DNA of 64,000 nucleotides, from positions 62,001 through 126,000 of the forward strand of contig WHVA01000025.1 in the NCBI GenBank assembly GCA_015179125.1, read 5' to 3'. Shown here piece by piece: positions 1 to 64,000 of this stretch; position 1 is the stretch's first letter, and each line of letters starts with the position of its first letter. A model generated the notes under the pieces. The model was not told where the DNA came from, did no database searches, and saw only the letters and a program-made list of their open reading frames with translations. The translations under genes and the position numbers were made by a program. Origin of the DNA: Gautieria morchelliformis (lineage: Eukaryota > Basidiomycota > Agaricomycetes > Gomphales > Gomphaceae).

Positions 1-410
1 AGGGGGCGGGTCCGAAGCCTGTGTTCCCTCACAAACTCCACATCGATGAACATCCCTGTAGCACCACTGTCAAGGAGGGAGTCAATTGCAAGTGGATGCC
101 CTGTGTCAACGGAGTGGACCTTGAGAGGTACTTTGGTGCATCGGTGGAGGTCAGCAGTACGGACATATAGAGGGACTGGAAGGTTTGCATTAGCAACTGG
201 AGCGATGGGTTGGGTTTTCGGCATGGCTGGTTTGGTTTCAGTTCGATCAGGGATAGGAGAAGGATGCATCATATCGCCTGTGATCCCTATTGTACATGTT
301 TCGAGAACTGAAAACCGATTCGTCGAGCAGGGCATGTCTTTCACCGCTGACTGGCCTAAAAACCCTTTCCTTCCTCTTGGACAGGGGCTTCCACCTTCTG
401 TTTGCGTTCC
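1..410 (-). CDS. Ty3/gypsy Pol, N-terminal part with aspartic protease (runs off left edge)
   Basis: This frame is open on the minus strand from 410 to the window edge and has no start codon of its own. It reads through a retropepsin active site, LLDSGATGMFID, at about 50-85, so it is the protease start of a gypsy Pol polyprotein. The protease would cut the Gag-Pol precursor inside virus-like particles. The frame lies -1 relative to the upstream gag, overlaps its last 18 codons, and can be entered at the slippery heptamer 359-365. RT, RNase H and integrase would lie outside the window to the left. It could be degenerate further on; the visible 136 codons are unbroken. Confidence 0.8.
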
Positions 411-1462
411 TCTATTGCCGCTGCTACAGATTTAGAGACAATTGCTGCAATGTCTGCCTCTGTGAGGTTTGCACGGATTCGTGGCTTGCGAGGTTCAGGA
501 CAGTCTGGTGAAATGTGACCAGGTCTCTTACAGTTGTAGCAGGTTCGTGTTTCGGTGCGGCGGCGGGATGAGTCAATGTCCATAGGTGTCGCGTTACTGG
601 GTGATGCTGTGGCAACAGGAGCCATAGCAGGAGTGTGGAGTGGTCGGGCAGGAGGAGGGCGATTAGGGACATGAGGTGTCTGTGCCTTCCTGACCTCTAA
701 CAGACGGCGATGATTGCGGTCAATCTGATAGGCTGCTTCCTTCCAGGCTTTGAGGTTGGATGGAAGAAAGGGCTGGGCGTGGATCTTGTCAAGGATACCT
801 GCTGGAAGGCCACGAGCATAGGCATCCTCAAGTGCCTCATCATTAAAGCCTGTCCTGCCTGCCAGGATCTCAAATTGAGCCGTGTATTCATCTGCCGACA
901 TTCCTGACGCCATCCTAAGGTCATGCAGCTTAGTGCGAGCCGTTCTGGCACGATCTGGGTCACCAAAGGCCTCCTCCACACGTTTAATAAACCCCTCCAG
1001 AGTGGATATAGAGGAGGTGCCATCAATGACAGCCTGTGTCTCGTTGTGTGCCCATATCTCCGCAGAGCCTCCCGTCATGAAGGAAAGAGCGTATAGGATC
1101 TTTGTGCGTTCATCTGGGAAGGATGCTGGCTGGACAGCGATGGACAACTTGATAGACCTGATAAACCCTTCAGTCTCTGCACGGTCTCCATTGAACTTCT
1201 CCAGTTCCGCTGCTTTGATAGAGCGAGTAGATGGAGGGACACTGTGAGGTACTGAGGGCGCAAGGGCTTGAGCAGCAGCAACAGCAGCGTTGGTGGCAGC
1301 ATTGGCTAAGTGGTCGTGAACGTTAGCAATCTGATTGTGCAGTTCCTGATTCTGCAGTTGAAGTTGCTGCAACTGCTGTGCTTGGCTGGAAAGGAGGCCT
1401 CGAAGAAATGGCCCATGGTCACCCAGGGTGTCTCAGTATGCGTCTGGGAGTTGGTCTGCCAT
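356..1462 (-). CDS. gag: Ty3/gypsy Gag with one premature stop at codon 10
   Basis: Capsid/nucleocapsid protein of the left-edge gypsy element. The only upstream in-frame ATG is at 1460-1462 (MADQLPDAY, then TGA at 1433-1435, probably a mutated Trp codon); from there the frame is open to the TAG at 356-358. A glutamine-rich coiled segment is followed by a retrotransposon gag domain (AELEKFNGDRAETEGFIRS, SFMTGGSAEIWA) and one CCHC zinc knuckle, CYNCKRPGHISPDC, at about 575-540. The full product would be about 368 residues. Longest-frame callers start at a TTG at 1372, which is not credible. The single nonsense codon makes this copy non-functional unless read through. Its leader and 5' LTR lie directly upstream. 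Confidence 0.85.
359..365 (-). promoter_or_regulatory. Predicted -1 ribosomal frameshift site, G GGT TTT
   Basis: In the gag frame the last codons read AAG GGT TTT TAG, so the heptamer GGGTTTT sits in the X XXY YYZ register and touches the stop codon. A -1 slip continues as L-G-Q-S-A-V-K into the protease frame. L-A virus uses the very similar G GGU UUA. No strong downstream stem-loop was found by eye. Confidence 0.65.
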
Positions 1463-1510
1463 AGGCTGAGATGAAGGCTGGTTAAGAAAAGTGTGTGGGG
1501 TCGTCCTATG

Positions 1511-1520
1511 AGCTTGATCT
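1511..1520 (-). promoter_or_regulatory. Self-priming primer-binding site of the left-edge gypsy
   Basis: The minus strand reads AGATCAAGCT two nucleotides after the LTR end. Its reverse complement, AGCTTGATCT, lies at 1690-1681, 34 nt downstream of the TATAAGA box, where the transcript should start. This is the Tf1-type arrangement, in which the mRNA 5' end folds back and primes reverse transcription. Confidence 0.5.
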
Positions 1521-1600
1521 TCTGTGAGGGCAACACTAATGACGAAGCCACAACCAAAGATACTCAAGGAGATAAGAGCCAATACTAGGACAATGACCAA

Positions 1601-1680
1601 CTGTATAGTGGGTATCCTCAGTTTATAACTCTACCAACGATAGATACATGGGGACTTGCCTGTATAGTGGGTATCCTCAG
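1601..1680. repeat. Pair of 20-bp direct repeats
   Basis: CTGTATAGTGGGTATCCTCA occurs at 1601-1620 and again at 1660-1679, 59 bp apart, in the transcribed part of the gypsy 5' LTR. On the sense (minus) strand it reads TGAGGATACCCACTATACAG. Confidence 0.9.
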
Positions 1681-1782
1681 AGATCAAGCTGAGGAAACGC
1701 CACCACACGGGCTACAGTCTTATAGCGCTGGCAAGGCTTACATAATAGGGGAGACGGAAACTTGTAGAAGGTTACGGAAAGT

Positions 1783-1879
1783 GACGGAAAGTGACATGTG
1801 ACGGGAAGTGACATGTGACGGAAAGTGACATGTGACGGAAGGTGACATGTGACAGAATGTGACATGTGACAGAAGGTGA
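1783..1879. repeat. 17-bp minisatellite in U3 (5.7 copies)
   Basis: Five complete units (consensus GACGGAAAGTGACATGT) start at 1783, 1800, 1817, 1834 and 1851, with a partial sixth. Units differ by one or two bases. They lie upstream of the TATA-like box, where LTR enhancer repeats usually sit. Confidence 0.9.
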
Positions 1880-3478
1880 TGGAAACTCATGGAAGGAAAT
1901 AGAAACTGGTGAAAGGAAACGCGTGAACCCTGACAACAGCTCGGGATCCCACTCCTCAGTGGGCGCGTCTCCGTTGTCCGGAGATTCACTGGGTTGGGGA
2001 TCACCCTCCCCCTCTTCATCAATTTGCTCAAGAGAATTTTCTCCAGCGTCCGCTCCAGATCCCCATTTCATCTTTGTGCCTCACGGCTGCCATCCGTATA
2101 TGGGATCTGAGCCAGGGGCATTCCGCCTTCTTATGGCCAGGTCAGCGGCATTCAAAGCACGTAGCGCTGCTTTGGCTACCGCTGGGCCAATCGTTAGGTC
2201 GTCCCGACACTTTCAGCGGTGGGGCAGATCGCAGTGATGATCCTGACACTTGAGGCTGTTTGGCTTCAGGCGGGCGTCCAGCTTGTGCTGGGCGTGGGGG
2301 GGGGGGGGCGGTCGCTGTGCCGCTCCACTCCTCGGGAACATGCTAGGCCTGGTCAGGCCTGTTTGTGTCACCAGCTTGTGTCACCAGCTTGTTCACTGCA
2401 AGCCAGGCAGCGCTTGCTGATGCCACTGCACTTTCTGCATGGCACATTCCCATGTTGTATCGGGACACCTCCTCGATCATGCGGGCCATCTCAAAGAACT
2501 GCTCTATCGAGCTGCTCTCAGCGTTATAGCCCTTTTTGAGGACTTCGTTGCGCAGTGGTTCACACAGCACCAACATGAACCGTCCCCAGAATGTGTAGTC
2601 GTCTGGTGGCTGTATCATACACGCTGCGTACTTACTTTGTGAGCTCGTTCAGCATCTCCTGAACGGTTTTCCTGCCCTGCATGACCGCGTCAACTTCATT
2701 CAATGCGTGGCGGTATGTCAGTGTGTGCAGGAACCTTTTTTGAAGGCCCTGCATCATTGTTTCCAGGGTCCAGCTGCAGACCTGGCGGTCGAAGCATTCT
2801 ATGTTTTGAAGGAACCACTCCTGGGATTCGCCGGTCAGGCGAGTGCCCACGTAGCCAACCTGCATGTCTATGCTGGTTGGCCCCAGGAGACAGTTCATTT
2901 TCAGCCATCGTAAGATGGCCGCAATGAAGATTTCAAACTCTTTGAGGTCAGATCCCCCAGCGTATGGCTTGGGGTGAGCCAGCTTTATGCCGGCTTTTGC
3001 AAGCACAGACTTCTCCAGGTCTGTGTTGGCGGTGTCTGCTAACGCCACGCGGATAATCCGTGTGATCCCATCGTACGGCTCCAGCGGTACGACGTCAGCC
3101 TGATCCAGTATGCCCTGGCCCTCTGTCCGGGCCATGGATCGTTCGCGCAGCTGTGATGCCACGCAGGGCAGGCTGTTGTATGCCCTGATGGGCCCCGGGC
3201 TCAGGATCAGCAGCATTTTGTGCTCTCGGATCTGGGGGCGTTTTGTGCCTGGTGTCCCCTGTCAGCCCCGCGTTGCGGATCCGCAGCCTGCTGTTGTAGG
3301 CTGCGTGTGCTTGTAGTGCATCCTGCACGGGGCGTGTGAGCTGCTCATCGGGCTGCTGAGTGATGTGGCTTTGGGCCACCACTTCCTCGGTGTTCTTCAC
3401 TAGCAGCTCAAAGGCCCACGTGTGGTGGCACGTGTAAGGGCAACCCTGGCTAGTTGTGGAGATCACACTACCACACAA

Positions 3479-3562
3479 CTGACAAGGGGAAATCCAAAGT
3501 ATGTATAAATGAACGGAGTATACAAGAGAGGGGATTCTCACCTGACAAGGGGAAATCCAAAG
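3479..3562. repeat. Pair of 21-bp direct repeats inside the gag relic
   Basis: CTGACAAGGGGAAATCCAAA (plus one G) is present at 3479-3499 and 3542-3562. The repeat lies in the disrupted stretch between the two gag-like blocks and may mark a small local duplication. Confidence 0.85.
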
Positions 3563-3714
3563 AGAAAAGTCTAAGGACCCCCAATGTCAGCGAGCCCGTA
3601 TTATACTACGCTGCGCAGCCAGGGACAACACTTGGCACCCGCCATCAACCCTGCATCCCCCTGACCCTTGATCGACCCTTGATGTCACCTATTATGCGAG
3701 TCGCTTGATTTCCG

Positions 3715-3900
3715 ACACTGTTCCGGGAGTGGAAGTCGGGAATTGGGGTGGAACTGGCAAGGCGAACAGAACTGGTGGAAGTTCTCCCAGAAGCGGAATC
3801 ATTTCCGAAAGCGGAGGCGGAGATGAAATCGGAACCGGAAGCGGAGTCGGAAATGGAGTCGGAACTGGGTGTGGTGTCGGAACTGGAAATGGAAAACAGG
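3715..3900. repeat. Low-complexity GGAA/CGGAA-rich stretch
   Basis: A run of short purine-rich units (CGGAA, GTCGGAA, GCGGA) on the plus strand. On the minus strand it encodes the Pro-Val-Pro-rich segment of the gag relic. It is simple-sequence expansion, not a separate gene. Confidence 0.7.
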
Positions 3901-4971
3901 GTGTCCCCTGACAGCACGTGGCTGTGGCCTCTTTTCGCTGCCAGTGCGCGGCTTTGAGCTCTAAGCTCTCCATCATTCCTTCAGAGTCAGGCTCTGAGGC
4001 GACTTGCTCTCTGACAATCTGTTGGATCGTCTTACGGCTGTCCGTGGGGGCAGCCAGCTCTCCTTGGGGTTCATTCCTGAACCGCATGTCCTGTTCAACT
4101 GGGGTGGCTGGCGGCGGAATTTGCTGCCGTTCCTGTCCCTCTCGCCATGGGTCTCTCGCGTCGTGGCCACGTTCACTGGCTGCGGACTGTCGCGAGCTTT
4201 GACGTGGCGTCCCATGTTCCCCGCATGAGCGGAGGGCTGTCTGAACTTCCTCCAGTGTGGCCACATCTTGCTGCCTGAGCTCCTCGATCTGGTGGAGCTC
4301 TTTGCCAAACTCCATGAGGGCAGGGGCAATGTTATCAAGCTGCGATGCGATATGATCGTGCTTGTGGCCTGTGAGGGCATTCCGGTCCAATGCGTCCTGC
4401 ACCTGTTTGTTCATCAGCCGTCTCGTTGTCGATGGCATGTGCCCTCAAGCTCTTGTGACTTGAGCTCGAGTATTCCGAGCCCTGACCGTCGTCAGGGGCT
4501 CGTCTTTTTTGTCTTCGTCCTCCTTCGGGGATGATAGTCGTCGCTCGACTTCATGAGCGGCGGTTCGAGTCTCGGCTTTGTGCCCATCTCGATATCGATG
4601 CTCTGCCATCTGACGATGGTGAGACCTCTCTGCCTTTTCTTTTGTCTCTGGGCAGAGGGGATTGGGGGGGGCAGCGCCGGCTTGTCACCTGGCGATGTCT
4701 CATCCTCGACCACGCTCGGTGAGACATGGTCAGGGCTTTCCTCCTCCTCTATTGGGGGGATGAGGGCGGTGAGATCTACGATCTCTCCATCTTCTGGCGT
4801 CCTGGATTCTTGGTCCAGGGTAGCGTCAGCCGTCATGTCACTGGGCTGTGATTGTGGTGTGGACCGTGAGCTCGATGCTCATGTCCGTCTTCGACTGCGT
4901 GGAATCATCACGCTCGCAGATGGCAGTAGAGGGTCTACTGGAGGGTCTCAACGATGTTTAGTCGTCGACGC

Positions 4972-4993
4972 AGCGATCTTTTTCAAGATTGCT
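4972..4993 (-). other. Leader hairpin, copy 1
   Basis: On the minus strand AGCAATCTT / AAGATCGCT form a 9-bp stem (one mismatch) around a GAAA loop, between LTR 5050-5602 and the gag relic. A homologous leader at 27354-27379 keeps the hairpin with a different stem sequence. Confidence 0.5.
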
Positions 4994-5049
4994 TAGAACC
5001 CACAATCGGTTGGTCTCATGGCAATCAACCGCAGGATAGTTCAAAAAGG

Positions 5050-5602
5050 TGTAACGATGTCGATCTTATGCCTTGTATCACAAGGGCACAGCAGAACTTG
5101 ACCAAGGTGTGGTATTCTGAATGCTACATAGTGACAGGTAAGAGTAAGATGTGATGGGGACCGCTGGCCAGTTCCCACGCATGAACTATACAGTGGGTCC
5201 GTAAAGGGCCTGGGATTATGTAATAACTAGTGTACATGTACAGGTTATTTACAAATAGGGTAGTACTAAGCAAATTCCAGAGGGAGTGGAAATCGGGTAG
5301 ACATATGGGGTAAGTAACTAATGCGGAACAAGGGGATAACAAGGGGGTACAGGGTAGAGTAAGAACAATGGCAAAAGAACAAAGGGTGCGTAAGTACAAT
5401 GGGCATCGGAATAATCAGAAATACAGAAATGGTATCTTGCTGTGCTCAGGGTCGAGTACGGAGGCCAGTGAATAGAGTCGACCAGGGGTACTGAAGAACA
5501 AGGGGTCAAGATCGTGGGTTGCGGAGGTTGTGGAATAGAGTCGGAGGTGCTGCAGAGGTGTTCTGGAGGTGGCGGAGATGGTTGAGTGGCATGGTCATAA
5601 CA
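5050..5602 (-). mobile_element. Diverged Ty3/gypsy LTR, probable 5' LTR of the gag relic
   Basis: Minus-strand ends are TGTTATGACC (5602) and CGTTACA (5050). The central part aligns by eye with the 691-bp LTR at 7960-8650: both share GTTCTTT(T)GCCATTGTTCT, a GAACCCCCTTGT-like block and GGAATTTGCTTAGTAC in the same order. The next bases inward are CC and then TTTTTGAACTAT, whose first eight complementary bases (ATAGTTCA) also occur at about 5197-5190, a weaker self-priming signal. The LTR abuts the plus-strand copia integrase at 5603. A right-hand CATGG at 5603-5607 has no matching duplication on the other side. Confidence 0.55.
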
Positions 5603-6715
5603 CATGGCAAGCAACATAAAATGCCATTTAAACAGGGGATGACAAGAGCAACTCACTTAGGCAAATTGATCCATATGGATCTTGCCGGCCCGATGGAGAC
5701 AACTAGCTTCGATGGAAAGAAATATTTTCTAATCATCGTTGATGACTACACACGCGGAATTTGGGTCGAAGCACTTACCCTGAAGTCCAAAGTTGTTTCC
5801 AAAGTTAAAGATTTCAATCAGCAGTTTGAAATGGGATACAGCGCAAAGGTCGGCGGCATCATGGCCGACAATGGAACCAAGTTCATCAATAGCGAAATGA
5901 ATTGGTACTTAAAGGGTAAAGGCATCACCTTGTATACTTCTGTCGGGTACCTGCATGAGCAGAATGGCATTGCAGAGCAGGCAATCTGCACGATTACTGA
6001 GGGAGCACTTGCCATATTGTACGCATCAAAACTCCCTAAAAGTCTATGGTCAATAACAGTCAAAACTATGGCCTACCTTCGTAATAGGTCGCCAGCGTGC
6101 ACTAATGGCGGTATTACTCCATCTTACAGGAGAAAACCTGATCTAGCACACCTCCTAATTTTTGGCTGTCCAGTAAGTGTTGCGGTACCTAAAGAGAAAC
6201 GGAGGAAATGGGACTCAAGATAATGCATGGGCTATATGGTCAGATATGAACCTTATGCCACTGGATACCTAGTATGGTACCCAGGCAGTTGTCATGTCAA
6301 AAAGGTTAGAGACGTGATTTTTCATGAAGATGCTATTGCACCTGCAATACCAACCTTATATGGCAATGACGAAGCTCCACATAGTGTTAGCGAGCCCTCA
6401 GATACAAAAACAACGCAAACCTTGCCGTCAAAACATGCTCCGGCCCCTCCAGCCCCAGTAACTCAGCTGTGTCTTTTTATATGGATCCCTGCACATCCTA
6501 CATGTGTTGAATATGACCCCAAAGACCAAGGTCATGCGACAATTGAGGAAATCCTTTCTGATCAAGATGAGCAATCAGTCAAAGATTGATCAAAGCTGGT
6601 GTCAGACATACCTGAGTTTCCACAAGGAATGATGCGGTCAGGCAAACAACGCGGACACATACAATGTATCTTCGCGTCAGAAGATATGGAGGAAGCTGTC
6701 ATCATGTCAGAGAAT
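5603..6715 (+). pseudogene. Ty1/copia integrase region (first fragment of the plus-strand copia)
   Basis: Starts in the GAG-pre-integrase segment (HGKQHKMPF, lacking the zinc cysteines) and runs through an rve integrase core: first Asp in HMDLAGPM, second Asp in MADNGTKF, catalytic Glu in QNGIAEQAICT. A one-base shift near 6222 separates the core from its C-terminal part (VWYPGSCHVKKVRDVIFHED). After a TGA near 6589 the linker still reads in another frame as SGKQRGHIQCIFASEDMEEA up to 6715. Gag and protease are missing upstream because LTR 5050-5602 abuts it. The linker resumes near 21840 after about 15 kb of nested insertions. Dead element. Confidence 0.75.
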
Positions 6716-6755
6716 TGTTACATGCAGTACTGAGTTTGAAGGAGGAAATGTATAT
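6716..6755. repeat. Insertion-end repeat, left copy (pairs with 21756-21795)
   Basis: TGTTACATGCAGTACTGAG and the following bases match 21756-21795 at about 36 of 40 positions. The right copy is directly next to the primer-binding site of the minus-strand copia, so both copies are probably LTR ends of that element, which landed in the plus-strand copia. The full LTR boundaries and a duplication could not be resolved. Confidence 0.5.
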
Positions 6756-7959
6756 ATTAGTTCTGAATACAAGCAGATCTACGAGAGCCTCACCTGAGTT
6801 CAAAGTCTTGTTAGTTGTGGTGTCGCAAATAGCTAGTAGAAATATGATTCAAACTCATAATAGGAGTCGAATCGAGAAGTGCTTGAGAAAGTAGGGTGTT
6901 TGCACATATAACAGCGTATATGCGTCTTACAACAGTGCTGACTGAAGCTAGTAGCTAAAAGTGCAATAGAAGTGAGTGAGTAACTGTTTTCACTGTCGAA
7001 TGCAGTATACAAAGTCGAGTATTTAACTATCATGAAAAGAACTTGGCGTTCTTGGTGTGTTACAAGATGAGAACAAAAGAGATGTTGTATGGGGTAACTG
7101 GCATAGGTTTGAGCATTAGTGTTATGAAGTGAGGATCATCCGGCATTTTTCCTGTTATTTCTACCATTTTTCCTAGCCTTCTAGGTAGTATTCTTCTGCT
7201 TGTTACGCTTGTGTCACCTGTCACCATTGCTAACACCGGTGATTGCCATTCCGGTGTTCCACAACGTTCTACCGGTTTCCACCCCTATGACCGTCATATA
7301 CAAGTACTAGATCATTAGTTACAAACAATCCAATGGTTTTAGCCCTTCACTCCCATGAGGAGTCCGGTCGAGCGAGTTAACAGTGTCCTCGCTAGTGTCT
7401 ATTCTCTCGCACGTTGCGCTTCGTGTCCCGTTCCACCTGTCTCTATCTCCCTTCTTATCCCTCAATTACAGATTAAGAGTCTCAGTTTCACCGACGGCGA
7501 GCTAGATCCAAATACGCTGTTACACTACGAGTACTACATGACGACTCGTACTTTGGGCGCATTTCTCTAGGTGCAAGTCTCTGAACCCTTGATACTCGGA
7601 CTCACTGACTTGAAGGGGTGGTTTACACACCATCCTCTGACTCTTGCGCTCCATTCACCTCTCCCGACTGGCCAGACCTGCCAGTTGTGTCGCCATCGCC
7701 GTACGTGACATGCCACGTCATGCAGTCGCCGCCATCGTCGACATCGCCGCTGGACTCACACATCCACCGGCCAGCTCGCTCAAGAAGAGCCACAATCATC
7801 CAGCAGGCTTGATAAGCCCTGCATCCACGCTGGGGAACCCCAATTGACCCCCCAGGACCCTCTGGACGGCGCGCAAGCCTCAATCGCCGCCCAACGCTCA
7901 TCTACCATCGTATCTGCGCTCCACATCGCTTCAGGCCAGCGCAGACAATGGCACATGCC
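6756..7959. other. 1.2-kb stretch without recognised gene
   Basis: It contains AT-rich DNA up to about 7330 and more GC-rich DNA after 7600. Open frames here are short and overlap on both strands. It may be the outer part of the minus-strand copia's 3' LTR or older host sequence; nothing diagnostic is visible. Confidence 0.4.
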
Positions 7960-8650
7960 TGTTACGACCGTTCATTTCCGACTTCCGACCCTCAGTTCCG
8001 CAACACCTTCCGCCCCTCCTATATTTCCACAACACCTTCCGCCCCTCCGATATTTCCGACATTCCGCCCCTTGTACATTTCCCTTGTTCTTTCGACTCTA
8101 TTACTCGGACCCACCGGACCCACCTCACCGTTCATCAAGATCATACGTCCGGCCCTCCTTGTGTTTCATTGTCAGATATGTTTTCCTGACCCCTTGTTCT
8201 TTGCCATTGTTCTACCTTACCCTGAACCCCCCTTGTAGTCCCATTGTTCCCAATAGTTAGTTCCCACGCATTGTCTACTCGACTTCCGCTTCCTCCGGAA
8301 TTTGCTTAGTACCATATCATTACCTGTTGTCTCAGCTCTTTGTATAAAAGCCTGTCATGTATGTCTCTCTTTCTGCAATCAGATAATCACCTTCGATACT
8401 TGATTTCCTTCGCTCCATCTCCTGTTCTTAGCACAGCGAGTCTAGCAAGATCTCAGTCTCTCTCCACCTTCCGTCTTCCGCCTTCCGCCTCAGTTCCGAC
8501 CCAAGTTCCGACCAACCTTTGGCTCAGTGCCTTCCGACTTCCGACTCAGTTCCGAAATACTTAGGACGATAGTTCATCGGGGGCGCAACCTATAAGTTGA
8601 AGCCGCCGTCCTTTCCAGTTCCGACTTAGTGGAAATCTCGATACGTAACA
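7960..8650 (+). repeat. 5' LTR of the chromovirus
   Basis: 691 bp from TGTTACGACC to ATACGTAACA with a perfect 7-bp terminal inverted repeat. U3 begins with TTCCG-rich imperfect tandem units (about 7990-8080). A TATA box, TATAAAA, is at 8343-8349. Confidence 0.92.
8343..8387 (+). promoter_or_regulatory. TATA box and predicted transcript start of the chromovirus
   Basis: TATAAAA at 8343-8349 is followed 34 nt downstream by AATCAGATAAT at 8377-8387, the sequence complementary to the primer site after the LTR. In Tf1 the self-primer is the first 11 nt of the mRNA, so transcription should start at 8377 or very close to it. Confidence 0.65.
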
Positions 8651-8652
8651 GT

Positions 8653-8663
8653 ATTATCTGATT
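8653..8663 (+). promoter_or_regulatory. Self-priming primer-binding site
   Basis: ATTATCTGATT begins two nucleotides after the LTR end and is the exact 11-nt reverse complement of 8377-8387. The site shows no obvious match to a tRNA 3' end beginning TGG. Length, spacing and position match the Tf1 self-priming arrangement. Confidence 0.75.
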
Positions 8664-8683
8664 CCCACCCGATAACTATCACT

Positions 8684-10132
8684 ATGCCTCCTCGTACCAC
8701 AGCTACTTCAGCTCGAGCAGGAGCTGTCGAAGCTCTCTCTTATTTTGGCAGTCTCAGGTCCACAGCACCAAGGCACGCGGAACCCTCCGGCAGCTCTCAT
8801 GCCGACGATGAGCTCTCCGATGCTATTCCGCAACGTTTCGAAGAAGTTCCCGATGCTAATCCCAACGACAATCCCGATTATGACGGGAATTCGACAAGTA
8901 GCAGCGGTGAACAAACAGCAGCGTCATTCCGACGCCCAGCTCCACCACCACCACCTCCACCAGGACCACCTCCAGGCGGCCCTCATGGTAGCCCACCTGG
9001 CGGTCCTCCAGGCGGTCCTCCACCTCCAATTCCACCTCAGATTCCTGCCAACCCAGTTCCACCCACGCCAGTTCCGGATCTTGCACAAGCCATCGCCATG
9101 CTAGCCGGACAACTTCAGCGCCCGGCCCAAGCACCACCATGCCCCAAGACAAAGGTCTGCGAACCAGATCAGTTCGATGGTTCCGACCCCAAGAAGCTCC
9201 AGCCATTTCTGGTCCAGCTTCAACTCAATTTCCGTGATCGTCCCGACGCCTTTCCCGACGATGAACGGAAGGTCAATTACGCCCTTTCCTATCTCCGAGG
9301 CACGGCTCTCGACTACTTCGAACCCGCCCTCATGGATCCGTTCGCTCTCGTCGACTGGGCCGACAATTACCACAACTTCGTTTCTGAACTCCGCAGCAAC
9401 TTCGGACCATTTGATATGGAAGCCGATGTGGAAAATGAACTCAATAAACTTCGCATGAAAGACACTCATAAGATAGCTAAATATATCGTCACATTCCAGC
9501 AGCTCGCTCCTCGAGTCCAATGGGGAGAAGCCGCACTCCGACACCAGTTTTACATGGGCATGCCATCCCGCATCAAGGATGAAACTGCCCACGTCGGAAA
9601 ACCCGCCACCCTTACCGACCTCCGCAACCTTGCCCAATCCATCGATTCGCGCTACTGGGAAAGACACTCTGAGATTGCTCGCGAAACTTCCACCCAGAGC
9701 AAGAACGACAAGTCTTCCGACAAGAAGTCTGATAAAGACAAGAAGAAGACCAATTCCGGAAACAACAACTCCGGAAACAACAACTCCGGAAACAACAACT
9801 CCGGAAACAACAACAGCAACAACAGTTCCGGATCCAACCCTGGCAACCGGAACAACAACTCCACCCCTCGCAACAACCAGGCCTCTGGTTCCAACACCAA
9901 CGCTCGGAAGAGCACTCCGGACCTTTCCGATAAACTTGAGAAGGACGGAAAACTAACCCCTGTAGAACGCCAGTGTCGCATGGACAACAACCTTTGCCTT
10001 TTCTGCGGCAAAGGCGGTCACGTCGCTCGCGACTGCACTCGCGCTTCCGCCTCCGCTGCTAAGGCCAAGGGCCACGCAGCAAAGACGGAAGAGAAATCCG
10101 AAGCGGCTCCTGCTGCGGATTCAAAAAAATAG
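8684..10132 (+). CDS. gag: Chromovirus Gag
   Basis: Intact 482-residue Gag starting at ATG 8684, 33 bp after the 5' LTR/primer region. The N-terminus is disordered with a poly-Pro/Gly run (residues about 85-130). A retrotransposon gag domain follows (CEPDQFDGSDPKKLQPFLVQ to LAQSIDSRYW, about 160-325). Then come a Ser/Lys/Asn-rich linker with four 15-bp repeats (SGNNN, about 362-380) and one zinc knuckle CLFCGKGGHVARDC (438-451) for RNA binding. It would form the virus-like particle in the cytoplasm. It ends S-K-K-stop at 10130-10132 on a slippery A run that leads into pol. Unlike pol, it has no frameshift or stop. Confidence 0.92.
   Translation: MPPRTTATSARAGAVEALSYFGSLRSTAPRHAEPSGSSHADDELSDAIPQRFEEVPDANPNDNPDYDGNSTSSSGEQTAASFRRPAPPPPPPPGPPPGGPHGSPPGGPPGGPPPPIPPQIPANPVPPTPVPDLAQAIAMLAGQLQRPAQAPPCPKTKVCEPDQFDGSDPKKLQPFLVQLQLNFRDRPDAFPDDERKVNYALSYLRGTALDYFEPALMDPFALVDWADNYHNFVSELRSNFGPFDMEADVENELNKLRMKDTHKIAKYIVTFQQLAPRVQWGEAALRHQFYMGMPSRIKDETAHVGKPATLTDLRNLAQSIDSRYWERHSEIARETSTQSKNDKSSDKKSDKDKKKTNSGNNNSGNNNSGNNNSGNNNSNNSSGSNPGNRNNNSTPRNNQASGSNTNARKSTPDLSDKLEKDGKLTPVERQCRMDNNLCLFCGKGGHVARDCTRASASAAKAKGHAAKTEEKSEAAPAADSKK
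9753..9820 (+). repeat. 15-bp in-frame tandem repeat (about 4 copies) in gag
   Basis: TCCGGAAACAACAAC is repeated about four times, giving Ser-Gly-Asn-Asn-Asn units in the Gag linker. The 15-bp length keeps the frame. Confidence 0.85.
10123..10129 (+). promoter_or_regulatory. Predicted -1 ribosomal frameshift site, A AAA AAA
   Basis: Gag codons read TCA AAA AAA TAG, so the seven A residues are in the X XXY YYZ register and touch the stop. A -1 slip leads to ATA GTC AGC and a frame that is open through the protease. The geometry is the same as at 359-365 in an unrelated copy. Confidence 0.7.
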
Positions 10133-13100
10133 TCAGCAGTCCTCCGGCCTCCGCACGAGCTGAGGGCTGTGTTGACCCCATTCATGCGACAAACGAGGTT
10201 AAACTCAACGCATCCGCTCTTTCGTCCTCCGACTCCCTTTCCATTCCGCTCACTTCTGACACCATTTCCGCACCCCCGTTCACAGCACTGGTCGACTCCG
10301 GTTCGACTCATTGTTTCCTCGATTCTGACTTTGTTTTGAAACATAAACTTCCGACCCGCAACATTCCGACTATTCCGCTCCGCCTTTTCGACGGATCTTC
10401 CAACACGGCAATTTCTCAAGTCGTGGATCTGTCTATCCGTTTCGCTACTGGGGACAACCATGAAGTTAGGTTTTACGTTACTCCGCTAAATGCTAGCTGT
10501 TCCGTTGTACTAGGACACAATTGGCTCACCCGATATAATCCGTCGATTAACTGGGCATTGGGTCAAATACAGTTCCGTACCCGGGATCAACTTCCGTCTA
10601 TTCCGACGTCGTCCGCAAAGATGGCCCAGGCCTCTTCTGCATCTCCGCTCGTGGATTCAGTTCCGCATTCCGGTCCCGCTTTAGCAACTCCGCCCCTCGA
10701 AGCTCCTCGAATTGCGCTCGTTTCCGCCACCGCTTTCCGCGTATTGCAACGGCAAGATAATACGACCGTTTTCCAGCTTCACCTCTCCGATTCGGCTTCA
10801 GTCAAGGCTCGTTCCGCCTCGACTTCCGCTCCGGTCGACATGAGCTCAGTTCTGGAAGAATATCGTGACTTCCCGGACGTGTTCAATAAGGCCAAAGCCG
10901 ACAAACCCGCTGAACATCGACCTTACGATTTAAAGATAGATTTGCAAGAAGGAGCATCTCCGCCCCTTGGACTGATCTACTCCCTTTCGCAAAGTGAACT
11001 CCAAACTCTCCGCAAGTTCGTCAATGAACATCTCAACATGGGCTTTATCCACCCTTCGCTGTCCCGCATGGCGCTCTGGTCCTTTTCGTCAAGAAGAAGG
11101 ATGGATCTCTCCACCTCTGCGTCGATTTCCACAGACTCAATGCCCTCACTAAAAAGGAAAATTTCCGCTTCTGCGCATTTCCGACCTACTCGACACTCCC
11201 CGCAGGGTGAAGATCTACACCAAAATTGACCTCTGGCACGCTTATCACCTTGTCTGCATCCGGGAAGGTGACGAGTGGAAAACCACTTTCCGCACCCGCT
11301 ATGGTGCTTTTGAGTGGGTTGTCATGCCTTTCGGTCTAACCAATGCTCCCACCGCTTTTCAGCGATTCATGAACGACGTATTTTCCGACCTTCTCGACGT
11401 ATGCGTCCTAGTCTACATTGACGACATCCTCATCTATTCCGACACACCGGAAAAACATCGGGACCATGTCCGCGAAGTACTCCGCCGTCTCCGCAAACAC
11501 CACCTCTACGCAAAAGCAGAGAAATGCGAATGGCATCGCGACACGGTCGACTACCTCAGCTACATCCTCTCTCCAACAGGTCTTACCATGGCAGAGGACA
11601 AGGTCAAGGCAATTCAAGAATGGCCGGAACCCCGACGTGTTAAGGATGTGCAGTCTTTCCTTGGCTTCGCCAATTTTTACCGGCGTTTCATTTATAATTT
11701 TTCCGACATTACTGTTCCGCTCACGCGTCTCACCAGGAAGGGTGCTCATGGAATTTCACTCCGGAATGCCGTTCCGCATTTGAAGCCCTCAAATCGGCCT
11801 TCACTACGGCTCCTATACTCGGTTTCTGGATTCCTGATGCCCAACTTGTACTCGAAACCGACGCTTCTGACTACATGCTAGCCACCATTCTTTCCATCAT
11901 TTCCCCACGACGGAGAAATTCATCCGATTGCCTTTCATTCCCGCACCTTTTCCGCCCCGGAACTCAACTATGACTCCACGATAAGGAACTACTTGCGATT
12001 TTCGAAGCCTTCAAAATCTGGAGACACTACCTGAAGGTCCAACTTATCCGATCGACGTTGTAACGGATCATAAGAACCTTGAGTATTTCGCGACTACTAA
12101 GATTTTGACTCGCCGTCAAGTCCGCTGGTCTGAATATCTCTCACAGTTCAACATGGTGATCCGCTTCCACCCCGGAAAGCTCGGAGCAAAACCCGACGCG
12201 CTCACTAGACGTTGGGACGTCTACCCAAAAGAGGGAAGTAGCGACTATGCCAGCGTTAATCCGCACAATTTCCGCCCAGTATTCTCTACTGAGCAGCTGG
12301 CATCGTCCCTGCGTGCCACAGCATTGCAGTTTCCGCTACTCCGCGCCTCAATCATTATGGACACCGAGTCTCTCCATTCCGACATCTGTTCCGCACTTCG
12401 TTCCGACCCCATCTCCGCAGCCCACCTCGATGACCCCACCAGTCCTGGATGGTCCCTCGATTCCGACGGATTTCTCCGGTACAAGTCCCGGATTTACGTT
12501 CCGGATACCAACGATCTACGACTTCGCGTACTCCAGCAAAGCCACGATCATCCGCTCTCAGGACACCAAGGCCAGAACAAAACCCTCACATAATCCGACG
12601 TACCTATACTTGGCCTCTTCTCCACACGATGGTCCAAGACTATTGCAAGTCATGCACCACCTGTATGTGAGCCAAGCCTCAACGTCACAAACCATACGGC
12701 CTCCTGAAGCAACTTCCGATCCCGGAACAACCGTGGAATTCGATATCCATGGATGTCATTGAGAAACTTCCTAAGTCATCTGGCTATGATACCATTCTAG
12801 TGATCGTTGACCGCCTCACAAAGCAGTCCATCTTTATTCCGACATACGACACCATCACTTCCACCCAACTCGCACAACTTTTCGTGCTCCACGTCTTTTC
12901 CAACCACGGAATCCCTTCCCATGTCACTTCCGACCGTGGGTCAGAATTCGTGTCCTCCTTTTTCCGCACACTCGGCAAGGCTCTCGACATGAAGCTCCAC
13001 TTCACCTCCAGTTATCACCCCGAAGGAGACGGCCAAACGGAACGTACTAATCAGACCCTTGAGCAGTATCTCCGCGTCTATTGCAACTACCAACATAGCA

Positions 13101-13815
13101 ATTGGTCCGACCTCCTTCCGCTCGCGGAATTTGCCTACAACCACGCGCCTTCCGCTACCACCGGAATTTCACCTTTTACGCCAACAAGGGCTACCACCCG
13201 AATCTCGCCATCCACCCTGAACGCGACCTCGCCTCTGCAAGAGCCCAAGATTTCGTTGTGGAACTTGACGACCTTCACCAGCACCTCCGAGAGAACATTA
13301 CCGCTGCACAAAAGAGATACCAAACTTCCGCCGATCGGAAACGACTTCCGCAACCGGCATTCGAGATAGGCGACAAAGTCTTCGTCAAAGCTGAAAACTT
13401 CCACACCACTCGCCCCTTGAAGAAGCTCTCTGAGAAATACCTTGGTCCTTACGAGATCATCGCTAAGGCCGGCAGTCGTTCTTTCACTCTCAGACTTCCT
13501 GACAATATGCACGCAGTACACCCGGTATTCCATGTCTCCATGCTTGAGCCCGCAGTTCCGAACACAATTCCGAATCGAGAACAACCTCCGCCTCCGCCAG
13601 TCGTCATCGACGGAGAACCGGAATATGAGATCTCGGAAATTCTCAACTCCAAGCTCGACAGACGATACCGCTGCCAACTCCAGTACCTAGTCAAGTGGGC
13701 AGGCTATGAAAACACTGACGAAGAGACTTCCTGGATTTCCGCCACGGAACTAGACCTCGTCTCTGATTTCCACAAGTCTTATCCTGATAAACCTGGCCCC
13801 ATTTCCGTGCCTTAG
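10129..13815 (+). pseudogene. pol: Chromovirus Pol (protease, RT, RNase H, integrase, chromodomain), frameshifted
   Basis: The frame entered by the -1 slip is open to about 11070. It contains protease LVDSGSTHCFLDSDF (near 10290) and the start of RT. RT then continues in other frames: VKKKDGSLHLCVDFHRLNAL, KIDLWHAYHLV, and the catalytic VYIDDILIYSD near 11417. RNase H is eroded (about 11740-12250). Integrase shows the zinc motif (HDHPLSGHQG, then CKSCTTC), the first Asp in MDVIEKLP, the second in SDRGSEF, and Glu in DGQTERTN. A C-terminal chromodomain (EYEISEILNSKLDRR, YLVKWAGYENTDEETSW, 13620-13780) probably directs integration to modified chromatin. At least five frameshifts (near 11070, 11209, 11745, 12595 and 13170) inactivate it. 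It ends at 13815, 131 bp before the end of the antisense gene. Confidence 0.85.
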
Positions 13816-13945
13816 TCATTTCCGACCTCATTCCGATACCCCATTGTTTTCTCACAAGTTCTCAAGTCATTGTTCAAATCCGATTACTATTCCGCTACGC
13901 TAATTTCCGACACTTCAAGAAATATTTACAAGTCACTTCGACACC

Positions 13946-15198
13946 CTACTCCTCCCTCATCGTTTCCGCCTCTTCCTCGTTCTCCATTTCCGCACCCTCT
14001 TCCGCATTCACTATCTCCACACTGACCAACCCGGTCCCCACCCTCGTATCCGCCACCTGACACGGACCCGCTTCCGCCCCGTTCTCCTCCTGCATCCGCA
14101 AGTCCATCCTTTCCCGGACCATGTCATTCCGCCACCGGTACTCCCGCTTGAACTGCTCCAAGACCGCCGACATAACGGTCATCTGGTTTTGGAAGGACAA
14201 CAACTGCTGTTGTTGAACTTCCGCCATCTCCTCCAGAGTGTTCCGGATCCCGCGCTGGGATCTCCGGATACCCCTCAACGACCTCGCGATGTCAAACAAC
14301 GGTGACACCATGGAGAAGCGGTTGAGCACCGCAGTCTCCGAGGTTCCGGTCACCAGAAACCCCTCCGGCTTCTTTCCGCTCGGTCCCGGTTTCGACTTGG
14401 GGGTCTCAGGCCCCTCGGTCTCAACCCTGCGCCGTTTCCACTCCACCCTCGCAGCACACCCATCCACCACGCAACGACGCTTCTTGTCCCGGCACCGTTC
14501 GCAGGCCATCTCCCACGGATTTTCCGACCACACACACTCCAGGCCCTTGACTTCGCACGTGTCGCAAGGAGCCTTCTCCTCCTCGCCGTCCCTGGTTTTC
14601 CTTTTCCGGGTCGCGGGATTTTCTGGCCCCAGCTCTCGCAACTCCAGTATCCAGGCCATCTTCTCTTTCTGAGCCTGCTGGAACTCAGCTGCCCTCCGTT
14701 TCCGCTCCGCAACGATGTTCGGCATGGGAGCACCTTCTTTCTGCTTCCCCTTGCCCTCTGGAGTCGGTGTGCTTTCCGCACTGCTTTCCGCTTCTGACTC
14801 CCCCTCGGATTCTACGACTCTCTGGCAGTTTTTCCGTGAGCTCTGGAACACCCCACACGACGTTTCCGACTCACCCGGGATTTTCCCGCCTTCTCCACCA
14901 CGGCCTTGTCTTCCGCAGCCTTTTGGGCCACGTCCCGTTTCCGCTGTTCTTCGCGGATACGCGACTCCTCCTCGCGACGTCTACGGTCACGATCCTCCTT
15001 CTCCTTCCGATCCTGTTCCCAACCCTCCAGTTCCTTGCGCTCTCTCTCCTTGCGCTCCTCCTCCAGACGTTCCCTCTCTTTCCGCGCGGCTTCCTCGGCC
15101 TCGCGCTTTTCGGCCAGTTCCTTCTGCGCAAGCATGTCAGCAAAATGCTGCTTCATCTCGGCACTGGACATTTTGGAGAAGTCAACTGGAGTACTCAT
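13946..15198 (-). CDS. Antisense accessory gene of the chromovirus: coiled coil plus Zn2Cys6-type cluster
   Basis: Encoded on the minus strand between pol and the 3' LTR. Exon 1 is 15198-14875 (ATG at 15198, 108 codons). A 53-nt GT-AG intron lies at 14874-14822 (donor CGG|GTGAGT, acceptor TGCCAG, a CTCAC branch-like motif). Exon 2 is 14821-13946. Both junctions are phase 0, and joining them gives 399 residues without a stop. Residues about 27-105 are a charged Glu/Arg/Lys coiled coil. At about residues 194-225 the cysteines follow C-x2-C-x6-C-x10-C-x2-C-x6-C (CDTCEVKGLEC ... CERCRDKKRRC), the spacing of Gal4-type Zn2Cys6 DNA-binding clusters, followed by a basic stretch. The C-terminus has a Gln-rich helix and an acidic tail. 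No function can be assigned; regulation of the element or of host genes is inference. It has outlasted the decay of pol. Confidence 0.75.
14471..14566 (-). other. Zn2Cys6-like cysteine cluster of the antisense gene
   Basis: Codons for the six cysteines span this interval. The pattern C-x2-C-x6-C-x10-C-x2-C-x6-C fits the family rule, in which the middle loop varies from about 5 to 12 residues. Lys-Lys-Arg-Arg lies between the last two cysteines. Confidence 0.75.
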
Positions 15199-15320
15199 GG
15201 TGGATCAAAACGAAGAAGCGTCTTGTTTCCTTCCTATCTTTCGAACTCCGACGCGTTTGTTCACAGGTCACGTGATTCCGACTTGTGGTCTCGCAGGGCT
15301 CAACCTTAGAAGGGAGATAC

Positions 15321-16011
15321 TGTTACGACCGTTCATTTACGACTTCCGACCCTCAGTTCCGCCACACCTTCCGCCCCTCCGATATTTCCGCAACACATTC
15401 CGCCCCTCCGATATTTCCAACCTCCCGCCCCTTGTACATTTCCCTTGTTCTTTCGACTCTATTACTCAGACCCACCGGACCCACCTCACCGTTCATCAAG
15501 ACCATATGTCCGACCCTCCTTGTGTTTCGTTGTCAGATATGTTTTCCCGACCCCTTGTTCTTTGCCATTGTTCTACCTTACCCTGAACCCCCTTGTAGTC
15601 CCATTGTTCCCAATAGTTAGTTCCCACGCATTGTCTACTCGACTTCCGCTTCCTCCGGAATTTGCTTAGTACCATATCATTACCTGTTGTCTCAGCTCTT
15701 TTGTATAAAAGCCTGTCATGTATGTCTCTCTTTCTGCAATCAGATAATCACCTTCGATACTTGATTTCCTTCGCTCCATCTCCTGTTCTTAGCACAGCGA
15801 GTCTAGCAAGATCTCAGTCTCTCTCCACCTTCCGTCTTCCGCCTTCCGCCTCAGTTCCGACCCAAGTTCCGACCAACCTTTGGCTTAGTGCCTTCCGACT
15901 TCCGACTCAGTTCCGAAATACTTAGGACGATAGTTCATCGGGGGTGCAACCTATAAGTTGAAGCCACCGTCCTTTCCAGTTCCGACTTAGTGGAAATCTC
16001 GATACGTAACA
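15321..16011 (+). repeat. 3' LTR of the chromovirus
   Basis: 691 bp, TGTTACG to CGTAACA, colinear with 7960-8650. The TATA box recurs at 15704-15710 and AATCAGATAAT about 28 bp after it. The antisense gene's start is 123 bp upstream of this LTR, so its promoter may lie in or beside it. Confidence 0.92.
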
Positions 16012-16380
16012 CGAGGCTTAGAAACTACTAGGGATCGAAGTTATACGATAGTTGATTTCCAGACTGAGGAGTAGGAATGCATACAGGGGGGTTTATATAC
16101 AAGCGAGGGTACGAGTCAGGGGTGAACATATTAGTGGAGATCAGGGCGAGGTCAGGGCAAGGTAATATATGAATGATGCATGATGGAGCGGAATCAGTAA
16201 CTAAGGGGATATGGGCATGGGATCAAGGTCGGATATGAGCTCTAGCTTGGGCTCGGGCTCAGGCGCAGGATAAGAATCATATGTACTCGGGCATGAGTAT
16301 CACAAGGCTCGGGCTCGGAAGAAAGTTATACCGGTAAGTAACCGGCCAAAGGCCGGGTTCTTTCAACACCTGTGATCAAT
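16012..16380. other. Non-coding stretch, probable LTR remnant of the minus-strand copia
   Basis: No gene is seen. A minus-strand TATA-like TATATAAA lies at about 16102-16095, and GGCTCGGGCTC-type repeats occur at about 16240-16320. Its position beyond the end of the copia RNase H fits a 3' LTR split by the chromovirus, but the boundaries are not proven. Confidence 0.35.
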
Positions 16381-19300
16381 AGAGACCCATGATACGTCGA
16401 TGGCACTCTACCAGTACGTGGGGCAGTGCCTTCATTAGCAGGTCTGCCAGCAGGCTATTCGTAGGTACGTATCCAATCTGGATAACCTTCTGGATCACTT
16501 TCTCTCGCAGCCAGAAGTACCTAAGATCTAGATGCTTCATCTGTCCATGATGCTCCAGGTTCTTTGCAACTGAGAGGGCAGATTGATTATCGATGTAGAG
16601 GTGAGATGGTTTCTCGAATTTCGAGCCGAGTTTGCTGAAAAGACTCCGTAGTCAGATGATTTCCGTTCCTGCAAAGACTGAGGCTACGAACTCGGCCTCC
16701 ATGGTGGATAAGGTAACAAAATTTTGGAACTTGCTGGCCCAACTAACTCCTCCAGTCCTGATTTTGGTAAGGAATCCCGAGGTTGATCAGCCTTTATTGG
16801 GATTTCCTCCATGGTCAGCATCCATCCACGTCTGGAGCGATTTGGCAGAGTGATCGGGCGCAAAGGTAAGGGCTAAGTCAATGGTTCCCGTAGGTAGCGA
16901 CCAACGGCATATGAGATATCAGGGTGCATTGCAATCTCCAAGTAGTTCAGTGCACCAACTGCATTCAAGTAGGGTACATCCCTCATCTCTTCTATCTCTT
17001 CCGGGGTTGAAGGTCCCATGCTTGAGCTTAGATTTAGTCCTGGGGTCATCGAGGTGAACACCGGTCGGCAATCCAACATTTGGAAACACTCCAAGATCTC
17101 CCAAATGTACTGCCTTTGGGATAGTTGCAATGTCTTTTGTGAGTGGTTATATTCCACCTCCACACCTAATAATGATGTTGTCGGTCCCAGGCCTTTTAAT
17201 TTGAAGATTTTGCCTAGTTTGTCCTCTACTCAATCTATTTCCTGCTTCGAGTCCGACACTAAGGTGAGATCATCAATGAACACAGGGATGATTATTCTGG
17301 TTGTGTCATTCATCCAGATGTAAACACTCCAATCAGATTGGAAGCGGTTGAATCCTATGCATTCTAGGGCAGTTCCCAACCGTTCGTACCACAGTCTTCC
17401 ACTCTGTTTTAGACCATAGAGCCCTCTTTTTAGTCTGCAGACCCAATCTGCAGCCCCCTGATGGTAGCCTTCTGGCTGTTGCATATATATGCGTGCATCA
17501 CTGTCTAAGACACCATTTAGGTACGCATTGGAAATGTCCACAGATTTGATATGTGCTCCTTGGAGTGCCCCTTGAGCTAATATTGCGCGTAGTGCTGCCC
17601 ATCATGTGGTGGGGGCAAACACTTCATCATAGTCGATACCTGGCCACTGAGTCTAGCCTTTTGTGACCAGGCAGCTCTTGTATTTGTCAAGAGATCCGTC
17701 AGAGTGGAGTTTAATCTGGAATACCCAGCATGAGCTGATTGCTTTTTCTCCAGGCGGCAGTTGCTCTAACACTCATGTTCCATTTTCTAGCAGTGCCTGG
17801 ATCTCTGCATCTGTTGAGTCTTTCCACAGTGGTGTGTCTGAGCATCACATTGCCTCCGCAAATATCCTGGGTGCACGATCATCTTTGATGGTTGCATTTA
17901 ACACTAGTTTGATGGTATCCGGTGAGATTTTATTTGTGCTGAAGACATTTGAGTCGTCATAAATGAATTCCAGGGCCTGAATTTTTGACACACTAGCGGC
18001 TGCACCCCCTCAGGGCATAAATCATCATGATCAGGGCAGGGCGTGGCCTGAGGAAGGGATCGTGGAGTTGGCAGTCATCCTGGCGGACTGTGGCTCTGCT
18101 GGAGTGGTGGGGTGGAGGCAGTGGGTCAGGTTGGGCCGGGAGATTCAATTTGTGGCAGATCAGGGGCTGGATCAGGGTCTGGATTTAGAACCGGTTCAGG
18201 AGGAAGTGAAATCTCAAGGTCATCGTTGAGGGGAGCTGGGTCTGGAGGAGGCTGTGCATTCAGTATGGCATCGGCTTCAGCGGGCAAGAGGGCAGGTGGT
18301 GGAACACTAGGATTATTTGTATTTGTGGTAGAGAGGCCTGGGAAATCAGATTCATCAAAAATGATATCACGTTCCTTTGTATCCATCCTCAAAACCAAGG
18401 TAAATGCATTTCTGGGATTTTGGTTGTAGGCCGTCTCTCTCACTTTGCTGGATATGGACGTATGCAGCACAACTGAAGGTGTGTAGCATTCCGAGATCTG
18501 GTTTTCTACCATACCAGGCTTGATAGGGTGTCTTGTCTGGGAGAGCAGAGGTTGGAGTCGCATTAATGATCCTAACCAGTAGTTTTAGGGCATCGCCCCG
18601 CATAGATGCTGGTAAGTGGGCCTGCTGCAGTAACACAACTATTCCTTCAGTGAGGGTTCGGTTAGTCCATTCTGAAATCCCATTCTGTTGGGGTGTTCCC
18701 TTTATCATGTGCTCATGTATTATGCCTCGGTGTTGGAAGTGTTCTGCCCATTTGCAGCCAATGTATTCCCTCCTTTGTCATCCCTAAATCTTCACACTCG
18801 TGAATTTGTTTGACTTTCTGCCAGTGCCTCATAGGACCAATAGGCGTCGAATGCCTCATCCTTTGTTTTGAGGAGGTAAACATGTCTATACCTCGTGCAA
18901 TCATCTGTGAAGGTAATCCAGTATCGGTGTCCGGATGGCGTGCTAACCAGAAGGGGACCGTGCATGTCAGAAACAACTAGGTCGAGTGGTTTAGAGGCAC
19001 AGTTCTCACTCCTTTTTGGAAAAGGGAGACAGTGTTGTTTTGCAGCAATGCAGGGTTCGCAGATTTGAGGAATCTCAGCCCCTTGGCTCACGTGTATGTC
19101 AAGATTGGTTTTTAGGCGTTAATATCGTGTATTAGTGAAAACAGTGAATGCCCGAATAACTTGTGCGAAGGGATATGCTGTTCGGTGAATAAGGTGAACC
19201 AACAAATGTTCAGAAGATAAGAGGGCTGCCCGAACGGAGCTCACCCTATCTACAGTCGTAGCGAAAATAGCCTGTGGCACTTGACAATGTAACATGCAAG

Positions 19301-20900
19301 GTGTCACGGAAAGGTTGTTTAAGTAGCAACAATCCTTTCACCGGCGAAGGAACCCCTTCGGAGCCCTTCGCCGACAGCACAGAAAATAGTTCGAAGGCTA
19401 AAGTAACGAAGGTGAAGTAAAAAAACTCACCAGTGGTGCTCAAGTCCTCCTCTGATCAAAGATAGGAATCTACAGGTGAGGGCTCAAGACGATGATCACA
19501 GTGAGGTCAAGTTTTGCACAAGATAGACGTATGATAATTGAACTGGGGGATATACATGCGAATGTAAACTACTTATATTGAATGCTCGTATGGTATCAGC
19601 GAATAGGAAAGAGGCCATTATGAGTCAGGGTTGGATAGGGGTGTGCAGTCATGATACAAATAGATGAAATAAACATACAATAGAATGAAAGAAAGAGGAA
19701 AGAGGGCGAAGGCACCTATGTACAAAAACACGCCTTGAGACCTGCATATATGTTACCCTGCATGGACTCTTCATCTGCTGGGCTGATCCCACACGATCCA
19801 TAGTTAGGGTGTCCCGCAAATGCATCCTGGCCATATGAACACCTAAAGGGGTTGGGTTGGGAAGATGATGGGGCCAGTGATGAACCATCACGCTGGGTAG
19901 AGGATGTCAATCATGTTTGATGGCATGCCTGCTGGCGAATGATGCGAGCAGCGAATGGTCGTTCGGCGAATGTGGCAAAGGGTGAATGCAGTGGTCATAG
20001 ATGGGGTGTGGTCGGATGGCAGAGCGAAGCCAGGTGAACGTGAAGGAGGAGTGGTGAAAGGGAGGACAGGGAAGGCAGGGTGCAGGAAATACATGGGTCA
20101 TGACAATCTGGCCATAGGAACATCCAAAAGGGGGTTGAGCCAAGTAGGTAAGAGGGCCAGTGATGGACCATCCAGCCAGTCGAAGCACGTTGATTGTGCT
20201 TTGGTGGCGTGGCCATGGCAAGTGACACGAGTAGCCAAGATCGTTCAGCGAACTCGGCAAAGGGCGCTCGGAGCCAACACAGAGGTGGAGCGGTGAAGGG
20301 AGGGACAGAGCCACTGAGTATAGGAAACAAACGTGTCATTACAGTGTATTCTGCTTGCCATGTCATCTGTTAAGAGTCTCTCCAGGTGCGCCCGACCAAT
20401 GTGTGCGAGTCGTTTGTGCAGCAATGAGTGATCTACAACAGGTTATGAAACAGTGAGAGTGCATGCTGGACTTGGTACCGTGTCCCCAGTTAAGAATCCT
20501 ATTCCATTTTGCATGGTAGCGCAGAAGCGCAGTTTTCCGTCTTGAGCAAATCAAATGTGATCCCTCACAATGTTGACTGAGAATCCATGGTAGGTAGTTA
20601 AATGGAGAACTGCGAGTAGATTGTTCTGGAGTGCTGGTACATGCAAGACTTGGGAGAAAACAATGTTCTGTGCTAATTTCCGGTTTATTTTGGGGACAAA
20701 CAAGACCTTCCCTCTTCCTGCTGAATATATGACCTCACCTGTGGCTAATTGGATGGGTATGCAGTAAGTTTCATAATCTCGAAGCCAGTGAAGGTGAGGG
20801 GTCATGTGGCTGGTGGCCCCTGTATCTGTATTCCAGCATAGGTCAGCTTCACTGCCGGTGGAGGAAGGGTATGATGGCCATAGACTTGTGTTGCCCGTGA
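16381..20900 (-). pseudogene. Pol of the minus-strand Ty1/copia element
   Basis: Reading from 20900 downward: protease active site NTDTGATSHMTPH (about 20840-20805); GAG-pre-integrase LHKRLAHIGRAHLERLL up to 20349; the solo LTR 19097-20343; then ICEPCIAAKQHCLPFPKR and integrase (VVSDMHGPL, IKGTPQQNGISEWTNRTLTE, KPDLGMLHTFSCAAYVH); RT (DISNAYLNGVLDSDARIYMQ, LYGLKQSGRLWYERLG, VFIDDLTLVSD at about 17260); and RNase H-proximal sequence (GALNYLEIAMHPDISYAVGR, about 16900). Frameshifts and stops break it repeatedly (for example near 20550, 18720, 17560 and 17170). The order matches Ty1/copia (integrase before RT). The element is nested inside the plus-strand copia. Confidence 0.75.
19097..20343 (+). 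mobile_element. Solo LTR, family A, copy 1 (target duplication GTGTA)
   Basis: 1247 bp, beginning TGTCAAGATTGG and ending GTGTCATTACA, without a convincing open frame. GTGTA occurs immediately before (19092-19096) and after (20344-20348), a perfect 5-bp target duplication. Removing the insert with one GTGTA puts the interrupted copia pre-integrase back in frame. Related copies are at 46744-47775 and 60515-61369. TG..CA-like ends and a 5-bp duplication indicate a solo LTR. The parent element is not in the window and its direction is unknown, so the strand given only records relative orientation. Confidence 0.85.
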
Positions 20901-20904
20901 ATTC

Positions 20905-21711
20905 CTATGTAACCTCGTTTTGGACATGCTCCTTCGCTTGGTTTGCACCCTTCCCCCTCCCGTTCTCTTCACTCCTGTGTGCTGGCCGGAGTTCTGGGTG
21001 TGCGATCCAGCACCTGTCCGCTGTATGACCCTTCCTCTTGCAAACAGCACAAGCCATAGTGTTGCTCTCCTTTTTCGAGATCGCTGATAGTGCTGCCACT
21101 GATGAGGCCAAGGAGGCTTGACGTTTTAGGTCCTCATTTTGGAAGGCCATGGCGATGGCTGTGCGGTCAAGGATGCCGAGTAGAAGTATAGATGAAGTGA
21201 AAGCACCATATTCAATGTGATCAAGCCCGGTGATTGCTGCGTGTATCCCAATTTCATCAATGATGTTTTGGATGGTGAGCATACTCGGTGCAAGTGCAAT
21301 GAGATTGTTGGTTGCTGTGTTTATGCAAGTAATGTAAGCTGTAAGAGATTCCTCCTCTTCCTTGTGTACGCCCAGCAGTTTCTGCATGGCATGGAAACGG
21401 CTGTTTGCGATCTGAGACCGGTGCGTAGCTCTCAACCTCTTCCACATCTCAACAGGGTCATCCATGATGCCTTCAATGTGAACATACTGCGTGGGAGCTG
21501 GAGATTTTAGTATGATGCCCGCGGCTTCCTCACACTTTAGTAACCATTTTGCCTCTTCACTAGCGTCCGTTGGCTTTTTGAGGTCCTCAGTGACTATACG
21601 CCATGCGTTTACCATCATGAGCTTGCCCTGGAGTGCTACTGCCCAAACATTGTAGTTTGAGCTAGTGAGCTTTACGCTTTTCGCACGATTTTCGGATTCT
21701 GAGTCTGACAT
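20905..21711 (-). CDS. gag: Gag of the minus-strand Ty1/copia element
   Basis: 268 codons from ATG 21711. The N-terminus, KLTSSNYNVWAVALQGKLMM, is typical of copia Gag (UBN2-type) domains, and a zinc knuckle CAVCKRKGHTADRCWIAHP lies at about residues 217-235. It ends shortly after the knuckle at a stop where the frame changes to reach the protease at about 20840, so the original Gag-Pol polyprotein is broken here. Its primer-binding site at 21755-21743 lies only 32 bp upstream. Confidence 0.8.
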   Translation of the reverse strand: MSDSESENRAKSVKLTSSNYNVWAVALQGKLMMVNAWRIVTEDLKKPTDASEEAKWLLKCEEAAGIILKSPAPTQYVHIEGIMDDPVEMWKRLRATHRSQIANSRFHAMQKLLGVHKEEEESLTAYITCINTATNNLIALAPSMLTIQNIIDEIGIHAAITGLDHIEYGAFTSSILLLGILDRTAIAMAFQNEDLKRQASLASSVAALSAISKKESNTMACAVCKRKGHTADRCWIAHPELRPAHRSEENGRGKGANQAKEHVQNEVT

Positions 21712-21742
21712 GATGTGAATACTTCTCCTTCGTTAAGAGCGT

Positions 21743-21755
21743 GGGGCCCGTAACC
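21743..21755 (-). promoter_or_regulatory. Copia primer-binding site, half-tRNA(iMet) type
   Basis: On the minus strand GGTTACGGGCCCC directly follows the LTR end TGTAACA. It differs by one base from GGTTATGGGCCCC at 53358-53346. That sequence complements the initiator tRNA(Met) anticodon arm, as in Drosophila copia. Confidence 0.65.
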
Positions 21756-21795
21756 TGTTACACACAGTACTGAATTCGAAGGAGGAAATGTATAG
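21756..21795. repeat. Insertion-end repeat, right copy (pairs with 6716-6755)
   Basis: TGTTACACACAGTACTGAA and following bases, about 36 of 40 identical to 6716-6755. It is the inner end of the 5' LTR of the minus-strand copia. Confidence 0.55.
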
Positions 21796-21839
21796 GTCCT
21801 ACTTCGAACTCAGATACCATATCAGGGACGATCACATGA

Positions 21840-22274
21840 CATACTGTGTCACTGCTGCAGCAACACAAATATCATGGGGGAACCTACAAGTATACATGAC
21901 ACGCTAAACCTACCGAGAGGAGGGTGAAGCCTGGGAAAGCACCTGGCAAGCAGAATGGCAGAATATGATTAAACACAATGTAATTGGACCTCCAGAGCAG
22001 CCCCCTCCCAATACACAAATACTCAAGACTGGTACAGCCTTGTGTTCATCGCATAAAGAAGGTAAAATAACGAAGCGGAAGGTCCGCATCGTTGTAAAAG
22101 GGTACAGTCAGGTACCCAGCCTTCATTACAATGAAACGTACGCACCAGTATTACGATGGGAATCAATGAGAATTTTACTAACTATAGGAGGTATTTCTGG
22201 ACTTGGAATGTGCCAATTCGACATGAAACCTGCTTACCTACATGGCATAGTCAATGAGGATATATGGGTGGAAC
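21840..22274 (+). pseudogene. Plus-strand copia, second fragment (linker and start of RT)
   Basis: Resumes with linker coding MTYCVTAAATQISWGN, then EAWESTWQAEWQNMIKHNVI and the first half of RVT_2: KRKVRIVVKGYSQVPSLHYN, ETYAPVLRWESMRILLTIGG, FDMKPAYLHGIVNEDIWVE. A TAA near 21908 breaks the linker. It stops at GTGGAAC (22274), where a 1.0-kb insertion begins, and continues at 23299 as GAACAACCAGAAGGC (EQPEGF). Confidence 0.75.
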
Positions 22275-23298
22275 TGTTGTGATAAACAGAAAATCAAAAC
22301 AAAAAAAAATCAATCAAAAGAAACACAAACTACATTCACGATAGACGTCGGCGCAAACGACGATCACACGAATCTTACGACACGCTATATTACCCATAGA
22401 TCGGGTAGTATACAGGAGTTCGAGCGTCGGCCACGTGTGGCCGATCAGGGACGGCGCGCCTATCGGGTGATGGTATCAGCCATGACGTCAACAGGCGCCA
22501 GGCCATAGGTACCGAGGGGTACGGGCACCAAACGCCGCAGAGAATAGTAGACTGCGCAGGGGTACAGGGTGTTGTGGAATGACCTGAGAAAGTCATCTGC
22601 AACACATATACTCAATCAGCTGCCACACAAGAGAGGCACAGAGACAGCGGCCCCATCTCCAAGCCTAGCATTTATGCTAGGCAGGGCAAATATAGTATCA
22701 TTCTCCATTCTAGCTCCATAACACGTCTCACTGGCTATTATCTCAGTATTATGTTGACAGGGGCTTTGTATACTAGGTATAGACCCTTGCTCCAAAGCCC
22801 AGAGAATCCTAACATCATCCCCATCACCCCATGACATTATGACTATTAATTAGTCACTCCCTAGTTACAAATAGCCTTCCCGACCCATTTATCTAGTATC
22901 TTGAGTACTAGTACTTACTACTAAAATAGTATAAATAGCTAGCACAAATGTATGAACAAAATTATCCAGAATCGATTTTTTCTGCCTCCTGAAATTGCTG
23001 TAATCTTGTTTGATAGTTACAGAGCTCAGTTCTTAACAGTTTATTCCAAATCTTCGTTGAGAGTCTACTATCACTGTTTACTCTATACTACCTTAAAAGC
23101 GAACACTTTTGATTTGACTATCCCTTGGATCGACACTGTTCTTCTGACGACACGGTCACGTGACCCTCATTCATCAGTGTTGTACGCACCCCGAAGAGCT
23201 TAGTCAGCACACAGAGGGGAGGCGAATATAGTGGTTTCAACCACTAAGCAACAGATTTCATTTGATAAAAAGGCCCTAATTAACATTTTAATCTAAAA
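22275..23298. mobile_element. 1.02-kb insertion of unknown type (target duplication GGAAC)
   Basis: GGAAC at 22270-22274 and 23299-23303 flanks this segment and duplicates codons of the copia RT, so the insertion is exact. It begins TGTTGTGATAAACAG with an A-rich tract and ends ATTTTAATCTAAAA. A TATA-like TATAAATA lies at 22930-22937. A second possible end, AAGCAACA at 23252, would make TGTTG..CAACA inverted ends but leaves 46 bp unexplained. No coding potential is seen. It may be a solo LTR with a damaged end or a non-LTR copy. Confidence 0.6.
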
Positions 23299-23425
23299 GG
23301 AACAACCAGAAGGCTTTAAGGTACCGGGAAAAGAAGACCTACCTCTAAAGCACTATATGGAACAAAACAAGGTGGCAATCAGTGGAGGAAGACATTAGAA
23401 GAATTTATGCAGAAAAACCTTGAAT
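23299..23425 (+). pseudogene. Plus-strand copia, third fragment (RT middle)
   Basis: Reads EQPEGFKVPGKEDLPLKALY, then GTKQGGNQWRKTLEEFMQKN, the YGLKQ-type segment of copia RT, up to the target duplication AAT of the MITE. Coding continues at 23827 as WRCSNYDEAIFYKQWDD when the MITE and one AAT are left out. Confidence 0.75.
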
Positions 23426-23823
23426 CACTGCAGGCATATAAAAGTTTTATTGTCTGAAAAACTGTTGAAAAACTGTAAAGATTTTCCAAATATTTTTAGT
23501 GTTTTTTATGTAAAAAAAACTACAATAAAATTTTGGGTTTTTATTAGAATTTGTTGAGCAAGAAAATTGTAAAAAAATTCAAAGTTTTTTTCAGGGTTTT
23601 TTATGGGTTTCTTTGTGTTTTCACAAAGAAACTTATAAAAAGACATAAAAAACCCTGCAAAAACTTTAAGCTTTTTTTGCAATTTTCTTGCTCAACAAAT
23701 TCTAACAAAAACACAAAATTTTGTCAAAGTTTTTTTACATTAAAAACACTAAAAAATTTTGGAATATCTTTACAGTTTTTTGAACAGTTTTTCAGACCAG
23801 AAAATCTTTATATGCCTCCAGTG
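23426..23823. mobile_element. CACTA-type MITE, copy 1 (target duplication AAT)
   Basis: 398 bp, almost entirely one AT-rich imperfect palindrome with no coding. Ends are CACTGCAGGCATATAAA and, on the other strand, CACTGGAGGCATATAAA (16 of 17 identical). AAT flanks both sides (23423-23425 and 23824-23826). CACTG ends and a 3-bp duplication are the signature of the CACTA (En/Spm) superfamily. It would need a transposase from elsewhere. Its end motif recurs at 63532. Confidence 0.85.
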
Positions 23824-23826
23824 AAT

Positions 23827-24881
23827 GGCGATGTTCGAACTACGACGAAGCGATCTTCTACAAACAGTGGGATGACGGTACCTGGGTGATTGTTGCCACA
23901 TCGATAGGACATGGAAAGCGCCTCCTTGAGCTTGAAGAAGTGTTCAAATGACGTTTCGGTCTTTCTAGTCAAGGGGATGCCGAATGGATTCTAGGAACTG
24001 TGATAACCAGAGACGCTAAGCACCATTTAATTTCTATATCCCAGAAAAACTATATTGAGGATATAGCGATCAAATTCCACGCCCGCAGTTCTAGGTCATA
24101 CAAAATCCCAATCCCTCTTGGCATAGATTTTGCTGCCCTTACAATTGACGACAAAGAAAATGAAGAATCTAAAAACTTTCCATACCATGAGCTCATAGGC
24201 AGCCTAATGTATGCTGCCACTGTTTCTAGACCAGATATTGCGCACGCCGTCAATAAACTAGCACAGTATTCTTCTAATCCAAGCAGAGCTCACTGGAATT
24301 TATCCAAACAAGTCCTTCAATTTCTTTACTGCACCCGCAATCAGTCGCTGATTTTGGGTGGAAATCAACCTGCTTTCTATGCATACACTGACGCCGATTT
24401 TGTGGGAGATACTGAAGACCAAAAATCAATGGGAGGATATGTCCTATTTTTAGGTAATGGCGCAATATCCTGGACTTCCAAAAAGCAACCAATGGTAGCT
24501 CTGTCCTTGATGGAATCCGAGTACATCGCTCTATCCGAAGCAACACGCGATGTACTATGGTTCCGCGGATTCCTTTCCAAGCTTAGAATAATCAGGCTTT
24601 CCGACCCTACCACTATCTACCAGGACAACCTCGGCTCCATTGCTTTTGCCCAAAATGAAAAAGCACCACATCGTATGAAACACATTGATGTTAAATACTA
24701 TTTCATCAAACAACATATCACTGAATACATGATCAAGGTTATCCACATGCCGACATCCGACATGACCGTGGATATTTTCACAAAATTCTTATCCCCTTCC
24801 ATCTACCAACGTCATTCCACTTCTCTAGGCCTTGCTACCTCACCACTCAAGGGGGTGTGTGAGGAAACGAGTGTCGAGTAG
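23827..24881 (+). pseudogene. Plus-strand copia, fourth fragment (RT end and RNase H)
   Basis: RT ends with GTWVIVATSIGHGKR; the YVDD motif is corrupted and followed by a frameshift. The frame 24000-24881 then runs unbroken through the copia C-terminal part: GSLMYAATVSRPDIAHAVNK, RNase H acidic residues in YTDADFVGD, LMESEYIALSEA and QDNLGSIAFA, and the final HRMKHIDVKYYFIK and MTVDIFTKFLS. The last codons overlap the polypurine tract and LTR start at 24849-24860, as is usual for copia. No catalytically complete element remains. Confidence 0.85.
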
Positions 24882-25226
24882 CTCAGCAAAGACTTGTCAC
24901 TGGCAGGAGGGTCTGTGCCCGCAACCCCTGTACCTGAAACATGGTACATATATGCGGCATTGTACATTATGGATGACTCCCTAGTGTTTGTCTTCAACCC
25001 TAGGGAGTAAGTAGCTCCATTAGCTGTACTAGTATTAGTCTGACAAGTTCTGTAGATTAACTACTTGTATCTTTATGGACAGACCAAGTTGAGGATGAGT
25101 CCTTTATGCTTACAACATTCGTCGTTGGAACTGCAAACTTGCAGACACTCCGGATTCCTTTGGGAGTGATGTTATAGTGTCTGTTCATGTAAGAGAGGTG
25201 GCTTAGAACTTCTGGTATCACAAGGC
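24849..25226 (+). mobile_element. Polypurine tract and probable 3' LTR of the plus-strand copia
   Basis: AAGGGGG at 24849-24855 is followed by TGTGTGAGG at 24856. A segment ending GGTATCACA at about 25226 would give TGTG..CACA termini (371 bp). The right end is uncertain, because the bases around 25215-25345 also resemble the gypsy LTR segment 5083-5210. No second LTR was found to confirm it. Confidence 0.45.
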
Positions 25227-25345
25227 AGTAGAACTCGACCAAATGATGGTGATTCTAATACGACGTAGTGACGGTATACAAGTAAGGTTAAGCTGGGGAT
25301 CTGCCGGGCAGTTCCCACACACTACTATACAGCAGGGTCTTGTGG
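25215..25345 (-). repeat. Fragment of the 5050-5602-type gypsy LTR
   Basis: TATCACAAGG, GAACTCGACCAA, GTAGTGAC, GCTGGGGA and CAGTTCCCACACA occur in the same order and spacing as in 5083-5210. It is a short diverged copy of that LTR's U5 region. Confidence 0.5.
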
Positions 25346-26148
25346 ACCCCCCCCTCCCCCCTGAGAATCTACTTCCTTACACCCTCCCCTTCTAGAACGA
25401 ACCCATCGGGTGAGCCAAAAGGAGCACCCCTTTGACCTTGAGAAAGGGATGGGTGTGTGGACCAGTTCATTCTGATGTACCTCAGAATAACCGCAGATCT
25501 GATGCCTCAGATCTGACATGAATGGCATCATGGCAGGTGTGTTGGCACTGTGCCAACACATCTGTTCTGGTGTTCAGCATTCTGAACACCAGTGGTTGTG
25601 CCGGCTTCGCTGGCACTCCCAGCTTGTAGTGGGTGGTTTGTTTGTTTGGGGGCATGGTTCTTCCCCCTCTGAACCAAAACCCATGGTTGAGAACAACTTG
25701 GGTGCTCTCAAGCCCACAAACAGGTGATGTTGGTGGGGAACTGAACAGCCAATGATCTAATCATCATTGGTGCCTAACTGCAAAGGATAGCAGCTATGCG
25801 GCCGTAGGACCTGGCAGGGCCATACGCAAGGGATAACCAAGCAGTCAGTAATTGACCGCTTTGTGACATGGTGTCACCTGTAGGACTCGGAGGAGTCCTA
25901 TGCAAGGAAGTCACCAAAGCAGTCAAAATATTTGACTGCTTCATGCTGAATGGGCCAGTAGCTGCATGCAGCCACTGGGCATTGTGTCCATAGACCTGGA
26001 CACAATGGATATGCATTCGCGTGCACCCCAGGTGTAGGCAGCTGCACAGCTTTTTCAGCTGCGTGATAGGGCCTCCCAGCCTGCTGGGGGCTCCGCACGT
26101 CATGTGGATGACATGCAACGGGGGGCGGCTCTGCAGGTGGTCATGACC
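25346..26148. other. Stretch without recognised gene
   Basis: Contains short direct and inverted words (GGACTCGGAGGAGTCC and GGTGTTCAGCATTCTGAACACC hairpins near 25575 and 25885) and no supported coding region. It becomes steadily more GC-rich towards the satellite. Confidence 0.5.
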
Positions 26149-27050
26149 CAGAGCCTCTGGGGACCTTTGGCAGGTCCCCAGGTGTGGGTGCATGCCCCTT
26201 GGGGCATGCCGCACCCTCCCCCCTTAACGGGTGAGGGCGGGGCCGCCGGGGCCGTCTCTGGGGGCCACACGTGAACACAGACACGGCGGCAGGCCGGTCC
26301 TGTCATGCGGACGGGTGCCCTAGCGGCATGTAAGCCCGCTGGGGAGCTGGGGCGCCACATGAGGCCCGCCTTCCTTGGATGGGGGCGGGTCTGCAGGGGG
26401 CCGTGAGCGCGGGCTGACAGGGATGCACGGTGGGCGCGGGGCCTGGCTAGCTCTGGGGGCCTCTTGGTGACCCCCAGAGGTGGATGCATGCTCCCTAGAG
26501 CATGCACCACCCTTCCAGTTAGCTGGGAGTGGGCAGGGTGGCCCCTGGGGCACGTGCTACTGCAGATGACATCACTCGCCAGGCGTGGCATATGCGATGT
26601 CAGGCCAGCTCTGGGGACCTCTGGAGGGTCCCCAGAGGTGGATGCACGCTCTAGAGAGCGTGCACCACCATCCCTGCTTGCTGGGAGTGAGCAGGGCGTC
26701 CGGGGCGGGTCCTGGGGCGCACAGATGTCATTGCGCTGGGCACAGCATGCGCGACCTCTGGACGGCTCTGGGGACCCTCCAGTGCACCCTCTAGAGAGCG
26801 TGCACCACTGTTCCCACTGGCTGGAAGCAAGCAGGGCGGCCAGGGCTGCACCTGGGGCACATGGATGATGTTGCGCCATGAGGGCGGCTTACGTGGGTCC
26901 TCCGTGGTCCTGGGGACCTCCTGGGGGTTCACCAGGGTGGATGCATGCGCTGTTGCCCATGCAAGCCTGGGGTGGCCTGGAGCATGGCTGTGCGGTGTGG
27001 GCGGTGGAGGCGGCGTCGACAAGCGTGGCATCACATCACGTGTCACACAC
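26149..27050. repeat. GC-rich palindromic satellite, about 157-bp period
   Basis: Units start at about 26149 (long, rearranged), 26449, 26607, 26764 and 26906, with spacings of 158, 157 and 142 bp for the regular ones. Each carries two foldback motifs: a GGGGACC..GGTCCCC stem, and next to it a TGCATGC or TGCACGCTCT palindrome (in unit 3 arms 26643-26652 and 26655-26664). Long open frames here, such as 26879-26100 on the minus strand, are a consequence of the period and base composition and are not treated as a gene. Confidence 0.75.
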
Positions 27051-27428
27051 AGCATGGCCAACCTGGATGGCGGGCTGCTGGGAGGCCTGACAGGGCTGGG
27101 GGTGCCGTGGCACATGGATGCATCCCAAAGGGATGCCATCGTGTTCGTCCATGGCGTTGCAGAGGTTTTGCCAGTGCTCCTTGCTGGCCTCTGCCCAGAA
27201 CCATGCCTCGCTGGGTGTCATCTCACACGCCTTCACCCAGCGAGTGAGTCGTCCCTTTCTCCTCTCCATCATCAAGTCCAACTCTGACTCAGAGTATTCC
27301 CATGATGAAAACATCGTGGCGACAGCGTTCTCAACAGCAAACCGCCGTTTGCACTGCAGTCTTTTTCAAAAGACTGCAGAAAGTTCAAAAGTGGCTTGAT
27401 ACCTGTTTATCACAAGGGCACACTGAAT
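27036..27428 (-). pseudogene. Gypsy leader and gag-start fragment
   Basis: The minus strand from 27428 begins with bases homologous to the U5/leader of the relic at 4960-5112 (the TATCACAAGGGCACA block and TTTTGAACT). A hairpin follows, and then an open frame from 27314 (SESELDLMMERRKGRLTRWV, SEAWFWAEASKEHWQNLCNA). That frame occupies the position of a gag start but shows no diagnostic domain. It abuts the truncated copia at 27429. Confidence 0.4.
27354..27379 (-). other. Leader hairpin, copy 2
   Basis: CTGCAGTCTTTT at 27354-27365 and AAAAGACTGCAG at 27368-27379 form a perfect 12-bp stem with a 2-nt loop. It sits at the position equivalent to hairpin 4972-4993 in a related leader, but the stem bases differ. 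Confidence 0.6.
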
Positions 27429-28169
27429 TCAACCAAACTGTGGTAACCGGCCCTTCTGCCCTTTCGTAGATGAACCAATAAATGCCTGCTCTTCTTGTGA
27501 AATATTGAGGGTCTTTCTCCTGTCGTATTGAGCCTTTAGTACTCTGATAATATCATCAGGCACTAAGGGCATTCCACATTCTTCGAGCGACGTGGTAAGG
27601 GCATTCATAACTGCCTCATAGGAGGGTGGAAGTGATGCAAGGATAATGTCGGTGAACTCTCCTTCAGAAATTCTGGCTCCCATCTCATTGAGACGAGCAT
27701 AGAGGTCTTGGGCCTTGTCCAAGTGATCTCTCAAGTCTCCATCCTCAGGACACCTCATACTGCGAAGCTGTCTCTGTAGGTTGGTGAGGACCATCTTGGG
27801 CTTTTTGGTCATCTCATTGACCAATGCATCCCAGACTTCTTTTGCTGTATGTCTCTTCTGTAGCATCAGGGCTAGTGACTCTGACACTGAGACGATTATT
27901 TGGGTTTTTGCCTGTCCTTCTCTGGCAAGATATTTCTCCAGCTTCTCCTCAGCCTTCTCTATCTGAGTTTCCTCAGCTTCTGTGAGAATATGGCCTGGGG
28001 GCATGACTGGAGGATCAGGAGGTCGAATGGCTCTCCCTTCTATATGCCTGAGTAGATTTTTGGACTCAAAATAACTTGTGAGAGTAGCTCGCCACAGAGG
28101 CCAATTACTTCCATCTGTTGCAAGCTTCTCCACACCCAAAAGCTTCTGCGAAGTGTCTGCGGGGCCCAT
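27429..28169 (-). CDS. gag: Ty1/copia Gag, C-terminally truncated
   Basis: The first in-frame ATG is at 28169-28167 inside the primer-binding site; a longer frame can only start at a TTG in the LTR. It encodes a copia Gag domain: LLGVEKLATDGSNWPLWRAT, VSESLALMLQKRHTAKEVWD, LTNLQRQLRSMRCPEDGDLR, SLPPSYEAVMNALTTSLEEC. No zinc knuckle or protease follows, because the copy is cut at about 27445 and joined to a gypsy leader fragment that supplies the stop. Its 5' LTR is 28176-28664. This is the only copy in the window linking LTR family B to coding sequence, so family B is a copia LTR. Confidence 0.7.
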   Translation of the reverse strand: MGPADTSQKLLGVEKLATDGSNWPLWRATLTSYFESKNLLRHIEGRAIRPPDPPVMPPGHILTEAEETQIEKAEEKLEKYLAREGQAKTQIIVSVSESLALMLQKRHTAKEVWDALVNEMTKKPKMVLTNLQRQLRSMRCPEDGDLRDHLDKAQDLYARLNEMGARISEGEFTDIILASLPPSYEAVMNALTTSLEECGMPLVPDDIIRVLKAQYDRRKTLNISQEEQAFIGSSTKGQKGRLPQFG

Positions 28170-28175
28170 AAGCCT
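28161..28175 (-). promoter_or_regulatory. Copia primer-binding site beside LTR family B
   Basis: The minus strand reads AGGCTTATGGGCCCC directly after the LTR end GCTAACA. The core TTATGGGCCCC is shared with 53358-53346 and fits half-tRNA(iMet) priming. The ATG in it is the likely gag start. Confidence 0.55.
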
Positions 28176-28664
28176 TGTTAGCAAATAGGGGCTATGGCAG
28201 GGAAGGTTCGGTAGAGTTCTTAGAAAGCTAGAATCAAATATACTCTCTCAGTGAATTTATTGTCACTGATGTATTAATACAATACCTAGAATCAAATATA
28301 CTACATGATTTTCAGTCAACATGCTATGTAAATATGAAGAATACTACTCGCCTCTCTCAGTGAATTTATTGTCACTGAGAGAGGAGTGTAATCCTGTCTC
28401 AGAAGGCATATACTTGCACCCGGCCCTTTAGCGCCCAAGGGCTCGCGCGTCGAAGTCATTTCAAACTCCGCTGGGTGCAGCCGCCTGTGAAAGTAGAAAT
28501 AACAGAATGAAATGGAGAGATAGAGAGTGACTGGAAAATTTCGAAAATAAGCAGAGAAATGGATGCATGGTACAAGAACAATGTGAGAAATAATTGGAAA
28601 CACCACACAATAAATTGAACATATTATGCTTGATTTTGGTGCAGGAGCATAAATGCACCCAACA
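28176..28664 (-). mobile_element. LTR family B, copy 1 (5' LTR of the truncated copia)
   Basis: 489 bp; on the plus strand it starts TGTTAGCAAATAGG and ends GCACCCAACA. It contains short inverted blocks CTCTCTCAGTGAATTTATT and CACTGAGAGAG. Other copies are 32896-33380, 49050-54031 (interrupted) and 59884-60379. The right flank TCGGG continues an NLR relic, whose homologue at about 41830 also has CGGGTATG. The left flank is lost by truncation. Confidence 0.85.
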
Positions 28665-31300
28665 TCGGGTATGTTCCCGCTGCTGAAGGCAGTTGCCGCA
28701 GGGATGCTCAATATCCTTACTACCATCGATGTATGTTACCAGCAGGCCAAAATGATTCCGGGGGAGTACCCACACTGTGATGTAACAGACCTATTTACAG
28801 AATAAGCAAGGTTTTCAAGACCTAGCGCAAAAGTTGAAGGTCTTCATAGATTCATCGCAGGGACATTCGGTAAGATCAGTCTCCTGTTGGATGTGTTTGA
28901 GGTGGATCATTATCTTCATTGCGCTTATTCAGAGAAGTTCGGTTGCTTGACTCAGGGCAGATGCATACCTTGCTCCACATGGATGCAAATGTGGGACAGC
29001 TTTTGCAGGTAACAACACCTTCCCCGCCAAAACAGTTTTTGATCACTGAGTATTGAAATAATGCTTTTAGGATGATGGTTTTCATAAGCGTGCTGCTGCA
29101 ATACGATGGTGTGGTTATTAAACGAGTATTTTTCAGGGAGTCTCAAGTCTGCTGATGGTGTGTCTTACAAATCACACCGCGGACGGGGAAGTGAATTTGC
29201 AGGTTGCATGGCAGACACTCGTGTAAACGTCCTGGAGGATCTAGAGAGATGGGCTGATGATGACACAGCTCCTAAAGTCTGTTGGCTCGGTGGGATGGCA
29301 GGCATAGGAAAGTCCAGTGTTGCTGTCACCTTCAGCGAGCGCATGGACAAGAAGCTGAAGCTGAGAGCCAGTTTCTTCTGTTCCGACTCAGGTCGTGACG
29401 CACGTCTCATCGTGCCTACTATTGCATGTATGCTTGGTCAAATATCCCCCCGGATCCGATCAGTGATGTGAGGTTCTCCGAAGCAATCCTGATGTGACCG
29501 CCGACACGTTTCTCGAGCAGTTCCGCTGTCTGCTTGTTCATCCAGTTCGGGACGCCAATCGCCAATCTGTGGAGAGGCATAAAATCGTCGTTATCCATGC
29601 TATTGATGAATGCGTCAACCAGTCGACTGTGGAATCATTGATTAAGGCATTTCTCACCCTTGGATCGGATATCCCCCTTAAATTTCTAATTTCAGGCTGA
29701 ACCGTACCCCAAATACGGGGGACACCTTTCTTTCGTCGCCGAATGTCAAGGTCCTTCACCTGCACGGAATCCCCAAAGACCACGTGCAGGCCGATATCCG
29801 AAGATATCTGAAGAATTCGTTATCAAAACTAGCCATCAACGAGTCAGACTGGCCGCCCGATGGCTACTTATCAATCCTGCTCGAACGGCCGGATAAACTC
29901 TTCATTTACGCAGCAACTGCTATGCGATATATGATTGACCATAGATTCGACTTCAAGCAGCGCCTGCAGCAGGTCAACGCTCTGGGATCGACTCGACCTA
30001 CACCGTCGCAGACTGGCCCACTCGATCAGCTCTACAACCACGTTATGTCCCGAGCATTCCCTCCAAGCGCGGAGAAGTGGAAGTGTAGAGAAGACATGAT
30101 TTACTGTCGGCAGTGATATGTTTAAACACACCACTACCCAAGGCCGGCATTACGTTCCTGCTCCAAAGAAACCATCTGCGACTGACAGGGATCTCTCCCA
30201 ATTTCTTTCGGTATTTGGTATTCCAGATAAAGCTGATGGCAAGGTGACGATTTTTCATGCCTCATTTCGTGATTTCATCGCCGATCCGAAGCGCTGTGAG
30301 GCGCATGGGGTAGATCCTTCTGCAGGACTACAAACTCACCGTCAAGTGTCTTGAAAGTTTGAATATGCCTCAACGTAATATTTGCGGCTTGCCTGAGGAC
30401 AACATAGGACAACCCCATGTGATCATGGATACCCAGGTCATTCAAGAAGGCCACCGATACTCATGCTTACATTGGGCATCTCACCTTGCCTCTTGCAGCG
30501 CGTCCGACGTTACTCAGGCTTCTTTCCACATTTGTTGATGAACATCTCCTGCACTGGTTCGAGTGTCTCAGCGCCCTTGGAGAGCTCACTTCAGGCATAA
30601 AGTCTCTCGAGAATGCACACGAAGCTATAGCTGTAAGTTCTCGGTCGGTGGAAGAGGCCATGGCTGAAATAGTTTTAGTGTTTATCCAAGCTGGAGTCCG
30701 AATTTGGCGCATTGTATTACTCTTGGAGGATGCTCGTCGATGCCTCCAAATGGGCTTCAAACCGATGCGGCTTCATTGTCTCAATACCTACCACTCCGCC
30801 TTGGCATGGAACCCTACAAATTGCTTGATCCGTCAGCAATATTCCAGATCATTTTGTGGTGTTCAGGTGCTGGTTGGTTTGTCGGACTCTGGGGCCCAAC
30901 CAAGAACATACTTCCACACGGTAATAACGTGACCTCCATTGCGTTCTCACCCGACGGCAATCAGGTTGTGTCTGGATCCGGGCACATGGTTCAAGTTTGG
31001 AACGCAGGCACGGAGTAGTCAGAGAAAGTCTTAGATGGTTAATCGCATATGGTGAAATCTGTAGGCTTTTCGTCAGACAGCAGACGTATTGTGTCCGGAT
31101 CCATGGACAAAACAATTCAACTCTGTGACATGGATTTGGGGTGGTCAACGCACATGCTGGAAGGGCGCTCGGATGGTGTGTTGTGTGTTGCCTTCTCTCC
31201 AGACGAGACACGCATCGTCATGACTCTTCGCTGGAAGCTCCTCAGCGCTTGCCCTGGCCGCGGAGTAATGCGCCATATATTCCCCGACTCCGACTGAAAG
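28665..31300 (+). pseudogene. NACHT-WD40 (NLR-like STAND) pseudogene, copy 1
   Basis: Fragments in order: an N-terminal helical segment (28665-28860, broken frames); a NACHT P-loop GGMAGIGKSSVAVTFSERMD at about 29290; FFCSDSGRDARLIVPTIA; a Walker B-like IVVIHAIDEC near 29590; LTLGSDIPLKFLISG; then helical NACHT-associated sequence (LLERPDKLFIYAATAMRYMI, about 29870), and at least three WD40 blades (SIAFSPDGNQVVSGSG; VGFSSDSRRIVSGSMDKTIQ; CVAFSPDETRIV, 30930-31220). Stops and frameshifts at about 29470, 29700, 30117 and 31017 inactivate it. Such proteins are implicated in fungal self/non-self recognition. LTR family B cut its 5' end at 28664. A paralogue lies at 42293-40380. Confidence 0.75.
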
Positions 31301-32895
31301 GAGGGAGGGTTCTGTCGACACAACCTGGTCAGGATTTACAGTATCTGGTACGGATACCGATTATGATGGTGTATGTTAGATATGATTATTTATGTCCATA
31401 TTGGCTTCACCCTGCACATTCATCATCATTCTGAGATTATATCCGTTTCTATCCTTACCGCGGCCTCCTGAGGCCGTTTTTTATAATAGCGTACGTCCTT
31501 ACATATTGCCTCCTTTTTTCCCGTGTAGTTGGCATTTTGCTTTACACCATCTCAGTCCTCGCCTGCCTTCCGTTGAGGTATGTGTTCCGCTACGCATTCG
31601 GTTTGTGTACACCCAAGCTCATTGTGATATTTCTATCTCTGGCCCCCCTCTGTCTCGCGGCGGTTGGTTTTCCAGTGTAAATCTCGCTATCGTATGTATG
31701 TTTTCAGCAATGTGATTCCCTTTTTCATCTTTCTTTTATCCAGTGGTGTATCCATCCGTGTCGTGCCGTGCCGTATTTTACCCGACCTTCTCTCACTGCC
31801 TGCTTCCCGATGTCCACACCATCCACCTTTCCAGCCCTGCTTCCCTCTTCCCACATTCCCCATTGGTGTTGTCCCCCTTATGATGCCCTTAGCACACGTC
31901 TTCTTTCATCTTCGACCGTTCTTATCCTCTGTGTGTTCTCATCTGCAGCGTCCTTTATCTTCTAGGGACATGCATGTTAAAAACCGAATGGTTCACTGTA
32001 TTGTCACTTCATTTCGTGATACAAATATAGACTAGAAAGCTAGTACCTGACTGGTGACCGGGGATACTGTTTGTTCAGGCACGGGTCTCCCCGAGTCTCT
32101 CAGAGATTATCTCGTGTTCGGTATCAATTGTTTCCCCGCGTTGTTATTTTTGGCTGTGCTCTTTTCATATTCCGCGCTATGAAGAGATTAACGGAGTCGG
32201 GGATGGGCGCTGTTGCACCGCTACTGATTGATTTTACATAATGTGATTAATAGTAATACTATTGATCTCAATGGTCGTGTGCCACTAAGTTCTTGTTGCC
32301 GGCTCACATAGCGGTCCAGGTGCAAAGGTCTATGGTTCAAGCCCCAGTGAGAATCGACCCAGGATCCTTTGGGATCTGGCGGGTAAATTAATGTATTTTA
32401 TGAAGGGAGTGGGGTATTTCAGGAACCGGATGATGCCATAACTAAATTTGACTCCGTCCTCTACTTGGAGCCGGCTTGTAGATTTTCTTTTGTGCACTGA
32501 AATTTTGGCAAATTTAACATTGAGCAGAAATTTTCAGGTGTGTATTCAGATGTCTGGGGATCTCGATCCGACTCGAAGCAAGTGCGCATGCGAAAAGCAC
32601 TGCCACGGTGGCAAATACATCGGGCTACTTGAAGTGGGTACAAGCACGCAAAATTTCGCAAGAAGGAAAGCTCGCCATTTGTACCTGGCACGAGCACATC
32701 CCAAGAACATCCCCGAAAACAGCAGCATATCCACAGGGCCCCCACATCGCATGGCGAGGCTGACCATGGCGTTGACCATGGTGTAGCAGTGAGCAAGGTC
32801 CAGCGCAACTGCGAGGCAGTGCGTCTGGTTCTGGCAATCTCGCCCCGGACATCGACGATACCAGACTCGGTTGGCCTCCGGGCTTGCGCGTATGT
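31301..32895. other. Stretch without recognised gene
   Basis: After the last WD40 blade comes pyrimidine-rich DNA (31400-32000). A GGCCTC-CT-GAGGCC stem followed by T6 lies near 31465. No conserved protein motif was recognised in the frames here, including the minus-strand frame 32904-32461. Confidence 0.5.
32299..32400 (+). repeat. Possible tRNA-derived SINE head
   Basis: GGTTCAAGCCC at about 32335 fits the RNA polymerase III B box (GGTTCRANNCC). GGCTCACATAGCGG about 30 bp upstream resembles a degenerate A box. An A/T-rich tail follows. No full tRNA cloverleaf can be folded by eye. Confidence 0.3.
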
Positions 32896-33380
32896 TGTTA
32901 GCAACTAGGGGCTATGGCAGGGAAGGTTCGGTAGAGTTCTTAGAAAGCTAGAATCAAATACACTCTCTCAGTGCATTTATTGTCACTAATATATTAATAC
33001 AGTACCTAGAATCAAATACACTACATGATTTTCAGTCAACATGCTATGTAAATATGAAAGATACTACTCGCCTCTCTCAGTGAATTTATTGTCACTGAGA
33101 GAGGAGTACAATCCTGTCTCAGAAGGCATATACGTGCACCCGGCCCTTTAGCGCCCAAGGGCGCGTCGAAGTCATTTCAAACTCCGCTGGGTGCAGCCGC
33201 CTGTGAAAATAGGAATAACAAAGTGGAATGGAGAGATAGGGAGTGACTGGAAAATTTCGAAAATAAGCAGAGAAATGGATGCATGGTACAAGAACAATGT
33301 GAGAAACAATTGGAAACACCACACAATAAATTGAACATATTATGCTTGATTTTGGTGCAGGAGCATAAATGCACCCAACA
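32896..33380 (-). mobile_element. Solo LTR, family B, copy 2 (target duplication TATGT)
   Basis: 485 bp, TGTTAGCAACTAGG to GCACCCAACA, flanked by TATGT at 32891-32895 and 33381-33385. It is collinear with 28176-28664. No internal copia sequence follows on either side. Confidence 0.9.
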
Positions 33381-33752
33381 TATGTAATGTGATGCATCTA
33401 TATATTCCCCGTTTAAATAATGTCTGTGCATTGTCTTTGTATCGACGATGGGGATGATCTCAAGGATACGGGAACGGGAGGCCAGCCTCCGGATAGCCAG
33501 GTACGTATCCCACTACATGAAGTATACTGTTTTTGCCTTATTCTTTCAAGCTACTGTGAGGTACATGGCTGTCCTGTGTCAAGAGTGGGGTCCCATTCTT
33601 CCTTTTCTACCCGATATCACTAGCTACTTATATAGCGTAACTAGAACAAGGGGAAAGAAAGAACAATAGCCGTTCGCACTTGTGGGCGCTTGTGTGAACC
33701 ATAACTGTAACTAGACAGCGTCGCTGTCTTATACTACTAACATGCTGCGTAG

Positions 33753-33912
33753 CGGTGACTCCATTCGAGGATGGCACCTTCAAGATGCTCCTCAACTTTG
33801 ACGAATCGTATCCAAATAAGCCGCATCGCCAATGTTTCATCTAAATGTATCCGCCAATGGTGAACTCTGCCTCGACATTCTCCAGAACCCCACCTACGAT
33901 GTCACATCTTGT
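33753..33912 (+). pseudogene. E2 ubiquitin-conjugating enzyme (Rad6/UBC2-like) fragment
   Basis: After a plausible acceptor GCGTAG at 33752 the frame reads [20 protein letters not shown] and NKP. A one-base shift follows, then [19 protein letters not shown] and PTYDVTSC. This matches the E2 core around the catalytic Cys (the C of GELCLDIL) of Rad6-type enzymes. The segment between NKP and MFH (normally PSVKFISK) and the RWS after LQN are missing. The N-terminal exon and C-terminal helices are not found, so this is a relic. Confidence 0.65.
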
Positions 33913-35740
33913 ATACCTGCACTTGTACTTGTATACGAGCGTTGGACTTTCATGTAGGTTATACTAATTTTTTCCTACACCCTAGCACACAAGGGTACAA
34001 ATCGCCGAGCGAGCGTGAACGTGAACTGGCATCCCTGGCTCCCTGTGCATCAGAAAGCAATCATCAACTTGAAAAGTAAGCATGGGGTATCTTGACCAGC
34101 ATGCATGGAGTCTACAAGATGGTAATTCAAGTCATCTCCATTTCACTCACTACTGTAAACCAAGTCCATCTCCACAAGCTGCTATCTACTGTGCGCATTA
34201 GATCACATGCTGTGACATAATGAGTGTGACAAGCCGCGACTAACCTTTCCTCCTACCACGATGTCATACTGTCATCTTCACAGGAGACAAACCCACATCA
34301 TTGACTCGTTCCGTGATTCTTTCACACCAAACAGCTCGCTTGATATCGTCCAATTCTCTCACTTTGCCTCGCAGTCGCAACGCTCATCTCTTGTACCCGG
34401 TGCTCCGCTGGGCGAGGGTGTGTACAGTTTTCATGATAATATAAAATACCACTCGCAATCAGGAACGATCTAGCATGACATACTGATGTCGTATCCTGGG
34501 GTGAGCAGCGTTACCGGAGCCCCAGTAAGTCCATCGCTCTGTGTCAAGTCATGCATCATGCATATATGTCCTTCTAATGCTTTTCTTTTCTTTCTCCAGT
34601 GAAACCCCTTGTCCCCAGCACCAGCACCCGTGCTACCAGTACCACGCGTGGCCGCTGGATGCGTATGCTCACGCCCATCCACATCCGCATGCAGGCCTGT
34701 CGCTGCCGATGCCGCACCATTCAGAGTTCCCCATCCTGCTCCCACCTCTCCGCTTCACCCCGCATCCCGCAAACCACCATGACTTTCACGACACTTGTCC
34801 GCCACTCGCCGCCCCTGCTTGTGCTGAACCAGCATGTGTCGCCGCACACGACTGCGGTGTGTTTTGTGAGTGCCTTCCCTTCCTCCATATCATCCAGCTC
34901 CTCCCCTCTCCCATCGGCATAGCCCCGCCACCGACAGGCCGGCACGGAGAGAGCATACCCATCCCGCTCCCGTTCACGCTGCAGCTCCACCTCAGCGAGC
35001 ACACCCCATCCCGCCCCGCCCGTGGGGAGCGACGTAAGGAGGATGAGTGTATAAATGAGTGAGGGTGGGGACTATTGGTTGATGTCAGGCTGTGCAGGGA
35101 ACCATCGGGTGGATGAGGTATTTATCTGGTTAAGTGGGGATTGCTCGGAGAGATGCTGTAGCATACCGTTGTATGTTGAGATGTACCGAAAATGACCGAT
35201 GGTTACCGAGCAGTACCGATGGGGCACTGTCTATTGTAGCTTATCTGATTTTCGCTGCGTCCATAAATACAACCGATATATTCAGATGTGTTCTGTAGTA
35301 TTCCGATTTACAATCGGTCAGACTCTTGTTTTACGGGACACAGCAGACTGCAGCGGTGAATCAGATCTTTCCAATGTCTACCTACAAATCCCGATGTATC
35401 CCTGGTCGATTCTCACTGGGCGTTCAAGGTCCATAGAGGTTCTCCCAGTACCTCGGATGCTCCACAGGTTTAACCCTGACTTTCTATTTCAATACTGGTA
35501 TTTACAGCTACGTGCAGCCCTAATCTGAGCTGATTTCCATATAGGCTCAAGTTTCCAAAAATTCAATATGTCCTAATAAGCTACAATTTTTATATGGAAT
35601 TGTTAGATAATATACAGAAAAAAACTATATTAAATGTCTTATTCTTCAACGTTCAACGGTTGATGGGGTACGATCTTTGCAGGCGGCGTCGCGGGGGCAT
35701 GAGTTTCATACTCCGCTTTTGAAACAGCTGTAACATGTGA
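33913..35740. other. Region with possible unassigned coding sequence
   Basis: A GC-rich plus-strand stretch at 34541-35062 is open (His/Pro/Ala-rich; SEFPILLPPLRFTPHPANHH) and has a short frame before it from 34261 (HRRQTHIIDSFRDSFTPN). Splice-like signals are present, but no domain is recognisable and the opposite strand is equally open. Nothing is recognised between 35065 and 35740. Too weak to call a gene. Confidence 0.25.
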
Positions 35741-35788
35741 CACGTGACTATAGACCGAAGTTCCTTCCTCCTTATACAGACGACACGC

Positions 35789-38545
35789 ATGTCTCCTCAA
35801 ACACCAGTTAAGGTCAGGACTGACAAGCTATCAAGACCATTCAAGGCGGATGCCCTTCGCCAACATATTGAAACAGCTATAGATTCCAGGACTTTCCAGA
35901 CCTTCAGTCTAGTCGACGACCAGGGACCGATGCCGACACCGTTGGACACCGCAACCACGGAGAAATGCTCTTCATATATCAAAGAAATCACGGAGATCGC
36001 TAAAAGCGAAAAGGATCTCTACAAGCCTGTCACCAAGCTGCTTACGGAGATAAGTCGCTTTGTCCACGCCAGGCCCTCCACGAAACCCCTGAACTCCGTT
36101 CTCACCGACAAGAGTTCGCTGATAATGTTTATAATCCGGGCAAATTCTGTCCAAGACGCTGACGATGGAGAGGTGATTAGGCCCGACATCGTAGGTGTTG
36201 AGGCAGACGCCGATGAAGTTGCAGACTACCTGGATAAGAATAGGCTCCCAAACCGGCTTTCTTCTTTGCGCTGGTCCCAGCTGGTCTCGGTTGGCGAAAT
36301 AAAGTTATCTGCGATGCCTGAGAAGAGTAACCAAGAGGATCTGGTCCAGCTGCTAAGCTACGTTTGGTGCACAAACCGCTATCAACCCAATCGCTTTCTC
36401 CACACGGCTATAATGGCGTACAAGACCGGATTTTTCACCTTACAATGTCTTCCGGACAGTGCGACCTTCTCGTGGAATCACTCCTATGACAACCATCATG
36501 CACTGTTTCAGTATATTTATGCCCTGTACTACCCTGAATCTGGAGCCAACTTGCAGCCGTGCCAATTCACAAATTTGAAGCCCATTCAGCCGCCAAAGAT
36601 AACTACCGCCGCCATCGGTCTAAAGCCATCGTTCAATTACGCTGTTCGAGACGTAGAATATTCCGTCTTCGACCTCTTCCATGGCTCGGGTTTTTCCCGA
36701 CAGGTGTATGTTGGGCTGGGAGCTACAGCCACTCGGAGCACAGGGATTCCAAAGGTTATCGTGTTGAAAGTTTATTGTCGGGATGTCACCCGCCGATTCC
36801 GCGAAGAGGAGATACTTCAAGAAATCCACAAAGACGGTTATTTACCAGGAGTCCCGAGGATTTCGAAAGACGCGTCGGAACGGCCATTCCAGTTTCCGGG
36901 ACATAAGGATCACACTCGAGAAGCGTGCATGGTACCTTTAACAACAACAGGGGAGAGTTTGAGTAAGTGCAAGGACGTCTTGCAATTCTTGAAAGCCATG
37001 TATGATCTCACTGAAGGTTTGTGCGTAGCTCTATTGTCCATACCGACACTAACCAACCTTAGTTCATCGCGTCCTTGTGGAAACGAAGGGCATATTGCAT
37101 CGTGACATAAGTTGGGCAAACATCCTTATCAACTATCAACATTTCGAGGGTCCCGATGAAATCGACCTTAACATTCCATTCATTGACAGGATCTTAAACC
37201 AACGGTGAGTTATATATTTCGATTGTTTCCCGGCATAACCTCATGCCATATCCCAGGGTGCCGAAAGTGCAAGTGCTTCTTACGGATTTCGACAATGCCA
37301 TGAAAATTCATGGGACGGGGCACAGACACGCACCCGATGAAGCCAAACTGGTAAGTTGGCATTACAAGTAATCTGATTATCGTCTTACGTCCGACGTAAG
37401 GCTGAGCAGCGCGGTATCACTGTAAGCGTGTAATTTTTATGGTGTAGCACTGGGTTAACTTCTTGGGACAGGGCACGCCAGCTTTCATTGCAGAGGTTCT
37501 CGCCCACCCTTCTCTTTCTGTTGAATTATTCCCATTTCAACGTCTGGAAACACTCAACGATACCATTCCACATCCCCGGACTGACAGAGACAGTTCTGAT
37601 AAACAGTTTTTCCAACAAGTGGCCACGTACAAACGTTTGGAGAACAAGCATGTTTCACACCAAGCGATCCACGATGCCGAATCCATTTTCTGGGTCATTG
37701 TGTTCTTCATGGTCCGTGCCAACCCAAAAGGTTCAGACAGCTACAAAACATACGTATGCGTTCGGAGACATTTGACGCCATCCTGGAGCACGAGATTGGG
37801 AACGCCGCAGTGCTCGTGATTCACTTTGAGCATTTTACGGGGGAGGAGTGGGAAGAGATGCTTCCGGAAAAACTATCAGAATTTTCTGCGACACTTCACG
37901 AGCTTTGGCGCTACTTTTCGTTCCCCTGGTATGGCATACAAGTGCCTCCCGAGCATCAGTTTCATGCGCACAACTTCCTACAGCGATTGCTCTTCCGGGA
38001 GATCAAGCGACTTATCCACATGGCGGATTCCATAGAACTTGAATTGGCCCCACTGCCTGTTTACTCAAGCCTGTCGGGGATACAACGCTCCGCTACTCTG
38101 GGGCCCTCCCTGCGTCTCCTCTCGCAGCAAAAACCACAGACAGAGGACAACAGCGAAGCTCCGCCTGCAAAGCGCATGCGCAGGGAACACCAGCAGTCTC
38201 GGGCATACCATGGTGATGTTTGCCTGTATATATTCACTTTACATCATATCATTGACCTATCTCAGATGAAGGTGCTCTCTCCACTGCGGCCGACGTGCCG
38301 ACCGATGAGCTCATGGCATACAGTCGTATGAAATTTCGCCTTCGATTCTAGCTGACCGCGCTCTCCGAAAAGTAGTCCAGGACGTACGGGCTTCTGTGGA
38401 CTTACAGAAACTATGGTTCACCGCAGAGCCAAAACCTCGTTTCCCGATTCACCCCTTTAGGCCAGGATATTCGGGCCACGACGTCATGTATCTAGATAAG
38501 GAAATAGCGTGTCGAGGAGAGGTCACCTCGTTGCAAATCAAGTAA
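35789..38545 (+). pseudogene. FunK1-type fungal protein kinase, copy 1 (two single-base frameshifts)
   Basis: Five exons: 35789-37016, 37063-37204, 37257-37350, 37448-38212 and 38266-38545, with GT-AG introns of 46, 52, 97 and 53 nt. The start ATG (MSPQTPVKVRTDKLSRPF) is the one shared with the copy at 56085. The N-terminal FunK1 region has LYKPVTKLLTEISRFVHA and PDIVGVEADA. The kinase core has VIVLKVYCRDVTRRF, the catalytic loop LHRDISWANILIN (about 37095), a DFD motif LLTDFDNAM replacing DFG, and GQGTPAFIAEVL and HDAESIFWVIVFFM. Relative to copy 2, one indel near 37750 and one missing A near 38295 shift the frame; without them it would end at TAA 38543-38545. Probably a recently disabled Ser/Thr-type kinase; substrates unknown. 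Confidence 0.8.
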
Positions 38546-39034
38546 TATATGTCTACTAATCGCGACACTTAAATAGTGCAGCATCTGTGAGTCTAAGAAC
38601 AAGACCTCTCCGTCGTATGTGAGGGTGCGGCCCTCTGACCTTTCCCGAGCCCTGCAAGGTGTGATGACCATGTAAATATATGGACCGTCTGTTACTAGCA
38701 ACATACAAAATTACGGCGAGGTCGGTTGAGGGGATATACACGTGAATATATGACTGAATCCGGAAGACTTGAACTCCGTGAATAGATTTGATCTCGTGCC
38801 TGGTGGTCCAAACAATTGAAACAACTCGGAATTACCAATCCACGTGCCTAAGATTTTCATTTTACTAAATGGGCCATTTGAAAATAAACTTGTCGATCAA
38901 CTCGATCGATCACGTTAGACCACGGCTTCTCTCTCACGACAGTACTTTCCACTCTGTAGTAGTAGCAGCAAATGCGGAACATAAAACGTGCGTGTTCCAT
39001 TTTCTTGGGCAGGGACCCATGGGTTGAATTCTCC

Positions 39035-39864
39035 TGTGTAGGTGTCGCGGTTGGCGATGGGGCCGTTGGCAAGGTGTGTGGCCCGAGCTGACCGTCCTCG
39101 CACGCAGTGATCAATATTTGTTGTGACCTTAGATGTGTCTTCTTATCTCGCACACCACGCATATGTTTCCTACGGCGTGCTCGAGCTTCATTCTTCCAGT
39201 ATTCCATGGTTACCCAGAGAACGTCACAGTAGACGGCCAGACCGTCGTTCTTAGTCTATGGGATACGCTTGGTGGACAGGAAGATTATGACCGACTCCGT
39301 CCCTAACCTACCCCGCTACCGACGTTTTCCTTATATGTTTCTCACTTGATAGCCCGCAAAGTTACGAGAACGTCAAGAGGAAAGTACGTGCACCTGTCCT
39401 GTTCAACACAGGCGCAGCCGCCCGTCTGCATTAATGACTTCTCCTTTGTGCCATAGTGGTTCCCAGAAATAAATCACCATGCACCACGTGCTTCCATCAT
39501 CCTTGTTGGCACTCAGCTGGACTTACGCGAGGATTCCGCAACCATTGACAGGGTACGAGAGCGGTATGTCCTGCCCCACACGCCTATTAGCTCGATTGAC
39601 ACTAGCTGCCTGAGTGCAGAGGTACTGCCCCAATTACGTACACGCAGGGAGTGAATATGCAGAAAGAGATCGGTGCTGTCAGGTACCTCGAAACCTCAGC
39701 GTTGACCCAGGAAGGCTTGCAGAACGTGTTCGACGAAGCAATTCGGGTTCCACGTGAGTAGGATACAAATGAGACCATATGTCTTGATATTCATGGTCCT
39801 TCCAGTGTATGCGCCACGGAAGTCACGTCGAAAAGGACTGAAAAAAATATGCATCCTCATGCAG
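39035..39864 (+). pseudogene. Rho-family small GTPase gene, decaying
   Basis: Exons about 39035-39073, 39133-39383, 39457-39563, 39620-39753 and 39806-39864, with GT-AG introns of 59, 73, 56 and 52 nt. It reads VGDGAVGK (G1), [54 protein letters not shown] (G3), [20 protein letters not shown], the Rho-typical WFPEI, VGTQLDLRED (G4 region), [20 protein letters not shown] (G5), then a basic KSRRKGLKK and a CAAX-like CILM. Oddities: G1 has Met where the Mg-binding Thr should be, G3 has an extra Gly, one C is missing after RP (about 39302), no in-frame ATG precedes the first exon, and CAG replaces a stop after CILM. It adjoins the FunK1 gene, and the pair is duplicated at 56085-60514. Confidence 0.75.
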
Positions 39865-40379
39865 GGGTCACCTAGCAAGTACATCCATGTCGATACCACC
39901 AATCCGTGTTTGATGGTACATACTATGATACGAGGAGCAGGCTACATACCAGAGAGGACACGGTGCGAGACATTAATAACGGCAGGCCCTAGTGATTATT
40001 TATCAGTCAAACAGTTGCTGAGTGAAATTCTATACTGTATAGTAGGAGTATTGATGGATGACTGCCCTATGAACGCGCTAGTCCATCAAAACCATCTACA
40101 TAGCGACTGGCCAGTGACAGTGCCCATATATATGGTGCATCATGAGAACAAAATGGTTGTGTTCAGGCCTTCCATGGACATCTTTGTGGTGCTGGTCACT
40201 GTGGGTGACTGCAGAGGTGACAACTCTGAGGGGCTTGCGAAGCCTGACTTGGGAAACTTTGTCCAAAGAAGTAAATAGGAATATTGGGGTATCATCAGAC
40301 CGCAGCAGCGCTACAGTCCAATGGACGACAGTAGGGCAAGATATGAAGCCAACAGTCAGACCCCCAGGATGACGTAGTC
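39865..40379. other. Stretch without recognised gene
   Basis: The GTPase frame continues open past its CAAX-like motif to 40278, but the sequence has no recognisable domain. It is read as former 3' flank. Confidence 0.4.
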
Positions 40380-42293
40380 GAATCTATGGTCACTGATATC
40401 TCGCATGGCAGTTGCTGCGTAAATGAATAGTTTGTCCGACCATTCGAGCAGGAGTGATAACGAGTTATCAGGCGGCCAGTCTGACTCGTTGGCTAGTTTG
40501 TATATTGATATCTTCAAATATCAGCCGGTACATGATCGTTGGCGATATCGGCAGCTGAACGACCTTGACATTCGGCGATGAAAGAAAGGTGTCCCGTATT
40601 TGGGGTTCGGGTCGGCCTGTAATTAGCAATTTAAGAGGAATATCCGATTCAAAGGTGAGAAATGCCCGATCAATGATTCCACAGTCGACTGCTTGACGCA
40701 TTCATGAATAGCAGTGATAACGACAATTTATTCCTCTGCAAATATTGGCGGTTGGCGTCCCGAACTGGATGAACAAGCAGACAGCGGAACTGCTCAAGCA
40801 ACGCGTCGGTGGCCACATCATGATTGCTTCGGAGAACCTCAATCGGATCTGGGGGATATTCGACCAAGCATACGTGTAATAGCAGGCACGATGAGACGTG
40901 CGTCATGACATGGGTCGGAACAGAAGAAACTGGCTCCCAGCTTCAGCTTCTTGTCCATGCGCTCGTTGAAGGTGACAGCAACGCTGGACTTTCCTATGCC
41001 CGCCATCCCTCCGGGTCAACAACCCTGAGGAGCTGTGTCATAGTCAGGCCATCTCTCTAGATCATCCAAGACGTTTACACGAGTGTGCTCCATGTGACCT
41101 GCAAATTGGCTTCCCCGTCCGGGGTGATTTGTAAGACACATACATCATCAGCAAACGTGAGACTCGCTGAAAAATACTCGTGTAATAACCACCCCAGCAG
41201 CAAGCCTACGAAAAACAGCATCCTAAAGGAATTCTCAATACTGAATGATCAAAGATTGTTCCGGCGGGGAAGGTGGTGTTACCTGCAAAAGCTGTGCCAC
41301 ATTCGCATCTATGGGGAGCAGGGTATCCATCTGCGCTGAGGTAAGTAACCGAACTTCTCTGAATAAGCGCGATGAAGATAATGACCAACCTCCAACCCAT
41401 CCGACAGGAGACTGATCTTACCGAATGTCCGTACGATGAATCTAGCCTCGTCATCAACCTCAACCACACCCCGGTGCCTTTATCTATTCGACGATTGATA
41501 TCGTACAGACAGGCCTGGATCGCCCTGGATAGATGGTGAGTCCCGCAAAACCCTCGAGGTAACACATATTCACGCACTCTGACAGGTCCCTTATGCGGAG
41601 AGCAAGCAAATGGCCCAAATGGCGATCCTCGTAGTCCTTGACAATAGATATGAGGACCTCCAGATTTTGCGCTAGGTCTTGAAATCCTTGCTTATTCTGT
41701 AAATGGGTCTGTCACATTACGGTGTGCGTACTCCCACGCAATCATTTTGGCCTGCTGGGAATGTTCATCGACGATGGTAAGGATATTGAGCATCCCTGCA
41801 GCAACTGCCCTGAGCGGCGCATACCCGACGTGTCACTCAATGCATTGAGGATCTTCTTCAATGCTGCGGTAGCAACCTTACCAGACACCCCTGATGCCGT
41901 CGGGGGATTGACGGGGGTAACCAGGTCCAGAAAGTGATTTCCACGAGGTAGAAGGTGCAACGACTTCGTGGGGTGGTCAATAACTGATTTACACGGTGTT
42001 TGGTTGCGAAAGCCAATCTCCTGCGCTGATGGAGGGCGTAGCAAGTTGGGACGGTCAAGCTCAAGACCAGATGGTGAAGGGGAAACCTGGTTTGAATGAT
42101 CAATATTTGATACAGAAGAAAAAGATGGAAAATTGCCAGGGGAGTCAGCAGCCAGTCTAGACGATGAACTCTTGAGCTCGGACAACTGGCCGAGGCGGTT
42201 AATAGCTGGTGTGTTCATTAGGCAGGACAACTCCTTGTGCTGTGCGTGAAACTTGATTGATTTATCCAGAAGGAAACGAAACACGTTGGGCAT
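40380..42293 (-). pseudogene. NACHT (NLR-like) pseudogene, copy 2
   Basis: On the minus strand it starts at 42293 (MPNVFRFLLDKSIKFHAQHK), with a long N-terminal segment ending STLHLLPRGN-like text and VSGKVATAALKKILNALSDT. The next part, to about 41330, is homologous by eye to 28665-28990. The NACHT P-loop GGMAGIGKSSVAVTFNERMD lies at about 41010-40950, followed by FRCLLVHPVRDANRQ, FESDIPLKLLITGRPEPQIR and LSSPNVKVVQLPIS. Stops and frameshifts break each part, and it ends before any WD40 repeats. It is the inverted relative of 28665-31300 and keeps the N-terminal portion that copy 1 lost to the LTR. Confidence 0.7.
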
Positions 42294-43260
42294 CGTAGAA
42301 TTCCAACTGTCCGATTGGTAGTCCAGATGTATGACATTAGCTCTGGATATAAAGCCAGTGGTCTAGAAAAGACGAGGGGGTTCGGCGACACGACGACCTT
42401 CGAGTGTGCGATTTTACAGAGGGCTCCATTAGGCCGTTCGGTAGGGACACCGTTAGTACAACGGTACCATAGCGAGGCTTACCAAGTCAAGCGCAGGCTG
42501 GATGAATTCGTAGGATTCCCTTCCCGCGTGTGGTTAACACTGGGCGCTTCGATAGCAAAGGGCCGAACTTGAAGAACTATGAGCAGCCATTGTTTCGGCA
42601 ACGATGCAGTTGTACAATGGCGGCATCAATCAAACGCAAGCTGCCGATACAAGCACGTGTTATACCCTTGTCGATAGACAAGGGCTCTTAACCCCGGGAG
42701 ATATAGATCCGACATCACGGTTCTTTGTATTTGATTTTATGTGTGGGGGTTTTATATACCGTTCTAAGTAATATTGAAGTATTTCGTAATGTTCAGGTAC
42801 CCGGATCTGGTAAATATTGGCGAAATAGTAAGCGCATTTGTCAACGATGGAATCCGTTTTAGGAGTCTATCATATCTTTGTCTGATTTCGGTCGTTCTGC
42901 CATATGTCATGACTGACGTTCTTATTACTGACTCTGCTAACCATACTTGGCATGTCTCCATGAAGTACCTTTCACCGTCGTCTCGCGCTTAAATTAATAT
43001 TAACAACATCTATGGCCGACTTTCCAGATAAAGTGACCGCCCTGGTCGAGTCCGAGACACGAGCGAACCCATTTCAAGTGTTGATCCCATATCTGTAAAC
43101 GATGCTAAATGATGCGAAGTGAATAACTCTTACAGACCAAGGCCTTAGGTTAGCACGAAGTATTTCTTACTATGTCTGAACCGTTCCAACACAGTCGAGT
43201 CCAACAGTCGCCGTCTGTGCATCGTGCATAGCAGTGCTTTCTGCCAACATGGAGGCTCGA
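42294..43260. other. Stretch without recognised gene
   Basis: Only short overlapping frames are seen. A GCACGTGTTATACCCTTGTCG-type AT/GC mix is present without repeats shared with the rest of the window. Confidence 0.4.
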
Positions 43261-43275
43261 AAATCCGAGAATTTC

Positions 43276-43571
43276 CTAGGTGTCGTCGTGCGACGGCTCC
43301 TGGGTACTACTGCTTCTACCATTCGACCTTAGACTGTATGAGTTCGCACCCTGCCGAGTCGAACTGTCACGGTCTCCCTGAAGGCGGTTGTGCATTATGC
43401 ACGGCAGTGCTTTCTGCCAACATGGGCAAAAACTCCGTTACGGATCAGCACTATCATGCCCCGGAGGGCAGAAAACACGTCACTCGACGGCAGTGGCTGT
43501 TCTGTTCGTACAGTCCAGTGTCAAATGGTAGAAGTAGAGGTACCCGGAAGCCGTCGTTCGACGGCACCCTC
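43276..43571. repeat. Foldback repeat with about 90-bp arms
   Basis: The left arm (about 43276-43361; CGTGCGACGGCTCCTGGGTA, TGCTTCTACCATTCGACC) is repeated inverted at about 43481-43571 (TCAAATGGTAGAAGTAGAGG, TACCCGGAAGCCGTCG). A direct repeat GGCAGTGCTTTCTGCCAACATG also occurs around it (about 43231 and 43404). Non-coding foldback element or rearrangement. Confidence 0.6.
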
Positions 43572-44256
43572 CTGTTAGATGAAATTAGGGGGTATCTTTC
43601 GGGGGGAATGTTAAGGGATTAATCGCAGGATTGCCGATTCGCTGTGGGTTGCATAGCAGGCTACGTTGATTTGGGAATATGGGGAAGGTGATGAGGCTCT
43701 CCGTGAACAGCTTTTCTCTGGTAAGAAGGACGTTACCGGAAATCCGTATAGTAGAAGGTGTTTTGTAGTCTTTGTGAATCGCTGTTGGATCGTTCTGTAT
43801 AGCTTCTCGGATTTTACCTGTTTCGTCAACGATTACATGGCAGGGTGTCAAAACAGAGAAAGAGGGGGGGGATGACAAATGTCAGACAGCATAACATTGG
43901 TTTCTCATCTCTGAAAATACAGAAAAACCATGCATGGTGAAGGTAAATAGGTGATAGATTGCGCGTCATTTTAACTGAACGTATACGAACAGAATTATGC
44001 CGCAAACATCTTTTTGCAGATGGAAGTGTCATAGAGGACGCCTTGTCCACTGTGATGGTATTGGAAATCGTCGAATTGTTGCCAGAAGTGAACTGGGTAA
44101 TGTGAGTGGTGGGATCAGGAGGGGAAGTGATGAAAGCGATATCGTTGTTGCCCATTGACTTTCAAACCCAGGTTGCTGACGCAGGAAGGAGGAAAAAGAC
44201 AGAAGACGATGAATACATGAACTTACGAAGAAGAAGCTTACCACGAAACGAAACGG

Positions 44257-47200
44257 ATGCGTTTTTGGGCATCAGTTGAGGACGACATGAAATATTTGGA
44301 GCGTATAGATCTTACGACCCAGCTGGAACGATTAACGAATTTCATCGACAAGACATCAAACAAATACATACAACAAGCTGTGTGTTGTGTGTGTGCGCGT
44401 CAAATGGAAAAATTGAAAACGAGATATAGTGCCGTAAAGGATCTCCCGCATCAAGAGGTGCTCAAGCCAGCGAAGGTAAACCAAAACCACCAATTGACAC
44501 AAAACATGCTGTTACACGATCCAAGTTTGGTTTACAACATCGAGCACACGCACGGCCGGGTGTGCTTTGAATGTTGGGAGAGTTTATATGAAGGAATCCG
44601 ACCTCGTTTGTCGCTAGCAAACAACCTTTGGATAGGACCGGTACCTTTCGAGTTGTCGGTGTTGATTTTACCGGAGCAGGTGCTGATATCCCGTTTGTAT
44701 CCTGCGTCCTATATTGTCAAGCTTTACCCTAAGCGGAAGGGGGGATCCTTTTGGGACCAACGCCAATTAAACTGTGGAGTACGAGGAAACGTCTTGACAT
44801 ACCGTTTGGACCCATCTCAAGTAGCCAGCCTGGCTACGGGATCATTGTTGCCTAGTAAACCTTCCATATTGGCAGCTGTGATTTCTGTTACATTGGTGGG
44901 ACCAAAGAACGTTAAAGAAAAAACACTGAAAGGATTACTACAAGTATGGTGACAACAGGTGCTGGATGCCTTAGTTTGGTTGAAAGGACATAATCCCATC
45001 TACGCAGGGGTTCAAATCGATGAGAACGCTCTGGATTTATTGCCGGTAGCTGGTATTCCCGATGCAATCATAGACAACATCAAGGTCAACCCGTCATTGC
45101 ATGTACTTGCAGAAGAACAAGGAGGAAACGTGGTGGAATTGGTAACTGAAGAGGACGAAGAGGAAGAAGATGAAGGTCAATACACATTGTGTGATAAATG
45201 TCAGTGTCGGTGACAGCATTTAAGCAGACCCAACGGAAAATCAAGATCCGGAAGTGATCCCTATCCAGGAACTTGGTGTAATAGACGTCGAAGGAGAGGA
45301 TATAGGGACAAGAACGTCAATGGAAAGCGCCTTCCACAACGTCGTGCAGCAAGCCACTGACGAACCGGTGGAGGAAGAACGTTACGTGTTTAGATGAGGT
45401 GGAGGCTTTGTTAATGAATACGCCCGGCGAAACGATCAAGGCTTACTTTTGGACAGAGAGGGGGACAATCCGAATCATCTTTTAGGAGCTTATCCTTATC
45501 TTTTCCCATACGGAGAAGGGGGTTTCGAGATGCAGAGGCCTCAAATGGTCTCGTACGTTGAGCCTGCTCGTTGGGCGTTGGAGTACGAAGATCGACGCTT
45601 TTCGAGACATATGTCATTCATCTTTCAAGTCTTCGGAGTAATACAAAACATCAAGTGTGTTTATCGGCTCAGTTGTAGGTAGGTATTAATACAAATTGTC
45701 GATCGTGTGTATTTACCACGTGGACCAGGTGAATGGGCGACACTTCACATCAGAAGGGCACAACTTCAGTAACATTACTTCAAAGGAAATGTCTATAGCG
45801 GTGGAAGAAGAAAAACGCCACGTGCCGTTCAGCAACCCATCTATTAAAAAGTTACGAAAAGTCATCACAGCCAGTCAAAGAAAAGTTATCGGAACGGATG
45901 AATCTCGAATGGCAATATGATCCAAAATATATGGGATCACACTTCGAAAAAATCCTGCGACATTGTGGATTACATTGAATTTTGCTGATACGGATGATCC
46001 TATAGTTCAAATTTTAGTTTAGCGGGGGAACAAATCGATATGGACAAGTGTATTGGCACGGCCGGTCCTGATCATAATCAGCGTGCTATCAATACCGCAT
46101 CTAATCCTTACGCCGCCGCAAAATACTTTCACATGTCTGTGAAATTAGTTTTGGAAGAGCTGTACGGAATATCCGTGGATCAATTTCACCACATTTATCG
46201 TCGAAAAGGCATTTTCGGTGAAGTCGCTGCATATGTGGGTACTGTTGAAGCACAAGGTCGAGGGTCCCTTCATCTACATCTATTGTTGTGGTTGGTAAGA
46301 GCTCCAACATCAATGTGTATGCACGAATTATTATGAATGGACGGATTTCGTGTGAAAATGTGTGGTTTCATTAAACAATCCATCTCGGCCCACGTGGACG
46401 GTATATCTGAGGAAGAGTTGCAGGAGGAAACCGTTGAAATGAAAAAAAAATCACAAAGAAAAAGCCTCTGCATATTCCAGGCCCTTGGATCCGCGTCATC
46501 TAGATTTTCCGGACAAAGTAGGAAACACTCTGAAAACGAGAACGCTGCAGGTCCACGCACATTCTATGCAAGCATGTGTAATCTTTGATAGGAGGGGGCA
46601 TTTAAAGTGTAAAAGACGGGCTCCATGGGAAGTCGTTGAAGTTGAAACAGTAGAGGAGAGCGGACAATGGTGGCCTATAAGAACTTATGGGATGGTAAAC
46701 AATTGGAACAATATCGTTTTGTTGGCAACTCGTGCCAACAACGTGTCATGACCGGTTTATTTCTCCCACCGCGCTACCTCTATGTTCCCCCTCGTCACTC
46801 CCTAGCATCTTCGCCAGAGTTTGCCGCACCTACCGACCACTTCCCCTCTACGTCCACTCTACCCGCTGTTCGCCCCATTCTCCGAACCGCTATTCGCTGC
46901 TCACGCATTTTGTCAGCAGGCACGCCATCGAATATGATCGATACCATTCACCCGGCATGATGGTTCATCATTAACCCCATCATCTTCTTAATCCGGCCCC
47001 ATTGGGTGTTCGTATGGCCAAGGTGTGATCCCAGGACGTCTCTTCCATAGGCCGTGCGGGATCAACCCAGTAAACGAAGAGCCCCTGCAGAGTAGCATGT
47101 ATGCAGGTCCCAAGACATGGTTTTGTCCATAAGTGCCTTCGCTCCCTTTACTCTCCATCATTTCATGTTCGCATTGTCCCCTCACTCTATTGTATGTTTA

Positions 47201-48836
47201 TTCCATCTACCTAGTATCATGACTGCGCACCCCTATCCGGCCCTAACTCACGACGGCTTCTTTCCTATTTGCTGATACCTTACGAGCATTCGATATAAGT
47301 AGTTTACATTCGCATGTATATTCCCCAGTTCAATTATCATATGTTGTTCACCTTGTGCAAATTTGACCTCGCTGTGGCCATCATCTGAAGCCTTCTCTTG
47401 GAGATTTCCATCTTCGACTAGCAGAGGACTTAGGCGCCACTGGTGAGTTCTCATACTTCGTCTTCATTACCTTAGCCTTCGAACCATTTTCTGCGCTGTT
47501 GGCGAAGGGCTCCGAAGGAGCACCTTCGCCAGCAAAGGGATTGTCGATACTTAGACAGCCCTTCCGTGAGACCTTGCATGTTACATCGTCAAGAGCCACG
47601 GGCTATTTCGCTACGACTGTAGACAGGGTGAGCCCCGTTTAGGAAAACCCTCTTACCTTGTGAACATTCATTGGTTCACCTATTCACCGAACGGCATACT
47701 TATTCGCACAAGTTATTCGGGCATTTGCTGTGTTCACTAATACACGATATTAACGCCTGAAAACCAATCTTGACACAACGATATAAAGATCCTGACAAAC
47801 GGATCTGATACTAAAGATGTCAGTTGGTACACTACCAAGTACGCAGTAAAAAGGCAAGCAAGGTCCAGTAACATGTCGGCGTTATTGGCAAGAAAATTGG
47901 CCTACGATCGGACCGACTCTCCTGGCTCAGCTTCTAATCGAATCAGCAATAAACGGTTAATTGCTCAATGCATTAACAGTTTGAGCCGGGATCAAGAATT
48001 ATCTTCCCAGCAAGTCGTGTCGTATATTATGGGTTGGAACGATCAATATGTCTCTCATAGTTTCGTTCCAATCTATTGGACTCCTGCAATCGCTGAACTG
48101 CAAAGACCTTTTCCCACTATTGCAAAACACACGGATGTACAATCGTCTAGGTACCGGCCACATATACTAGAAAAAAACTGAAGCTAATTACACTACTGGT
48201 TACAGATCTTCAGACGAAGAGCCCGACACGGTGTTGCATGTCGTTGACAATAACTTGCAAATCAAAAGTCAAATCAACAACTACAAGAACCGAGGAGAAA
48301 AGTTAGGGCATTACGGTCTACTTCAGTTTTTATTGGATTCTTATGAACCAAAGACATCCATGAAACAGACCAGAAAAGCGTCAAGTGCTCGCATCCCATA
48401 CTTGACCAAATCCCATGTATATCAAAATTGGTTTCAGGTTCTACGGACGCCTGGTCATGAAATGATGCCAGATTTTCTCGGACAATGGTTACCTCGACGG
48501 GACGATCCTCAAGCAACAAAGTTCTATAGCGCTTCAGTGTTACTGTTACTGAAACCATGGCGAGAAGTGATTCACCTTCTGGACGAAAATTCAACGTGGG
48601 AAGCTTCTTTGGAAGTGTTCTTGACGAAGGCAGCGCCTCAGAAATCCAAATGTTGGACAATTTCCAGTTCTATTATGCCTGCGAGAATTCAGCCACGAAA
48701 AAGAGGGAGTCGCCCAAGTCACACTATGCAAGACCCCTTGATGAAAACACACAAACGAAGTCCATCTGCATTGCCACTCAACAAAAACGATAGGCACTCT
48801 ATCCACAGACGAAGGTGACATTGCAATGACAACCAC
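44257..48836 (+). pseudogene. Helitron Rep gene (HUH endonuclease part), interrupted
   Basis: Several exon-like pieces. 44257-44952 and 44959-45213 encode the cysteine-containing N-terminal domain common in fungal Helitrons (VCARQMEKLKTRYSAVKDLP, RVCFECWESLYEGIRPRLSL). 45449-45682 gives LLGAYPYLFPYGEGGFEM. 46040-46336 holds the Helitron-like N domain with the HUH motif GRGSLHLHLLLWL. 46485-46743 reaches LLATRANN. After the solo LTR it continues at 47781 as DIKILTNGSDTKDVSWYTTK with the tyrosine motif YTTKYAVK, then SQQVVSYIMGWNDQYVSHSF and PDFLGQWLPRRDDPQATKFY. Rep nicks and joins DNA ends during rolling-circle transposition. The helicase domain is absent; recognisable sequence stops near 48830. 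Stops at 44952, 45213, 46336 and elsewhere suggest decay or unplaced introns. Confidence 0.75.
46744..47775 (-). mobile_element. Solo LTR, family A, copy 2 (target duplication CAACG)
   Basis: 1032 bp in the opposite orientation to 19097-20343. On the plus strand it starts TGTCATGACC and ends CAATCTTGACA. CAACG flanks it at 46739-46743 and 47776-47780. Leaving it out with one CAACG continues the Helitron frame as RANNDIKIL, so it landed between the HUH and tyrosine motifs. Confidence 0.88.
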
Positions 48837-49049
48837 GAGCAGGTTATAATTGTTGCGACCAATCCCCGATATCTAACTCATACCATCCCTTCCGATTGAA
48901 ATGTTACCCGGTCTTACCACCTTTTTTTCCTTCTATCGTCAGTCATGATATCACTCGTCCGCGAAAATGTATCCTGTTTACCACTTTCATATGAAACCTC
49001 TCTGCGGTGAAACCTTGGAAAAAATGCAACAACTTTCCCACGATTTATC
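48837..49049. other. Short stretch without gene, similar to 54050-54180
   Basis: Bases 48990-49049 (ATATGAAACCTCTCTGCGGTG and onward) resemble 54083-54145 on the other side of the nested LTR/copia block. Local duplication is possible. No coding is seen. Confidence 0.35.
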
Positions 49050-49087
49050 TGTTGGGTGCATTTATGCTCCTGCACCAAAATCAAGCA

Positions 49088-49308
49088 TGTGGAACGAAGG
49101 AGATATAATGATCTGATATTCTACGATCTCAAGTAGATCGTTCTGCCTTATATACAAAATATAATGTCCATTGTATTACCAATCTCTTCGAGCTGCTGTG
49201 CCGATGCGATGCCGGTGCACCAGTAACCCGGGTCGAGAGCGATCTCGAACCTCCGGCTAAATGCGTGCTGGCTCTGCCTCGGCGGTGTCATCGTCCCGAT
49301 TACTAACA
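49088..49308 (-). repeat. 3' LTR of the intact copia
   Basis: 221 bp. The gag-pol stop codon at 49257-49259 lies 52 bp inside it, an overlap also seen in the plus-strand copia. A TATA-like TATATACAAAATATAA stretch is at about 49150-49165 on the plus strand. Confidence 0.93.
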
Positions 49309-52300
49309 CTCCCCCTCAGCGAGAAGTCCCTTCGGCAAAATCCTAATTTTCCTAATAGATACCTGTGTTGATGCATATCTAGTCCCTTTGTAAATATGTC
49401 CGCTATGTTCTCCTTCGTCGGTACGTATGTAAGTGATGCCTCGTGAGAGACCACTTTCTCACGGATGAAATGATATGCGACATTGATGTGTTTGGTACGC
49501 GCATGATACGTTGCGTCATGCGATAGTGTAATGGCGCCTAGATTGTCTGATCGAAGTGACGTGGGCTGGGTTTGATCGATTCCAAGTTCTTCGATAAAAC
49601 GCCTCAGCCAGATTAATTGCTTGGCGCCCTCGGTAAGTGCCATGTATTCGGCCTCCGTGGTAGATAGCGTGATCGTTCGCTGCTTCTTCGAGCTCCATGC
49701 GATAGCTCCCCCTCCTAGTATAGCTACATAGCCACTAATAGATAGTGCGTCGTTTCTATTAGCATAATCCAAGTCGACAAATATTTCGAGATCGAGACCA
49801 GCGTCTCGTCGGAAGATTATGCCGTCGTCACGTGACCCTTTGAGGTACCTGAGCGCGTGCTTGATCGCCGTCCAGTGCTCGGTTCCGTAAGTAGTAGTGA
49901 ATTGGCTCAAGTGTTGTACGGTAAAAGCCAAATCAGGTCGCGTGCTGAGTGCTGCATACATTAATGATCCGATCGCTTTAGCATAGGGTACTTCGGCAGT
50001 TGGACCTGTCGAGTCCATGGGTGTCGTGAGTTTGATCATTTTATGCAGAGGTGTAGATACGGAATGTGCCGTTGTCATGTTGAATCGATCGAGTATGATG
50101 TCGATGTAATGTCCTTGAGACATGATCAGTGTTCCCTCATCCCTATTCCTCTCAACTCTAATTCCCAAGATTTTCTTCATTTCTCCTAAATCTGTTAAAG
50201 GGAATTTCCCATGAAGCTCCCCCTTGAGCTTAATCATCCCTCCTTTGGAGTCAGCAAATAGTCCAAAGTCGTCCACATATACTGATATGACTTCGATTGA
50301 GTCCTTATCTTGTCTGATGTAGACGCATTCATCGGCTGTACTTTGATGGAAGCCGAGATCGAGTAGTAATTTGCGTAAGCGCTGATGCCAAGCTCGTCCC
50401 GATTGTTTGAGTCCGTAGAGCGCTCTGTATATTCTTAGAACGCGTCCAGATCCATCATCAAAACCGTCGGGCTGGCGCATGTAGATCTCCTCATCTATGG
50501 TTGAATTGAGGTAGGCGCCTTTGACATCCATCATTTCGATTTCCCAATCGAGTGTGTTTGCGATCGCTAATAGAACACGTAGTGAGTCGAATTTGACCAC
50601 GGGTGAGGTTATCTCGTAGTAATCCATCCCTGGCCTCTGTGTGAATCCTTGAGCCACAACCCTTGCTTTGGCCTTATCGAATTGTCCGTCCGGTTGTGTT
50701 TTGACAGCGTATACCCATCGGCAACCGATAGCTATTCGTCCGGGTGGTAGTTCTGTTAGCTCCCATGTTCCTAACGTCTTGTGTTGGTCCATCTCAATTT
50801 CCATCGCTTTCTCCCAGATCGGCGCATCATCACGTGATACCGCCGCTCTGTAATTCTCAGGTTCAGTGACGATTTCTTTCGTTATGTAAACCTGCTCGGT
50901 GCGTCCTGAATTATTCAGTTTCCGGTAATCCGGTCTTTGAGTGATACGCGTGCTCCGTCGGATCTCTGGAGCTGGCGCTTGTTCAGGTGGATCAGGAACG
51001 GGTGTTGTCTGGGGTGATGACGTTTGTGGGGTAGATGTGATCGGGTCCGGCACATGCTCGCGCGGTGAGTGCTCCCCCTCGAGCGGTGCCGTGTCGTCAT
51101 CGTCGTTATCTGGGATGGGGTAGAGTCGGTTGTCATTTTCGTCAAATGTAATGTTCCTAGATACTTGAACGTGCTTTGAGGCTTTATTGTAGTACCTCCA
51201 GGCTTTTGCATGTTCTGCTACTCCGACGAATATATGTTCTTCTGCCTTTGGATCAAGTTTGGCTCGACGTTGATCCGGCACCATAACCCAACAATTTGTT
51301 CCGAATTCCTCTAGACGTGCTATGTTCGGCTTCTTGCCGAATAGTGCTTGGAACGGCGTTGCGTCATCTCCAAGCGCTCGCGTGGGTGATCGATTTTTGA
51401 TATAACATGCGTAAGCCACGGCCTCGGGCCAGAGTATTTTTGGCAGGTTCTTGGCAAATATCATTGCCCGTGCGTGCTCGAGTAAGGTCCGGTTGAGTCG
51501 TTCGGCAATTCCATTCTGGGCTGGGGAGTATGGAGCTGTGGTCTCCATGATAATGCCATATTTTGCACAAAATTCCTTGAAATTTTTATTGACATATTCC
51601 CCTCCATTATCCGAGCGAAACTTCTTCAGTTTCTGACCTGTTTGGGTCTCGAGGAATGCCTTGTACGTCTCGAAGTGTTTGAGCGCTTCATCTTTGGTGC
51701 TCCCAAAATAGATTACGGTGTACCTCGATTTGATGTTCGTGAAAGAATAAAAGTATTTCTCACGCGATGGTCCCTCGGTCTGGGCAGGTCCCCATACATC
51801 GGATACTGTCAGGTCACCGACCTGTTCTACAGTGTCCTCGGCTCTTTTGGGGAACGGCTCCACATGCCGCTTGCCTTGTATGCATGCCTTGCACTGGCTC
51901 GGCTCGTTTGACTCGTCGATCTCAAGTCCGGTGACTAGATCGTTAGATTTCAACATCTTTATAGAATTTATGTTGACGTGCCCGAGTATCCTGTGCCATT
52001 TGTCCCATGACCGTCCTTTTGCCGCTGCGGCAAAGTCCCGTGCCTCGACTGATCGAGTGACCCGTGCCTTCATACAGAATAACCGCCCACGCTTCTGTCC
52101 CTGTGCGAAGGTAACTCCGGCGCGTGATTTGAATTCGACGCCGGTGCCTGAAAATGTGGCCGTGCTGCCCTTATCAGTTAAACGCCCTACGCTGATAAGG
52201 TTGTTCGGCGCATCTGGTGCGTGTTTGACGTCACGTAGCTCGATCGTGTTCGTCTTGGCGCCGATCTTGAATTCCATGTATATAGTGCCTCGGCCTTGTG

Positions 52301-53279
52301 TATGTAGTACCGCACCGGGTGAAATTCCTTCGATTTCAGATGGTTCCTCGGCATAGCTAGCGAAATCATTTCGGCTTCTAGCTATGTGTGTTGTTGCCGC
52401 TGAATCGGCTAACCAGTCGGATGCGGATATAGCACTGTATGCTACCTCCTTAGATACAAATGCGAAGTCCTTTTCTTCTGCTTGTTTGACTGTTTCTTTG
52501 TTCCCTGATTTGAACCATTTCGGTGCTTGGCCCTCCTTGCCGCCACCTTTCGCCCAACAGTCCTTCACGTAATGACCCTTCTTGCCGCAATTTCGGCACT
52601 TTCCCTTTGTTGCTCCTGAGTCATCTTTCCTGGTCCTGTGACGTTGTTGCGCCTTAAGCGCCGTCTGCCGTGCCGATCCAGCTTTCCGTGCTCGATCCTC
52701 ATCGAGGACCCGAGCTATTAATATATCAGCTGTTGTCCCGGCTCCACTGGCGTTTACTGCCGTAATAAACGCCGACCAAGAATCTGGTAATGACGTCAGC
52801 AACGTGTTCGAGAACTCGGTGTCACTGATGTAATGCCCCCGCGCATTCAATTCCTGTTGAATGCCGCGGAGCTTGCGTACGTGCTCCTCCATGTTCGCGC
52901 CGTCCTCGGCAAGCGTCCGGAAGAAATCTCTTCGGAGATTTACAATCCCCACTGCTCCCTTAGATTCGAATATTGCTTGTAGACTAGTCCATACAGAAAA
53001 TGCAGACATCGTCTGATTGATGTAAACTAGTTGTTCATCGGCAACTCTGAGGCAAATCTCTTTTCTGGCCTTCTTGTCCTTCCTTCTCCAATCGTCGATC
53101 TCCTGCTGCTCGGTTGCAGTGACGTTGTCGGCATCTGCCGGTCTCAGTTCCGTCTCCCTGCCGATAGCCACGTCCCACAGATCTAAGTCATCGAGTATCC
53201 ACTCGAGCCGCCGGCGCCACGCCGCGTAATTATCCCCGTTCAAGGGGTCGATCTTGTACGTGTTGTTGCTACTCGACAT
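49257..53279 (-). CDS. gag-pol: Copia Gag-Pol polyprotein, intact
   Basis: 1340 residues in one frame from ATG 53279. Domains in order: UBN2-type Gag (about 10-210; LNGDNYAAWRRRLEWILDDL); zinc knuckle CRNCGKKGHYVKDC (about 234-247); protease LADSAATTHIARS (about 290); GAG-pre-integrase (KWHRILGHVN, CKACIQGKRHVEPFPK); integrase with Asp in LTVSDVWGPAQ, Asp in FRSDNGGEYV and Glu in QNGIAERLNRT; RVT_2 (WVYAVKTQPDGQFDKAKARV, DVKGAYLNSTIDEEIYMRQP, catalytic VYVDDFGLF); and RNase H with FVDLDYANR, TTEAEYMAL and RSDNLGA, ending with NIADIFTKGL. All signature catalytic residues are present. It replicates through cytoplasmic particles and integrates cDNA. Length and order are standard for Ty1/copia, with no frameshift between gag and pol. 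Confidence 0.95.
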   Translation of the reverse strand: MSSSNNTYKIDPLNGDNYAAWRRRLEWILDDLDLWDVAIGRETELRPADADNVTATEQQEIDDWRRKDKKARKEICLRVADEQLVYINQTMSAFSVWTSLQAIFESKGAVGIVNLRRDFFRTLAEDGANMEEHVRKLRGIQQELNARGHYISDTEFSNTLLTSLPDSWSAFITAVNASGAGTTADILIARVLDEDRARKAGSARQTALKAQQRHRTRKDDSGATKGKCRNCGKKGHYVKDCWAKGGGKEGQAPKWFKSGNKETVKQAEEKDFAFVSKEVAYSAISASDWLADSAATTHIARSRNDFASYAEEPSEIEGISPGAVLHTQGRGTIYMEFKIGAKTNTIELRDVKHAPDAPNNLISVGRLTDKGSTATFSGTGVEFKSRAGVTFAQGQKRGRLFCMKARVTRSVEARDFAAAAKGRSWDKWHRILGHVNINSIKMLKSNDLVTGLEIDESNEPSQCKACIQGKRHVEPFPKRAEDTVEQVGDLTVSDVWGPAQTEGPSREKYFYSFTNIKSRYTVIYFGSTKDEALKHFETYKAFLETQTGQKLKKFRSDNGGEYVNKNFKEFCAKYGIIMETTAPYSPAQNGIAERLNRTLLEHARAMIFAKNLPKILWPEAVAYACYIKNRSPTRALGDDATPFQALFGKKPNIARLEEFGTNCWVMVPDQRRAKLDPKAEEHIFVGVAEHAKAWRYYNKASKHVQVSRNITFDENDNRLYPIPDNDDDDTAPLEGEHSPREHVPDPITSTPQTSSPQTTPVPDPPEQAPAPEIRRSTRITQRPDYRKLNNSGRTEQVYITKEIVTEPENYRAAVSRDDAPIWEKAMEIEMDQHKTLGTWELTELPPGRIAIGCRWVYAVKTQPDGQFDKAKARVVAQGFTQRPGMDYYEITSPVVKFDSLRVLLAIANTLDWEIEMMDVKGAYLNSTIDEEIYMRQPDGFDDGSGRVLRIYRALYGLKQSGRAWHQRLRKLLLDLGFHQSTADECVYIRQDKDSIEVISVYVDDFGLFADSKGGMIKLKGELHGKFPLTDLGEMKKILGIRVERNRDEGTLIMSQGHYIDIILDRFNMTTAHSVSTPLHKMIKLTTPMDSTGPTAEVPYAKAIGSLMYAALSTRPDLAFTVQHLSQFTTTYGTEHWTAIKHALRYLKGSRDDGIIFRRDAGLDLEIFVDLDYANRNDALSISGYVAILGGGAIAWSSKKQRTITLSTTEAEYMALTEGAKQLIWLRRFIEELGIDQTQPTSLRSDNLGAITLSHDATYHARTKHINVAYHFIREKVVSHEASLTYVPTKENIADIFTKGLDMHQHRYLLGKLGFCRRDFSLRGSVSNRDDDTAEAEPARI
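49309..49317 (-). promoter_or_regulatory. Polypurine tract of the intact copia
   Basis: The minus strand reads GAGGGGGAG directly before the 3' LTR start TGTTAGTAATCGG. It is the primer site for plus-strand synthesis. Confidence 0.8.
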
Positions 53280-53345
53280 CGTCGATCGGTATTGAGTTAT
53301 TGGAGTATAGAGCGTAGTTAGATTTGTAGTAGTTTAGTTATGCGC

Positions 53346-53358
53346 GGGGCCCATAACC
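53346..53358 (-). promoter_or_regulatory. Primer-binding site of the intact copia, half-tRNA(iMet) type
   Basis: GGTTATGGGCCCC directly follows the LTR end TTCCACA. It is the complement of the initiator tRNA(Met) anticodon arm GGGCCCATAACC, as in Drosophila copia, rather than of a tRNA 3' end. Confidence 0.8.
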
Positions 53359-53579
53359 TGTGGAACGAAGGAGATATAATGATCTGATATTCTACGATCT
53401 CAAGTAGATCGTTCTGCCTTATATACAAAATATAATGTCCATTGTATTACCAATCTCTTCGAGCTGCTGTGCCGATGCGATGCCGGTGCACCAGTAACCC
53501 GGGTCGAGAGCGATCTCGAACCTCCGGCTAAATGCGTGCCGGCTCTGCCTCGGCGGTGTCATCGTCCCGATTACTAACA
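53359..53579 (-). repeat. 5' LTR of the intact copia
   Basis: 221 bp, near-identical to 49088-49308. The right flank AAGCA starts at 53580. Confidence 0.93.
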
Positions 53580-54291
53580 AAGCATAATATGTTCAATTTA
53601 TTGTGTGGTGTTTCCAATTGTTTCTCACATTGTTCTTGTACCATGCATCCATTTCTCTGCTTATTTTCGAAATTTTCCAGTCACTCCCTATCTCTCCATT
53701 CCACTTTGTTATTTCTATTTTCACAGGCGGCTGCACCCAGCGGAGTTTGAAATGACTTCGACGCGCCCTTGGGCGCTAAAGGGCCGGGTGCACGTATATG
53801 CCTTCTGAGACAGGATTGTACTCCTCTCTCAGTGACAATAAATTCACTGAGAGAGGCGAGTAGTATCTTTCATATTTACATAGCATGTTGACTGAAAATC
53901 ATGTAGTGTATTTGATTCTAGGTACTGTATTAATATCTCAGTGACAATAAATTCACTGAGAGAGTGTATTTGATTCTAGCTTTCTAAGAACTCTACCGAA
54001 CCTTCCCTGCCATAGCCCCTAGTTGCTAACATTATCGGCCTGGGCTGGACGACGCTCGTGCCCCCCTCCCCCCCCGCTGATATATCAAAACTCTCCACGG
54101 TGAAACCTCAGAAAAATATGTCAGATATCCTGTGATTTATTGCCTTGGTCATAGTTATACTCTCTCTAAATGCTAGACTACTGATGTCGCAACATGTTCC
54201 ACCTTATCAACCCGTTGACGTTCCCCCCCTTTTTTCTACAGCTTATAACATTGTCTGTCGCCCCATGTCCCCCCCTCCGTTTTAATTTTCT

Positions 54292-55474
54292 ATGTTCATT
54301 TCGCTTAACGTATCAACTCGACATAACATCCTCAAATCCATGAGCCATTATCCCTTATATGTCAATAATGAAAACATCCTTCCACGCATTGTGTGGGAAC
54401 TGGTAGGGAAATCCAACGTTGCTTTCAACAGACATGAACGCGAAGAAGCCGCATTTGTGCTTTCAGCTAAAATAACCTACGATAAGTAAGCAAATGAAAC
54501 CCTTACCATTGACGGCCTGTTTTATAACTCCTATAGGTTTTTCGTCGGTGCCCTGGGAGCGTTTTCCCCCCACTATGGGTCCTTAGATAAGGCGAAATAC
54601 CGTATGACGTGTGTCGCCCCTGAAAACGCTCAGCTCGCAGGAATGTTCCACCGTGGGATCCAATTGATGAGATCGCTTCAGCACATGGTCGCCAGAATGA
54701 CCAGTCGTCAATTTCTACTGGATACTGTGGATAACGAAGAACGTCTCATTGTCAGCCTCCCCGTGTTTGAAAAGAGGGTGAGATTCCTCCGCTTTTGTAT
54801 CGCGATAAATTAATATTTATATCCCCCCCTTCCCCCTCTTCACAGCCGATTCCTATTGTCCCCCACACGTATTTGGCAGATCTTGTAGAAGACAAGAAAG
54901 GTAATAGCACTTCGTCCCACCGATTATACGTGTTCATCTTCGCCAGATCCTGCATTTGATTTTTTTCTCCGACGATAACACGCTTGATTCCGAACCAACT
55001 CTCGATGACAATACAAAAAATTACCCAGTTCCCCCCAAGTACACTGAACAGTTTGACACGATCAAGAATATCTATTCCATCAACATCCTTCCAATTTATT
55101 ACAAGAATAGATTGGTCCCAACACTCAAAGTTCCTCGTGTTCTCGAAAATGCGACCGTTGAACTGCATGTAGCGCTGACGCATAACTACATGCGTAAAGA
55201 TGCCATCAGATTTGACTCGTTTAATGGTTATATTAGACAGGTCATCGTGCACAAGCTCGGAACTCCCAAGCCCTTGTCACCTTACAAAAGAAAGGATCCC
55301 TGTGAGGGTCCTTTCCTTCCCATCGCCTCATCTTCCTCCTCCAACCCGAATACAGCCGCTAGTCCTTCTAAAAGGCCCAAAAGTAATTCACCGTCCCCCT
55401 TTTATTGCCCCTTCCAACATGAACTAACCCTTTTCCATCAGATTCATCTTCTGACGTTTAATCCTTCCTCATGA
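54292..55474 (+). CDS. Unrecognised gene with introns
   Basis: Starts at ATG 54292 (MFISLNVSTRHNILKSMSHY). Introns 54486-54537 (GTAAGC..CTATAG) and 54778-54845 (GTGAGA..CACAG) join cleanly to KFFVGALGAFSPHYGSLDKA, MFHRGIQLMRSLQHMVARMT and VFEKRPIPIVPHTYLADLVE. A third intron (54901-54946) leads into FFSDDNTLDSEPTLDDNTKN, but this frame needs one T fewer in the T7 run at about 54960, so the gene is frameshifted or spliced differently. The C-terminal part has PRVLENATVELHVALTHNYM and a Ser/Pro/Lys-rich tail ending at 55474. No known domain was recognised. It follows the Helitron region and may be cargo or a host gene; its function is unknown. Confidence 0.45.
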
Positions 55475-55500
55475 ACGTCGCTCTATGAAAACGTGATGTC

Positions 55501-55637
55501 TTATCCTGTACCGTATTGTGATCTTTTATCCTGTACCATATCATCATCTCTTATCCTGTCCCATGTCGAGGTCTCTTATCCTGTAACATATCGTGATCTC
55601 TTATCCTGTACCGTATCATCGTCTATTATCCTGTACG
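55501..55637. repeat. 25-bp tandem repeat (5.5 copies)
   Basis: Units starting TTATCCTGTA at 55501, 55526, 55551, 55576, 55601 and 55626 (partial), in exact 25-bp register with point differences. They begin 27 bp after the end of the preceding coding frame. Confidence 0.95.
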
Positions 55638-56084
55638 TTTATACTATGCTCCCCTCTGTATCTCAATTGTTTACCATCATCAATCACAATACTGCTTATT
55701 GTCGACGTCACCGTACCTAAGAATTTTAATGATAACTGTTTTTTTTTTAATCCTAGTACTCTTTTAACGGTATCGACAAGGGGCTGCTGGCAACACCGGC
55801 CTCTAGTGTTATGTACCAGGCACCGTGACAACGGCTCTGCCGGAAGCGCCTGCCTTTATGCAAATGAGGAAAATTCATCCTGTAGAGTAAGGCAATGATA
55901 CTAAGTATTAGTACAACAATTGAAGCCTTTCCACCTTGTACAAAGGGTTGTCAACTGCATGCTGGACTAATTCGCCTGTAGTACAAGGCCGCCTAAGTAC
56001 CCTTTTTCACGATATCAAGTGACATGAGTGACACTTGCGTGATGTCGGATTCACCATTTCCTCCTTACTTCTCAGACGACACGC
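55638..56084. other. Spacer upstream of FunK1 copy 2
   Basis: AT-rich, with a T9 run near 55740 and no coding. Similarity to the region before copy 1 begins about 25 bp before the ATG (CTCCTTA and AGACGACACGC). Confidence 0.4.
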
Positions 56085-59000
56085 ATGTCTACTCAAACAC
56101 CACTTAACGCTGGAACTCATAAACTATCAAGCAAGGCCAATGCTCTCCACCAACATATTATAACAGCTATAACTTCCATGGCTTTCAATGTAGTCAATGA
56201 AGACCTGATAGTGGCACAGCAGTCGACAAGTTTGAAGTTGGACACTGTAACCTCTCAAAGATGTTCCTCATATGTAAAAACCATCATGGAGGTCAATAAA
56301 CCGGAAAAGAAGCTCTACAAGCCTGTCACCAAGCTGCTTACCGAGATAAGTTGCTTTGTCCACCACATGCATGTCAAGAAGCCATTCACCTCTGCTCTCT
56401 CTGATAAGAATTCGCTCCTAATGTTTATAATTCGAGCAAGTTCTGTCCAAGACACCGACAATGGAGAGGTGCCAGACATTGTAGGTGTAGAGGCAACCGC
56501 CGAAGAAGTTACAAACTATCTGGAAAAGGATGTCCTCCCAGACCGGCTATCGTCCTTGCACTGGTCCCAGCTCCTGCCTGTCGGCCAAATAAAGTTAGCT
56601 GAGATGCCTGATGATGGGAACACAGATGACCTTGTGCGGTTGCTAGGCTACGTTTGGTGTACAGACCGCTATCAACCCAATCGCTTTATCTATACGGCTA
56701 TAATGGCATACAAAACTGGATTTCTCACCCTACAGTGTCTTCCGGACAGTATGGCGGTCTCGTCGTATCACTCCTATGACGACCATGATGCACTGGTTCG
56801 CTATGTTTATGCTGTGTACTACCCTGAATCTCGAGCTGAAACACAGCCGTGCGAATTCACAAATTTGAAGCCCATTCAGAGATCCTTGGATGAGCCTAAG
56901 ACAAAGGCCTCCGCCACTGCCCTGAAGCCATCATTCAAATACACCATCCGAGGTGATAATGAAACCACAGAATATTCCGTCTTCGACCACTTCCATGGCT
57001 TGAGTTTTTCACAACAGGTGTATGTTGGGCTGGGAGCTATAGCCACCAAGAGCACCAGATTTGCACGAGTTATTGTGTTGAAAGTTTATTGTCGTGGTCT
57101 CACACGCCGCTTCCACGAAGAGGAAATACTTCAAAAAATCCATGAAGACGGCTATTTACCAGGAGTCCCAAGGATTTTGAAGGATGTGTCAGAACAGCCA
57201 TTCCCCTTGCCGAGAAATCATTCACTGGATCGCCATCGAGAAGCATGCATGGTACCTTTAACAACAACAGGGGAGAGTTTGAGTAAAGCTCAAGGAGGAG
57301 ATATACATGCGCCAACCGAAAGGCTTCAAGATACCAGGTAGGGAGCATGCAGTGCTCCACCTCAAGAGGGAAATCTACGGCTTGAAACAATCAGGTTGCG
57401 AATGGTATGATGACTTGAAGAGTACCTTGACATCTATGGGTTTCACAAGATGTCAAGTCGAGCATGCAGTATTCTACCGATACGACCAGGACGCCACCGT
57501 GCTTGCGGTCGATGTAGACGACATCACTATCGTTGGGAACTCGAAGCGTGGCATCAGCAGGTTCAAAGAGCAATTGAGCATGCACTACAAAATCAAGGAC
57601 CTAGGTGATCTGAACTGGCTATTAGGTCTTGAAGTCGTCAGAGACCGAAACCGAAGAACAATCACCTTCAGCCAAAGCACGTATGTCCAGAAGATAGTGG
57701 AACGTTTTAACTTGCAGGATGCTCGGCCACTCTCGATCGCTATGAACCCCAGTGATATTCTGTCAGTCGAGGACTACCCCAAAGCCCCTCAAGAAATGGT
57801 GAGAATGTGTTGCAATTCTTGAAAGCCATGTATGATCTCACTGAAGGTTTGTGTGTAGCTCTATTGTCCATACCGACACTAACCAACCTTAGTTCATCGC
57901 ACCCTTGTGGAAAAGAAGGGCATATTGCATTGTGACCTAAGTTGGGCAAACATCCTTATCAACCATAAACATTTCGAGGGACCCAATGAAAATGACCTTA
58001 ACATTCCATTCATTGACAGGATCTTAAACAAACCGTGAGTTATATATTTTGATTGTTTCCCCGCATAACCTCATGCCATATCCTAGGGTGCCGAAAGTGC
58101 AAGTGCTTCTTATGGAGTTCGACAATGCCATGATAATTCATGAGACGGGGAAAAAACCAGTAAGTCAGCATTACAAGTAATCTGATTATCGTCTTACGTC
58201 CAATGTAAGGATGAAAATCGCGGGATCACTGTAAGCGTGTAATGTTTATGGTGTAGCACTTGGTTAACTTCTTGGGACAGGGCACGTCAGCTTTCATTGC
58301 AGACGTTCTCGCCCACCCTTCCCTTGCACCAGTTCAAAATATTTTTTATCAATATGTGCAAGATCTCAACAAGGCCATAATTCCACATCGCCAGACTGAC
58401 AGAAACAGTTCTGATAAACAGTTTTTCCAACAATTGGCCACGTACAAACATTTGAAGAACAAGCATGTTTCACACCAAGCGATCCATGATGCCGAATCCA
58501 TTTTCTGGGTCATTGTGTTCTTCATGGTCCGTGCCAACCCAAAAGGTTCAGACAGCTACAAAAACATAGAAGTGCGTTCGGAGACATTTGATGCCATCCT
58601 GGCGCACAAGATTGGGAAACGCATCAGTACTCGTAAAGCTTACTTTGAGAGTTTTATGGGGGAGGAGTGGGAAGAGATGCTTCCGGAAAAACTATCAGAA
58701 TTTTCTGCGACACTTCACGAGCTTTGGCACTACTTTTCGTTCCCCTGGTATGGCATACAGGTGCCTCCCGAGCATCAGTTTCATGCCCACAACTTCCTAC
58801 AGCGATTGCTCTTCTGGGAGATCAGCCGACTTACCAAAATGGCAGATTACATAGAATTTGAATTGGCCCCACTGCCTGTTTACTCAAGCCTGTTGGGGAC
58901 ACAATGCTCCGCTACTCTGGGGCCCTCCATGCATTTCCTCTCGCAGAAAAACCTGCAGACAGAAGACAGCAGTGAAGCTCTGCCTGCAGAGCGCATGGGC

Positions 59001-59281
59001 AGAGAACACCAGCAGTCTCGGGGACACCATGGTGATGTTCGCCTGTGTATGTTCACTTTACATTATGTCATTGACCTATATCAGACGATGGTGCTCTCTC
59101 CACTGCGGCTGGCATGCTGACCGATGAAGCTCATGGCATGGGGTCATATGAAATTCCACCCTCAATTGTAGCTGACGACACTATCTGCAAAATAATTCAG
59201 GATGTACGGGCTTCCACGGACATTCAGAAACTATGGTTCACCGGAGAGTCAAAACCTAGTTTCCCGATTCACCCCCTTTAG
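56085..59281 (+). pseudogene. FunK1-type fungal protein kinase, copy 2, split by an RT fragment
   Basis: Coding starts at ATG 56085 (MSTQTPLNAGTHKLSSKANA) and is open to about 57290, where a 0.5-kb copia RT fragment interrupts it. It resumes at about 57811 (LQFLKAMYDLTE). Introns are 57847-57892, 58035-58086, 58160-58256 and 59032-59084; the final exon 59085-59281 ends FPIHPL-TAG. The core has VIVLKVYCRGLTRRF, GYLPGVPRILKD, VHRTLVEKKGILHCDLSWAN (HCD where copy 1 has HRD), LLMEFDNAMII (EFD where copy 1 has DFD), GQGTSAFIADVL and HDAESIFWVIVFFM. Loss of the catalytic-loop Arg and of the metal-binding Asp would weaken or abolish activity even without the insertion. The reading frame 3' of the insertion is cleaner than in copy 1. 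Confidence 0.78.
57291..57809 (+). mobile_element. Internal copia reverse-transcriptase fragment inside FunK1 copy 2
   Basis: Encodes the middle of RVT_2 without a stop from 57307: EEIYMRQPKGF, EIYGLKQSGCEWYDDLKSTL, catalytic AVDVDDITIVGNS, LGDLNWLLGLEV and STYVQKIVERFNLQDARPLS. No LTR, polypurine tract or duplication flanks it. The left edge shares CAAGGA with the uninterrupted kinase sequence in copy 1 (36970-36975), so it looks like filler DNA joined at microhomology rather than normal integration. Confidence 0.7.
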
Positions 59282-59883
59282 GCCAGGATATTCGGGCCAT
59301 GACATCATGTATCTAGATAAGGCAATAGCGTGTTTTAGCAATGAGGAGAGGTCACCTCGTTGCAAATCAAGTAATATATGTCTACCAATCACGACAATTA
59401 AATAGTGCAGCATCTCTGGGTCTAATAACAAGACCTCCATCGTATATGAGGCTGCAGCCCTCTGACCTTTCCCGTGCCCGGCAAGGTGTGATGACCATGG
59501 ACATACATGTAAATATATGGACTGTCTGTTACTAGCAACATACCAAAAACTACGGTGAGGGCAGTTGAGCGGATATACACGTGTGAATGTATGACTGAAT
59601 CTGGAAGATTTGAACTCCGGGAATAGATTTGATCTCGTGCCTTGTGGTCCAAAAGAATTGAAAGAACTCGGAATTACCAATCCAAATATTAGCTCAACCG
59701 AATGACGTGCCTAATATTTTCATTGTACTAAATGGGCCATTTGTAAATAAGGTTGTCGATATCGATCAGGTTAGACCTCCCATTTGTAGACCTTCCTCAT
59801 GACAGTACTTTCCCCTCTGTAGTACTAGCAGCAAATGCGGAACATAAATTGTGCGTGTTCCATTTCCTTGGGGATGGTCCATG
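59282..59883. other. Duplicated intergenic sequence
   Basis: Collinear with 38470-39016 between FunK1 and the GTPase gene, with scattered differences. No gene is seen; frames on either strand are short. Confidence 0.6.
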
Positions 59884-60379
59884 TGTAGAGGACAGGAATT
59901 ATAGGCAGTAGGAATGGACTTCTTGCTCAAAAGAATAGACTAGAAATTAATTCACTCTCTCAGTGAATTTAGTTGTCACTGTAAATATATTATACACTAC
60001 CTAGAAATTAATTCACTACAGAGGATTTCTAGGTCAATAAATCGAAAGAATGCTAGACTAATTTACTTGCCTCTCTCAGTGAATTTAGTTGTCACTGAGA
60101 GAGGGGGAAACTGTTTCACTGCGCATGTACTACTACCCGGCCCTTTAGCGCCCAAGAGCTCGCGCGTCGAAGTCATTTCAGACTCCGCTGGTGCAGCCGC
60201 TTGTGAAAGTAGGAATAACAAAATGAAATAGAGAGACAGGGAGTGAGTGGAAAATTTCGAAAATAACCAGAGAAATGGATGCATGATACAAGAATAACAT
60301 GAGAAGAAATTGAGAAAGCACACAACAAATTGGATATATTATGCTTGATTTTGGTGCAGGAGCATCAATGCACCCAACA
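59884..60379 (-). mobile_element. Solo LTR, family B, copy 4 (target duplication CCATG)
   Basis: 496 bp, starting TGTAGAGGACAGG and ending GCACCCAACA, more diverged than copies 1-3. CCATG flanks it at 59879-59883 and 60380-60384. The homologous segment near 39010 has a single CCATG at 39017-39021 and no LTR, a natural empty site. Confidence 0.9.
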
Positions 60380-60384
60380 CCATG

Positions 60385-60514
60385 CGTTGAATTCTCCTGT
60401 GTAGGTGTCGCGGTTGGTGGTGGGGCCGTTGGCAAGGTGTGTGGCCTGAGCTGACCGTCCTCGCACGCAGTGATCAATATTTGTTATGACCTTAGATATG
60501 TCTTCTTATCTCGC
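60385..60514 (+). pseudogene. Rho-type GTPase fragment, copy 2
   Basis: Homologous to 39022-39151: the G1 region reads VGGGAVGK (Asp changed to Gly), followed by the same first intron and the start of exon 2 (MSSYL in place of MCLLISH, shifted by a base change). It is cut at 60515 by an LTR of family A, and the rest of the gene is not found to the right. Confidence 0.65.
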
Positions 60515-61369
60515 TGTCAAGATTGGTTTTTAGGCGTTAATATTGTGTATTAGTGAACACAGCGAATGCCCGAATAACTTGTGCGAATAAGAATGCTGTT
60601 TGGCGAATAGGTGAACCAACAAATGTTCACAAGATACGAGGGTTGCCCGAACGGAGATCGCCCTATCTACAGTTGTAGTGAAATGGCCCGTGGCACTTGA
60701 CAATGTAACGTGCAAGGTGTCACGGAAGGGCTGTTTAAGTAGCGACAATCCCTTTGCTGGCAAAGGTGCTCCTTCGGAGCCCTTCACCGACAGCACAGAA
60801 AATAGTTCGAAGGCTAAGGTAACAAAGATGAAGTATGAGAACTCACCAGTGATGCCTAAGTCCTCTTCTGGTTGAAGATAGAAATCTACAGGAGAAGGCT
60901 CAAGATGATGATCACAGTGAGGTCAAGTTTGCACAAGATGGACGTATGGTAATTGAACTGAGGAATATACATGCGAATGTAAACTACTTATATCGAATGC
61001 TCGTAAGGTATCAGCGAATAGGAAAGAGGTCGTTGTGAGTCAGGGTTGGATAGGGGTGCGCAGCCATGATACACAATAGATGAAATAAACATACAATAAA
61101 TTGAGGGAGGAGTGCGAACATGAAACGACGGAGAGCAAAGGTGGCGAAGGCACTTATGTACAAAACCATGTCTTGGGACCTGCATACATGCCACCCTGCA
61201 CGGACTCTTTGTCTACTGGGTTGATCCCACATGGCCTGTGGACGGGACATCCCGCGAACACATCCTGGCCATATGAACACCCAAAGGGGTTGGATCGAGA
61301 AGCTGATGGGAGCAGTGACGAACCATCATACCGGGTAGGGGGGGTTGATCGTGTTTGATGGTGTGCCTA
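60515..61369 (+). mobile_element. LTR, family A, copy 3 (right end lost)
   Basis: Starts TGTCAAGATTGG right after CTCGC and follows copy 1 closely (850 bp) until about 61369 (GTTTGATGGTGTGCC), where similarity stops. In the paralogous segment the same CTCGC at 39147-39151 is uninterrupted, which fixes the insertion point. The right third and the second CTCGC are missing, so a deletion followed the insertion. Confidence 0.8.
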
Positions 61370-62099
61370 AGCACAGATGCACACCGTTCCCAGACGTCTG
61401 CTTGCAGTCTTCCACGCTCTTTAGCACACGCTCACCCGTCCTAGAGGCCCCGAGTAGCTGGCCGATCCAGGTGAGTGTTGATTGATGTCACGTCATGTTC
61501 ACTGACTTAGGCAGCAGGTCACTGGTGACTGCCGCCTTTGCCTCCTTTCAGCTCCCGGCGCACTGTCGCGGTACTGAAGCAGCCTGGTATGTGGTTCATG
61601 GATTCAATCACAGTTTTTCAGTGATTTTTACCTTAGGTTTCATCGCTATTCTGCCGCTCCACTGAAGCACCCTGGTATGTGTTTCACAGATTGGAAAGCG
61701 GTATTTCAGTGATTTTCACCTTATGTTTCATCCATACTTTCCGTTGTATATATTGATTTATGACTTGAAATAATGAGGCATTCAGTTGCTGCATCTCTGA
61801 ACTGTGGTAATAGAACCACGGGATCGTAAGTGACTATCTCATGGGAACCCAGTGGTAGTCGACTCGAAATGCCTGGGTCAATCCATTGGTCTTCCATTGT
61901 AGGATCCCTGAATACCCATGAGTCAACCCCTGAAACCAACTCATTGAAACGAAACTTGTTCCACTGAAATTGATTCATTGAATTTTCAACGGGTTCTATT
62001 GGTATTTACACTAGCTATAATAGTTTATATACTGAATGCTCAGTGGGTCCACCCAATATGATTCATTGGGTTGACTACCCACAGTGTGACAGCGCCGGT
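61370..62099. repeat. Intergenic stretch with a roughly 90-bp tandem duplication
   Basis: ACTGAAGCAGCCTGGTATGTG at about 61574 recurs in modified form at 61663 (ACTGAAGCACCCTGGTATGTG), each followed by TTTCAGTGATTTT and CCTTA.GTTTCAT. A GTGAGT..CCTTTCAG pair (61471-61550) could be an old intron. No gene is recognised. Confidence 0.55.
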
Positions 62100-62259
62100 A
62101 CCAGCGCAAGCCTGCGCTGACAGTGATGTGCACCAGCGCAAGAGTGCGCTGACTGCGATGTGCACCGGCGCACGCATGCGCTGACAGCGCCGGGTACCAG
62201 CACACCCCTGCACTGACAGTGACGTGCACCAGCGCACGCTGCGCTGACAGCACCTATGG
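62100..62259. repeat. 32-bp tandem repeat of small hairpins (5 copies)
   Basis: Units start at 62100, 62132, 62164, 62196 and 62228, exactly 32 bp apart. Most contain CAGCGCA..TGCGCTG arms, so each unit can fold. The last unit is also the outer end of the large foldback. Confidence 0.92.
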
Positions 62260-63092
62260 CGGTCGGTGTGCACAAATATTATCCCGACTCTGCGCCAAAG
62301 GGAAAAATTCCCATTCGCGTGGCATTGCATTTTGCGCGCACGCGCAATTCACCGTAAAGTGTTCCCGTGCGCGCTGGTGCTTTCTGGCACAGTCACGTGA
62401 CCTGACCTCGTCTTACATCATGATTTTCTAGTCTTTGAAGGCAGGGAATTTTTTTTTTTTTTGGTTAGTATGATGGATGGGACCCTTATAAATGATTCTA
62501 GGTAGATTTTCTGGCCCTACATAAGATTCTGATCATCATTATTTTCAACATTCGTGTCATCGATCGGTTGTAACTGCGGAGGTCATGTGATGCGTCTACA
62601 ACCACCCATGTTGTGTAAGTATTTCCCACGCTGAGTTACATTGAAAGCCAAATTGATGTCCGAACAAACTCAACATGGGAAATACTTACACAACATGGGT
62701 GGTTGTAGATGCATCACATGACCTCCACAGTTCACTGCACCTCAGCCTGGGAAAGGGTGACTCATCCTGCGCAGTTACAACCGATCGACGACTCGAATGT
62801 TGAAAATAATGATGATCAGAACCCATCCATCATACTAGCCAAAAAAAATAAAATTCCATGCCTTCAAAGGCTAGCAAACCATGATTTAAGACGAGACCAG
62901 GTCACGTGACTGTGCCAGAAAGCACCAGCAACACTTTGCGGTGAATTGCGCGTGCGTGCAAAATGCAATGGCACGTGAACGGGAATTTTTCCCTTTGGCA
63001 TGGGCGCGGGATAATATTTGTGCAAACCGACCGCCATAAGCGCCGGGTACCAGCGACTGCGTGCGCTGGCAGCGCCGGTACCAGCGCACCAT
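62228..63092. mobile_element. Long foldback element (arms about 400 bp, 47-nt loop)
   Basis: Left arm 62228-62628 and right arm 62676-63092 are imperfect inverted copies. Examples: GCACAAATATTATCCCG near 62270 pairs with CGGGATAATATTTGTGC near 63010; CAGTCACGTGAC near 62390 with GTCACGTGACTG near 62900; and TACAACCACCCATGTTGTGT at 62597 with ACACAACATGGGTGGTTGTA near 62690. It has no coding. It contains unequal poly-T/A runs and GC-rich ends. A transcript through it would form a long double-stranded RNA. Confidence 0.8.
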
Positions 63093-63109
63093 CCAGCGCA
63101 TGGTCAACA

Positions 63110-63532
63110 CACTATTCCAATTTCTAGACAATTCCCCAACCCAGGAAATCCTCAGGAAATCTTTGAGATATTGTGAATTTCCTCCTCCTAGAAACTGAAT
63201 ATTTACTATAATTTCCAGAGTCAGGAAATCATAGAGAAATATAAAATTTTCACAAGATTTCCTGCCAAGATTTGCAGAATTTCCTAATATTTTCCTGTAC
63301 CAAAAACTCTGAGGAAATTTAGAATTTACTCATGATTTCTTTAAACAGGAAATCATGGTGGAACTGTCAGTTTCTGGACTCAGTTTCCTCACGATTTCCT
63401 GGACCATATTTTTACAATTTTTATACAATTTCCTCTAAATTTACCATCCTAGGAAACTCTCAAGAAACATGGAATTTCCATAGAATTTTCAAGGGGTTTC
63501 CTGACTTGAGAAATTTTGCCATGCCTCCAGTG
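63110..63532. mobile_element. CACTA-type MITE, copy 2 (probable; target duplication ACA)
   Basis: The right end, read inward on the minus strand, is CACTGGAGGCATGGCAAAAT, sharing CACTGGAGGCAT with MITE 1. The left end starts CACTATTCC at 63110. ACA flanks both (63107-63109 and 63533-63535). The interior is AT-rich and packed with GGAAAT/ATTTCC words in both orientations. The two ends are less alike than in MITE 1, hence the lower certainty. Confidence 0.6.
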
Positions 63533-64000
63533 ACAGGGACCATGTGTCATCAGCTCACAGACCAACCGGTAGAGGACAGGATGAGTCTCTGGATCAGGGA
63601 ACTCTGCCGAAATCATTGAATCCACCTCATGTGGATGTCTGATCCTGGAATCTCTTTCAAACCAGATAAGAATATGCATGTGTGGGAGTCCCCTTTTCTG
63701 GAATTCAATGGCGTGGACGCGAGCGACGGTTTCCCCAAAAATCTTTTCCTTGACGATCAAGTCAATGAGGTATTTCTTTTTGAGCTGGAACACCCGCGAC
63801 ACCAGGTCAGGCCTGTCCTGAGGAGATTGTCTGGGCAACAATGCATCCAATATCTCCTGCCAGTTGGGATTGGCAGTCATGGTAATAAAGAGATCAGCCA
63901 CACCATGCTTCCTTGAAATGGCCAGAGAGTTCTGCAGGTTTTCCTGCATGTCCCGTGTCCCCCCCTGAAATGTGGCAGGCAGAATGGATCTTGTGCCCAA
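63533..64000 (-). pseudogene. Helitron Rep (HUH) fragment running off the right edge
   Basis: Minus-strand frame open from the window edge to the MITE boundary: DLFITMTANPNWQEILDALL, VFQLKKKYLIDLIVKEKIFG, the HUH motif FQKRGLPHMHILIWF, and SAEFPDPETHPVLYRLVCEL followed by MTHGPC. This is the Helitron-like N domain and first Rep motif. The protein should continue past HGPC but is cut there by MITE 2 and the foldback. The start of the gene lies outside the window. It is a different lineage from 44257-48836 (HMH versus HLH, and different flanking residues). Confidence 0.8.

Follow-up and report, generated by a model that had tools for sequence, protein, structure and literature searches.

A spliced antisense gene with a zinc-cluster-like domain in a Ty3/gypsy chromovirus of Gautieria morchelliformis, and a candidate binding motif across the element

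A Ty3/gypsy chromovirus of Gautieria morchelliformis carries, between its pol and its 3' LTR and on the opposite strand, a two-exon gene that, judged by comparison of its copies, is an old, selected component of the element. The element lies in the window, the 64,000-nucleotide stretch analysed here (contig WHVA01000025.1, positions 62,001 to 126,000). Antisense extra genes of LTR elements are already known, while their function is not; in this case an intron, a DNA-binding-type domain, selection and a candidate binding site are found together.

Layout and spread of the antisense gene

The element (Table 1) has the gag-protease-RT-RNase H-integrase order, the chromodomain and the LTRs of a Ty3/gypsy chromovirus. 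Scored piecewise, gag, protease, RT, RNase H, integrase core and chromodomain each exceeded the Pfam cut-offs; the gag zinc knuckle scored under its curated cut-off. The initial annotation, made from the window sequence alone, had counted at least five frameshifts in pol, consistent with the several stop-to-stop pieces in shifting frames. The LTRs end in TGTTAC...GTAACA. No target-site duplication was found around the window copy (flanks ATGCC/CGAGG). Both LTR ends were readable in four copies, the window copy among them; one other of these also had no 5-bp duplication, and the remaining two had perfect 5-bp duplications (LTR identity 98.1% and 98.4%). These duplications point to movement of the element together with the gene.

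Table 1. Features of the window element and of its antisense gene (window coordinates).
Feature	Position	Strand	Basis or remark
5' LTR	7960..8650	+	691 bp; direct repeat with 15321-16011, 97.5% identity
gag, open frame	8684..10132	+	Retrotrans_gag and Ty3_capsid above Pfam cut-off
pol, several broken frames	10063..13815	+	Pfam per piece and frame positions
Protease piece of pol	10063-11229	+	Pfam
RT piece of pol	11153-11881	+	Pfam
RNase H piece of pol, plus sub-threshold H2C2 match	11985-12593	+	Pfam
Integrase core piece of pol	12671-13369	+	Pfam
Tf2-type SH3 and chromodomain piece of pol	13099-13815	+	Pfam
Antisense exon 2, 291 codons and stop	13946..14821	-	Frames, copy comparison
Acidic C-terminal tail	13949..14095	-	15 acidic, 2 basic of 49 residues
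Predicted helical/coiled-coil region, exon-2 residues 165-242	14096..14329	-	Heptad count
Six-cysteine Zn2Cys6-type cluster	14471..14566	-	Joined residues 194-225; Pfam PF00172 on separate halves
Antisense intron, 53 nt	14822..14874	-	GTGAGT...CTCAC...CAG, acceptor end TGCCAG
Antisense exon 1, 108 codons	14875..15198	-	Start context CCACCATG
Predicted charged ER/K-type helix, exon-1 residues 28-100	14899-15117	-	Composition, pair count
Purine-rich (LTR side) gap, antisense ATG to 3' LTR	15199..15320	.	Sequence
3' LTR	15321..16011	+	TATAAA at about 15704; 15 TTCCG sites
TTCCG sites in 3' LTR	15344-15398 (5), 15644, 15830-15911 (8), 15980		Word positions
TTCCG/CGGAA motif, element-wide	7960..16011	.	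110 TTCCG (16.8 expected), 27 CGGAA (8.3 expected)

The antisense gene runs from 15198 to 13946 on the minus strand, between the pol end at 13815 and the 3' LTR, and its frames, its 53-nt intron and its cysteine spacing are all as first annotated; joined across the GT-AG intron, the exons encode 399 amino acids. The donor GTGAGT was kept in the window copy, in 18 of its 20 nearest copies and in all 11 diverged copies, the two exceptions having an altered donor and one of them an altered acceptor as well. Intron lengths of 51-57 nt are not confined to multiples of three, and the spliced frame nevertheless remains open; were the intron retained, the reading frame would end early in 17 of the 21 intact copies. 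Given how retrotransposons replicate, an intron should survive only where it is not spliced from the genomic RNA, and an antisense intron would satisfy this. On these comparisons the locus is almost certainly a real, spliced, protein-coding gene. The gap between its ATG and the 3' LTR is a candidate antisense promoter region and a candidate polypurine tract.

The gene is widespread in the same genome (122 Mb). A DNA search, with 40 of 483 candidates scored, yielded at least 40 long matches of 84-100% identity, and each of the 20 copies fetched with flanks, which had been picked via the gene itself, had the gene next to pol and LTR sequence that also matched. With the exon-2 protein as query, at least 134 loci were scored among 723 candidates (70-100% identity); a search with the pol end was scored for the best 150 of 4040 candidates. 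At 76 of the 134 exon-2 loci a scored pol end lay no more than 3 kb away, always on the opposite strand and mostly at a spacing of about 130-160 bp, and no same-strand pair within 5 kb occurred between the 134 loci and the 150 scored pol ends. The diverged copy L048, used as query, added 77 loci beyond the 134; 34 of these paired with a pol end likewise on the opposite strand (71 of the 150 pol hits entered this comparison), and none on the same strand. Exon 2 is therefore present at no fewer than 211 scored loci. The initial annotation had proposed looking for the gene in sister copies, and an antisense exon 2 was indeed found within 3 kb of 110 of the 150 scored pol ends. Six pol loci without a scored partner were fetched, and all six have the gene, one of them partially (exon 2 63-75% identical). 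The gene is thus antisense, placed between pol and the 3' LTR, present in most copies and conserved at the protein level, as are the genes termed aORF-3R.

Selection on the gene and exchange of exon 2

Thirty-two copies were examined, of which 21 were intact by the strict criteria used for dN/dS. The other 11 (L010, L011, L015, L018, L019, L021, L022, L025, L026, L028 and L031) were excluded because of a broken frame, or a start or donor outside the strict pattern; L040 was omitted from the exon 1 calculation only. Pooled dN/dS for exon 1 was 0.20 among 11 close copies, 0.27 between the window copy and nine diverged copies and 0.20 among those nine, and the same three comparisons for exon 2 (11 close and 10 diverged copies) gave 0.23, 0.17 and 0.20. 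The check on dN/dS between copies that had been suggested at the outset thus gave about 0.2 for both exons among the 21 intact copies. Third codon positions accounted for 51% of the differences in exon 1 and 55% in exon 2. Within exon 2, the zinc cluster (residues 81-135) was the most constrained region, with a dN/dS of 0.11, followed by the helical part (residues 166-240; 0.16), the N-terminal linker and residues 136-165 (0.24 each) and the acidic tail, the least constrained part (0.41).

Because the gene is intact beside a broken pol, the initial annotation suggested that it may be kept under separate selection or have been captured late. Purifying selection on the gene was borne out; its separation from pol was not, as the adjacent pol end has a dN/dS of 0.17, close to the 0.17-0.23 of exon 2, and the gene itself failed the test of intactness in 11 of 32 copies. 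Late capture is contradicted by the gene beside 110 of 150 scored pol ends and at all six unpartnered loci fetched, and by synonymous divergence in exon 2 of up to 1.1. Together, a dN/dS of about 0.2, an open spliced frame and presence beside most pol ends argue that the gene arose neither by chance nor by late capture.

The second exon differs from its surroundings in divergence. Nine diverged copies were 0.92-0.96 identical to the window copy at the pol end and 0.87-0.97 in the LTR halves, compared with 0.72-0.90 in the four parts of exon 2; ten diverged copies differed from the window copy by a synonymous divergence of 0.58-1.10 over exon 2 and of 0.14-0.26 over the neighbouring pol end. 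A tree of the LTRs (30 copies) rejected the exon-2 class as a single clade (p-AU 5.7e-5), and a pol tree, built on short data from 30 copies, did not reject it (p-AU 0.18). A divergent exon 2 on a constant backbone, taken with the LTR tree, makes recombination the simplest reading, and exon 2 has probably been exchanged between copies as a module. In copies L029-L044, compared with window 13816-14874, the spacer, exon 2 and, in several copies, the intron are far more divergent than the flanking pol and LTR.

The predicted protein and the TTCCG/CGGAA motif

The cysteines of the joined protein lie at residues 194, 197, 204, 215, 218 and 225, forming two C-x2-C-x6-C triplets, with a seventh at 230. 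An alignment of 24 proteins showed four of these six cysteines, and the seventh, to be invariant, with at least 90% conservation at the remaining two. Against a cut-off of 21, the Pfam Zn_clus score was 21.0 for the ATG-started frame and 20.6 across the whole of exon 2; four of five diverged copies scored 8.6-18.3, and one gave no match. Scanned alone, the first triplet (CDTCEVKGLEC) aligned to positions 7-34 of the PF00172 profile, the family's second half, and the second (CERCRDKKRRC) to positions 2-13, its first half; the latter match was weak (E 0.69), and the basic residues of this triplet agree with those expected for the first half. Gal4-type Zn2Cys6 proteins (PF00172) likewise have two such triplets, one of them basic, and a preference for CGG, but in that family the basic triplet comes first. 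The six-cysteine spacing originally described stands; the cluster, then called Gal4-type, resembles the Zn2Cys6 family at a score close to the cut-off and with its halves reversed, and we read it as a circularly permuted Zn2Cys6 cluster.

A long charged coiled coil had also been described. The high charge was confirmed, and a single helix of ER/K type suits exon 1 better than a coiled coil does: charged residues make up 73% and hydrophobic ones 10% of its residues 28-100, which contain 27 pairs of E to K/R at i+3/i+4 versus 18.6 expected from shuffles, a count matched in 4 of 2000. In exon-2 residues 165-242, the a/d positions of the best register are 64% hydrophobic. The permuted Zn2Cys6-type cluster, a predicted helical dimerisation region, several basic stretches and the acidic tail suggest that the product is probably a nuclear DNA-binding protein. 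Splicing, selection and sister copies all support the original description of an intron-containing, transcription-factor-like antisense gene.

The search for homologues outside this genome, also proposed initially, returned none for exon 2 in the collections covered, though relatives of pol are plentiful. Neither exon 2 starting at its first ATG (727 candidates, E <= 0.001) nor a 14-row exon-2 profile (7037 candidates, E <= 0.01) found a homologue in about 5.8 billion proteins, although the integrase end of the element has 1766 relatives in that database; among the 120 of these listed, two were assigned to named species (Trametes cinnabarina and Cyclocybe aegerita). Viral contigs gave 65 pattern matches, none of them confirmed as a homologue, and by sequence exon 2 matched no solved structure at E <= 10.

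Throughout the window element one 5-mer is in excess: relative to expectation from dinucleotides, TTCCG ranked first and its reverse complement CGGAA sixth of 1024. TTCCG was also first of 1024 in all five full-length copies counted (seven had both LTRs recognised; L023 and L028 were omitted), and it was the top 5-mer in 31 of 32 LTR pieces, a 509-nt piece being the exception, and in the LTR pieces of all 11 diverged copies. When compared with synonymous shuffles, which preserve protein and codon usage, TTCCG was in excess in six of six sense coding pieces (two integrase pieces overlap), and CGGAA in gag, both integrase pieces and antisense exon 2; exon 1 had an excess of neither (4 vs 2.1). 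The noncoding context of the motif is TTCCG[AC]C. Counted in both orientations, sites numbered 13-21 per kb across 8001-16000 and 0-5 per kb from 16001 onward. No excess was found in three host chaperonin genes (one family), the window's copia element or window 16100-64000, and TTCCG was absent from the top words listed for two other copia pieces. Motif sites in the LTR were not more conserved than 5-mers clear of the motif (0.703 vs 0.711); conservation of other CpG-containing LTR 5-mers was 0.602.

Upstream of the element, window 1-7900 contains gag-like remnants at 356-1078 and, weakly, at 2632-3216 on the minus strand, amid an excess of CGGAA (15 vs 5.7 expected, rank 2); window 1001-5000, in which such remnants lie, reaches 9 sites per kb. 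The remnants are perhaps relics of motif-bearing chromoviruses.

CGG is the usual triplet, or half-site, of Zn2Cys6 proteins. As CGGAA contains it, the antisense protein is a natural candidate reader of the motif, and it may act on its own element through CGG-type sites as its candidate DNA target, a proposal to which we give a little less than even weight.

The motif is not confined to elements with the gene. A complete chromovirus of another family (G000:C448:479034-485239, comprising L057 and L051; LTR 464 bp, 99.8% identical; pol frame 1457 codons) has no antisense gene anywhere along its length. Its top two 5-mers are CGGAA (56) and TTCCG (47), versus 9.3 expected for each; none of 500 synonymous shuffles of its pol reached either count, and its both-strand motif density, about 16.6 per kb, compares with about 17.0 per kb in the window element. 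It is one of six other-chromovirus loci at which no relative of exon 2 was present in about 3.7 kb from the pol end; the five further loci, gene-free downstream of pol, had 5-11 TTCCG in 1600 nt where 1.2-1.8 were expected. Equal density in a chromovirus lacking the gene indicates that the motif is independent of the antisense protein in cis, and it lowers a little the odds of a link between motif and protein. Both families may make use of the motif; the antisense protein acting in trans, a host factor or some other cause could account for this.

Possible roles and known counterparts

The best reading, held tentatively and falling somewhat short of an even chance, is that the protein is a self-encoded regulator of the element. 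The antisense gene would be transcribed from the 3' LTR side, then spliced and translated; a dimer of the protein would bind CGGAA (TTCCG) sites; and the bound protein would change how copies of the element are transcribed or packaged in chromatin. Within the LTR the presumed target sites are closely packed and largely share one orientation; others are scattered over gag, pol and the antisense gene. Activation or anti-silencing would be more likely than repression. Rather unlikely as a whole is an extended form of this proposal, a control circuit of the element's own in which (i) the permuted Zn2Cys6 cluster reads CGGAA, accumulated also by synonymous choice in gag and pol, (ii) copies are thereby marked for activation or escape from silencing, (iii) exon 2 is modular and (iv) the gene-free family parasitises the signal in trans.

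A substantial minority chance falls to the alternative that TTCCG is the site of a host factor, or is common to chromoviruses in general, and that the protein has its targets elsewhere, for example at host promoters. The equal total motif density of the gene-free complete chromovirus and the excess at the five additional gene-free loci would both follow from this; against it, Zn2Cys6 proteins commonly read CGG, and the protein could act in trans on the gene-free family. Unlikely, in our view, is a repressor or "immunity" protein that controls copy number, with swapped exon-2 versions conferring regulatory identities like the immunity regions of temperate phages. Such a protein would fit the divergence of exon 2 relative to the adjacent pol end and the rejection of a single exon-2 clade by the LTR tree; yet conservation peaks in the zinc cluster and TTCCG is the leading LTR word in every diverged copy examined, so that nothing points to altered specificity, and a single clade is not rejected by the pol tree.

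It is less probable again that the protein serves the particle or pre-integration complex, as a nucleic-acid chaperone, in nuclear import or in targeting together with the chromodomain, rather than transcription. The protein is basic, helical and highly charged, and the role of the plant extra genes is likewise described as unknown in the available text of PMC7264820; however, antisense placement and splicing would imply a transcript separate from that of Gag-Pol, and the acidic tail and cluster are transcription-factor-like. That the antisense RNA is the working part, through double-stranded RNA or interference over the 3' LTR, is very improbable: antisense transcripts of LTR elements may act via double-stranded RNA (PMC7264820, in the text available), but RNA alone does not explain selection at the amino-acid level. 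Despite a host-like intron and cluster type, a chance open frame is ruled out by a dN/dS far below 1, and the idea that a host Zn2Cys6 gene was captured recently is refuted by how deeply the exon-2 classes have diverged, and opposed by the gene's presence beside most scored pol ends.

The closest counterparts by position are the aORF-3R of plant Ty3/gypsy elements (Grande, RIRE2 and Retand), which are likewise antisense extra ORFs (available text of PMC11963269 and PMC7264820), and for TRP28 of Retand-type elements DNA binding is predicted (PMC11963269; PMC7264820, section 5). These hosts are plant elements, Retand being a non-chromovirus, whereas the window element is a fungal chromovirus; the TRP28 domain, PF04195, had no match in it at E <= 1 in Pfam. 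The gene here also has an intron, a word absent from the available text of PMC11963269 and PMC7264820. Among fungi, brtn of the Boty-like elements (Botrytis cinerea and Sclerotinia) occupies the antisense strand between pol and the 3' LTR of a chromodomain element as an extra gene, a likeness drawn from its description only (PMC7264820, PMC8365987 and PMC4227169 citing Zhao 2011, each as available in part). Among the titles and abstract openings listed in literature searches, with few subscription papers among them, none named a zinc-cluster antisense gene in a basidiomycete element or a permuted Zn2Cys6 cluster.

Two further systems are comparable to a self-encoded regulator in how they work. 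HBZ of HTLV-1 arises from an antisense spliced transcript from the 3' LTR and encodes a transcription regulator (PMC1459196, in part). HBZ is a bZIP protein where the gene here has a zinc cluster. The likeness is one of working only, the present gene being known from DNA sequence and its intron from evolutionary evidence. VANDALs are DNA transposons. VANC, an anti-silencing protein encoded by VANDAL elements of Arabidopsis, is a DNA-binding protein whose short motif is dense, and in one orientation, in the element's own copies; that motif is mainly noncoding and borne on tandem repeats (PMC5735166, in part), while TTCCG also occurs in coding sequence and is common to a second family. As would be expected of a VANC-like motif, TTCCG is scarce in the three host genes, the window's copia and 16100-64000, but the second chromovirus family shares it. 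If a self-encoded regulator is the true reading, the gene would parallel, in a retrotransposon, the antisense regulators of viruses and the anti-silencing proteins of plants. Its specific oddities are the reversed order of the zinc cluster, the divergent exon 2 on a constant pol and LTR backbone and the motif common to a gene-free family; with a candidate binding site throughout the element, function is directly testable.

Several other features were noted in the remainder of the window. A copia element at 49088-53579 on the minus strand has identical 221-bp repeats and a single gag-pol frame of 1340 codons; this coding frame, and hardly the LTR, is enriched in GCCGA (20 vs 6.9) and TGCCG (12 vs 3.2). 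GCCGA was absent from the top words listed for two other copia pieces, so we make no claim of one motif per family. Similar frames at 35789-37105 and 56085-57341, beginning MSPQTPVK... and MSTQTPLN..., are apparently copies of one gene, the former without a Pfam match at E <= 0.01. Fragments of a DUF6570 protein (44257-44952; E 6.9e-24) and, on the minus strand, of a Helitron-like N-terminal domain (63449-63949; PF14214, E 7.9e-34) were also recognised.
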